36,930 bases of DNA, from contig DASYTI010000007.1 in NCBI GenBank assembly GCA_036002485.1, positions 1 through 36,930 of the forward strand. The letters run 5' to 3'. Under the pieces are notes generated by a model that saw nothing but the letters and a program-made list of their open reading frames with translations, had not been told where the DNA came from and ran no database searches. The stretch comes from Candidatus Methylomirabilota bacterium. GTDB taxonomy: Bacteria > Methylomirabilota > Methylomirabilia > Rokubacteriales > CSP1-6. The position numbers and the translations under genes were made by a program. This document shows positions 1 to 36,930 of this stretch, piece after piece. Within the stretch, counting starts at the first letter, position 1, and the number at the start of each line of letters is the position of its first letter.

Positions 1-947
1 CCTTGCCCGTCCCCGACCATCAGCGTCCGGTCCCCGAGGAGGAACCCGAGCGCCGTCACGGGCGCACCGGGTTTGCTCGTGACGGCAGTCGTCTCGACGA
101 GCTTCGGCCCGGAGGGCTCCTTCATGTCGTAGCGGAGCACATTCCCCTGGCTCGTGCCGATGAAGAGATCCTCGGCTCGCCCGTCCAGGCGCAGCGCCGT
201 GATCTCACCCGAGACGTCGGGCGTGAAAGCCTGGATCGACTCTTCGCGACGCGCTCCGCCGATCAACGCCTTCTTCTCGACGATGCTCTGCACGACGAGG
301 TCCGCGGCTCCAACCTGCGCGACCGTCACGCCGCCGCCCGCATCCGGACCTCCCGAAGCAAGACGGCGCACGGCCCGCTTCTTCTCAGGGTCGAGGGCCA
401 TGGCCTGCCCGACGGAAGGAGCCGGTACCACGGCACGCGTGCCGTCCTTGAAGGTGACATCGAACTTCATGTCGAGTGGTATCGCACGCCCATCCGACGT
501 GCCGACGAGAAGTCGCGTCTTGCCGACCGCGGCCACCGACGCGACGGTGGCGCCATTCAAGCCCTGCACGACGACGGACGGAGGGGACGGGCCTCCCTTG
601 AGCGAGGCGAACTCGAGATTGCCTGGGCCAGTGAGGGTGAAGGCGATCTCTCGGTACTCGTCGACCCCGATCGCCTCTCCCGCGGCCGGGCCGAGCCCGC
701 CGGCCGTCGCGGCGTAGGTCCCCACGAGGGTCACCGTGGCGGGCTTGAACAGCGGATAGACCTCGGCGGCGATGACGAAAAGGATGGCGAGGATGCACGC
801 GATGATGATGATGCCGCCCACCACCACGAGCCGCGAGGCCCAGCGGTCGGCGAGGATGCGCCGCTCCGTGCGGGCCCGGCTGACCACGAGCGGGCGGGCC
901 GGGGAGGCTGGCCCGCCTGCCGGAAGAGTCTCGGTGTTGATGGCCAC
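1..947 (-). CDS. pstC: PstC-like phosphate ABC transporter permease, N-terminal part (runs off the left edge)
   Basis: An open frame reads without a stop from a GTG at 947 down to the left edge (about 315 codons). It begins one base after the pstS stop. A basic cytoplasmic N-terminus of about 40 residues is followed by one membrane segment (about residues 40-62), then a long hydrophilic domain. That domain has repeated blade-like pieces (for example LLVGTSDGRA, LFIGTSQGNVLRYD) typical of a WD40/beta-propeller-like periplasmic insert. Some proteobacterial PstC proteins are known to carry such an insert between the first two membrane helices, ahead of the permease core. The permease core itself is outside the window, so the family call rests on the position directly after pstS and on this N-terminal architecture. 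Its role would be the membrane channel of the high-affinity phosphate importer PstSCAB. No Shine-Dalgarno sequence is obvious; translational coupling to pstS is likely. Confidence 0.75.
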   Translation of the reverse strand, partial: MAINTETLPAGGPASPARPLVVSRARTERRILADRWASRLVVVGGIIIIACILAILFVIAAEVYPLFKPATVTLVGTYAATAGGLGPAAGEAIGVDEYREIAFTLTGPGNLEFASLKGGPSPPSVVVQGLNGATVASVAAVGKTRLLVGTSDGRAIPLDMKFDVTFKDGTRAVVPAPSVGQAMALDPEKKRAVRRLASGGPDAGGGVTVAQVGAADLVVQSIVEKKALIGGARREESIQAFTPDVSGEITALRLDGRAEDLFIGTSQGNVLRYDMKEPSGPKLVETTAVTSKPGAPVTALGFLLGDRTLMVGDGQ

Positions 948-948
948 G

Positions 949-1920
949 TTATTGAATCTTCGCCAGCTCTTCCTTCGCGATCGAGGCCGGGATCGGGAAG
1001 TAGCCGTCCCTGATCACACCCTCCTGCCCTTCCTTGGAGACGATCACCTTCACGAATTCCCTCGTGAGCGGATCGAGCGCCTTGCCGGGCGCCTTGTTGA
1101 TGTAGACGAAGAGGAAGCGCGCCATCGGGTAGGCCCCGGAGTAGGAGTTGTCGGCGGCGGCCTCCACGCACTTGCCGCCGTCCTTCTCGCTCAGCGGCAC
1201 CGCCCGCACGCCGGCCGTGGTGTACCCGATGCCGCTGTACCCGGCCGCGAAGCGGTCCACTGTCGCACCCTGGACCACCGCCGCCGAGCCCGGCTGCTCC
1301 TTGACCGTATCCTTGTAGTCGCCGTTCTTCATGACGTGCTCTTTGAAGAAGCCGTAGGTGCCCGAGGCCGAGTTGCGACCGTAGAGGCTGATGGGCTTCT
1401 GCGCCCACTCCCCCGTGAGCCCGAGCTGCCCCCACGTGTTGATGTCCTCCTTGTAGCCCTGGCGGCGGCCCTTGGAGAACATCGCGTCCACCTGGCTCAT
1501 GCTGAGGCACTTGATGGGGTTGTCCTTGTTGACGAAGACGGCGAGGGCGTCAACGGAGGTGCGAATGGCCAGCGGCTTGTAGCCGAACTTCTTCTCGAAC
1601 TGGTCGATCTCCGTCCCTTTCATCTCGCGTGACATCGGGCCCAGCTGCGCGGTGCCGGCGATGAGGGCCGGGGGCGCCGTCGAGGAGCCCTTGCCCTCGA
1701 TCTGGACCTTCGCATTGGGGTAGAAGCGGCTGAACGTCTCCGCCCAGTGGGTCATCAGATTGTTGAGCGTGTCGGAGCCGACGCTCGAGATATTGCCGCT
1801 GACGCCGCTGACCGATTTGTACGCCTGCAGTCCCGGATCCAGCTGTACGGGGGCAGCCAGGGCCAGACCGGAGGTCAACACGGCGACGGCCAGGGCCGAC
1901 GCCACCATCCGCTTCCTCAT
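949..1920 (-). CDS. pstS: Phosphate ABC transporter substrate-binding protein PstS
   Basis: This 323-residue periplasmic phosphate-binding protein captures phosphate and delivers it to PstCAB. Residues 1-22 form a classical Sec signal peptide (MRKRM, a hydrophobic stretch, then LALAAP). The mature protein shows PstS-family landmarks: GSDTLNNLM near the start, the phosphate-loop sequence GKGSSTAPPAL, DALAVFVNKDNP, and YGRNSASGTYGFF for the second half of the site. Length is normal for the family. The ATG at 1920 is preceded by a good ribosome site (AGGGAGA, about 7 bases upstream). It is the first gene of a pstS-pstC unit, lies about 80 bp behind a PhoB-type regulator, and has a Pho-box-like array in that gap, so phosphate-starvation induction is expected (inference). 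Identification is firm. Confidence 0.95.
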   Translation of the reverse strand: MRKRMVASALAVAVLTSGLALAAPVQLDPGLQAYKSVSGVSGNISSVGSDTLNNLMTHWAETFSRFYPNAKVQIEGKGSSTAPPALIAGTAQLGPMSREMKGTEIDQFEKKFGYKPLAIRTSVDALAVFVNKDNPIKCLSMSQVDAMFSKGRRQGYKEDINTWGQLGLTGEWAQKPISLYGRNSASGTYGFFKEHVMKNGDYKDTVKEQPGSAAVVQGATVDRFAAGYSGIGYTTAGVRAVPLSEKDGGKCVEAAADNSYSGAYPMARFLFVYINKAPGKALDPLTREFVKVIVSKEGQEGVIRDGYFPIPASIAKEELAKIQ

Positions 1921-1964
1921 ATTGTCTCCCTTGTCGAAGGGTATGATCGGATCATCCCGCGGCC

Positions 1965-2000
1965 ATGTTTCACTGACATAAACGTCGTGTTACGTTTGTG

Positions 2001-2004
<4 letters not shown>
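1965..2004 (-). promoter_or_regulatory. Candidate Pho-box array upstream of pstS
   Basis: Read on the minus strand from 2004, four units start at exactly 11-bp steps: TTAACAC, GTAACAC, TTTATGT and GAAACAT. The first two are a 7-bp near-perfect direct repeat with a 4-bp spacer, which is the geometry of PhoB/OmpR-type binding sites. The array overlaps the phoB stop codon and lies 45-84 bp upstream of the pstS ATG. The repeat is seen directly; binding by PhoB is inferred from the adjacent genes. The later two units are weak. Confidence 0.45.
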
Positions 2005-2777
<773 letters not shown>

Positions 2778-2833
2778 CGCCGCCTTGACCTCCCCCATGG
2801 CTCGTGTCGTCATGGCGGGAGTGTCGCCGCGGC

Positions 2834-2873
2834 AGGTTACGGCCGGATGACGGCTCCGTAAATGTTGGGTGAA
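2834..2873 (-). promoter_or_regulatory. Candidate Pho-box array upstream of phoB
   Basis: On the minus strand, from 2873, four 7-bp units begin every 11 bp: TTCACCC, TTTACGG, GTCATCC and GTAACCT. They share the core [G/T]T-N-A-[C/T], and the third contains the GTCAT core of the E. coli Pho box. The spacing and core match the array before pstS. The pattern is seen in the sequence; autoregulation by PhoB is inference. Confidence 0.4.
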
Positions 2874-2908
2874 GCGGGGGGTGTCGACTCGTTCCGGAAC
2901 AGCCTGGG

Positions 2909-3241
2909 CTAGACCATCTCGGACGAGTGCGGCGCCAGGGAGAAGACGGGGGGAGCCTGATGTCGTCCCTCGTGCATGCCCCAGCGGTAGGTGACGCAGT
3001 CGCCGGCGACGAAGCCGCGGGACAGGAGAAACCCCCGCCGGTTCGACTCGCGCTTGCGCGCCACCACGGTCTCGAGGCGGGCCCAACCGCGCTCGGTCGC
3101 CAGACCCTTCGCGCCGAGCAGCGCTTCCAGGATTCCCCCGAGCGTCTCGCGGCGAGCGGGGTAACCGAGCTGGATGAGAAGCTCGACCATGTCGGAAAGA
3201 TCGGCGGGTGCGGCCGGTCGAACTATCAAGGTGGAAACCAT
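2909..3241 (-). CDS. Small GNAT-like protein, apparently missing the middle of the fold
   Basis: This ORF of about 110 residues starts at an ATG (3241). It begins like a GNAT N-acetyltransferase (VRPAAPADLSDMVELLIQLGYPA) and ends like one (ALLGAKGLATERGWARLETVV, then NRRGFLLSRGFV). The roughly 40-60 residues expected between these parts are absent. They would hold the central strands and the acetyl-CoA pyrophosphate loop (R/Q-x-x-G-x-G/A). The frame stays open across the junction, so it is either an in-frame deletion derivative or a decayed gene, and catalysis is unlikely. The frame continues upstream to 3421, but that part looks non-coding. No Shine-Dalgarno sequence is evident. It reads away from the transglutaminase gene and toward phoB. 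Confidence 0.45.
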   Translation of the reverse strand: MVSTLIVRPAAPADLSDMVELLIQLGYPARRETLGGILEALLGAKGLATERGWARLETVVARKRESNRRGFLLSRGFVAGDCVTYRWGMHEGRHQAPPVFSLAPHSSEMV

Positions 3242-3362
3242 GGCGGGAGTCTCGCCTGCCGGCATCTCGCGAGAATGACGTTCGCGCGAAGCCTTGGTGT
3301 CAGTCTCCGTATTGAGATTGGGCCATCCGATGTCATTCGGACCTTGTATCGGAACTGCCGAT

Positions 3363-3390
3363 TTGACTCTTTCGCCACGGCCTTTAGCAT
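3363..3390 (+). promoter_or_regulatory. Sigma-70-like promoter for the transglutaminase gene
   Basis: TTGACT (3363-3368) and TAGCAT (3385-3390) are separated by 16 bp. They lie about 43 bp upstream of the ATG at 3433, which has a GGGAGG ribosome site in between. Confidence 0.5.
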
Positions 3391-3432
3391 GTGGTGCTGG
3401 AGTCCATACCCAGGAGCGCAAAGGGAGGATTC

Positions 3433-4530
3433 ATGGATAGACGGACATTCTTGAAGACGAGCGCCGGCGCCTCCGCCGGAATGATGGTGGCCGGGCTCGC
3501 TCAGCCGATGCGCTCGATGGCCGCGCCGGCCGCTGGCGGCACTAGCTGGCGCACCTTCGAGGTGACCACCCGGGTAGAGGTCATCAAGCCCTCGGGCGTG
3601 ACGCGAGCCTGGGTGCCCATGCCGCTCTTGCCGGACACCGACTACCACAAGAACCTGAATCAAGGCTGGACCGGCAATGCGGCAATGATGCGCGTGTACC
3701 GTGACGAGAAGTATGGCGCGGGCATCTTCTACGCCGAGTGGCCGGGAACAGAGGCGGCGCCCGTGGTCGAGGTGACGACACGCTTCTCCACGCGCGACCG
3801 CGCCGTGGATCTCAGCGCGCCGGGCTCTCCCGGCTCAGAGGACAAGACGGTCCTCAAGAGGTATCTATCCGCCACCAAGTTCATCGCGACCGACGGCATC
3901 GTGCGTAAGACGGCGCGTGAGATCACCAAGACGGCGAGCACGGACGTCGACAAAGCCAAGGCCCTGTACGAGTGGATCGTCGACAATACCTTCCGCGACC
4001 CCAAGGTGCGCGGCTGCGGGCTGGGCGACATCACGGCCATGCTGGAGACGGGCAACCTCGGGGGCAAGTGCGCCGATCTGAACGCGCTGTTCGTCGGCAT
4101 GGCGCGCTCCGTGGGCATCCCCGCGCGCGACATCTACGGCGTGCGCGTGGCCGACTCCGCCGAGTACAAGAGCCTCGGACGCGGCGGCGACATCACCAAG
4201 GCCCAGCACTGCCGCGCGGAGTTCTACGCGGCGAGCCACGGCTGGGTGCCCGTGGATCCTGCCGACGTGCGCAAGCTCGTGCTCGAGGAGAATGGCGGGA
4301 TACCGCTCACGGATCCCAAGGTGCAGAAGGCGAGGGCCAAGCTCTTCGGCGCGCTGGAGATGAACTGGCTCGCCTACAACTATGCGGCCGACCTGAAGCT
4401 CCCCAACTCACCCGGCGATCCTCTCCCCTTCTTCATGTATCCACAGGCGGAGACGGCCAATGAGCGGCGGGACAGCCTCGACCCCGACTCCGTGCGCTAC
4501 CGGTTAACTTCGAAGGAGCTGACCTCCTAA
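3433..4530 (+). CDS. Tat-exported transglutaminase-like domain protein
   Basis: This is a 365-residue protein. The N-terminus MDRRTFLKTS followed by a hydrophobic alanine-rich stretch to about residue 32 is a twin-arginine export signal, so the mature protein is probably periplasmic. An N-terminal beta-rich region (about 38-125) precedes a transglutaminase/protease-like core. The catalytic triad is visible as Cys213 (GGKCADLNALFVGMARSVGIPAR), His259 (AQHCRAEF) and Asp275 (WVPVDPADV). Bacterial proteins of this superfamily act mostly as peptidases or amidases on unknown substrates, so no exact reaction can be given. The ATG at 3433 is supported by GGGAGG eight bases upstream. It is a single gene with its own promoter-like sequence and a following hairpin; the sugar-importer genes start about 220 bp downstream. 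Confidence 0.85.
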   Translation: MDRRTFLKTSAGASAGMMVAGLAQPMRSMAAPAAGGTSWRTFEVTTRVEVIKPSGVTRAWVPMPLLPDTDYHKNLNQGWTGNAAMMRVYRDEKYGAGIFYAEWPGTEAAPVVEVTTRFSTRDRAVDLSAPGSPGSEDKTVLKRYLSATKFIATDGIVRKTAREITKTASTDVDKAKALYEWIVDNTFRDPKVRGCGLGDITAMLETGNLGGKCADLNALFVGMARSVGIPARDIYGVRVADSAEYKSLGRGGDITKAQHCRAEFYAASHGWVPVDPADVRKLVLEENGGIPLTDPKVQKARAKLFGALEMNWLAYNYAADLKLPNSPGDPLPFFMYPQAETANERRDSLDPDSVRYRLTSKELTS

Positions 4531-4553
4531 GTCCCGTCACCGCCGACGCTGCC

Positions 4554-4584
4554 TCGCTGCCCTCGGACCGCCCGGGGGCAGCGA
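4554..4584 (+). terminator. Hairpin after the transglutaminase gene
   Basis: TCGCTGCCC (4554-4562) pairs perfectly with GGGCAGCGA (4576-4584) around a 13-nt loop, 23 bp after the stop codon. The following CATTTAAG holds only a short T run, so it is a weak intrinsic terminator candidate. Confidence 0.45.
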
Positions 4585-4618
4585 CATTTAAGCCGGCCTT
4601 CCGGGGCGGGGGGCGCGC

Positions 4619-4647
4619 TTGACACTCGCGTCGGCCCGCCTTAGGTT
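4619..4647 (+). promoter_or_regulatory. Sigma-70-like promoter of the sugar-type ABC importer
   Basis: A perfect -35 TTGACA (4619-4624) is followed after 17 bp by TAGGTT (4642-4647), about 107 bp upstream of the first permease gene. The rest of the gap 4531-4754 holds only the hairpin listed above. Confidence 0.55.
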
Positions 4648-4754
4648 GAGCCTCGGTTGGTGCCGGGATTCGGGGAGGCGCAACGGGCGCCCCGTCCGAC
4701 ATCGGTAGCCCCATCGCCCGACGGAAGAGAGGGCCGAGCGGCCGTCTCTCTCCG

Positions 4755-5720
4755 ATGGAGCGCGCCATCCGGTTCAAGACGCTCAACGGGGATGTGGCAA
4801 AGGCCGACAGGGGCGGCGAGGTCCGCCCCTGGACGTTGTCCGACATCCTGGTCCAGGACACGCCCGTGGCGTACGCTTTCATCGGGCCGGCGTTCTTCCT
4901 TCTGCTCTTCCTGGTCGCCTATCCCTTCGTCCTCTCCGTCTGGTTCAGCCTCAGCGACGCCCGCGTGGGGGAAACCGGCGCCTTCATCGGTCTCGACAAT
5001 TTCCGGCGGCTCCTCTCGAGCTCGATCTTTCTCCAGACCCTGCAGAACTCCATGGTCTTCACCGCGCTGGCCCTGGGGCTCAAGACCATCTTCGGCATGG
5101 CCCTCGCCCTGCTCCTCTACCGGATCACGAGGTTCAAGCGCCTCATCCGGGGCGCGGTGCTGCTCCCCTTCATCGTACCCACCGCGCTCAGCACCCTCGT
5201 CTGGTGGTGGATGTTCGAGCCCCTCTACAGCGTGGTGAACTGGACCCTCAAGGCCTTGCACGTGGTGAATCGCGATATCCCCTGGCTGCCCGATCCCTAT
5301 CTCGCCATGTTCACGGTCATCCTCGTGAACACCTGGCGGGGCCTCCCCTTCTTCGCCATCACCCTCCTCGCCGGCCTCGTGGCCATTCCGCGGGAGCTCT
5401 ACGAGGCGGCCGAGTCGGACGGCGCCGGCCCGGTCAAGCGCTTCTGGCACGTCACGGTTCCCCTCGTCAAGCCCGTCCTCGCCGTGGTCATCCTGTTCTC
5501 GACCATTTTCACGCTCGCCGACTTCAACATCATCTACATCCTGACCAAGGGCGGGCCGATGAACATGACCCACGTCTTCGCCACCTATTCGTTCGTTCTC
5601 GGCCTGCAGAGCGGGCAGATCGGGCAAGGCGCCGCTGTCTCGCTCTTCCTCTTCCCCATTCTTCTCCTCGTGGTCTTCGTCGGGCTTCGCATAGTTCGCA
5701 AGTCGACGACGTATGAATAG
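4755..5720 (+). CDS. Carbohydrate ABC transporter permease (MalF/UgpA type)
   Basis: This inner-membrane permease of 321 residues belongs to the CUT1-like binding-protein-dependent importers. About 35 cytoplasmic residues precede the first helix (FIGPAFFLLLFLVAYPFVLS), and five further hydrophobic segments follow. The ATPase-contacting EAA loop is clear at about residues 216-240 (YEAAESDGAGPVKRFWHV, then VPLVKP). The typical sequence LTKGGPMNMTHVF appears near the end. The ATG at 4755 lacks a good Shine-Dalgarno sequence, so the true start is slightly uncertain. The gene overlaps the second permease by 8 bp, and the pair is followed by the binding protein, forming a three-gene operon. No ATPase gene is present, so a shared MsmX-like ATPase elsewhere must be assumed. 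The substrate cannot be read from the sequence. Confidence 0.9.
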   Translation: MERAIRFKTLNGDVAKADRGGEVRPWTLSDILVQDTPVAYAFIGPAFFLLLFLVAYPFVLSVWFSLSDARVGETGAFIGLDNFRRLLSSSIFLQTLQNSMVFTALALGLKTIFGMALALLLYRITRFKRLIRGAVLLPFIVPTALSTLVWWWMFEPLYSVVNWTLKALHVVNRDIPWLPDPYLAMFTVILVNTWRGLPFFAITLLAGLVAIPRELYEAAESDGAGPVKRFWHVTVPLVKPVLAVVILFSTIFTLADFNIIYILTKGGPMNMTHVFATYSFVLGLQSGQIGQGAAVSLFLFPILLLVVFVGLRIVRKSTTYE

Positions 5721-6567
5721 CCTGACGCGGGGGTGGCGGGGGAGTCGGCCTCTCTTCACCCTCTACCTGCCCACCATGCCCTTCGTCCTCTTCGCGCTCT
5801 TCCCCCTCTACTTCATGTTCGTGACGTCCTTCAAGAAGAACGCCGAGCTCTACGACGTGACCTCCGTGCCCTTCTGGATCGGGCGCGGCGTCACCTTCGG
5901 GCACTACGAGCTCCTTTCCAAGGACACCTTTTTCTGGAGCTGGTTCGTGAACAGCCTGATGGTCAGCGTGGCGGCCAGCCTGATCTCCGTTGTTCTCGGC
6001 ATCCTCGCCGCCTATCCGCTGGCGCGCCTGAAGTTCCCCGGCGCGGAATCCTTCGGGGTGGCCATCTTCATCACGTATCTGGTGCCGCCTTCCTTGCTGT
6101 TCCTGCCCCTGAGCACCGTGGTCAACCGCTTGGGCCTGTCCGACAGCCTGTGGGCGCTCGTCGTGACCTACCCGACCTTCCTCGTCCCCTTCTGCACCTG
6201 GCTCCTCATGGGATATTTCCGCACGGTGCCGAAAGAGATCGAGGAGTGCGCGATGCTCGACGGGTGCAACCGGCTGCAGACCCTGATCCGGATCCTCCTC
6301 CCCGTGGCCGTGCCCGGCGTGATCTGCGCGGCTCTCTTCGCCTTCACGCTGTCCTGGAACGAGTTCCTCTACTCCCTGGTCTTCGTCTCGCCCGCCGAGC
6401 TGAAGACCCTGACCGTGGGTGTCTTCTCCGAGCTGATCCGGGGAGACATCTACTACTGGGGCGCGCTGATGGCGGGCGCCTGCATCGGCTCGTTCCCCAT
6501 CGTGATCGCCTACGTCTTCTTCCTGGATTACTACGTCTCGGGACTGACGGCGGGTGCCGTCAAATAA
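5713..6567 (+). CDS. Carbohydrate ABC transporter permease (MalG/UgpE type)
   Basis: This 284-residue second permease of the importer has six predicted membrane segments. A start helix near residues 17-38 is followed by a typical periplasmic segment (FKKNAELYDV...PFWIG), and the EAA-type loop reads KEIEECAMLDGCNRLQTLIR near residue 180. SWNEFLYSLVF and the C-terminal FFLDYYVSGLTAGAVK are hallmarks of this permease family. The ATG at 5713 lies inside the end of the first permease gene (8-bp overlap), so the two are translationally coupled. It should form a heterodimer with the preceding permease and pass substrate from the Tat-exported binding protein encoded next. The substrate is unknown; a sugar or a polyol is likely from the family. 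Confidence 0.9.
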   Translation: MNSLTRGWRGSRPLFTLYLPTMPFVLFALFPLYFMFVTSFKKNAELYDVTSVPFWIGRGVTFGHYELLSKDTFFWSWFVNSLMVSVAASLISVVLGILAAYPLARLKFPGAESFGVAIFITYLVPPSLLFLPLSTVVNRLGLSDSLWALVVTYPTFLVPFCTWLLMGYFRTVPKEIEECAMLDGCNRLQTLIRILLPVAVPGVICAALFAFTLSWNEFLYSLVFVSPAELKTLTVGVFSELIRGDIYYWGALMAGACIGSFPIVIAYVFFLDYYVSGLTAGAVK

Positions 6568-6577
6568 GGAGGGCAAC

Positions 6578-7930
6578 ATGGCGAAATCCAGCGCTTCGGC
6601 CAATCCTGATGCACGTCGCGTGAGCCGGCGTCAGTTCCTCGGCACGGCGGCGGGCGGAGCCGCCGGCGTCACCGGCATCCTCGCCGCGGGCCGCGCGCCC
6701 GCCTTCGCCCAGACGCGCGAGCTCACCTTCCTCAGCATCGCCAGCTTCGTTCCCGAGACCGACAAGGAGCTGAAGCGGCAATTCGAGGAGTGGGGGGCGA
6801 AGAACAAGGTCAAGGTGCGGCTCGACATCATCGCCCACCTCCAGCTCCAAACGAAGAAGGCCGCCGAGGTCCAGTCGCGCTCGGGTCACGACCTCACCGC
6901 CCTCGGCCCCGGCCTCGGCGACGCCGATCTCTACTTCGACTACCTGGCGGACCTGAATGACGTGGCCGGCGACGTGGCGCCCAAGAACGGCGGGTGGCTG
7001 AATCCCAACGACTACCTCATCCGCGGTAAGTGGAAGCTCCTTCCGTGGTGGCAGCCGCCGTTCCCCATGGCCGTGCGTACCGACCTGCTTGAGCAGATCG
7101 GCGAGAGGAACCCGGACACCTGGGAGGACTGGCTGCGTATCGGCAAGAAAGGCAAGGCCATCGGACATCCGTTCGGTACCGCCATGGGCCACAGCGGCGA
7201 CGCCAACGTCACCCTGCTGTCGATCCTGTGGTCCTACGGCGGCTCCTACGTGGGCAAGGACGGCAAGACGATCACCATCAATTCGAAAGAGACACGGCAG
7301 GCCATGGAGTTCGTCAAGCGCCTCTACACCGAGGCCATGGACCCGGAGGTGCTGGCGTGGGACGACGCGAGCAACAACCGGTGTCTGAACGCCGGCAAGT
7401 GCATCGGCATCCATAATCCGATCAGCGCGTACGAATCCGCCAAGAAGGACAAGGTCGTCGTGCCGGGGACGCAGAAGGAGATCGCGGAGGTCATCGATCA
7501 CATCAACACACCGAAGGGCCCCGTGGACCGCAAGGCGACCACCGGTTTCTGGTGCGTGGGGATCTGGAACTTTTCCAAGAACGTGGACCTGGCCAAGGAC
7601 TTCCTGCGCTACCACTTCCAGCCCGACAACCAGGCCAAGTGGGTGGACGCGGGCCACGGGTTCAACATGCCGTTCATGAACAACCTGACCAAGCACCCCG
7701 TGTACAAGAGCGACAAACAGTACCGGTTCATTCCCGAGGTCGCCAAGGTGACGGTGCCGCCCTCCTGGCCGGGTCCGACCACCGCGGCCTCGCAACAGGT
7801 CTGGGACCTCTACATCATCCCCGACATGTTCGCGCAGTACGCGACGGGCAAGATGACGCTCGACCAGGCAATCAGCTGGGGCGAGAAGGAGATGCAGGAG
7901 ATCTACGCCGGCCGCCGGCGCAAGAACTGA
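6578..7930 (+). CDS. Tat-exported extracellular solute-binding protein (family 1)
   Basis: This 450-residue periplasmic binding protein belongs to the ABC importer encoded just upstream. It carries a twin-arginine signal (VSRRQFLGTAAGG, then an alanine-rich region ending AFAQT near residue 44), which is less common than Sec signals in this family. The mature part begins LTFLSIASFVPETDKELKRQ and has the two-lobe family pattern, with WWQPPFPMAVRTDLL, TWEDWLRIGKK and GFWCVGIWNFSKN. The ATG at 6578 is preceded by AAGGAGG, a strong ribosome site; an upstream in-frame ATG at 6554 overlaps the permease and is less likely. It is the last gene of the operon and is followed by a strong hairpin. The ligand cannot be deduced. 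Confidence 0.88.
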   Translation: MAKSSASANPDARRVSRRQFLGTAAGGAAGVTGILAAGRAPAFAQTRELTFLSIASFVPETDKELKRQFEEWGAKNKVKVRLDIIAHLQLQTKKAAEVQSRSGHDLTALGPGLGDADLYFDYLADLNDVAGDVAPKNGGWLNPNDYLIRGKWKLLPWWQPPFPMAVRTDLLEQIGERNPDTWEDWLRIGKKGKAIGHPFGTAMGHSGDANVTLLSILWSYGGSYVGKDGKTITINSKETRQAMEFVKRLYTEAMDPEVLAWDDASNNRCLNAGKCIGIHNPISAYESAKKDKVVVPGTQKEIAEVIDHINTPKGPVDRKATTGFWCVGIWNFSKNVDLAKDFLRYHFQPDNQAKWVDAGHGFNMPFMNNLTKHPVYKSDKQYRFIPEVAKVTVPPSWPGPTTAASQQVWDLYIIPDMFAQYATGKMTLDQAISWGEKEMQEIYAGRRRKN

Positions 7931-7942
7931 CGCGTGGGTGGC

Positions 7943-7969
7943 GGCCGCCCCGGGCGCTCCGGGGCGGCC
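7943..7969. terminator. Bidirectional hairpin between convergent genes
   Basis: GGCCGCCCCGG (7943-7953) and CCGGGGCGGCC (7959-7969) form a perfect 11-bp GC stem with a 5-nt loop. It lies between the stop codons of the solute-binding protein (plus) and phoR (minus). No T run flanks it, so it may serve as a GC-rich terminator or an RNA-stabilising structure for either transcript. Confidence 0.65.
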
Positions 7970-7978
7970 CCGCCCGTC

Positions 7979-9799
7979 TCAACCCGTCTTGGCCGCGGGC
8001 AAGGTGAAGCGGACCGTGGTGCCCTTCCAGAGCTCGCTCTCGATGCCGAGCTCGCCGCCGTGCGCGAGGACAAGATGCTTGACGATGGCAAGCCCCAGGC
8101 CGGTGCCGCCGAGCTCTCGCGAGCGCGCCTTGTCCACCCGGTAGAAGCGCTCCGTCAGTCTCGGCAGATCCGCCTTCGGCACCCCGACGCCGGTATCTCG
8201 CACGGCAACTTCGACCATCCCTGAGGGGAGCCGCTCTGCCACGACTTTGACGTGGCCACCTCTGGGTGTGTACTTGACCGCGTTGTCCACGAGGTTGATC
8301 AGGATCTGGGCGAGCCGGTCGCGGTCGGCCAGGACAGCCGGAAGATCCGCGGACAGACTTGCCTCCACCGTCACGCGACCTGACATGGCTCGCGGCTGGA
8401 TGATGGCCAGGGCCGACTCCGTCACCTCCGCGAGACTGGTCGCTCCGATGCGCAGGGAGATTCGGCCGAGCTCGATATTTGAGAGATCGGTCAGGTCATC
8501 GGTCAGGCGGCCCAGCCGCTCGGTGTGGCGGAAGACCACCTCCAGGAATTTCCGCGCATGCTCGGGCTCCTCGAGGGCGCCGTCGAGCAGCGTCTCGAGA
8601 TAACCCTGGATGGCGGTGAGGGGCGTCCGGAGCTCGTGGGAGACATTGGCCACGAACTCCGTCCGCACCTGCTCGAGCCGGCGGAGCTCCGTGATGTCAT
8701 GCAGGATGATGACGACGCCGGACTCGTCGCCCGTGAAGCGGAGGGGCACGGCGTGAACCTGCAGGACACGCTCCGAGGGCTCCGGCAGCTTGATCTCCCG
8801 GCTCACCAGCGTGCCGTGGGCGCCCGCGCGGCTCTCGTTGAGGAGGCCGTGCAGGTCCACGTTGCGGATCACTTCGAGGAGGGGCCGGCGCTCGACCCGC
8901 GCCGGGCCCAGACCGAAGATGCCGCGGGCGCGCTCGTTCATCAGAATGATGTGGTCGTGACCGTCGGTGGCGATGACGCCCTCGACCATGGCATCGAGGA
9001 TGGCGGTGGCCTTGGCCTGCTCGCGCTCGAGGTCGTCGATCTTCTCGCGGAGACGCCCGGCCATCACATTGAGCGAGCGGCCCAGCGTGCCGATCTCATC
9101 CGGGGAGCGAACGGAGGCGCGGACCTGGAAATTGCCCTCGCTCATCTGGCGCGCCACGTCCTCCATCTCGACCACGGGGCGCGTCACCCGACCGGCCACG
9201 AAGAGGCCGATGCCGAGGGCAACCACGAGGGCCACCGCGCCTCCCGCCACCATGACCCCGCGCAGCGACTCGTAGGCCGGCGTGGCCGCCTCGAGCGGCG
9301 CGGCCAGCCGCAGGACCCCCGCCACCCGGCCAGACTCCGCCACGGGCACCGCGACGTAGATGAACGGCCTCCCAAGCGTGCCGGAGCGCCGCACGTCGCG
9401 GCCGACGCCGCCCTGGAGGGCGGCGCGCACCTCGGGCCGCCCCGCGTGGTCTTCCATTTGGGCCACGTCTTCCGGCCTCCGATCGGAGTCGGCCAGGACG
9501 AGCCCGTCAGGCGCGATGACGGTCACCCGAGAGGTCGTGCGTCGCGCGGCGCGCTCGGCAAAAGCCTGAATGGCGCCGCCACCCCCGTCCGTCCGGAGGG
9601 CCAGCCGGGTCTCGTCCTCGAGCACCTGGGCCGCCGTGCCGAGGCGCGCCTCGATGGACTCGATGGCCACGCGCTCGAGACCCCGGGAGAGATAGACGCC
9701 CACGAGCATCATGGTCACCGCGACGAAGCCCACGAGCGTCAGGGTGAGCTTGAGGGCGATGCGGCTGCGGAGGGCGTGGACGAGCCGGCCGAGCATCAC
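7979..9799 (-). CDS. phoR: PhoR-type sensor histidine kinase
   Basis: This 606-residue membrane kinase has a membrane helix at about 16-38, a periplasmic domain of about 140 residues and a second helix at about 182-203. A HAMP linker (about 204-257), a PAS domain (about 263-370) and a dimerisation domain follow; the phosphorylated His388 lies in FVANVSHELRTPLTAIQGY. The C-terminal HATPase has the N box (INLVDNAVKYTP), the G1 box (DTGVGVP) and the G2 box (GGTGLGLAIVKH). Its start codon overlaps the stop of the neighbouring phoB-type gene in an ATGA, so the pair is co-translated and is surely cognate. The domain order matches PhoR of Gram-positive and proteobacterial phosphate systems. The actual signal is unproven because the pst genes lie about 6 kb away behind a different PhoB-like regulator. 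Confidence 0.88.
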   Translation of the reverse strand: MMLGRLVHALRSRIALKLTLTLVGFVAVTMMLVGVYLSRGLERVAIESIEARLGTAAQVLEDETRLALRTDGGGGAIQAFAERAARRTTSRVTVIAPDGLVLADSDRRPEDVAQMEDHAGRPEVRAALQGGVGRDVRRSGTLGRPFIYVAVPVAESGRVAGVLRLAAPLEAATPAYESLRGVMVAGGAVALVVALGIGLFVAGRVTRPVVEMEDVARQMSEGNFQVRASVRSPDEIGTLGRSLNVMAGRLREKIDDLEREQAKATAILDAMVEGVIATDGHDHIILMNERARGIFGLGPARVERRPLLEVIRNVDLHGLLNESRAGAHGTLVSREIKLPEPSERVLQVHAVPLRFTGDESGVVIILHDITELRRLEQVRTEFVANVSHELRTPLTAIQGYLETLLDGALEEPEHARKFLEVVFRHTERLGRLTDDLTDLSNIELGRISLRIGATSLAEVTESALAIIQPRAMSGRVTVEASLSADLPAVLADRDRLAQILINLVDNAVKYTPRGGHVKVVAERLPSGMVEVAVRDTGVGVPKADLPRLTERFYRVDKARSRELGGTGLGLAIVKHLVLAHGGELGIESELWKGTTVRFTLPAAKTG

Positions 9800-10485
9800 G
9801 TCATCGGGTCCAGGCGGTACCCGACGCTCTTGACCGTGAGGATCCGGCGCCCTTCGGGACCCAGCTTCACGCGCAGCCGGCGGACGTGCACGTCGACCGT
9901 CCTCGACTCGATCTCCCCCGCGCGCGAATAGCCCCAGACCCGATCGAGGAGGAATTCGCGGGAGAGGACTCGTCCTTGCGCGTCCGCGAGCGCGCAGAGC
10001 AGCTCGAACTCCTTGTGGGTCAGGGTCAGAGGCGCCTTCTCCACGGTGACCGTGCGCGTTCCCTGGTCGATGGTGAGCGCACCGATGGCGATGCGCGCGG
10101 CGCCGGGAGCGGACTTGGCCCGGCGAAGGACGGCGCGCACGCGGGCGAGGAGCTCCTTGGGAGAGAAGGGCTTGACGATGTAGTCGTCGGCGCCCAGCTC
10201 GAGGCCGAGGACGCGGTCGACCTCGTCGCTCTTGGCCGTCAGCATCACGATGGGCAGCGCGGCCGTCGAGGCCTCCTGGCGGAGGGTGCGGCAGACCTCG
10301 AGTCCGCCCATGGCGGGCAGCATGAGGTCCAGCAGCACGAGGTCCGGCGGGGTGTGACGGACCTGGCGCAGGGCTTCCTCGCCGCTGCTCGCGCTCGAGA
10401 CCTGATAGCCCTCGCGCTGAAGGTGGAAGAGGACGAGGTCGCGGATGTCCCGCTCGTCCTCGACGATGAGCACACGGCTCGGCAT
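9796..10485 (-). CDS. phoB: PhoB/PhoP-type response regulator, partner of the adjacent kinase
   Basis: This 229-residue response regulator has a receiver with the acidic pair in VLIVEDE, the phospho-acceptor Asp in LVLLDLMLPAMGG, Thr in IVMLTAK and Lys in IVKPFSPKEL. A winged-helix DNA-binding domain follows (LTLTHKEFELLCAL; ESRTVDVHVRRLRVKLG). All residues needed for phosphorylation are present. The gene ends in a 4-bp ATGA overlap with the histidine kinase gene and begins 12 bp after the metallo-beta-lactamase-fold gene, so the three may be one operon. It is a paralogue of the regulator at 2001-2777 but lacks that protein's N-terminal tail. The phoB name is by similarity and by pairing with a PhoR-like kinase; other OmpR-family names are possible. 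Confidence 0.88.
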   Translation of the reverse strand: MPSRVLIVEDERDIRDLVLFHLQREGYQVSSASSGEEALRQVRHTPPDLVLLDLMLPAMGGLEVCRTLRQEASTAALPIVMLTAKSDEVDRVLGLELGADDYIVKPFSPKELLARVRAVLRRAKSAPGAARIAIGALTIDQGTRTVTVEKAPLTLTHKEFELLCALADAQGRVLSREFLLDRVWGYSRAGEIESRTVDVHVRRLRVKLGPEGRRILTVKSVGYRLDPMT

Positions 10486-10497
10486 GTCGCCGCTATC

Positions 10498-11541
10498 TTA
10501 CCAGCGGCGCGTCTCACCGAGCTTCATGATCCAGGCGCGATCGGGCGGCACCCTGCGGCGCGCGGCCTCTGCGAGCATGCGCGCGGGCGGCTCCTCCAGC
10601 GGCTCGTCCGCGAGATCGAACGTACCCCAGTGGATGCCGAGCAGGGTCCGGCCACGGAGATCCTGAAAGGCCGCCACCGCCTGCTCGGGAGTCAAGTGGA
10701 CGAAGCGCATGATGGAGGGCGGCATATAGGCGCCGATGGCGAGGGCGGTGAGATCGAAGGGGCCCAGTCGCTCGCCGATCTCGCGGAAGCCGTCGAAGTA
10801 GCCCGTGTCGCCGCTGAAATAGACTCGACGTGAAGACCCCAAGACGGCCCACGAGGCCCAGAGCCGCGTATTCGAATCCCACGGGCTCCGCTGGGAGAAG
10901 TGCTGGGCGGGCGTGCACACGATGCGGAGGCCGCGATACTCGAACTCCTTCCACCAGTCCAGCTCGACCACGCGCGTGATCCCCTGCCCCTCGAGCCAGC
11001 TCTTGAGACCGAGGGGCACCACGAACACTGGGTCGCGGTCGGCGGCCAGCCGCTTGACCGTGCCCAGATCGAGGTGATCGAAGTGATCGTGGGACAGGAC
11101 GACCACGTGGATGCGCGGCAAGTCCTCGAAGGCGAGGCCCGGGGCCTGCAGCCGCTTCGGTCCCGCGAAGGCTACGGGGCTCGCCCGCCCTCCCCAGTGC
11201 GGATCCGTGAGCAGGTTCACCCCGTCGAGCTGCAGGAGCACCGTCGCGTGCCCGACCCAGGTCACCGTGGACTCGGAGCCATTCGCGCGAAGTGCGGCGC
11301 CGTCGTTGGCCACTCGGGGAACATCGATCGTCCTCGCCGAGGCCCAGGCCCGCTTCAAGATGAAGGCGAAGCGGGCCGCGGCAGACGGGCGCTCGAAGGC
11401 CGGGTTGGTATTGCGGAAGCCGCCCTCGACGTGATGGGCGGGCTGGCCGGGAATAGACTCCTTGCCTACCCCGGTGCATGCGGCCAGGGCCCCCGCGGTC
11501 AGCAGGCAGACGAGCAGGCGTGACCGCACGCGGACTCGCAC
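10498..11541 (-). CDS. Metallo-beta-lactamase-fold lipoprotein (UlaG / NAPE-PLD-like)
   Basis: This is a 347-residue protein with a lipoprotein signal ending in a lipobox (LAAC, Cys22), so it is anchored in a membrane facing the periplasm. The metal-binding motif of the fold is HDHFDH (151-156). Further ligand candidates are the His in CTPAQHFS, the Asp in YFSGDTGYF and the His in LGIHWGTFDL. The combination THWGTF-like end, WVGHATVLLQLDG and DPHWG is typical of the lactamase_B_2 group, which includes N-acyl-phosphatidylethanolamine phospholipase D and UlaG-type lactonases. A phosphodiesterase or lactonase activity is possible, but the substrate is unknown. The start is a GTG; another in-frame GTG four codons later would also work. 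It is 12 bp upstream of the phoB-type gene, which suggests co-transcription. Confidence 0.82.
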   Translation of the reverse strand: MRVRVRSRLLVCLLTAGALAACTGVGKESIPGQPAHHVEGGFRNTNPAFERPSAAARFAFILKRAWASARTIDVPRVANDGAALRANGSESTVTWVGHATVLLQLDGVNLLTDPHWGGRASPVAFAGPKRLQAPGLAFEDLPRIHVVVLSHDHFDHLDLGTVKRLAADRDPVFVVPLGLKSWLEGQGITRVVELDWWKEFEYRGLRIVCTPAQHFSQRSPWDSNTRLWASWAVLGSSRRVYFSGDTGYFDGFREIGERLGPFDLTALAIGAYMPPSIMRFVHLTPEQAVAAFQDLRGRTLLGIHWGTFDLADEPLEEPPARMLAEAARRRVPPDRAWIMKLGETRRW

Positions 11542-11584
11542 GGTCAGCGAGTCTACCGTGGAACGCGGGGTCGCGCGACGGCGG

Positions 11585-11872
11585 TCAGGCCGACTTCGCC
11601 CCGTTGCCGCTGTTCGAGCGGGCCACCGGCAAGAGCCCGAGCAGCCGCAGCCGCTTGCGCAGGGTATTGCGGTTGATCCCGAGCAAGCGAGCCGCCTTCA
11701 GCTGGTTGCCGGCCGACAGCTCGAGGGCATGCCGCAGGAGCGGGGTCTCCACTCTCGCCATGACGCTCCGATACAGCCGACCGCTCTCCGCCGCCGCGGA
11801 ATCACGCACGACGATCGGGAGGACTGTGCTCAATAGCCGATCGAACTCCTCCGCCTCAGCTCGGCCATCCAT
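11585..11872 (-). CDS. Fis-family small DNA-binding protein
   Basis: This 95-residue protein has a C-terminal half that is a Fis/NtrC-type helix-turn-helix (ETPLLRHALELSAGNQLKAA, then RLLGINRNTLRKRLRLLGL). Its N-terminal half resembles the dimerisation region. The length is close to that of E. coli Fis (98 residues). A ribosome site (AAAGGAG) precedes the ATG. It lies 84 bp behind cyanase in the same direction; the gap contains only a weak 6-bp stem (GCGAGC/GCTCGC). Fis-type helices also form the DNA-binding tails of sigma-54 activators, and the operon before it appears to have a sigma-54 promoter, so a role as a nitrogen-related accessory regulator is possible. That link is inference; a general nucleoid role is equally likely. 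Confidence 0.8.
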   Translation of the reverse strand: MDGRAEAEEFDRLLSTVLPIVVRDSAAAESGRLYRSVMARVETPLLRHALELSAGNQLKAARLLGINRNTLRKRLRLLGLLPVARSNSGNGAKSA

Positions 11873-11956
11873 GCTGGCTCCTTTCCGAGCCGCCTCCCCT
11901 TTGAAGCAGTCTCACGTCGCGAATCTCACTCTGGCGAGCCTCACCGCCGCTCGCTC

Positions 11957-12385
11957 CTAGAACTCCTTGTAGTGCAGGAACTTCGCGTCGATCGTGATGA
12001 CGCCGCGCTCGCCTTTCTTCTCGAGCGTCACCTTGCAGTCGATGGCCGAGAGAATGCCATCGCCCCAGAGCTCGTTGGAGCGTTCCCGGAGGGCATCTCC
12101 GTATACTCCCACCAGCTCCATGAGCCGATACTTGAAGGGATCCGTGGTCAGGGGAAAGTCGGTGCGGAGCGGCATGGCGGTGGTCGCCATGGCCGTCTCC
12201 GCGTCGATCCCGACGGCCTGGGCGAGCTTCTTGGCCTCCTCGGCATTCAAACGGTGCTGCCCGTGGAGGGCCGCCGCGATGTACATGGTGTCCTTGGTCC
12301 CGATGGCCTTGCCGAGGTCGTCGTAGGAGAGGCCCTTGGCCTCTCGGGCCTGCCGGATTCTCTGGAGCGCCGCTGCTCGGTCCAT
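11957..12385 (-). CDS. cynS: Cyanase (cyanate hydratase)
   Basis: Cyanase converts cyanate and bicarbonate to carbamate and CO2; the carbamate then decays to ammonia and CO2. The 142-residue protein has the N-terminal helical domain (KGLSYDDLGKAIGTKDTMYI) and the conserved C-terminal catalytic domain. The catalytic triad corresponding to E. coli Arg96, Glu99 and Ser122 is present as Arg87, Glu90 (KYRLMELVGVYG) and Ser113 (GDGILSAID). The C-terminus KFLHYKEF matches the family ending. It starts 11 bp after the transporter ATPase gene with a good AAGGAG ribosome site, so it is the last gene of a cynA-B-D-S unit. The bicarbonate-supplying carbonic anhydrase (cynT) found in the E. coli operon is not nearby. 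Confidence 0.95.
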   Translation of the reverse strand: MDRAAALQRIRQAREAKGLSYDDLGKAIGTKDTMYIAAALHGQHRLNAEEAKKLAQAVGIDAETAMATTAMPLRTDFPLTTDPFKYRLMELVGVYGDALRERSNELWGDGILSAIDCKVTLEKKGERGVITIDAKFLHYKEF

Positions 12386-12396
12386 GTGGGTCTCCT

Positions 12397-13251
12397 TTAG
12401 CGTGTGGGGAGGAGCTCTCCCGTGGCGTGGCTCCCCTCCGCCTGAGCATCCGCCAAGGCCTGCTCCTGGAGATGTCGGGAGCGCTCCACGAGGAAATGGA
12501 TGATGTGGCTGCGCAGACGCGCGTACTCCGGATCGTCGATGATGCTCGAGCGGAAGCGCGGGCGCGGGATCTTGACCTCCACGATCTCGGCGAGACGCGC
12601 GTCCGGCCCGTTGGTCATGAGGGCGACGCGGTCGGAGAGGAGGATGGCCTCGTCGACGTCATGGGTGACCATGAACACCGTGTTCCGGGAGGCCGTCCAC
12701 ATCCGGACCAGCTCTTCCTGGATGACCCCGCGCGTGAGGGCGTCGATCTGGGCGAAGGGCTCGTCGAGCAGGAGCACCTTGGGCTCGGTGGCGAAGGCCC
12801 GGGCCAGGCCCACGCGCTGCTTCATGCCTCCCGAGAGGGCCGACGGCCGCTTGTTCTCGGCCCCCGTGAGGCCGACCATCTCCACGTAGCGCTGCACCCA
12901 CTCCTCGATCTTGCGCGACGGCCACGAAGGATACGCGGAGCGCACGGCCAGTCGCACGTTCTGGGTCACCGTCATCCAGGGCATGAGCGAGAAGTTCTGG
13001 AAGACGACCATGCGGTCCATCCCGGGTCCGCTGATCTCCCGGCCCTCCAGCACCACGCCGCCCAGGGAGGCCGTCTCCAGCCCCGCGATGATGTTCAAGA
13101 GCGTGCTCTTGCCGCAGCCGGAATGGCCCACCATGGTCACGAACTCGCCCCGCTCCACCCCGAAGGCGACGTCGCGGAAGACGCAGAGCTGCCCCCGCCC
13201 GTCGGGGTCGGGAAAGAACTTGGTGGCGTGATCGATCTCGAGAAAGGCCAT
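12397..13251 (-). CDS. cynD: Cyanate/nitrate-type ABC transporter ATPase (CynD/NrtD-like)
   Basis: This 284-residue ATPase energises the importer. It has Walker A (GHSGCGKST), a Q loop (VVFQNFSLMPW), the signature LSGGMKQRVGLARA, Walker B (VLLLDEPFAQID) and the switch histidine in VTHDVDEA. It is of the NrtD/SsuB/TauB type, with no fused solute-binding domain, and there is no NrtC-like gene. Known cyanobacterial cynABD-cynS operons have exactly this arrangement: binding protein, permease, simple ATPase, cyanase. This favours cyanate over nitrate as the substrate; nitrate or nitrite cannot be excluded from sequence alone. It sits 10 bp after the permease and 11 bp before cyanase. Confidence 0.85.
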   Translation of the reverse strand: MAFLEIDHATKFFPDPDGRGQLCVFRDVAFGVERGEFVTMVGHSGCGKSTLLNIIAGLETASLGGVVLEGREISGPGMDRMVVFQNFSLMPWMTVTQNVRLAVRSAYPSWPSRKIEEWVQRYVEMVGLTGAENKRPSALSGGMKQRVGLARAFATEPKVLLLDEPFAQIDALTRGVIQEELVRMWTASRNTVFMVTHDVDEAILLSDRVALMTNGPDARLAEIVEVKIPRPRFRSSIIDDPEYARLRSHIIHFLVERSRHLQEQALADAQAEGSHATGELLPTR

Positions 13252-13261
13252 GAAGTGCCGT

Positions 13262-14065
13262 CTAGTCCGTGTAGGCGACCAGCTTGGCCACTCGGCCCAG
13301 CCCGAAGTCGAGGAGGACGCCCACCACGCCGATGGCCAGGATGGCGAAGATGACGCTGTTCAGCGCGAGGTTGTTCCACTCGTTCCACACGAAGTAGCCG
13401 ACCCCGGTACCCCCGATCAGCATCTCCGCGGCCACGATGGCGACCCAGGCGCTCCCGATGGAGATGCGCAGCCCGGCCAGGATGGCGGGGGCGGCCGCGG
13501 GCAGGATGACCTGGAAGAATCGCCGGGGCCAGGAGAGCTGCAGCAGCCGCGACACGTTGAGATAGTCCTTCCGGATGCTGGCCACCCCGAAGGCGGTGTT
13601 GGCCATGGTCGGCCACAGCGAGGACATGAAGATCACGAGCACCGCCGCCTGCCCGGCATTCTTGATCGTGTAGAGAAAGAGCGGCATCCAGGCGAGCGGC
13701 GAGACGGGCTTGAGGATCTGGATGAAGGGGTTGGCCGCCTTGAAGAGCGCGGGCGAGGAGCCCAGGGCCACCCCGAGCATGATGGCCACCACGGAGGCGG
13801 CGAGATAGCCCACGATGAGCCGCCCCAGGCTATAGCCGAGCTGGAGGCCAAAGCCCTTGTCGTTGGGGCCGCGGTCATAGAATGGATCGGCGAGCATGTC
13901 CCACGACGTCTGGGCGACGGCCACGGGCCCGGGAATACCCGAGCCCTTGCCGCCCTTCCCACCCGCGCCCGCCAGGGCCTGCCAGGCCCCCAGGAAGATG
14001 ACGAGCAGCACCAGGCTGTACACCACCGTCCTCACACGCTCGCGCCGGCCCGCCGTCATCGTCAT
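13262..14065 (-). CDS. cynB: Cyanate/nitrate-type ABC transporter permease (CynB/NrtB-like)
   Basis: This 267-residue inner-membrane permease belongs to the NrtB/SsuC/TauC family. The first helix is near residues 12-31 and is followed by a glycine-rich linker. The family motifs LKPVSPLAWMPLFLY, SSLWPTMANTAFGV and the ATPase-contact loop around SWPRRFFQVILPAAAPAILAG are present, and GGTGVGYFVWNEWN lies near the end. The start ATG shares one base with the stop of the binding-protein gene (TGATG), which indicates coupled translation. Together with the ATPase encoded next it should import the ligand held by CynA. Confidence 0.87.
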   Translation of the reverse strand: MTMTAGRRERVRTVVYSLVLLVIFLGAWQALAGAGGKGGKGSGIPGPVAVAQTSWDMLADPFYDRGPNDKGFGLQLGYSLGRLIVGYLAASVVAIMLGVALGSSPALFKAANPFIQILKPVSPLAWMPLFLYTIKNAGQAAVLVIFMSSLWPTMANTAFGVASIRKDYLNVSRLLQLSWPRRFFQVILPAAAPAILAGLRISIGSAWVAIVAAEMLIGGTGVGYFVWNEWNNLALNSVIFAILAIGVVGVLLDFGLGRVAKLVAYTD

Positions 14066-15339
14066 CAGGCCCGCTTGATGGCGAAGCCGCTCAGATACTC
14101 ACCGGGCTTCGCGGGGTCGAAGGTCTTCTGCTTGCCGAACAGGAACGTATGTGTGACGGAATTCTTATCTGGCGCCTTGTAACCGAGCGCCTTCATCACC
14201 TCCCGACACTGGTCCGCCGCGAAGACCTGGGCCGCCACCTTGGCATAGTCGACGTCACCCTTGATGTAGCCCCAGCGCTTCATTTGGGTGAGGATCCAGA
14301 TGGCCATGGAGTGATACGGGAACGGATCGAAGTCCACGCGGTCCGGCACGTTCATCTTCTGGCCGAGGCCGTTGTCGAACTGCCCCGTGAGCACCGCCTC
14401 GATCACCTCCACGGGCTGGTTGAGGTAGTTGCGCGGGGCGATGGCGGCGGCGATGTCCTTGCGATTCTTCTTGTCGTGCGCGTACTGGGTCGCGTCCACG
14501 ATGGCGCGGAAGAGCGCGCCGAAGGCATTCGGCGAGCTCTCCGCGAAGTCCTTGCGCGCGGCGAAGGCGCAGCAGGGATGGCCGGGCCAGATGTCCTTCG
14601 ACAGCATCCAGATGAAGCCCTCGTTCTCGTATACCGCGCGCTGGTTGAACGGATCGGGGCCGAGGTAGCCGTCGAGGTTGCCCGCCCGGAGATTCGCCAC
14701 CATCTCGGGGGGCGGCACCGCGCGGATCTGGATGTCCTTGTCGGGATCGAGCCCGGCCTCCGCGACCACATAGCGGAGCAGAAAATTGTGCATCGAGTAG
14801 TCGAAGGGCACGCCGAACTTGAAGCCCTTGAAATCGGCGGCGCTCTTCACGCCCTTGTGCTTGTTGGCCAGGGTGATGGCCTGGCCGTTGATGTTCTCGA
14901 CGGCGGGCATCACGTAGGGTACTTCCTGCGACCCGATGCCCATGCTGATGGCCAGCGGCATGGGCGAGAGCATGTGGGTGGCGTCGCTCTCCTTGTTGAT
15001 GGAGAGGTCGCGGATCATGGCCCAGCTCGAGGCCTTCACCACCTGGGCATTGAGGCCGTATTTCTTGTAGAAGCCCATGGGCTCGGCCATGATGATGGGG
15101 GTCGCGCACGTGATGGGGATGAACCCGATCTTGAGGTCCTTCTTCTCGGGCGGCCCGAGCTTGGCCTGGGCCAGCGCCTTGGCCGCGCCGAGAGGGAAGA
15201 CGTCGGCGAGGGCGGCGGCCGCGGCTCCCGCGCCGACCACTTTGAAGAAGTCGCGGCGATCCCCGAAGACCGCATGCTGGACCGAGCGCTCGACGAGGCG
15301 ATCGATCACCGCCTCGGTGTTCTCGGGCTTTGCCTCCAT
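14065..15339 (-). CDS. cynA: Cyanate/nitrate-type substrate-binding protein (CynA/NrtA-like)
   Basis: This is a 424-residue periplasmic binding protein. About 27 residues precede a twin-arginine signal (GDRRDFFKVVGAGAAAAA), with the likely cleavage after the AKALAQA region. The mature part has the NrtA/CynA/SsuA pattern: DLKIGFIPITCATPIIMAEPMGFYKKYG, the ligand-cleft segment FKFGVPFDYSMHN, GYLGPDPFNQRAV, and GHPCCAFAARKDFA. The ATG at 15339 has a strong GGGGGAGGGG site eight bases upstream. Nitrate sensor NasS is a homologue without a signal peptide; this protein has one, so it is a transporter subunit. A sigma-54-like promoter lies about 60 bp upstream. Cyanate is the favoured ligand because cyanase is in the same operon. 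Confidence 0.87.
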   Translation of the reverse strand: MEAKPENTEAVIDRLVERSVQHAVFGDRRDFFKVVGAGAAAAALADVFPLGAAKALAQAKLGPPEKKDLKIGFIPITCATPIIMAEPMGFYKKYGLNAQVVKASSWAMIRDLSINKESDATHMLSPMPLAISMGIGSQEVPYVMPAVENINGQAITLANKHKGVKSAADFKGFKFGVPFDYSMHNFLLRYVVAEAGLDPDKDIQIRAVPPPEMVANLRAGNLDGYLGPDPFNQRAVYENEGFIWMLSKDIWPGHPCCAFAARKDFAESSPNAFGALFRAIVDATQYAHDKKNRKDIAAAIAPRNYLNQPVEVIEAVLTGQFDNGLGQKMNVPDRVDFDPFPYHSMAIWILTQMKRWGYIKGDVDYAKVAAQVFAADQCREVMKALGYKAPDKNSVTHTFLFGKQKTFDPAKPGEYLSGFAIKRA

Positions 15340-15397
15340 CCGTTTCCCCTCCCCCGTTCGGATTGGTCTTCGGGGCCGAATCACCCGAGGTGAGCAG

Positions 15398-15413
15398 AGC
15401 AAGGCCTGTGCCT
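15398..15413 (-). promoter_or_regulatory. Sigma-54 (-24/-12) promoter of the cyn operon
   Basis: On the minus strand the sequence AGGCAC, five bases, TTGCT runs from 15413 to 15398. It matches the consensus TGGCAC-N5-TTGCW except for the first base and has the exact GG-N10-GC spacing (GG at 15412-15411, GC at 15400-15399). The predicted transcript start near 15387 leaves a leader of about 48 nt that includes the cynA ribosome site. Nitrogen (NtrC-type) control is inferred. Confidence 0.7.
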
Positions 15414-15474
15414 CGATCTGGCTCCAAGCAAATCAACGAGTTCAGGCAGGCGGGGAAAATCAGCGATGCGGGAT

Positions 15475-15491
15475 TGCCCACGAGATAAGCA
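15475..15491 (-). promoter_or_regulatory. Weak NtrC-site candidate upstream of the cyn promoter
   Basis: TGC-N11-GCA (17 bp) has the half-site spacing of NtrC enhancers and lies about 65-80 bp upstream of the -24 element, but only part of each half-site matches TGCACC/GGTGCA. The rest of the gap 15340-15533 shows nothing else clear. Confidence 0.25.
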
Positions 15492-15533
15492 CACACGCCT
15501 CTCGCGTGAGCAAGCTGTGGGCAGTTCCCGTGC

Positions 15534-15914
15534 CTACGATGTGGGCATGAAAGAGACGTGGGCGCTCACAACGCGCCAGCCCTCAGGCATACGAACCCAG
15601 GTCTGGCTCTGGCGACCCTCCCGCCCTGACTCGAGCCGCTGAAACTCGGTGTTGGCCGTCGCGAGGTCGCGCCCGAAGGTGGTGATGACGGTGTTCTTGA
15701 GGACCCGGCGCAGATCCATTTTCGGTCGCGCGAGTCGCGAGGCATGGATGGCCGCGAAGCCATAGGCATTGTCCGTCAGCGAGTAGCGAATGACGCGCGG
15801 GTCCCTCCAGAAACAGGAATCCAGGACCTCGATGTCGTTCGCGTCGAGCGCTTTCTCGTAGCGATCGAAGGCCGCGGTCACCTCGGCGACAATATCGGGC
15901 AGATTCATGTCCAC
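15534..15914 (-). CDS. atzH: AtzH/HpxZ-like protein (DUF3225, SnoaL/NTF2 fold)
   Basis: This is a 126-residue NTF2-fold protein. The family pattern is clear: LPDIVAEVTAAFDRYEKALDAND, then FWRDPRVIRYSLTDNAYGF, TVITTFGRDLATANTEF, and a C-terminal SQTWVRMPEGWRVVSAHVS. The best-studied relative, AtzH of Pseudomonas sp. ADP, converts 1,3-dicarboxyurea to allophanate; HpxZ is a relative in oxalurate/oxamate gene clusters. The GTG at 15914 sits eight bases behind a good AAGGAGA site; an ATG two codons later is the alternative. It follows the AtzE-like amidase by 40 bp in the same order as in atz(D)GEH(F) and hpxXYZ clusters, which strengthens the assignment. The true substrate in this organism is unknown. 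Confidence 0.75.
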   Translation of the reverse strand: MDMNLPDIVAEVTAAFDRYEKALDANDIEVLDSCFWRDPRVIRYSLTDNAYGFAAIHASRLARPKMDLRRVLKNTVITTFGRDLATANTEFQRLESGREGRQSQTWVRMPEGWRVVSAHVSFMPTS

Positions 15915-15954
15915 GACGCTGGTCTCCTTTCACCCCGATCCTGAACGACCAGGC

Positions 15955-17337
15955 TCACGCAGCAAGTCGGGCGCCGACGGCGCCGGCGCTCTCGAGGGCG
16001 ATGGCGACACGAAAGAGGGCGGCCTCGTTCCAGGGCGCGGCGATGAGCTGCACGCCGAGCGGGAGGGGACCAGATCCGGCCACCGGGACGGAGATCACGG
16101 GCAGGCCGATGAAGGACAAGGGTTGCGTGTAGAGCCCGAGAATAGCCCGGCTCGGCACCGTCACGCCCGCTATCATTATCGTGTCCTGGTCAATCTTGGG
16201 GGCCGGGCATGGCGTGGTCGGGGCCAGCAGCACGTCCACCGAATCGAAAATCTCGCGTACCCGCTCCCGGTACCAGGCCCGGAAGCGCTGGGCCTGGATA
16301 TAGAACCCGGCGGGTAGTAACGCGCCGGCGAGGAAGCGGTCGCGCGTCATGGGGTCGAAATCCATGGGCCGGTGCTTGAGGTCCTCCCGGTGAAGGTTGG
16401 CGCCCTCGGAGGCCGTGATGATCATGGCCGCCGCGCGGGCGCGATGTGGCTCGGGCACGGTCACGTGCCGCGTGGCTCCGAGTGACTTCGCAACGCGGTC
16501 GACGGCGGCGAAGACATCGGGTTCGCCTCCCATGGCGAAGTGACCATCGGCGACCGCGATGCGCAGTCCTCGTATGCCTTCGTCCATTCGCGCCCGGCAG
16601 GGCTCGACGGGGCGTTCGGCGCACACGGGATCGGCCGGGTCCGCTCCCTGCATCACGTCGTACGCGATAGCCAGATCGCGTACCGACGTGGCCAGCGGAC
16701 CGACATGGTCGAAGCTAATGCCGAACAGGGCCGCCCCGGCCCGGGAAAGACGCCCATAGGTAGGCTTGAGCCCGAAGATGCCGCAGAGCGCGGCGGGCAC
16801 GCGGATCGAGCCATTGGTATCCGAGCCCAGGGTCAGGGGCACGAGCCCGGCCGCCACCGCGGCGGCCGAGCCTCCCGAGGAGCCGCCGGCCACTCTGGCG
16901 GGGTCGTGGGGATTGCGAGTCGGGCCGTAGTGCGTGTTCTCGGTGGTGAAGCCAAAGGCGTACTCGTCCATGTTGAGGGCGCCCAGGAGAATGGCCCCGG
17001 CCCGGCGCAGCCGTGCCACCACCGTCGCATCCCGGACCGCGGGCGGGCGCTCCGCATTGATCTTGGACCCAGCCAGCGTGGTCAGGCCCGCGACGTCGAA
17101 GAGATTCTTGACCGCGAAGGGAACTCCGGCGAGCGGGCCGACAGGCTTGCCCGCCCTCATGTCGGCATCCACGGCCTCGGCATCGCGGAGCGCGCTCTCG
17201 GCAATGAGAGCCGTGAAGGCGTTGATCTGCGCGTCGCGCGCTCGGATCCGCTCGAGGGCGGAGGCCACGAGGTCGCGTGCCGCCACACGGCGCGCGCGGA
17301 CCTCGGCCGCCATGCCCGTCGCGTCGAGAGGGCTCAC
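15955..17337 (-). CDS. atzE: AtzE-family amidase (1-carboxybiuret hydrolase-like subunit)
   Basis: This is a 460-residue amidase-signature enzyme. The catalytic Ser-cisSer-Lys triad is visible as Lys77 (FAVKNLFDV), Ser153 (GGSSGGSAAAVAAG) and the nucleophile Ser177 in GSDTNGSIRVPAALCGIFGLKPTYGR. The DTNGS form with this following sequence is characteristic of the AtzE group, as distinct from GatA (DTGGS). In Pseudomonas sp. ADP, AtzE with its small partner AtzG removes ammonia from 1-carboxybiuret to give 1,3-dicarboxyurea; related HpxY enzymes occur in oxalurate pathways. The GTG start overlaps the stop of the DUF4089 (AtzG-like) gene in a GTGA, so the two subunits are coupled. The placement between urease and cyanase genes fits a role on a urea-derived compound. 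Confidence 0.82.
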   Translation of the reverse strand: MSPLDATGMAAEVRARRVAARDLVASALERIRARDAQINAFTALIAESALRDAEAVDADMRAGKPVGPLAGVPFAVKNLFDVAGLTTLAGSKINAERPPAVRDATVVARLRRAGAILLGALNMDEYAFGFTTENTHYGPTRNPHDPARVAGGSSGGSAAAVAAGLVPLTLGSDTNGSIRVPAALCGIFGLKPTYGRLSRAGAALFGISFDHVGPLATSVRDLAIAYDVMQGADPADPVCAERPVEPCRARMDEGIRGLRIAVADGHFAMGGEPDVFAAVDRVAKSLGATRHVTVPEPHRARAAAMIITASEGANLHREDLKHRPMDFDPMTRDRFLAGALLPAGFYIQAQRFRAWYRERVREIFDSVDVLLAPTTPCPAPKIDQDTIMIAGVTVPSRAILGLYTQPLSFIGLPVISVPVAGSGPLPLGVQLIAAPWNEAALFRVAIALESAGAVGARLAA

Positions 17338-17540
17338 GGTTTGAATACCGGGGCCGTCTCCGTGTCCCCGACCGGAAAATCGCGAACCAGCGCCCCCGCG
17401 GCCAAGAGAATGGCCAGGTTGCGCGCCACCCCTTCACGGCATTCCGGCGGGATGGTCAGACCGAGAAGCGGAGCGACGTGCTCGAGGTACTGACGCACCT
17501 CGCCCTGCCCCACGTCGGCCGGGCCGGGCGCCGCGCTCAT
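17334..17540 (-). CDS. atzG: AtzG-like small subunit (DUF4089, GatC-like)
   Basis: This 68-residue protein has the DUF4089 pattern: VRQYLEHVAPLLGLTIPPE, then CREGVARNLAILLAAGALVRDFP, ending VFKP. AtzG and HpxX are small GatC-like partners needed for stability and activity of the neighbouring amidase. The gene starts at an ATG 29 bp after ureD and ends in a 4-bp overlap with the AtzE-like gene. The coupling of a GatC-like peptide to an amidase here mirrors atzGE and hpxXY. It is too small for further detail, but the context makes the call good. Confidence 0.75.
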   Translation of the reverse strand: MSAAPGPADVGQGEVRQYLEHVAPLLGLTIPPECREGVARNLAILLAAGALVRDFPVGDTETAPVFKP

Positions 17541-17569
17541 GGCGGATCCATGAAAGTAAGGAGCACAGC

Positions 17570-18475
17570 CTACATCTTGCGCAAGGCGAGCGGTTCGAGG
17601 CCCCAAAGGCCGGCCCGGCACACCGCCCACGCTCTCTCGATGGCTCGCTGAAGGGCATGGGCCGAGGGCGCGAGAAGACGCACGACGATGCCGCCGCGGG
17701 CGAGCACGGACACCCCCGCTCTGGCGTCTAGCGCGCTCCCGTCAAGCGCGGTCGAGAGACTGGAGGCGAGCTCGTCCAGGCCGGGGTACGTCGGCGAGAG
17801 GGCGGCGACCGTCGCCACATAGGCCATGCCCTCGGCGGCCCCAAGCCCTCCCCAACCCTGCGCACCGTGCAGGATCACGCGATCCTTAAAGACCAGTCCT
17901 TCCGAATCCCGCGCCGCCATGCCGCTGTCGAGCAGGTGGAAGCCCCAGGTTTCGCGGCGGGCCGCGCGTCCGACGGCCCAGGCGTCACAGAGTATGGCCG
18001 AGGCGCCCGGGGCCAGCTCGACCTCGATGCTCTGGACGAGGCGCGCCCCCGGGGAAAGAATGACATGGTCAGGCAGGTACTCGAGCCGGGCGCCCTCTCC
18101 CACGCGAAAGATCACGCGCTGGACTGAGACCGGCCCTGTGCTGCGATAGACGCGGGTCGCGCTCGGCGTCGAGAGACACACATGGCTGCCCGCGCCGAGC
18201 TCCGCGCGCGTCTCGAGATGGTCGCCGCCGAGCACACCGCCCGTCGGGTTCAGGAGGAGCAGCGTGGCCGCCCCCGTACCGTCCAGATCCACAGGCTCGA
18301 GCGCCTGCAGGGGCAGCGTGAAGCGGCGGCCGGTCAGGACCGTGCGCCCGGCGCGGCGCTCGAAGGCGAGACCGAGGAAGCCGTCGCGCCCCGTGCGGAG
18401 GGGCGACGGCGCTTCAGGGCTCGAAGAGCAGCTCGCGACGGATCCAGTCCACCACGCGGTCGGCGCCGGTCCCAT
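17570..18475 (-). CDS. ureD: Urease accessory protein UreD
   Basis: UreD (UreH) binds apo-urease and, with UreF and UreG, forms the platform for nickel insertion. Family landmarks are [30 protein letters not shown], the [11 protein letters not shown] region, and [22 protein letters not shown]. The C-terminal part is divergent, as usual. The start is uncertain: no start codon lies just after the ureG stop, so I used the ATG at 18475, inside the end of ureG (62-bp overlap). A TTG at 18496 is an alternative. The N-terminal 25 or so residues are unlike other UreD proteins. Position after ureG, and before the atz-like trio, places it at the end of the urease set. Confidence 0.88.
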
Positions 18476-19040
18476 CGCGGAGATTGGTGAAGACAAAGGG
18501 ACGATCCCCCCTCATCCGCTTGGAGTCCCGCTCCATCACGGAGAGATCGGCGCCGACATAGGGCGCCAGGTCGATCTTGTTGATGACGAGCAGATCGGAG
18601 CGGGTGATGCCGGGCCCGCCCTTGCGGGGGATCTTGTCCCCTTCCGCCACGTCGATGACGTAGATGGTCGCGTCCACGAGCTCCGGGCTGAACGTCGCGG
18701 CCAGGTTATCGCCCCCGCTCTCCACGAAGAGCATCTCGAGCCCGGGAAAGCGGCCGAGGATCTGGTGCGCGGCCTCGAGGTTGACCGAGGCGTCCTCCCG
18801 GATGGCCGTGTGCGGGCAGCCGCCCGTCTCCACGCCGAGCACGCGCTCTGACGGCAGGGCGCCGCGCCGGATGAGGAACTGGGCGTCCTCCTGAGTGTAA
18901 ATGTCATTGGTGATCACGGCCATGTCGTAGCGGTCGCGCAGGCGAAGGCAGAGCGACTCGACCAGGGCCGTCTTGCCCGAGCCCACCGGTCCGCCAATGC
19001 CTATGCGAAGCGGCCGCGGGATCCGGGAATCTGCGCTCAC
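18414..19040 (-). CDS. ureG: Urease accessory GTPase UreG
   Basis: This 208-residue GTPase carries nickel to urease. The P-loop is GPVGSGKT (17-24), and the conserved metal-binding CPH motif is Cys75-Pro-His77 within [14 protein letters not shown]. Switch and specificity motifs appear as [31 protein letters not shown] and [13 protein letters not shown]. The start is a GTG at 19040 overlapping the ureF stop (GTGA), which gives a normal family length; the open frame upstream of it is only a shadow of ureF. It is translated together with ureF. Identification is certain. Confidence 0.95.
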
Positions 19041-19726
19041 GAGCGGAAGAGCCTCATCTCGAGGGTGGCGTGCCGGATGCCGGCCATCTCGATGCCCGGA
19101 GCGAAGCTCCACAGCTCGTGGGCGCCGCGTCCCGCTGCCTCGCGGGCCACGCGCGAGATGACGGGATGCAGCGCCCACAGCACGCGCTGCCCTTCCAGCT
19201 GGCCCATGGAAAGGAGCCGCAGCGCCGCGCCGATGAGGAGGGCGGTGGTCGAATACAGATAGGCCGTCGCCGCCGCCTCCGCTTCCCAGCGGAGCGTGGC
19301 GGCCGTGAGCCCGTAGCCCACGGCGTGATGGCCAGGCACGAGGCCCTTGTCGACATCTGCCGAATATGTCGCGATCCGCGGATCGCCGGTGAGGGCGGCG
19401 GCCACCCGGAGGGTCTGGCGCCCCATCTGACGGCTGCCCTCGCGGAACTCTCTCACGGGCTTCATGGCTTCCAGGGTGACGTCGATCTCGCGGCACGCGT
19501 CGAGATCGCCGCGCTCCGCGGCTCGAAGGGTCCCCACGGCGGCCGTGGCATCGCACGGCCCGACCGCGCCTTCGAGCTGCGCCATGAGGAAGCGCTCGAG
19601 CTCCTCGCGTCCTCTGACATGGCCCTGCTGGCAATAGGTCTCGAGGCCGAAGGAGTGCGCATAGCCCCCCGTGGGAAAGGCGCTGTCGGCGAAGTGGAGC
19701 AATGAAAGGAGTCGTGGATCACTCAT
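19037..19726 (-). CDS. ureF: Urease accessory protein UreF
   Basis: UreF is a helical protein (229 residues here) that joins UreD and UreG in the nickel-loading complex and gates GTPase activity. The characteristic beginning [24 protein letters not shown] is present. The middle sequence [14 protein letters not shown] and the region [12 protein letters not shown] are also typical. The ATG at 19726 lies eight bases inside the ureE gene, and the stop overlaps the ureG GTG, so three urease chaperones are translated in tight succession. The length is normal. Confidence 0.93.
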
Positions 19727-20198
19727 GCCGATGGCCGTCTAGCGGGCTGTGACCGTGTTCATGCGAGTGGCCGGCACCCAGGGGGGTGAAGACGGCCGCC
19801 GAGCGCTTCCAGACCACGCCGAGTCGGGTCAGGAGCTGCGTCATGGCGCTGTCCTCAGGCACGAGGAGGTCATCACCGGCTATGGCGACGGGGAAATGCC
19901 GGTTGCCGACATCGAAGGCGATGCGAATGGCCTCGTTTCTATCTCTTGGCGTCACCGCGAGCACGGGCTCGGGTCTACCCTCGATCTCGAGGTACCACTC
20001 CGCCTCGACGGCCACGATGTCCCCCGGATGGAGCAGGCTCCCCGTGGGCAGCGCGAGGGCCACCTCTCTCCCGCCGGTCGTGATCACACGCTTGCGCGTC
20101 CATCGCCGCTCCTCCCAGGTCAAGCAGAGCGTATCGCGCCGCTTTCCCGCCAGGGCAGCCGCATCCACGTGCAGGTGCGACTCGGTGATCAGCAGCAC
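19719..20198 (-). CDS. ureE: Urease nickel-binding chaperone UreE
   Basis: This 159-residue protein is the nickel donor for urease. The N-terminal domain contains TLCLTWEERRWTRKRV and GREVALALPTGSLLHPGDIV. The central metallochaperone domain includes GNRHFPVAI with its conserved His. The C-terminus is histidine-rich (HSHEHGH, then HRHE), which provides extra nickel-binding capacity. The start is a GTG at 20198, about 18 bp after the ureC stop; no strong ribosome site is visible, so translation may be coupled. It overlaps ureF by 8 bp. Confidence 0.92.
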   Translation of the reverse strand: MLLITESHLHVDAAALAGKRRDTLCLTWEERRWTRKRVITTGGREVALALPTGSLLHPGDIVAVEAEWYLEIEGRPEPVLAVTPRDRNEAIRIAFDVGNRHFPVAIAGDDLLVPEDSAMTQLLTRLGVVWKRSAAVFTPLGAGHSHEHGHSPLDGHRHE

Positions 20199-20216
20199 GA
20201 GAGGGAATGGTCCATG

Positions 20217-21932
20217 CTAGAAGAGGTAATAGCGCTGGGCCATGGGCAGCACCCGCGCGGGCTCACAGGTCAGGAGCTCGCCGTCGGCGCGCACCTCGTA
20301 GGTCTCCGGATCCACCTCGATGCGCGGGCAATAGGCATTGTTGACCATGTCGGCCTTGCTCAGCCCGCGGCAGCCCCTCGCCGCGGAGATCATCTTGCGC
20401 AGGCCGAGGCGCGTGGGCACCCCGTCCTCGAGCGCGGCCTTCGACACGAAGGTCATCGACGTGGAGTACACCGCCCCGCCGTAGGAGGCGAACATGGGCC
20501 GGTAGCGGACGGGCTGGGGAGTGGGGATGGAGGCATTGGGGTCGCCCATGGCCGCAGTGACGATGAGGCCGCTCTTCAGCACGAGCTCCGGCTTCACCCC
20601 GAAAAAGGCGGGCTTCCAGATCACGAGATCGGCGAGCTTGCCCGCCTCGATCGAGCCGACCTCGTGCGAGATCCCGTGGGAGATGGCGGGATTGATCGTG
20701 TACTTGGCCACGTACCGCTTGGCGCGCGCATTGTCGTTCCGCCCGTCGCCCGGGAGAGCGCCGCGCTGGCGCTTCATCTTGTCCGCCGTCTGCCAGGTGC
20801 GCGTGATGACTTCCGCGATGCGGCCCATGGCTTGGGAGTCCGACGAGAGCATGCTGATGGCGCCCAGGTCGTGGAGCACGTCCTCCGCCGCGATCGTCTC
20901 GGCACGGATGCGCGACTCGGCAAAGGCCAGGTCCTCGGGAATCTTCGGGTTCAGGTGATGGCAGACCATGAGCATGTCGAGATGCTCGTCCATGGTGTTG
21001 ACGGTGAACGGCATGGTGGGATTCGTGGAGGAGGGCAGGCAGTTCGGCTCGCCGCAGACGCGAATGATGTCGGGGGCATGGCCGCCGCCCGCGCCCTCGG
21101 TGTGATAGGTGTGGATGGTCCGGTTCTTGAACGCCTTGATCGAGTCCTCGACGAAGCCCGCCTCGTTGAGAGTGTCCGTGTGGATGGCGACCTGCACGTC
21201 CATCTCCTCGGCGACGGACAGGCAGGCGTCGATGGCCGCCGGGGTCGTCCCCCAGTCCTCGTGGAGCTTGAGGCCGATGGCGCCGGCGGCCACCTGCTCG
21301 CGCAAGGGATCCAGTCGGGAAGCGTTGCCTTTCCCCAGAAAACCCAGATTGATGGGCAGACCATCCGAGGCCTCGAGCATGCGGTGGATGTTCCACGCGC
21401 CCGCCGAGCAGGTCGTGGCATTGGTGCCGGTGGCGGGGCCGGTGCCCCCGCCGATGAGCGTGGTCAGTCCCGCCGAGAGGGCCTCGTCGACGAGCTGCGG
21501 GCAGATGAAGTGGATATGTGAATCGATGCCGCCGGCCGTGACGATGCGTCCCTCCCCCGCGATGACCTCGGTGGAGGCCCCCACGATCATGCCCGCGGTA
21601 ACACCCGCCTGGATGTCGGGATTCCCGGCCTTGCCCACGCCCACGATACGGCCGCCGCGCACGCCGATATCGGCCTTGACGATGCCCCAGTGATCGAGCA
21701 CGAGGGCATTGGTGATCACGAGGTCGAGGACGCCCTCGGCGGCGGTGGCGCGGGCGGACTGTCCCATACCGTCGCGGATCACCTTGCCGCCTCCGAACTT
21801 GACCTCGTCGCCGTAGACGGTGAAGTCGCGCTCGACCTCGATGAGGATCTCGGTATCGGCCAGCCGGACCCGGTCGCCGACCGTGGGGCCGTAGAGATCG
21901 GCATACTGGCGGCGCGGCAGCCTCAGGCTCAT
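20217..21932 (-). CDS. ureC: Urease alpha (catalytic) subunit UreC
   Basis: UreC hydrolyses urea to ammonia and carbamate at a di-nickel centre in the cytoplasm. The 571-residue length is normal. All active-site residues are in place, offset by five from Klebsiella numbering: His139 and His141 ([11 protein letters not shown]), the carbamylated Lys222 ([12 protein letters not shown]), His224, His251, His277 ([11 protein letters not shown]), the flap His325 (MVCHHL) and Asp365 (SSDSQAMGR). The enzyme should therefore be active. It lies 4 bp after ureB and is followed by the accessory genes. Separate ureA, ureB and ureC genes are the common bacterial arrangement. Confidence 0.97.
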
Positions 21933-21936
21933 GTCA

Positions 21937-22302
21937 TCACGCTCCCTGGAATCCGGCTTGCGCGGCCTTCTTCACCGCCGCTTCCCGCCGCGCGTCATCC
22001 ACCTTGCCGTCGGCGAGCGCGTTCAAGCCATGGACCTCTCGCGCCCCCGCCAGCTCGACGAGAGTCACGATCTTCTCGTCGCCGGGCTCGAAGCGCACCG
22101 CGGTGCCCGCGGGAATATTGAGCCTCATGCCCCACGCCTTGCCTCGTTCGAATCTGAGCGCGCGATTGGCCTCGAAGAAGTGGAAGTGTGAACCAACCTG
22201 AATGGGCCGGTCGGCCGTATTGGCTACCGTCAGCTGGACGGTCCGGCGCCCTTCATTCGCGACGATATCGCCCTCGCCCAGGATGTATTCGCCCGGAATC
22301 AC
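21937..22302 (-). CDS. ureB: Urease beta subunit UreB
   Basis: UreB is a structural subunit of the (UreABC)3 urease, 121 residues here. The typical beginning [18 protein letters not shown], the core [16 protein letters not shown] and [16 protein letters not shown] are present. The C-terminal tail ([20 protein letters not shown]) is slightly longer than in many homologues, which is common. The start is a GTG at 22302. It begins 94 bp after ureA; this gap contains a strong hairpin. It is 4 bp upstream of ureC. Confidence 0.95.
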
Positions 22303-22340
22303 TTCGCAGCCTCCCTCGGTTGACCGCCGTCTGGGGGAGT

Positions 22341-22365
22341 GCGGGGGCCATCTCTGGGCCCCCGC
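22341..22365. other. Intercistronic hairpin between ureA and ureB
   Basis: GCGGGGGCC (22341-22349) and GGCCCCCGC (22357-22365) form a perfect 9-bp GC stem with a 7-nt loop, within the only sizeable gap between urtA and atzG. No T run follows, so it looks more like an RNA-processing or stabilising element than a terminator. Confidence 0.55.
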
Positions 22366-22396
22366 TGATAAATCGATGAACGAGGCCCGTGTCCAC

Positions 22397-22699
22397 TCAT
22401 CGGATTGGGTGATGTATGGTCACGAGCTTGGTGCCGTCGGGGAAAGTGCCCTCGACCTGCACCTCCTCGAGCATCTCGGGCACGCCGTCCATGACATCGC
22501 CGCGATTGAGAATGGTGATGCCGAAGGCCATGAGGTCTGAGACGCTCCGGCCATCGCGGATGCCCTCCAGGACCTCGGCGGTGATCAGGGCCAGGGCCTC
22601 TGGATAGTTCAGCTTGAGCCCCCGCCCCCGCCGCCGGCGGGCGACTTCCGCCGCGGTGAAGATCAGCAGCTTGTCCTGCTCTCGGGGGGTCAGGTGCAT
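22397..22699 (-). CDS. ureA: Urease gamma subunit UreA
   Basis: UreA is the smallest structural subunit of urease, exactly the common 100 residues. The sequence begins [20 protein letters not shown] and has the family segments [31 protein letters not shown] and [19 protein letters not shown]. It starts 19 bp after the urea-transporter ATPase gene urtE, so uptake and hydrolysis of urea share one transcript. An unusual 94-bp spacer with a hairpin separates it from ureB. Confidence 0.96.
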
Positions 22700-22718
22700 G
22701 GCCGGGGGTGATTCTACT

Positions 22719-23429
22719 TCAGACGGTCAAGTGCTGTCTCACCACGTCATGGCGCAGCTCCGCCGTCGAGCCCCTCGAGACGATGGCGCCCTTGCGCATG
22801 ATGGCGTAGGAGTTGGCGAGCCGCCAGGCGAACTCGAGATATTGCTCGACGAGGAGGACGGCGATGCCCCGCTCCTTGATGCGCCCGATGGCATCCTCGA
22901 TCTGGAGGATGACATTGGGCTGTATGCCTTCGGTCGGTTCGTCCATGAGGAGGAGCTTGGGGCGCGCCAGGAGCACGCGCGCGATGGCCAGCTGCTGCTG
23001 CTCACCGCCCGAGAGCACGCCGCCCTTGCGGGACAGGAGCTGCTTGAGCCGGGGGAAAAGACCGAAAACGCCCTCGTAGTCCCCGGGCGCGCCTCGAGCA
23101 CTGTCCACGGACGAGGGGCGGCCGAGGAGGCCGACCCGGAGGTTCTCCGCCACGCTCAGATTGGGGAAGATCTCGCGCCCCTGGGGGACATAGCCGATGC
23201 CGCGGGCCGCGCGCTCTTCGGGGCGCAAGCCGCCCAGTTCGGCGCCGTCGAACGTGATGCGGCCCGCCCGCGTGGGCAGGAGCCCCATGATCGATTTGAG
23301 CAGGGTGGTCTTGCCCACGCCGTTGCGTCCCATGAGACAGACGACGCCGGCGTCCGGCACCTGGAGCGAGACGTCCCAGAGCACCTGGCTCTCGCCATAC
23401 GCGACGTCGAGGCCCTGAATCTCAAGCAT
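22719..23429 (-). CDS. urtE: Urea ABC transporter ATPase UrtE
   Basis: This 236-residue ATPase is of the LivF/UrtE type. Walker A is GRNGVGKTT, the signature is [15 protein letters not shown], and Walker B is [13 protein letters not shown], the last being typical of UrtE. The segment [15 protein letters not shown] and the conserved [15 protein letters not shown] support the call. The start ATG overlaps the urtD stop by 8 bp. It is the fifth gene of urtABCDE, and ureA follows 19 bp later. It pairs with UrtD to power urea uptake. Confidence 0.93.
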
Positions 23430-24201
23430 CGGCTTCGCGGCTCCGGCCGAGATAGACCTCCATCACCCTGTCGTCCTTCTGCACCTGCTCCACGGGCCCT
23501 TCGCAGAGGATGCTGCCCTCGTGGAGCACGGTCACCTTGCGCGCGATGCTGCGCACGAACTCCATGTCGTGCTCGATCACCAGCACCGCGCGCTCCGCGG
23601 CCACTCCCTGGAGGAGGCGGCCGGTCTTCTCGGTCTCCTCCTCGGTCATGCCGGCCACGGGCTCGTCGACGAGAAGCAGCTCGGCGTCCTGGACCATGAC
23701 CATGCCGATCTCGAGCCATTGCTTCTGTCCGTGGGACAGCCCCCCCGCCCGCACATCGGCCTCGGCCGCGAGGCCAATCGTCTCGAGCGTGAGACTCACG
23801 CGCTCCTGTTGCTCCCCCGTCAGCCTCGATCGCAACGTCGCCAGCACGCCCTTGCTGGCCCGGGCCAGCGCGAGCTCGAGGTTCTCCCGCACCGTCAGGT
23901 TGGCGAAGATGGACGGCGTCTGGAACTTGCGCCCCACGCCGAGCGAGGCGATCTCGTTCTCGCGCCGGCCCGCGAGGTCGGTGCTGTGGCCGAAGATCAC
24001 GCGACCCGCCGTGGGCTGGACCTTGCCCGAGATGACGTCGAGCAGCGTGGTCTTGCCTGCCCCGTTCGGCCCGATGACGACCCGCAGCTCCTTGTAGTCC
24101 ATGAAGAAGTTGAGCCCATTGAGGGCCTTGAAACCGTCGTACTCGACGGTGACATCCTCGAGGTAGATGATGGAGCCGCCTGGCGAGGCATTCATGGTCA
24201 T
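23422..24201 (-). CDS. urtD: Urea ABC transporter ATPase UrtD
   Basis: This 259-residue ATPase is of the LivG/UrtD type, with Walker A GPNGAGKTT, the signature LSHGQKQWLEIGMVMVQ and Walker B LLLVDEPVAGMTEEET. The signature LSHGQKQWLEIG and the following GMTEEET are characteristic of UrtD and not of amino-acid LivG proteins. The early region has ITVEYDGFKALN-like sequence (EDVTVEYDGFKALNGLNF). It starts at an ATG 10 bp after urtC. It functions as a heterodimer with UrtE. Confidence 0.93.
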   Translation of the reverse strand: MTMNASPGGSIIYLEDVTVEYDGFKALNGLNFFMDYKELRVVIGPNGAGKTTLLDVISGKVQPTAGRVIFGHSTDLAGRRENEIASLGVGRKFQTPSIFANLTVRENLELALARASKGVLATLRSRLTGEQQERVSLTLETIGLAAEADVRAGGLSHGQKQWLEIGMVMVQDAELLLVDEPVAGMTEEETEKTGRLLQGVAAERAVLVIEHDMEFVRSIARKVTVLHEGSILCEGPVEQVQKDDRVMEVYLGRSREADA

Positions 24202-24211
24202 GGTCGCGGCC

Positions 24212-25345
24212 TCATCGGGGGGTCAGCTCCACCGTCTTGGCCGGCTCGCTGGCCGCCGGCACATGCTCGGGGGACTTGACGCGATCGAAGCGCGCCATCA
24301 GCTTTTGCGCGGTGCCGACCACGCCGTCCGGGAAGAAGAGGACGACGGTCACGAACATCCCGCCCAGCACGAGGATCCAGAGATCCGGGTAGTGCGTGGT
24401 CAACAGGCTCTGGAGCCAGTTGACGCCGAAGGCCCCCACCACGGGCCCGATGAGAGTCCCCCGCCCGCCCACAGCGACCCAGATGATCATCTCGATGGAG
24501 GGGAGGACGCCGATGCGGGCGGGCGTGATGATGCCGACCTGCCCGACGTAGAGCGCCCCCGCCAACCCGGCCAGCACCGCCGAGACCGTGAACACGAACA
24601 TCTTGAAGGCGGCCGGCGAGTAGCCGCAGAAGAGCACGCGCGTCTCGCTGTCGCGGATGGCCACCAGCACCTTCCCGGCGGGGGAGCGCACGATCCACCG
24701 GCAGAGCAGATAGGCCGCGCAGAGAAAGAGCGCGGTGACGATGTAGAGACCGCGCTGGGTGCCCGGCGAATTGAGAGGGAAGCCGAACATCGTCTTGAAG
24801 CCGCTGAGCCCGTTGGTTCCTCCGAGGTTCATGGCATTGCGGTTGAAGGTGAGCCAGGCGCAGAGAGCAAGGGCCTGAGTGATGATGGAAAAATACACGC
24901 CGCGGATGCGGCTTCGAAAGGTGAGGAACCCGAACACGGCGGCGAAGAGCCCGGGCACGAGAACCACGGCGAGAAGCGTGAACCACGCGCTGTAGAACGG
25001 TTTCCAGAAGAGGGGAAGCTCCGTCACCCGGTTCCACACCATGAAGTCCGGGAGCACGTTCTGGTAGACGCCTTTGGCCCCGATCTCGAGCATGAGGTGC
25101 ATGCCCATGGCATAGGCGCCCAGGCCGAAGAAGACGCCATGGCCGAGAGAGAGGACGCCCGCGTAGCCCCAGATGAGGTCGATGCCGAGAGCGAGGATGG
25201 CATAGGTCAGAAATTTGCCGAAGAGATTGAGGGTGAAATCCGAGACGCGGAGCGGTGAGCCCGCGGGGAGCGCGTTCAGGACGGGCAGCACCACGACGAG
25301 GAGGGCGGCCACGGCGAGAAAGGCCCAGCGCTCACGAGTCCGCAT
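24212..25345 (-). CDS. urtC: Urea ABC transporter permease UrtC
   Basis: This 377-residue inner-membrane permease is of the LivM type, with about nine hydrophobic segments. Family sequences include IDLIWGYAGVLSLGHGVFFGLGAYAMGMHL, FNRNAMNLGGTNGLSGF, and AVGGRGTLIGPVVGA near the end. GLSGF following GGTNG is typical of UrtC, where the LivM group reads GLTGG or similar. Its ATG lies 14 bp inside the end of urtB, so the permeases are translationally coupled. A C-terminal tail of about 35 polar residues extends into the cytoplasm. Confidence 0.92.
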   Translation of the reverse strand: MRTRERWAFLAVAALLVVVLPVLNALPAGSPLRVSDFTLNLFGKFLTYAILALGIDLIWGYAGVLSLGHGVFFGLGAYAMGMHLMLEIGAKGVYQNVLPDFMVWNRVTELPLFWKPFYSAWFTLLAVVLVPGLFAAVFGFLTFRSRIRGVYFSIITQALALCAWLTFNRNAMNLGGTNGLSGFKTMFGFPLNSPGTQRGLYIVTALFLCAAYLLCRWIVRSPAGKVLVAIRDSETRVLFCGYSPAAFKMFVFTVSAVLAGLAGALYVGQVGIITPARIGVLPSIEMIIWVAVGGRGTLIGPVVGAFGVNWLQSLLTTHYPDLWILVLGGMFVTVVLFFPDGVVGTAQKLMARFDRVKSPEHVPAASEPAKTVELTPR

Positions 25346-27020
25346 AGCGTCCCTTCGCCGCGAAGAGCCCGGAGGGGCGCCGCTGGATGAACAGGATCAC
25401 GAGGACCAGGATGGCCACCTTGCCGAAGACGGCGCCGAGGCCCGGCTCGATGATCTTGTTGAGGCCGCCGATCCCCACGGCGGCCAGGATGGTGCCGAGC
25501 AGCTTGCCCACGCCGCCCGTGACCACGACCATGAACGAATCCACGATGTAGTTCTGACCCAGCTCCGGCCCCACGTTGCCGATCTGGGTCAGCGCGCAGC
25601 CCGCCAGCCCGGCCAGGCCGGCGCCCAGGGCGAAGGTCAGGGCGTCCACGCGTCGCGAGCGAACCCCGAGACAGGCGGCCATGTCCCGATTCTGCGTCAC
25701 CGCGCGGACGCGCAGTCCGGCGTCGGTACGGAAGAGCAAGAAGTACATGGCGGCGACGGCCGCGGTGGCCAGCCCGATGATGAAGAGACGGTTGTAGGGC
25801 AGCACGACGCCAATCATGACCGGAATGCCGCCGGAAAGCCACTTGGGCGAGAGCACGTCCACGTTCGCCGCGCCGAACCAGAGCCGGAGCCCCTGCTGGA
25901 TCATCAAGCTCACGCCCCAGGTCAAGAGAAGCGTCTCGAGCGGTCGCCCGTAGAGGAAGCGGATGACGCCGCGCTCCAGCGCGAAGCCGGCCACGCCCGC
26001 CACGAGGAATGACAAGGGCAGCGAGACGAGGAAGTAGTACTCGAGGGATCCCGCGGCATGGTCCTGGAACCAGGTCTGGGTTACGTAGGTCGTGTAGGCG
26101 CCCAGGGCCATGAGCTCGCCGTGGGCCATGTTGATGACGCCCATGAGCCCGAACACGATGGCCAGCCCGAGGGCCATGAGGAGCAGGATGGAGGAGAGGG
26201 ACAGGCCCTGGAAGAGGATCTGCATGGTCTGGGTCAAGAGGGCCCAGCGCTCGATGCGCTTGACGGCATCGTCCGCCGCCCCGCGGAGCTGATCGGACGC
26301 GGCCGTGTCCTTGGCCACGTCCCGAAGGCGGTCGATGGCGTCCTGGCTGCCCAGCGTGCCGAGGGTGGCCGCGGCCCTCGTGCGCTCGACCTCGGACCCT
26401 GACTTGAGCTGGACGAGGGCGATGGCCTCCTGGAGGGCGTAGCGAACCCAGCGGTCCTTCTCCTTGGCCAGAGCTTCCGCGAGGGCGGGCAGCGCCCCCG
26501 GGTCACCCGCATTGCCCATCTTGACCGCGGCACCCTGCCGCACCGTCCAGTCAGGGTCCGCGAGCTGCGATTGCCCGGAGAATGCGTCGATGAGGGGCCG
26601 GATGGCCATGCGGAGACTCCGGCCGGTGGAGACCTCCTCGAGCGTGGTCAGCTCGACGAGGAGCGGTTTGCCATCCGGCGCGAGCATAGGCTCGCGGCCA
26701 TAGGCGGAGAAGATCGGGACAAGAGTCTTGTCGCCTTCATTGACCTTGTCGCCGACGATCACCGTCTCTTTCTTGCCTCCGGGAAGCGGGCGGACATAGA
26801 CGCTGCCTTCGCGGAGGGCCTCGAGGAGCGGGAGGATCTTGCGGTCGCCCGTCTTGCCGAGCGCGACGGCCGCCGCCTCCTGGACCGCGGCGTCGCTCGA
26901 GGCGACCTCGGCGATGGCCTTGACGGTTTCGGGCGGCGGCCCTGAGGCAGCGCCCTGCGCTGCTGCCGGGGCGGTGAGCCCCGGCAGCAGCGCGAGCGCC
27001 AACAGCAGGCGAATGATCAC
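25332..27020 (-). CDS. urtB: Urea ABC transporter permease UrtB with N-terminal HEAT-like domain
   Basis: This 562-residue protein has a signal-like segment (residues 1-21, ending AAAQG) and a periplasmic domain of about 230 residues built of HEAT-like helical repeats (AAVALGKTGDRKILPLLEAL; VKMGNAGDPGALPALAEAL; AATLGTLGSQDAIDRL). The LivH-type permease core follows (MALGLAIVFGLMGVINMAHGELMALGAY and the final VILFIQRRPSGLFA). Such N-terminal extensions are known in UrtB and help distinguish it from branched-chain amino-acid permeases. I chose the GTG at 27020, 8 bp after the urtA stop, because it starts exactly at the signal segment; the open frame further upstream overlaps urtA and is spurious. 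Confidence 0.92.
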   Translation of the reverse strand: MIIRLLLALALLPGLTAPAAAQGAASGPPPETVKAIAEVASSDAAVQEAAAVALGKTGDRKILPLLEALREGSVYVRPLPGGKKETVIVGDKVNEGDKTLVPIFSAYGREPMLAPDGKPLLVELTTLEEVSTGRSLRMAIRPLIDAFSGQSQLADPDWTVRQGAAVKMGNAGDPGALPALAEALAKEKDRWVRYALQEAIALVQLKSGSEVERTRAAATLGTLGSQDAIDRLRDVAKDTAASDQLRGAADDAVKRIERWALLTQTMQILFQGLSLSSILLLMALGLAIVFGLMGVINMAHGELMALGAYTTYVTQTWFQDHAAGSLEYYFLVSLPLSFLVAGVAGFALERGVIRFLYGRPLETLLLTWGVSLMIQQGLRLWFGAANVDVLSPKWLSGGIPVMIGVVLPYNRLFIIGLATAAVAAMYFLLFRTDAGLRVRAVTQNRDMAACLGVRSRRVDALTFALGAGLAGLAGCALTQIGNVGPELGQNYIVDSFMVVVTGGVGKLLGTILAAVGIGGLNKIIEPGLGAVFGKVAILVLVILFIQRRPSGLFAAKGRYADS

Positions 27021-27028
27021 GTGCGTGG

Positions 27029-28327
27029 CTAGGCCTTCTTCTGGTACGTGCCCTTTTCCTTGACCCAGTCGCAGCCCTTGTCCGGGCTCGTGTACTTGCT
27101 CCACGGCTCGGCCCTGACCAGACCCTTCGAGCGCGAGACGACCTTGAACTGCCCGTCCTTGAGGATCTCGCCGATGAGCACCGGCTTGTAGGTGTGGTGG
27201 TTGGCCTCGTCCATCTTGATCTGGCCGCCCGGGGCCAGGAACGTCTGGCCGTAGACGGCCTTGCGGACCGCGTCCACCTCGAACGACTTGGCCTTCTCCG
27301 CGGCCTGCTTCCAGACGTAGACGCCGAAGTAGGCGGCTTCCATCGGGTCGTCGGTGACGCGCTTGTCACCGCCGGGCAGGTTGTTCTTCTTGGCGTAGGC
27401 CTTGAAGGCCTGGACGAACTTCTTGTTCTGCGGCGTGTCCACCACCTGGTAATAGTTCCAGGCGGCGAGATGGCCGACGAGGGCGGAGGTGTCCATGCCG
27501 CGCAGCTCGTCCTCGGCCACGGAAAAGGCCATGATGGGCGCGTTCTCCGAGCGGAGACCCTGGTTGGCGAACTCCTTGTAGAAGGGGACGTTGCTGTCGC
27601 CGTTGATGGTCGAGAGCACGGCGGCGCTGCCCCCGGAGGCGAAGCGCTTGATCTTGCCCACGATGGTCTGATAGTCCTGGTGATTGAACGGCGTGTACTC
27701 CTCGGCGATATTGTCCGCGGGCACGCCCTTGGCGAGCAGGAACGCGCGCAGGATCTTGTTGGCCGTGCGCGGGAACACGTAGTCGGTGCCCAGCAGGTAG
27801 AACTTCTTGTAGCCGCCGCCTTCCTTGGACATCATGTACTCGGCGGCGGGGATGAGCTGCTGGTTGGGCGTGGCGCCCGTGTAGAAGACGTTCTTCGAGC
27901 ACTCCTCGCCCTCGTACTGCACGGGATAGAAGAGCAGGCCGTTGTTGTTCTCGAACACGGGCAGCACGGACTTGCGGCTCACGGACGTCCAGCAGCCGAA
28001 GACCACGGCCACCTTGTCCTGGAGCAGGAGCTGCTTGGCCTTCTCCGCGAAGAGGTCCCAGTTCGACGCGGGGTCGACCACCACCGGCTCGATCTTCTTC
28101 CCCATCACTCCGCCCTTGGCGTTGATCTCGTCGAACGCCATCATGCACACGTCGCGGAGTGAGACCTCGCTGATGGCCATGGTGCCCGAGAGCGAGTGGA
28201 GCACGCCTACCTTGACAGTCCCGCCGCCCTGCGCACGCAGCACGGCGGGAAAGCCGAGCCCCGCCGCCGCGCCGACGCCGGCCGCCGCTGTCCCCTTCAG
28301 AAAGTCCCTGCGTGAGAATCCTTGCAT
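27029..28327 (-). CDS. urtA: Urea ABC transporter substrate-binding protein UrtA
   Basis: This 432-residue periplasmic urea-binding protein is of the LivK/AmiC superfamily. A twin-arginine signal is visible (FSRRDFLKGTAAAGVG, cleavage near VLRAQGG). Mature landmarks include VKVGVLHSLSGTMAISEVSLRD, VVFGCWTSVSRKSVLPVFE, LLFYPVQYEGEECSKNVFYTGATPNQQ and GQTFLAPGGQIKMDEANHHTYK, which are characteristic of urea/short-chain amide binders. The ATG at 28327 has an AAGGAG site. It opens the urtABCDE-ureABCEFGD-atzGEH series. AmiC, the amide sensor that holds back AmiR, belongs to the same fold; here an AmiR-like gene lies directly upstream. Confidence 0.94.
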   Translation of the reverse strand: MQGFSRRDFLKGTAAAGVGAAAGLGFPAVLRAQGGGTVKVGVLHSLSGTMAISEVSLRDVCMMAFDEINAKGGVMGKKIEPVVVDPASNWDLFAEKAKQLLLQDKVAVVFGCWTSVSRKSVLPVFENNNGLLFYPVQYEGEECSKNVFYTGATPNQQLIPAAEYMMSKEGGGYKKFYLLGTDYVFPRTANKILRAFLLAKGVPADNIAEEYTPFNHQDYQTIVGKIKRFASGGSAAVLSTINGDSNVPFYKEFANQGLRSENAPIMAFSVAEDELRGMDTSALVGHLAAWNYYQVVDTPQNKKFVQAFKAYAKKNNLPGGDKRVTDDPMEAAYFGVYVWKQAAEKAKSFEVDAVRKAVYGQTFLAPGGQIKMDEANHHTYKPVLIGEILKDGQFKVVSRSKGLVRAEPWSKYTSPDKGCDWVKEKGTYQKKA

Positions 28328-28445
28328 GCCCGTCTCCTTCTGACTTCGGGGTGAGAGTGGTGGGCCCTCCGTCGGGCCAGTGATCTGGGGGCAGAACCGG
28401 CGCTCGGCCTCAGACCCCGCTGTCTCGGCGCGCCGCCCTCGGGGG

Positions 28446-28461
28446 AGCAAGCCCCATGCCC
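28446..28461 (-). promoter_or_regulatory. Sigma-54 (-24/-12) promoter candidate of the urt-ure-atz series
   Basis: On the minus strand GGGCAT, five bases, TTGCT runs from 28461 to 28446 and has the exact GG-N10-GC spacing (GG at 28460-28459, GC at 28448-28447). One base of the TGGCAC-type half differs from TGGCAY. The predicted transcript start near 28435 gives a leader of about 108 nt. The gap also holds the terminator at 28515-28551; a 5-bp stem with a GACGGA loop (28363-28378) lies in the leader. Confidence 0.6.
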
Positions 28462-28514
28462 GTATACAGACTCAGCCTTTTCAGCTAGTTGCGTGGTGCC
28501 GAATGAGAAAACTT

Positions 28515-28551
28515 AAAGGGCCGCTGCCTAGTTGGTAGGCAGCGGCCCTTT
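28515..28551 (-). terminator. Perfect 16-bp hairpin terminator after the ANTAR regulator gene
   Basis: AAAGGGCCGCTGCCTA (28515-28530) is the exact reverse complement of 28536-28551, with a 5-nt loop. On the minus strand the stem ends in TTT and is followed by AAGTTTTCTC, a T-rich tail. It lies 22 bp after the stop codon of the regulator gene and upstream of the urtA promoter, so it separates the two transcripts. It is among the strongest structural elements in the window. Confidence 0.85.
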
Positions 28552-28573
28552 GATGCCTCAGAATTCGGCAGAT

Positions 28574-29179
28574 CTATCGCGTGGTGCGGAGCGGCCCCAT
28601 CGTATTGGCCAAGAGGAGAGCCTGAGCGACCTCGGCCATGGTCTTGCGGGTATCCATGGCCGTCTTCTGGATTCGTCGAAAGGCCTCGGGCTCGGTCAGT
28701 CCCATGCGTGTCATCAGGATGCCTTTGGCCCTGTCCACCAGCTTGCGCGACTCGAGCTTTTGCTTGAGGGCCTCGTTCTCCTTGCGTACCGCTTCCAGCT
28801 CACGGAAGCGCGAGACGGCGACGTCAAGCGCGGGCGCCAGCTCCTCCGGCCTCAGCGGCTTGACCAGGAAACCGAGCACGCCCGCCTCGACGGCGCCCGC
28901 GGTGATATCGGGATTCGTGTGGCTCGTGAGCAGCACGATCGGACACGGCAAGGCCGCCATCACGCGACGGGCCGCTTCCACGCCATCGCCGTCGGGCAGG
29001 CCGACAGCGAGCAGCAAGACGTCGGGGCGATGCTTGTCGACGAGGCGCACGGCGTCCTCGACGCGACTGCCATTGCCGACCACGGTGCCCCCCTGGGCGC
29101 CGATGGCCTCGGCCACGGCCGCCCGGGAGGGAGCATGATCATCCACGATCAGGACTCTCCAGCGCGTAGTCGTCTTCAT
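28574..29179 (-). CDS. AmiR/NasT-like ANTAR antitermination regulator with a non-phosphorylatable receiver
   Basis: This 201-residue protein has a receiver-like domain (about 8-125), a coiled-coil linker (FRELEAVRKENEALKQKLES, about 135-155) and a C-terminal ANTAR RNA-binding domain (LVDRAKGILMTRMGLTEPEAFRRIQ). ANTAR proteins bind leader-RNA hairpins and prevent termination. The acidic pair Asp13-Asp14, Thr85 and Lys107 of a receiver are kept, but the phospho-acceptor position is Ala58 (LLLAVGLPDGDG; codon GCT at 29006-29008). Phosphorylation is therefore not expected, as in AmiR, which is controlled by a partner protein. No AmiC- or NasS-like cytoplasmic sensor gene adjoins it. I used the ATG at 29179; an upstream in-frame GTG at 29209 is the alternative. 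It lies just upstream of the urt series. Confidence 0.88.
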   Translation of the reverse strand: MKTTTRWRVLIVDDHAPSRAAVAEAIGAQGGTVVGNGSRVEDAVRLVDKHRPDVLLLAVGLPDGDGVEAARRVMAALPCPIVLLTSHTNPDITAGAVEAGVLGFLVKPLRPEELAPALDVAVSRFRELEAVRKENEALKQKLESRKLVDRAKGILMTRMGLTEPEAFRRIQKTAMDTRKTMAEVAQALLLANTMGPLRTTR

Positions 29180-29192
29180 GGCGACCTGAGGC

Positions 29193-29208
29193 AGCAAGGA
29201 GGATGCCA
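29193..29208 (-). promoter_or_regulatory. Sigma-54 consensus sequence before the ANTAR regulator gene
   Basis: TGGCAT, five bases, TTGCT runs on the minus strand from 29208 to 29193 and is a full match to TGGCAY-N5-TTGCW with GG-N10-GC spacing. The predicted transcript start near 29182 is only about 3 nt before the ATG at 29179, so the mRNA would be nearly leaderless, or the match is fortuitous. Confidence 0.45.
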
Positions 29209-29329
29209 CGGTGCACGCCTGAAAAATCGCGCGATTGTGCTGCTCCGCGTAAGCCAGACGTGCTCAGCCGTCGCGCATATTACGGCCGAACGCTCACCGG
29301 ATGAGCAGTTCCAGGGCCCGGTCTTCTTG

Positions 29330-29351
29330 ATATTGACTTCATATTGACTTC
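29330..29351 (+). repeat. Tandem 11-bp direct repeat between the divergent regulator and efflux genes
   Basis: ATATTGACTTC occurs twice without a gap (29330-29340, 29341-29351). One helical turn of periodicity suggests a regulator-binding site. It lies 29-50 bp upstream of the plus-strand GTG at 29380. Each copy contains a TTGACT that could serve as a -35 element, but no good -10 is seen. Confidence 0.6.
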
Positions 29352-29379
29352 GCCAGGGAGCCGGTGGGATGCTCTGGCC

Positions 29380-29757
29380 GTGAACAGGCACCGCCTGCCC
29401 GCCAAGCTCATGGCCACCCTCTGGCTGGCCACGTACGTGATCTGCATCGGGCTCGTCTGCTCGTTCATCCTCTTCGAGGTCCTCGACATCGACGGCTCCG
29501 ACTTCCCGACGCCGCCGACATCGACGACCACGCCGATCAAGCTCGCCGAGCCCGCCCACGAGATCAAGCGCGCGTTGCTCTCCGGCCCGGCGCTGCTCTG
29601 GATGCTCTTCTCGATCCTCGTCTTCGTGCTCGAGGGCAGCGGCCTCCGGCCGCACAGAATGCCCGCGCCGGTGACGGTCCAGCCCGGCCCCCGCCGCCGT
29701 CGTCCACGCTTGGCCCTGCCTCGAGCTTCGCTCGCTGATCCCGCTCCGTCCGCCTGA
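29380..29757 (+). CDS. Small two-helix membrane protein of unknown function, upstream of czcCBA
   Basis: This 125-residue protein starts at a GTG (29380); a TTG at 29344 is an alternative. Two hydrophobic segments are visible: LMATLWLATYVICIGLVCSF (about 9-28) and ALLWMLFSILVFVLEGSG (about 71-88). Between them is an acidic and threonine/proline-rich stretch (DIDGSDFPTPPTSTTTP). The C-terminus is proline- and arginine-rich. I recognise no family. It lies 52 bp before the outer-membrane efflux gene czcC in the same direction, so it may be part of the heavy-metal efflux unit. Coding status is supported by the two clean helices and the downstream spacing, but not by any known homologue. Confidence 0.55.
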   Translation: MNRHRLPAKLMATLWLATYVICIGLVCSFILFEVLDIDGSDFPTPPTSTTTPIKLAEPAHEIKRALLSGPALLWMLFSILVFVLEGSGLRPHRMPAPVTVQPGPRRRRPRLALPRASLADPAPSA

Positions 29758-29809
29758 CCGCCGCCCCCCATCCTCCTCACCGCCCAAGGTCGAACCGAGG
29801 GAAACGCTT

Positions 29810-31051
29810 ATGGTCAGGATTGTCACCGCCGTGTGCTGTCTCGCGCTTCTCGGCGCCGCGGGAGGAGTCCGCGCTCAGGAGCGCCTGGCCGCGCTCACGC
29901 TCGAGCAGGCGCTACGGCTGGCCAGCGAGACCAATCCGAACGTGCGCGCCAAGGAATTCGAGCTCAAGGCCGTCGGGGCCAACGAGATCACGGCCGGGCT
30001 TAGGCCGAATCCGACCGCGAACTTCCTCGCCGAGCAATTCGCGGGCGGCTCCTCCGCATCCCAGACGCAGTACACCATCAACATTGGTCAGCCCATCGAG
30101 CTCGGCGGCAAGCGTCAGCGCCGTGTCGACAGCGCCACCGCTCAGACGAAGGTCACCTCCCACCAGCTCGCCGATCTCAGAAGGCAGATCGACTTCCAGG
30201 TCAAGAAAACCTTCACGGACATCCTGGTGGCCCGGGACTCGGTAAGCCTGGCCGAGCAAAACCTGGCGGCCCTCGACGACCTCGAAAAGGTCCAGCGCCT
30301 TCGGGCCGACAAGGGGGACCTTTCCGGCCTCGAGCTGCTCAGGATCCAGGTCCAGCGGTACAGCCTGGAGCGGGATGCCGCCGACGCCCGACAGGCGCTG
30401 AAAGCAGGCAAGATCGCGCTCCGCGCCCTGGTGGGGCCCGACAAGGTCGTCGAAGACTTCGACGTCACGGGCGCTCTCGACTATCGCCAAGCATCTTTCA
30501 CCCAGTCCGAGCTCTACCGGCGGGCCCTCGACGCCCGGCCGGACGTCCGGGCGGCCGAGGCGGCTCGCGACAAGGCCAGGGCGGACATCAATCTGGCCAA
30601 GGCCAATGCGTGGTGGGACATCACCCCTCAGGTCGAGTACCAGCGCATCGGCCCCGACAACACGATCGGCTTCGGAGTCGGCCTGCCTGTCCGGATTTTC
30701 GATCGCAATCAGGGCGAGATCGCCCGCACCCGGGCGGACGCCCTGCGGGTCGACGCCGTGCGGGATGCCGTCGCCGTGCAGGCCCTCTCGGAGGTGGATA
30801 CCGCTCTCGCCGCCGTCCAGACCGAGCGGGGCAAGGTGCTGGCCCTGCGCGATACCTACTTGCCGAAGGCGACCCAGGCGCGCGACACCGTGGAGTTCGC
30901 CTACCGGCGAGGAGGCGTGAACCTGCTCGACTATATCGATGCCCAGCGCACGTATCGGGAAACCGCCCTGGAGTACGTACGTGCGCTGGGCAACTACCGG
31001 ACGGCCATCCACCTGCTCGAAGCCGCCGTGGGCGGCTCTTTGAGGGACTAG
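29810..31051 (+). CDS. czcC: Outer-membrane efflux protein, CzcC/TolC family
   Basis: This 413-residue outer-membrane channel of a tripartite efflux pump has a signal peptide at residues 1-22 (ending GVRAQ). Two OEP repeats follow: LTLEQALRLASETNPNVRAKEF at the start of the first, and LYRRALDARPDVRAAEAARDKARADI in the second. The C-terminal family motif is FAYRRGGVNLLDYIDAQRTYRET. CzcC-type proteins have this FxxGxxxLLDYLDAQRTY ending. It is followed one base later by the membrane-fusion gene, so the czcC-czcB-czcA order is the classical one. The ATG at 29810 has a GAGGGA site. Confidence 0.88.
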   Translation: MVRIVTAVCCLALLGAAGGVRAQERLAALTLEQALRLASETNPNVRAKEFELKAVGANEITAGLRPNPTANFLAEQFAGGSSASQTQYTINIGQPIELGGKRQRRVDSATAQTKVTSHQLADLRRQIDFQVKKTFTDILVARDSVSLAEQNLAALDDLEKVQRLRADKGDLSGLELLRIQVQRYSLERDAADARQALKAGKIALRALVGPDKVVEDFDVTGALDYRQASFTQSELYRRALDARPDVRAAEAARDKARADINLAKANAWWDITPQVEYQRIGPDNTIGFGVGLPVRIFDRNQGEIARTRADALRVDAVRDAVAVQALSEVDTALAAVQTERGKVLALRDTYLPKATQARDTVEFAYRRGGVNLLDYIDAQRTYRETALEYVRALGNYRTAIHLLEAAVGGSLRD

Positions 31052-31052
31052 A

Positions 31053-32168
31053 ATGCGGATCGCCCTCGTCATCCTCCTCGTCACCACCTTGGCCGCTGGA
31101 TGCAAGGACGCCAAGTCCGCCCCGCCCGGCTCCGCTCCATCTCCGGCGGCCACCGCGGGGAGCCCCGTCAAGATCGTCATGCCCGAGCATCGCATGCGCA
31201 CCGCCCTCCTCGAGACGACGGGCAAGGTCCAGTTCAACGAGGAGCAGCTCGTGCGCGTCAACGCGCCCGTGACCGGGCGCGTACTGGAGGTGCTCGCCCG
31301 CCCGGGCGAAGCCGTCGAGCTCGGCCACCGCCTCTTCATCCTCGACAGCCCGGATCTCGGCCAGGCCAAGAGCGACTATGCCAAGGCCGTTTCCGATCTC
31401 CAGCGGTCCGAGAAGGCCATCAAGCTCGCCCGCGAGCTCTTCGAGATGAAGGCCACCGCGGAGAAGGACCTGCGCGACGCGGAGAACGAGTACAACAAGG
31501 CCGTGGCCGAGCGAGACCGCGCGGCCTCTCGCCTCCGGGCCCTCGGGGTGAAGCCCGAGCAGCTCAGGGATATCGGGGCCCGGGCGGACGCCTCCACCGC
31601 CATCACGGTGACGGCCCCCCGCGGCGGGATCGTCGTGGAGCGGAATATCAGTCCCGGGCAAGTGGTGGCCTATGGGCAGTCCGACACGCCCGTGAGTCTC
31701 TTCGTCATCGCCAATCTCTCCACGATGTGGATACTCGCCGATGTCTACGAGCCCGATGTGCCCAGGGTGCGGCTGGGGCAGACCGTTCGCATCACCCTCC
31801 CCTGCTGTCCCCGGGAAAGCTACGAAGGCAAGGTCACCAATATCGGCGCCGCCATCGACAAGGAAAGTCGGACGCTCAAGATCAGGGCCGTGGTCCCGAG
31901 TGCCCGCGGCAGCCTCAAGGCCGAGATGTTCGTCAAGGCCGCCATCGAAACGGGTGCCTCGCAGATTCTGACCCTGCCCCAGAGTGCCATCCAGCGCCAA
32001 GACGGGCAGACCTTCGTGCTGCTCGAGAAGGGACAGGGTGAATACGCGCGGCGAGCCGTCAAGACGGGCGCCGAGTTCGACGGCGTGGTCGAAGTCCTCG
32101 AGGGGGTGACGCCCGAGGATCGCGTGGTCAGCACCGGGGGTGTCCTCCTCAAGCGCGACGCGCAATGA
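31053..32168 (+). CDS. czcB: Efflux RND periplasmic adaptor (CzcB-like lipoprotein)
   Basis: This 371-residue membrane-fusion protein links CzcA to the outer-membrane channel. It has a short lipoprotein signal (LVTTLAAGCKD, Cys about residue 17). A barrel-sandwich half-motif is visible (VNAPVTGRVLEVLARPGEAVELGHRLF), then a helical hairpin with ALFEMKATAEKDLRDAENEYNKAVAERD-like sequence. The second half-motif reads VTAPRGGIVVERNISPGQVV, and DVYEPDVPRVRLGQTVRITLPC follows. The absence of the long N-terminal histidine-rich region of some CzcB proteins means that its metal cannot be read. The stop overlaps the czcA ATG by 4 bp. Confidence 0.9.
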   Translation: MRIALVILLVTTLAAGCKDAKSAPPGSAPSPAATAGSPVKIVMPEHRMRTALLETTGKVQFNEEQLVRVNAPVTGRVLEVLARPGEAVELGHRLFILDSPDLGQAKSDYAKAVSDLQRSEKAIKLARELFEMKATAEKDLRDAENEYNKAVAERDRAASRLRALGVKPEQLRDIGARADASTAITVTAPRGGIVVERNISPGQVVAYGQSDTPVSLFVIANLSTMWILADVYEPDVPRVRLGQTVRITLPCCPRESYEGKVTNIGAAIDKESRTLKIRAVVPSARGSLKAEMFVKAAIETGASQILTLPQSAIQRQDGQTFVLLEKGQGEYARRAVKTGAEFDGVVEVLEGVTPEDRVVSTGGVLLKRDAQ

Positions 32169-35100
32169 TCGAACGCCTCGTCGCCTTCGCCCTCCGCCAG
32201 CGCTTCATCGTCCTGTCGCTGGCCCTTCTCTTGACCGTCATGGGCGTGACGTCCTTTCACGGACTTCCCATCGAGGCCTATCCCGATGTGGGCGACGTCC
32301 GCGCGGAAATCATCACGCTGTGGCCGGGACACGCTGCCGAAGAAGTCGAGCGACTCATCACCATTCCGCTCGAGAACGAGCTCAACGGGATCGCTCGCGT
32401 GACCGTCATCCGCTCGGACACGCTCTTCGGCCTGTCGAATATCCGCGTCGTCTTCGCCGACGGAACGGACGACTACTGGGCCCGGCAGCAGGCCCAGGAG
32501 CGGATTGCTCAGGCCCAGCTCCCCGCCGACGCCAAGCCGGGTCTCGGTCCGATGTCGAGCGTCATCGGCGAGGTGTATCGCTACACCCTCGAGTCCAAGA
32601 CCATGTCACTGGTCGAGCTCAAAGCCCTCCAGGACTGGGTGCTGGAGCGCGAGTTCCGTCAGGTTCCGGGCGTGGCCGACGTCGTCTCCTGGGGCGGGGG
32701 GACCAAGCAGTACGAGATCATCGTGGATCCCGCGCGTCTCCGCGCCTACAACCTCACCCTCAAACAGGTGCTGGACGCGGCGGCCAGCTCCAACTCCAAC
32801 TCCGGAGGCGGCTACATCGCCCAGGGCGAGTACCGCGTGACCGTACGTGGACTCGGTCTCCTGCGGTCCATCGCCGACATCGAGAACATCGTGGTCAGCG
32901 CCCAGAAGGGCACCCCGGTGCGGGTCCGCGACATCGGGACGGTCGGCGTGGGCATCGCGATCCGGCTGGGTGTCCTGGGCCGCGATCACGACGACGATCT
33001 GGTCCAGGGCATCGTGCTCATGCGCAAGGGGGAGAACCCGGATGCCGTGATCCAGGGGGTGGCCCGGAAGATCGAAACGCTCAAGAAGACGCTCCCCGCC
33101 GGCGTCGAGCTGCGGGACTACTACAGCCGCGATCGGCTCGTGCGGACCACGGTGCGGACGGTCATGCGCAACCTCATCGAGGGTGCGGCCCTCGTCGTCG
33201 TCCTCCTCTCCCTCTTCCTCTACAACATTCGGGCCGCCCTCATCGTCGCCGTCACCATTCCCCTTTCCCTGCTCTTCGCCTTCATCTTCATGGATCTGCG
33301 TGGCATCCCCGCGAACCTGCTCTCCCTGGGCGCCATCGACTTCGGCATCATCGTCGACGGCGCGGTGATCATGACGGAGAACATCCTCCGCCATCTCGCC
33401 GAGCAGAAGCCGGACGGCCGCCGAGTGGTCCGCGAGGTCCAGCACGCGGCGGTGGAAGTGGCGCGCCCCCTCACCTTCGCCGTACTCATCATCATGACGG
33501 TGTACGTGCCGATCCTCACCTTCCAGCGCATCGAGGGCAAGCTCTTCCGCCCCATGGCCATCACCATCTCGCTCGCGGTCATCGGCGCTCTCATCCTCAC
33601 CCTGACCCTGATTCCCGTGCTGTGCAGTTACCTCTTCAAGCTCCCCCCCTCGGATCGCGAGAGCCCGCTCCTGGCCGTCCTGCGGCGGCCCTACCTGCCC
33701 GCCATTCGCTGGTGCGTGCGCCGGCCCCTCGTGCCCATCCTGGGCGCCGCGCTCCTCCTCGCGGTTTCTCTGTCGACGTTCACGCTCCTCGGAAAGGAAT
33801 TCCTCCCCGAGCTCGATGAGGGCGACCTCTGGCTGCGTGTCCAGTTCCCCGTGGGAGTGTCGATCGAAGGCGTGCGGCCGTACGTGCGGGAGATCCGCGA
33901 GCGGCTCCTCCGATTCCCGGAAGTGCGGGTCGTCGTCTCACAGCTCGGCGCTCCGGACGACGGCACCGATCCCGAGGCCCCCGACAACGCGGAGTTCTAC
34001 GTCGGCCTCAAGCCTCGCGAGGAGTGGCCAAATCCGGACAAGGAGCGTCTGGTGACGGCGATGACCGCGGCGCTGGCGAACATACCTGGCGTCAGCACGA
34101 ACTTCTCCCAGCCCATCAAGGACAACGTCGACGAGGCTCTGGCGGGGGTGAAGGGTGAGCTCGCCATCAAGCTCTACGGCCCCGACATCTTCGTGATGGA
34201 CGGAGTGGCCAAGCAGATCGCCGCCGTTCTCAAGGACATCCGTGGCGTCGCGGATCTCGACTATGACCACTGCACCGGACAACCCCAGCTTCAGGTGGTC
34301 ATCGACCGCGCCGCCGCCGCCCGGCACGGCATCAATGTCCAGGACATCCAGGACACCATCGAGGCAACCAGCAAGGGCCGCGCCGTCACCGAGATCTTCG
34401 AGGAGGAGCGGCGCTTCAACCTGGTCGTCAAGCTGGGTCAGGCCGGCGAGCCCGGAGCGCGGCTTCGCCAGGTGGCGGTCAGCGCCCCGAGCGGGGAGCG
34501 CATTCCCTTGAGCCAGCTCGCCGAGTTCCTCCGGACCGACGGGCTCGCGGAGATCTTCCGCGAGAACAATGTCCGGCGCCTGTCCATCAAGTGGAGCGTG
34601 CGGGAGCGCGACATGGGCGGTCTCGTGGCCGAAGCCATGCAGAAGGTGGAGGCGGCCGTGACCCTGCCGCCGGGTTACCGGATGGTATGGAGCGGCCGCT
34701 TCGAGGATCAGCAGCGCGCCCTCGGCCGCCTCTACGTCATCGTGCCTCTCGTCATCTTCATCATCTTCGTCCTGCTCTTCGGCGCGTTCAACTCGACGGG
34801 CGACGCACTCCTGATCATGCTCAACCTTCCCTTCGCGTTGATCGGCGGCACCCTGGCTCTCTTCTTCTGGCAGAGCAACTTCAATATCTCGGCCGCCGTC
34901 GGCTACATCGCCGTGTTCGGCGTCAGTGTGCTGAACGGCACCGTCCTCGTCTCCTCCATCCGCCATGCCTACGCCGACGGCCTCCCCCTGCGCGAGGCCA
35001 TCGTCCGGGGCTGCGAGATCCGCTTCAGGCCCATCATGGTCTCGGCCATCGTGGCCATCATCGGCTTTCTGCCCGCCGCTCTCAGCCAGGGTATCGGGGC

Positions 35101-35257
35101 CGAGATCCAGAAGCCACTCGCGCGTGTGGTGATCGGCGGACTCATCTCCTCGACGGCCCTGACCTTGCTCGTACTACCTGCCGTCTATGCTCTGTTCGCC
35201 GCCCGGGACGAGAATCGCGACGGCGCGGCCCGGCCGCCCGGCGAGAAGAACACGTAG
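32165..35257 (+). CDS. czcA: Heavy-metal efflux RND transporter (CzcA/HME family)
   Basis: This is a 1,030-residue proton-driven pump with twelve membrane helices and two large periplasmic domains. The N-terminal pattern IERLVAFALRQRFIVL and PIEAYPDVGDV is that of HME-RND pumps. The functional signature in helix 4 reads DFGIIVDGAVIMTEN, with Asp392, Asp398 and Glu405 corresponding to the proton/cation residues of divalent-metal exporters (CzcA group). This favours Co/Zn/Cd or Ni over Cu/Ag. YDHCTGQPQLQ, GLAEIFRENNVRRLSIKW and the C-terminal LVLPAVYALFA are also typical. It closes the czcCBA unit; no metal-sensing regulator is adjacent. Confidence 0.93.
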   Translation: MIERLVAFALRQRFIVLSLALLLTVMGVTSFHGLPIEAYPDVGDVRAEIITLWPGHAAEEVERLITIPLENELNGIARVTVIRSDTLFGLSNIRVVFADGTDDYWARQQAQERIAQAQLPADAKPGLGPMSSVIGEVYRYTLESKTMSLVELKALQDWVLEREFRQVPGVADVVSWGGGTKQYEIIVDPARLRAYNLTLKQVLDAAASSNSNSGGGYIAQGEYRVTVRGLGLLRSIADIENIVVSAQKGTPVRVRDIGTVGVGIAIRLGVLGRDHDDDLVQGIVLMRKGENPDAVIQGVARKIETLKKTLPAGVELRDYYSRDRLVRTTVRTVMRNLIEGAALVVVLLSLFLYNIRAALIVAVTIPLSLLFAFIFMDLRGIPANLLSLGAIDFGIIVDGAVIMTENILRHLAEQKPDGRRVVREVQHAAVEVARPLTFAVLIIMTVYVPILTFQRIEGKLFRPMAITISLAVIGALILTLTLIPVLCSYLFKLPPSDRESPLLAVLRRPYLPAIRWCVRRPLVPILGAALLLAVSLSTFTLLGKEFLPELDEGDLWLRVQFPVGVSIEGVRPYVREIRERLLRFPEVRVVVSQLGAPDDGTDPEAPDNAEFYVGLKPREEWPNPDKERLVTAMTAALANIPGVSTNFSQPIKDNVDEALAGVKGELAIKLYGPDIFVMDGVAKQIAAVLKDIRGVADLDYDHCTGQPQLQVVIDRAAAARHGINVQDIQDTIEATSKGRAVTEIFEEERRFNLVVKLGQAGEPGARLRQVAVSAPSGERIPLSQLAEFLRTDGLAEIFRENNVRRLSIKWSVRERDMGGLVAEAMQKVEAAVTLPPGYRMVWSGRFEDQQRALGRLYVIVPLVIFIIFVLLFGAFNSTGDALLIMLNLPFALIGGTLALFFWQSNFNISAAVGYIAVFGVSVLNGTVLVSSIRHAYADGLPLREAIVRGCEIRFRPIMVSAIVAIIGFLPAALSQGIGAEIQKPLARVVIGGLISSTALTLLVLPAVYALFAARDENRDGAARPPGEKNT

Positions 35258-35335
35258 GTCAGCCTGATCGAGAAGGTGTCGAGCGTCTAGGACGGCGACG
35301 AGACCCCCGGGATTCGGCCGCCGCACGAGAAAGGA

Positions 35336-35365
35336 CGGCGGCCGGCCCGAGCACGCCGGCCGCCG
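35336..35365. terminator. Hairpin between convergent czcA and glnA
   Basis: CGGCGGCCGGC (35336-35346) pairs with GCCGGCCGCCG (35355-35365) as an 11-bp stem with an 8-nt loop. On the minus strand it is followed by TCCTTTCTC, a modest T-rich tail, so it best suits termination of glnA. It may also end the czc transcript. Confidence 0.65.
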
Positions 35366-35381
35366 CGAGACCGATGAGAGT

Positions 35382-36806
35382 CTAGATGTCGTAGTACAGC
35401 GCGAACTCGTACGGATGCGGCCGCAGGCGGACGGGATCCACCTCGTTCTTCCGCTTGTAGTCGATCCACGTCTCGATGAGATCCGGCGTGAAGACGTCGC
35501 CCTTGAGCAGGAAGTCGTGGTTCTTCTCGAGATTGTCCAGCACGATGTCCAGCGCCCCCGGAAGCTGCTTGATCTTCTTCTGCTCGGCGGGCGGCAGCTC
35601 GTAGAGATCCTTGTCCACGGGCTTGCCGGGATCGATCTTGTTGGCCACGCCGTCCAGACCGGCCATCACGCATGCCGCAAACGAGAGGTACGGATTGCAG
35701 GTCGGGTCCGGCGTCCGGAACTCGATGCGCTTGGCTCCCTCCGCCTTCGAGTACATGGGAATGCGAATGGCCGCCGACCGGTTCCGCTGGCTGTACACCA
35801 GGTTGATGGGGGCCTCGTAGCCCGGCACCAGCCGCTTGTAGCTATTCGTGCTGGGGGCGATGAAGGCGAGGAGGGCGGGGGCGTGCTTGAGGATGCCGCC
35901 GATGTAGTAGAGGCACGTCTTCGAGATGTCGGCGTACCCACCCCGCTCGTAGAAAAGGTTCTTGCCGTTCTTCCAGATCGACTGGTGGGTGTGCATGCCC
36001 GAACCATTGTCCTGAAAGAGCGGCTTGGGCATGAAGGTGGCCGTCTTGCCCCATTTCTTGGCCGTGTTCTTGGCGCAGTACTTGTACCAGCAGACCTTGT
36101 CGGCCATCTTGGTCAGCGTGTCGTAGCGCATGTCGATCTCGGTCTGCCCGCCCGTGGCCACCTCGTGGTGATGCACCTCGATCCGGACGCCGACCGATTC
36201 GAGGGCGAGCACCATATCGGAGCGAATGTCCTGGAACTTGTCCATGGGCGGCACGGGGAAATAGCCCTGCTTGTAGCGCGGCTTGTAGCCGAGGTTCGGC
36301 CGGTCCGGCGTGCCCTCGAGGCCCGTGTTCCAGGCGCCGGCCTCGGAGTCGATGAAGTAGTAGCCGCAGTTGTACGTCTGGTCGAAGCGAATGGAGTCGA
36401 AGAAGAAGAACTCGAGCTCGGGTCCGATGTAGATCGTGTCTCCGACGCCCGACTTCTTCACGTAGGCCTCGGCCTTCTGGGCAACGTAGCGGGGATCGCG
36501 CGTGTACGCCTTCCCCGTGATCGGGTCCTTGACATTGCAGATGAGGACCATGGTGGGCACCGCGGTGAACGGGTCCATCTGCGCCGTCGAGGCATCGGGC
36601 ATGAGCAGCATGTCCGACTCGTCGATGGTCTGAAAGCCGCGGATCGACGAGCCGTCGAAGCCCAGGCCGTCTGCGAAGATGCCCTCGTTCAGCTCGGAGA
36701 CCGGGATCGAGAAGTGCTGCCAGAGGCCGGGGAGATCGATGAAGCGCAGATCGATGATCTTGACGCCCTTCTCCTTGGCCATTTTCAACACGTCCTTCGG
36801 GGTCAT
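35382..36806 (-). CDS. glnA: Glutamine synthetase type I (GSI-beta)
   Basis: GlnA joins ammonia to glutamate with ATP and is the entry point for the ammonia produced by urease and cyanase. The 474-residue protein has the N-terminal domain (IIDLRFIDLPGLWQHFSIP), GLGFDGSSIRGF, and the active-site segments GPELEFFFFD, HHHEVATGGQTEID and NGSGMHTHQSIWK. The ATP-binding Lys-region sequence KRLVPGYEAPINLVYSQRNRSA is present. The adenylylation site is Tyr402 (DKDLYELPPAE), so control by GlnE is likely and the enzyme is of the GSI-beta class. A strong AAAGGAGG site precedes the ATG at 36806. No sigma-54 promoter is visible in the 120 bp upstream. Confidence 0.96.
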   Translation of the reverse strand: MTPKDVLKMAKEKGVKIIDLRFIDLPGLWQHFSIPVSELNEGIFADGLGFDGSSIRGFQTIDESDMLLMPDASTAQMDPFTAVPTMVLICNVKDPITGKAYTRDPRYVAQKAEAYVKKSGVGDTIYIGPELEFFFFDSIRFDQTYNCGYYFIDSEAGAWNTGLEGTPDRPNLGYKPRYKQGYFPVPPMDKFQDIRSDMVLALESVGVRIEVHHHEVATGGQTEIDMRYDTLTKMADKVCWYKYCAKNTAKKWGKTATFMPKPLFQDNGSGMHTHQSIWKNGKNLFYERGGYADISKTCLYYIGGILKHAPALLAFIAPSTNSYKRLVPGYEAPINLVYSQRNRSAAIRIPMYSKAEGAKRIEFRTPDPTCNPYLSFAACVMAGLDGVANKIDPGKPVDKDLYELPPAEQKKIKQLPGALDIVLDNLEKNHDFLLKGDVFTPDLIETWIDYKRKNEVDPVRLRPHPYEFALYYDI

Positions 36807-36844
36807 GCGCTCTGCCTCCTTTGCCGTGACGTGGGAGCAAAATG

Positions 36845-36880
36845 CCGGGCCGGCGAAGCGTCGGTGCCCCGCCGGCCCGG
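36845..36880. other. Hairpin in the glnA leader or end of an upstream transcript
   Basis: CCGGGCCGGCG (36845-36855) is the exact reverse complement of 36870-36880, with a 14-nt loop, about 38 bp upstream of the glnA ATG. It may terminate a gene lying beyond the right edge or shape the glnA leader. The last 50 bases of the window hold no gene that I can support. Confidence 0.5.
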
Positions 36881-36930
36881 ATACCCTATGCGGTTGTCTT
36901 CAGCCCGTCAAGACCACGACCTTCCTAGTG

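Follow-up and report, generated by a model that had tools for sequence, protein, structure and literature searches.

The window is the whole 36,930-nucleotide stretch of DNA that we analyzed, contig C7 of a 4.45-Mb genome in 253 contigs, and its lineage is the uncultured soil lineage Candidatus Rokubacteria. The nearest named cynA, among the best 80 of 575 matches, was 97% identical and came from a 'Candidatus Rokuibacteriota' MAG. The minus strand of the window carries the cyanate transporter and cyanase genes cynABDS, with a gene for a small Fis/NtrC-type protein (FisL) on the 3' side, as well as urease genes, the urea transporter genes, glnA and a gene for a receiver-ANTAR (AmiR/NasT-like) antiterminator (Table 1). 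An atzG-like/amidase/atzH-like group sits between the urease genes and cyn. Genes with these names belong to cyanuric acid breakdown, where they make up the 1-carboxybiuret hydrolase group, and the names suggest that biuret or cyanurate nitrogen is used in the same island.

Table 1. Features of the cyn region, related sites in the window and the sigma-54 elements of cynA in related genomes.
Feature	Position	Strand	Sequence or model	Remarks
FisL	11585-11872	-	Pfam HTH_8	95-aa stand-alone Fis/NtrC-type DNA-binding domain, 3' of cynS
FisL, other loci	L225:1736-2074; L228:2087-2248			
cynS, cyanase	11957-12385	-	Pfam Cyanate_lyase and CYNS_N; NCBIfam cynS	NCBIfam score 106 bits, cut-off 113.3
cynD, ATPase	12397-13251	-	Pfam ABC_tran; NCBIfam TIGR01184	
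cynB, permease	13262-14065	-	Pfam BPD_transp_1; NCBIfam TIGR01183	
cynA, cyanate ABC transporter binding protein	14065-15339	-	Pfam NMT1_2	followed by cynB, cynD, cynS
Predicted 48-nt cyn leader	15340-15387	-	GGGGGAGGGG (ribosome-site-like run)	no ANTAR motif, no terminator
Probable sigma-54 -24/-12 element of cynA	15398-15413	-	AGGCACAGGCCTTGCT	10/11 consensus letters; kept in 8/8 orthologues, 6 genera; same element in G000 (window genome) and G004
Proximal NtrC-type box	15475-15491	-	TGCTTATCTCGTGGGCA	exact TGC-N11-GCA; at -78 to -82 in 8/9 cyn elements
Alternative distal NtrC-type box	15496-15512	-	TGCTCACGCGAGAGGCG	5/6 letters; 21 bp from proximal box; read from sequence
Probable distal NtrC-type box	15507-15523	-	TGCCCACAGCTTGCTCA	5/6 letters; exact box at -108 to -111 in 6/9 cyn elements
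Third exact TGC-N11-GCA	15531-15547	-		overlaps atzH stop codon; also in G004, no other genus
atzG-like/amidase/atzH-like group	17546-15534	-	Pfam names	between urease genes and cyn
urtA to urtE, urea transporter	28327 down to 22719	-		
Sigma-54 element before urtA	28446-28461	-	GGGCATGGGGCTTGCT	boxes at 28525-28541 and 28554-28570
Receiver-ANTAR gene	28574-29179	-	Pfam ANTAR and Response_reg	
Sigma-54 element before ANTAR gene	29193-29208	-	TGGCATCCTCCTTGCT	boxes at 29261-29277 and 29291-29307
glnA	35382-36806	-		
cynA element, G011			CGGCATACCGCTTGCT	
cynA element, G022			CGGCATGCGCCTTGCT	
cynA element, G030 and G009			CGGCACACCCCTTGCT	
cynA element, G078			CGGCACGCGCCTTGCT	
cynA element, G068			GGGCACGCCGATTGCT	
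Ninth element, G034 (7th genus)			GGGCACAGCCCTTGCC	before deleted cyn remnant

An earlier sequence-only reading of this DNA had placed AGGCAC-N5-TTGCT, with exact GG-N10-GC spacing, 59 bp from the cynA ATG and had predicted a 48-nt leader that includes a ribosome site, and the sequence bears this out. The element has 10 of the 11 letters of TGGCAC-N5-TTGCT, the ATG lies at 15339, and the leader would span 15387-15340 if +1 is placed, as we did, 12 nt downstream of the -12 C. Scanning 15300-15560 revealed no sigma-70-like promoter and no terminator. Taken alone the single site is weak, since TGGCAC-N5-TTGCW, with at most 2 mismatches allowed, was not enriched in the window (14 matches, compared with 11.3 +/- 3.4 in shuffles). 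In a sample of 478,815 bases from this genome, elements with at least 9 of the 11 letters occurred 68 times in 956,430 strand positions, which corresponds to a chance of 2.1% per 300 bp on one strand. The whole genome contained 30 GGCAY-N5-TTGCW sites, whereas spacers of 4 and 6 bases gave 17 and 11 sites, an enrichment that is only suggestive because the reversed-pattern controls were noisy (13, 8 and 37). Three of these 30 sites belong to the window, one each upstream of cynA, urtA and the ANTAR gene.

We searched for cynA in 60 relatives and 57 genomes of the family, and an orthologue (E <= 1e-100) was identified in 9 of the 57 family genomes. One of these, G062 (L058), was left out because the 5' part of its cynA was missing, and 8 genomes from 6 genera remained. 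The scan of orthologues, which had been proposed as a check, found the same sigma-54 element upstream of cynA in all 8 genomes, with at least 9 of the 11 letters and within 180 bp of the start in every case. The form GGCAY-N5-TTGCY was common to the 8 cynA genes and to a ninth element that precedes a deleted cyn remnant in a seventh genus. Four named Rokubacteria loci had the same elements as G004, G011, G009 and G068 and were left out of the count.

The E. coli NtrC consensus, as given in one report, is TGCACCAnnnTGGTGCA, with the frame TGC-N11-GCA (PMC8743547). A TGC-N11-GCA sequence had been proposed as a possible NtrC site 65-80 bp further upstream of the cynA element; we located it at 15491 to 15475, 62-78 bp from the element, and found it to be a member of a conserved tandem. 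Tandem boxes with 11-12 of 12 letters were present at all nine cyn elements, usually 29-30 bp apart and ~80 bp upstream of the element. Six of the nine had two exact boxes, at -108 to -111 and -79 to -82 from the first base of the element. The window genome and G004 had an exact box at -78 and a 5/6-letter box at -110, while in G011 the exact box was at -158 and the 5/6-letter box at -128, farther off than usual. The imperfect distal box of the window and its spacing of 32 or 21 bp, versus the usual 29-30 bp, count against the reading as an NtrC/sigma-54 promoter. A pair with at least 11 of 12 letters occurred in only 11 of 20,000 random 180-bp stretches of the genome sample, and the tandem was not found beside any of the sigma-54-like elements (at least 9/11) in the 478,815-base sample. 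Only 3 of the 30 GGCAY-N5-TTGCW sites of the genome had the tandem, namely those before cynA, urtA and the ANTAR gene, all in the window. The box pair of the ANTAR gene was found at -97 to -99 and -67 to -69 in all 7 genomes examined (both boxes exact in 5, 11 of 12 letters in 2). At urtA all 5 of 5 genomes had a box pair that matched 10-12 of the 12 letters, with one box less certain because it occupies the same place as the terminator hairpin that follows the ANTAR gene. An nrtA-type paralogue (C240) had a sigma-54 match and no tandem boxes, which also speaks against the NtrC reading and indicates that the scheme is not followed by every nitrogen gene here.

The genes for the corresponding machinery, rpoN and ntrC, had been named as ones to look for in the genome, and both were found. 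The ntrC gene (C119:1177-2562) scored 547 bits, just below the curated cut-off of 558.6, and the adjoining gene for a PAS kinase fitted AtoS (295 bits) better than NtrB (211 bits, cut-off 240). C177 encoded the core-binding domain of RpoN, and the sequence for its DNA-binding domain lay at two contig ends (C106 and C19). The last 607 bp of these two ends were 96.9% identical, with a frameshift in one, and they are probably strain variants left by the assembly. We read rpoN as one gene split by assembly, the alternative being two copies; in 5 relatives it was a complete open frame of 487-537 codons.

A sigma-54 promoter could also be served by another NtrC-family regulator encoded elsewhere, such as a CynF-like cyanate sensor, and cyanate would then be the main signal. 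In favour of this reading, a search with the NtrC model gave 14 matches in the genome (E <= 1e-60), and for the cynF-cynABDS system of Pseudomonas the local CynF is reported to be indispensable, with cyanate as inducer, ammonium as the repressing signal and a predicted sigma-54 promoter (PMC6627978). We also compared the best 80 of 575 confirmed named cynA loci (76 non-Rokubacteria and 4 Rokubacteria), some of which end at contig ends and may hide an activator. Also in its favour, among these best 80 loci a divergent gene for an activator of the NtrC family lay upstream of cynA in 67 of the 76 non-Rokubacteria loci; by analogy we take this as the CynF-type arrangement of Pseudomonas, with CynF orthology putative. 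The palindrome ACGA-N4-TCGT was present within 700 bp upstream in 54 of the 76, while a 700-bp control inside cynA gave 0/80, and the repeated copies (in L137, L138 and others) are candidate sites of CynF-type activators. Tandem NtrC boxes beside a sigma-54 element were found in 0/76 of these loci. The four Rokubacteria loci among the best 80 of 575, on the other hand, had NtrC boxes, no divergent activator gene and no ACGA-N4-TCGT. In the window and in 7 relatives, the search of the cyn regions found no sigma-54 activator gene, with ~0.9 kb to >20 kb of upstream DNA covered. With no CynF-like gene near cyn in the Rokubacteria loci examined, and with boxes that share the NtrC consensus frame and stand before urtA and the ANTAR gene as well, a CynF-like activator acting from elsewhere is improbable. 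That the element is a chance match, with cyn read through from the atz/urease genes or transcribed from a sigma-70 promoter missed by the scan, is more improbable still: matches of this quality occur at chance level in the window and the genes upstream share the direction of cyn, but the element is kept in 6 genera against the 2.1% rate per 300 bp, and the boxes stand at a fixed distance.

Several of the best 80 of 575 loci showed other arrangements. A divergent sigma-54-type activator gene without an element of at least 9/11 within 700 bp was seen in 41 of the 76 non-Rokubacteria loci, mostly Rhodobacteraceae (L120-L190). Rhodobacter capsulatus NtrC works with ordinary polymerase, and by analogy this may perhaps be the partner of the L120-L190 activators. 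In two MAGs labelled Nitrospirae (L115 and L116) glnA lies on the same strand upstream of cynA, at ~0.2 kb and 2 kb, and a search of the 350 or 700 bp upstream of cynA found no sigma-54 element. Next to cynA, an Ectothiorhodospiraceae MAG (L142:2999-3544) and a Planctomycetaceae MAG (L125:2530-3063) each carry an ANTAR gene; both belong to the minority of loci in which no divergent activator gene was seen. L142 also has a TGCACC-type NtrC box, and its leader contains a terminator-like hairpin; tandem hexaloops were not found there by the descriptor.

We consider it highly likely that cynABDS has its sigma-54 promoter at 15398-15413 and that this promoter is controlled by NtrC. Since the element and the tandem are conserved and the genome has rpoN, ntrC and an ntrB-like gene, the cyn operon is very probably induced by nitrogen limitation through NtrC and sigma-54, and the sequence data thus support the nitrogen-limitation switch for cyanate uptake and cyanase that had been proposed. 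The additional boxes, the matching promoters of urtA and the ANTAR gene, the ANTAR-type leader of sister genera and the lack of a CynF-type activator were not part of that earlier reading. Protein binding, the start site, the extent of the transcript and the response to nitrogen are what we infer. Under nitrogen limitation NtrB would phosphorylate NtrC, which would bind the TGC-N11-GCA boxes at 15475-15523 and reach, by looping, the sigma-54 polymerase already poised on the -24/-12 element. The transcript would begin near 15387 with the 48-nt leader and would cover cynA, cynB, cynD, cynS and probably fisL. A conserved nitrogen-starvation switch before cyn suggests that cyanate is probably an emergency nitrogen source, and the same pair of signals before urtA and the ANTAR gene marks the window as a putatively co-regulated nitrogen-scavenging island.

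The leaders of cyn in sister genera showed a further feature. ANTAR targets are designed around hexaloops with A1 and G4 (PMC3369931). Two successive hexaloop hairpins, about 9-15 nt past the element, were found in G030, G009, G078, G068 and G022; the second loop had A1 and G4 in all five, and the first loop had G4 in all five and A1 in three. In four of the five the 3' arm of the second hairpin also forms a terminator-like hairpin, which was clearest in GGGCGCCATTTTTT and had a weak T run in G068, while the G022 leader had the two hairpins and no T run. When the five leaders were aligned, 98% of the cells paired and 3 of the 10 pairs changed on both sides, as compared with 29-60% pairing in slid versions. 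A model built from the five leaders scored 46-56 bits in the sister genera, and when it was run over 52 sources (521,065 bases) the only non-training place above noise was in G034 (28.5 bits, E 0.004), where it closely follows the sigma-54 element that precedes the cyn remnant. The cyn leader of the window scored 1.8 bits and had no tandem hexaloop hairpins, and that of G011 (L006) scored 15.4 bits and had no convincing ANTAR motif. The ANTAR gene was present in 8/8 genomes searched. An Rfam scan of 8 cyn/nrt loci gave nothing at the gathering score, and three sub-threshold matches were discarded as chance. Folding z-scores were +0.99 for the window, -0.28 for G004, -0.41 for G030, -1.48 for G009, -2.45 for G078 and -4.40 for G068, and folding energies by themselves do not support a leader structure everywhere; the minimum-energy fold of G030 lacked the second hairpin. 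Since the descriptor for an ANTAR-like tandem behind a weak sigma-54 element gave 7 matches in 478,815 background bases, single matches mean little. The shared motif and the paired changes, in only five sequences, are what point to a putative ANTAR-type leader. The urtA leader of the window showed one possible hexaloop hairpin by eye and no second, and we do not put it forward as an ANTAR target. Of the cyn operon, G034 (L228:1400-2000) retained only part of cynA and a cynS cut at its 5' end; the NtrC/sigma-54/ANTAR-type leader looks intact, and an ANTAR gene lies directly 3' of the cyn remnant and fisL.

The fisL gene was found 3' of cynS in G000, G004, G022, G030, G078 and G034 (5 genera). 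In G011 we found no copy beside cyn, and the G009 contig ends within cynS. In G012, which had no cynA orthologue at E <= 1e-100, fisL lies 3' of genes for a P-II protein and a porin. The sole other match to FisL in the window genome at E <= 1e-6 was the C-terminus of NtrC, and the helix-turn-helix of FisL (GNQLKAARLLGINRNTLRKRL) is almost identical to that of NtrC (GNQVRAAQLLGINRNTLRKKL). Judged by this likeness, FisL could occupy the NtrC boxes and so dampen cyn expression, though it could equally be an ordinary Fis. The idea of FisL as a remnant of CynF was not supported, as with FisL as the query only its own genus was matched among the best 80 of 575 loci and the second match in the genome was NtrC.

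Cyanate use is usually treated as detoxification or as a substrate-induced pathway. The promoter described here points to cyanate use as a response to nitrogen famine, jointly with urea uptake, in an uncultured soil lineage. Our literature searches, which covered open-licence PMC papers, turned up no description of a Rokubacteria cyn promoter or of cyn genes controlled by NtrC boxes or by ANTAR proteins. The sigma-54 promoter type is known; as far as these searches show, the wiring, with NtrC boxes where a local CynF-type gene would stand and with an ANTAR-type leader in sister genera that is missing here, appears to be new. A speculative and rather unlikely extension is that the operon was rewired from CynF to NtrC while the substrate signal moved to RNA, an NtrC/sigma-54-driven ANTAR protein opening the terminator of the cyn leader, that the genus of the window lost this RNA gate, and that FisL may act as a brake through the NtrC boxes. 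The three states offer a natural comparison around one operon: a CynF-type activator (mostly Proteobacteria), NtrC boxes with an ANTAR-type leader (the sister genera) and NtrC boxes alone (the window genus). This comparison makes the loss of a specific inducer, or its move from DNA to RNA, testable.

Paired upstream NtrC sites are found at E. coli glnA. As in the promoters of the E. coli Ntr regulon, the Rokubacteria cyn promoter has paired TGC-N11-GCA boxes ~100-130 bp before the predicted start and a -24/-12 element, but the inner letters of the boxes vary (TGCYC...GRGCA versus TGCACC...GGTGCA in the consensus of PMC8743547), and the promoter here belongs to a different phylum and serves a cyanate operon. 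A published survey of sigma-54 regulons includes both cyanase (in alpha- and gamma-proteobacteria) and ANTAR genes among the targets, with 0 occurrences of Rokubacteria or Methylomirabilota in its main text (PMC12316311). The five sister-genus cyn leaders resemble the NasR, AmiR and EutV ANTAR leaders in their tandem hexaloop hairpins, and four of them also in the terminator-like hairpin that overlaps the second hairpin, whereas the cyn leader of the window lacks this design; 'cyanate' has 0 occurrences in the main text of that paper (PMC3369931). Another of the closest known counterparts, as described in PMC6627978, is cynFABDS of Pseudomonas pseudoalcaligenes CECT5344, with which the Rokubacteria operon shares the cynABDS order, a predicted sigma-54 promoter before cynA and an expected repression by ammonium. 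Unlike that system, the Rokubacteria operon has no divergent cynF, carries tandem NtrC-type boxes and is clustered with urea and urease genes.

Follow-up and report, generated by a model that had tools for sequence, protein, structure and literature searches.

The locus described here raises the question of how an ANTAR regulator works, and on which genes, when alanine stands at the place of the phospho-acceptor aspartate of its receiver domain. Pfam places a receiver (Response_reg) at residues 9-117 of the protein (E = 2.4e-20) and an ANTAR domain at residues 136-189 (E = 1.2e-23 to 2.7e-23), the latter with a score of 81.9 bits against a curated PF03861 cut-off of 27.3, and a PF03861 search finds the gene to be the single ANTAR gene of the 4.45 Mb source genome. 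D13, D14, T85 and K107 are retained and residue 58 is Ala (GCT), which agrees with the initial annotation, where Ala58, the acidic pair, Thr85 and Lys107 had been read from the translation. The AF2 model (pLDDT 91.7) predicts the receiver fold with high confidence, and the absence of the acceptor Asp from it places the protein among the pseudo-receiver ANTAR proteins, which are a recognised class (PMC3369931, PMC7496416). We consider it fairly probable that this ANTAR protein regulates nitrogen acquisition independently of phosphorylation, that it acts on 5' leaders and that it has kept its receiver as a pseudo-receiver. The features of the window, by which we mean the whole stretch of 36,930 nucleotides analysed, a complete contig, are collected in Table 1.

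Table 1. Features of the window relevant to the regulator and its surroundings
Feature	Positions	Strand	Basis and details
ANTAR regulator, receiver-like domain, Ala at phospho-acceptor place	28574..29179	-	201 aa, P0001; translation, PF00072 + PF03861
Receiver-like domain, aa 8-119	28823..29158	-	PF00072, E 2.4e-20; alignment; D13, D14, T85, K107 kept
Codon 58, GCT = Ala replacing phospho-acceptor Asp	29006..29008	-	Sequence; invariant in 27 orthologues
ANTAR RNA-binding domain, aa 136-189	28613..28774	-	PF03861
Strong inverted repeat GGGCCGCTGCCTACCAACTAGGCAGCGGCCC past regulator gene	28518..28548	-	Leader alignment, position
Sigma-54-type promoter GGGCATGGGGCTTGC of urtA	28447..28461	-	Pattern match; RpoN encoded
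Conserved 5' structure of urtA leader; P1 lies within its outer stem CGGCGC...GCGCCG	28398..28435	-	Block in the window and L032-L035
Candidate hairpin P1, agac[AGCGGG]gtct; A1 and G4 in the hexaloop, C:G closing pair	28412..28425	-	Tentative
Candidate hairpin P2, ggccc[GACGGA]gggcc; G1 and G4 in the loop	28363..28378	-	Tentative
urtA, urea-binding protein, Tat-type signal	27029..28327	-	TIGR03407 above cut-off, TAT_signal_seq, PF13433
urtB, permease	25332..27023	-	BPD_transp_2
urtC, permease	24212..25345	-	BPD_transp_2
urtD, ATPase	23422..24201	-	ABC_tran
urtE, ATPase	22719..23429	-	TIGR03410 above cut-off
Urease block	20217..22699	-	ureA 22397-22699, ureB 21937-22302, ureC 20217-21932; urease gamma, beta, alpha
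glnA, glutamine synthetase	35382..36806	-	PF00120/PF03951; order in L033-L036

The best matches to the regulator were extracted from 60 related genomes. The alignment of homologues proposed in the initial annotation gives Ala58 in 38/38 orthologous (A-type) loci of the class, from 94% down to 42% identity, and column 58 is invariant Ala among 27 aligned orthologues; aspartate in all close relatives, which had been named as the sign of a sequencing error or a recent mutation, is thus not what these loci carry. The Ala58 codons of the 38 loci are GCG (20), GCC (16), GCT (1) and GCA (1), and since all four alanine codons are in use Ala58 has persisted through many synonymous changes. A sequencing error, a recent mutation or a decaying gene, suggested by the single base that separates GAT from GCT, has a negligible probability in the face of 38 Ala loci, four codons and conservation of the remaining protein, and the first two of these are ruled out at codon 58 by the loci and codons.

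When column 58 is left out, a single branch of the maximum-likelihood tree (76 proteins, branch support 100/100) separates the Ala proteins from the rest. Asp58 is found in 78 of the 80 best relatives from GTDB genomes, the two Ala58 proteins being of the same phylum (labelled Rokuibacteriota and Methylomirabilota, by which the source genome is placed in Methylomirabilota); as the comparison covers the best 80 relatives, it leaves room for Ala in more distant ANTAR families. As judged from the tree, the switch from Asp to Ala58 has one origin, early in the evolution of this bacterial group, and the receiver domain would have lost phosphorylation long ago and been retained as a pseudo-receiver. 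Between 39 Ala and 81 Asp proteins the cleanest switched sites are D58A, K60G, M61L, A86S, F109L, I18S and M25A, of which 58 (acceptor), 60 (acceptor+2), 86 (Thr+1) and 109 (Lys+2) are pocket positions, while K107, D14 and T/S85 are unchanged. This joint change around constant residues resembles remodelling under selection and not decay, and the pocket of the Ala58 proteins looks as if it had been so remodelled. The receiver is eroded in a few Ala58 copies (L186, L193). The copy in L186 (G006:C162, approximately 4413-4952) is a second, diverged Ala58 ANTAR gene with a strongly eroded receiver and an ntrC-type gene near it.

With a real and conserved Ala58, control by Asp phosphorylation is unlikely, and the regulator should escape it, in line with the earlier proposal that it works without phosphorylation. 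A search of all loci, limited to kinases of the HisKA_2 type, found none near the regulator in 38 Ala58 loci (0/38), so that both the acceptor and such a kinase, by which a two-component response regulator is recognised, are absent. The Asp58 paralogues of the class (L069-L071, L185) come after a GAF/HisKA_2 histidine kinase, and these kinase-linked proteins are a matched control by which the substitute role of the pseudo-receiver becomes directly testable. Phosphorylation at another place, on D63, D65 or a Ser/Thr, by an orphan kinase might be considered, as Asp63 and Asp65 of the GLPDGDG motif are close to the pocket, Thr and Lys are retained along with the acidic pair, and other histidine kinases are present (e.g. 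at 7979-9799 of the window). We regard it as very improbable, since D63 is variable among the Ala58 proteins (GQ in L067/L068, PG in L065), no HisKA_2-type kinase is linked in the 38 loci, and alternative phospho-acceptors are rare in known receivers.

The genes around the regulator point to nitrogen, which agrees with the tie to urea drawn in the initial annotation from urtA; the glnA gene of the window had not been used there. The usual order in the family of the window is ntrC - glnK - amtB - glnA - regulator - urtABCDE - ureABC, with amtB or glnA upstream in 22/25 Ala58 loci with enough sequence and urtA downstream in 20/35. In the window the ATG of urtA is at 28327, 246 nt past the regulator stop, and the product has a Tat-type signal, so that the earlier description of an exported UrtA encoded directly downstream holds. 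The order is broken here by an operon for RND efflux of heavy-metal type on the opposite strand (29810-35257, +; OEP, HlyD_D23, ACR_tran), which lies between glnA and the regulator. Efflux genes are also found at this place in the nearest relative (L032), and in the close relatives L033-L036 glutamine synthetase is the direct upstream neighbour of the regulator; the efflux operon is probably a recent insertion into the nitrogen operon. In the source genome, which encodes RpoN, a separate contig carries glnK-amtB, with an ntrC-like gene next to it.

Some further observations concern the same surroundings. UrtB carries HEAT repeats (PF13646, PF03130) ahead of its permease domain. A match to the Rfam family 5_ureB_sRNA (RF02514) above the gathering score lies at 21484-21777 (+), antisense to the start of ureC, with further matches in L039, L040, L042 and L064, and could be due to the conserved coding strand, with no real sRNA behind it. 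Genes for a Tat-exported NMT1_2 binding protein, then a permease and an ATPase, are found at 12397-15402 (-) and 15955-17337 (-), with an amidase gene upstream, and this region is likely a second uptake system of the window for nitrogen compounds.

If the regulator binds RNA, its targets should be sought in the stretch after its own gene. The published ANTAR target consists of two hairpins with hexaloops having A at position 1 and G at position 4 (PMC3369931), and 38 leaders after the Ala58 gene were scanned for pairs of such hairpins with a loop spacing of 20-26 nt. A strong A1/G4 pair was found in 12/38 leaders against a mean of 0.075 and a maximum of 1 in dinucleotide shuffles; as the scoring rule was set after some of the leaders had been viewed, fairer controls are given by any other loop-letter rule, which finds 0 or 1 of the same leaders, and by windows elsewhere in the same loci, where an A1/G4 pair occurs in 4/1392. 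The two hairpins are each closed by a C:G pair in 13/13, the closing pair that was selected in vitro for NasR (PMC7496416). With a relaxed rule, in which loop position 1 may also be G and the spacing may reach 50 nt, pairs are found in 23/41 leaders against 1.1, while the canonical pair is unrecognisable in about half of the Ala58 loci. Covariation in the hairpins is weak and is reached by shuffles too, because the short stems vary little.

A covariance model searched in 40 genomes gave six strong matches, all of them urtA leaders; part of the RNA evidence had gone into building the model, and only the match in G014, where urtA and the regulator gene are on separate contigs and the leader lay outside the model-building set, is independent of it. 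The weak matches (G001, G002, G003, G007, G016, G022) fall within coding regions or are no better than chance. An intrinsic terminator overlaps with the second hairpin in four loci (L037, L038, L067, L068), which is the classical layout; the leader precedes a nitrite/sulphite reductase gene in L037 and urtA in L038. The T-run is absent from most urtA leaders. The leaders of the two amtB loci, examined for further targets in the source genome, held no convincing hairpin pair, the match in L195 being within coding sequence, and no Rfam family covering the leaders was found. In another family of the class, f5 (L043, L050, L051, L055, L061), two conserved hairpins with the loops GCTGTK/GCCGTT and AACGRT, 34-36 nt apart, follow an Ala58 regulator and stand before a gene for a DUF2231 membrane protein.

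The urtA leader of the window itself is less clear. A sigma-54-type promoter precedes it, and the strict pattern GGYAYN5TTGC is present in 17 of 41 leaders, where shuffles give 0.1. Transcripts from sigma-54 promoters start approximately 12 nt past the GC element, and the start is here predicted near 28435, where the conserved stem begins. The inverted repeat lies approximately 60-100 bp upstream of the promoter; its core CTGCCTACC(A/G)A(C/G)TAGGCAG is kept in four relatives (L032-L035) and its T-run is not, and of the two roles considered, terminator or activator site, it is perhaps an enhancer for an activator rather than a terminator. The P2 of L035, gaccc[AACGAC]gggtc, shows a paired stem change. 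For the P1/P2 pair of the window, 9% of shuffles do at least as well (1-1.5% for L033/L034), its leader scores 8.3 bits under the covariance model, which is noise, and the model found no match at E <= 1 in the source genome. We therefore treat the pair tentatively, as a degenerate or diverged candidate that is not significant.

Taken together, Ala58 since an early time, neighbours for ammonium and urea uptake and paired hairpins in the leaders of many relatives suggest that nitrogen uptake is probably tuned at the level of RNA by a signal other than phosphate. The regulator would act on the 5' leader belonging to the next operon after its gene, which in the window is urtABCDE-urease. Transcription of urt would be initiated from the sigma-54-type promoter, and the mRNA should accordingly be made under nitrogen limitation; in relatives its start folds into two hexaloop hairpins, which an ANTAR dimer would hold. 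That the regulator binds these leaders is suggested by their proximity and by its being the sole ANTAR protein of the genome. Where P2 overlaps the terminator (L037, L038, L067, L068), binding would prevent termination; in the leaders lacking a terminator, which include most Rokubacterial urtA leaders, it more likely alters access to the urtA ribosome-binding site. RNA folding of the leaders with and without P1/P2 disagreed between loci: in L039, L063 and L044 the ribosome-binding site, otherwise paired with P1, becomes free when P1/P2 are held, and in L040, L045 and L057 the outcome is the opposite, no such release being seen. Folding thus gave no uniform ribosome-site switch. The conserved Ala58, its single origin, the switched pocket, the neighbours and, in relatives, the RNA elements and promoters come directly from the computations; RNA binding, the direction of control, the input and the continued working of the degenerate leader of the window are inferred.

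The input would be something other than Asp phosphorylation, and the likeliest is contact with the co-encoded GlnK/PII or glutamine synthetase, or the level of the protein itself. The level alone would suffice if the Ala58 receiver were locked, so that the protein bound RNA constitutively and, free of any partner, was controlled only by its amount under NtrC/sigma-54. Unphosphorylated EutV still binds RNA, though more weakly (PMC3369931, PMC7496416), the setting is a nitrogen operon with an ntrC-like gene near, and some copies (L186, L193) have eroded receivers; however, nearly all orthologues keep a full receiver, in which D13 and K107 are among the invariant columns, which is unexpected for a passive dimer arm, and we regard such a constitutive binder as possible yet doubtful. 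It is tempting to speculate that PII (GlnK) or glutamine synthetase directly binds the Ala58 pseudo-receiver, so that nitrogen status controls an RNA-binding antiterminator with no phosphate involved; this specific form of contact is rather unlikely as it stands, and if true it would be a class-wide and so far undescribed link between PII signalling and riboregulation for urea uptake.

The initial annotation had favoured a partner of the AmiC type that senses urea or amides. In this reading, taken somewhat wider, a cytoplasmic substrate-binding protein (AmiC/NasS/UrtA-like) would sense urea, amides or nitrate and hold the pseudo-receiver. The overall fold of AmiR matches the regulator (TM 0.7), control through a substrate-binding-like partner has a precedent in NasS-NasT (PMC3795266), the source genome encodes many Peripla_BP_5 proteins and the window an NMT1_2 protein. 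The constant neighbours are nevertheless amtB, glnK and glnA, and the sole constant neighbour gene for a protein of the substrate-binding kind is urtA, whose product is exported. The source genome was searched with PF13433 and PF13379, and the leaderless partner that had been suggested was not seen among the proteins whose leaders were inspected, chiefly UrtA and the two strong NMT1_2 proteins, both of the latter having Tat-like leaders. We consider a substrate-binding partner improbable, and PII, glutamine synthetase or protein level likelier inputs.

ANTAR control of genes for PII, ammonium and urea transporters has already been predicted in other bacteria (PMC3369931, PMC7496416). What is new here is the class-wide switch of single origin from Asp to Ala in a pocket that is retained, together with the link of the regulator to glnK-amtB-glnA-urt and with the leaders predicted for it. 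Our literature search found no paper on an Ala58 ANTAR switch and no study of such regulation in Methylomirabilota, including Rokubacteria. In the Ala58 proteins a phosphorylation switch was replaced, with a single origin, within an otherwise intact receiver, and for Methylomirabilota, including Rokubacteria, predicted RNA targets and nitrogen-sensing neighbours are supplied.

In comparison with known systems, the likeness to AmiR that had been drawn for this protein is the more distant one. The best solved fold matches are, in order, EutV with RNA (6ww6), EutV (6wsh), Rv1626 and AmiR, and by sequence Rv1626 (E = 1e-43) and EutV (E = 1e-27), both phosphorylatable, are far closer than AmiR (E = 1e-8, only over residues 73-189); the pocket residues are kept. 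EutV of Enterococcus faecalis, a two-component ANTAR antiterminator, is the best fold match and shares the dual-hairpin RNA with A1/G4 hexaloops found in the leaders of the relatives. It has a phospho-acceptor Asp and the kinase EutW, whereas neither the Asp nor a linked kinase was found for the Ala58 proteins, and many Ala58 leaders lack a terminator. Rv1626/PdtaR of Mycobacterium, the nearest solved relative by sequence, has a phosphorylatable receiver and the partner kinase PdtaS, and its target set differs from that of the Ala58 regulators; in Actinobacteria, ANTAR RNAs frequently work at the ribosome-binding site (PMC8164766). Geobacter GnfR is an ANTAR regulator of ammonium assimilation and is phosphorylated by GnfK, which is not expected of the Ala58 regulators. 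The clostridial NitR, a glnA-linked antiterminator, is likewise an ANTAR regulator of ammonium assimilation (PMC4676874). In AmiR-AmiC and NasT-NasS a receiver-like domain is under the control of protein contact and nitrogen genes are regulated (PMC3369931, PMC3795266), but their sensors are ligand-binding proteins, none of which is linked to the Ala58 regulator. In contrast to AmiR and NasT, the pocket of the Ala58 proteins is switched but mostly retained, and their neighbours are PII, Amt and GlnA.
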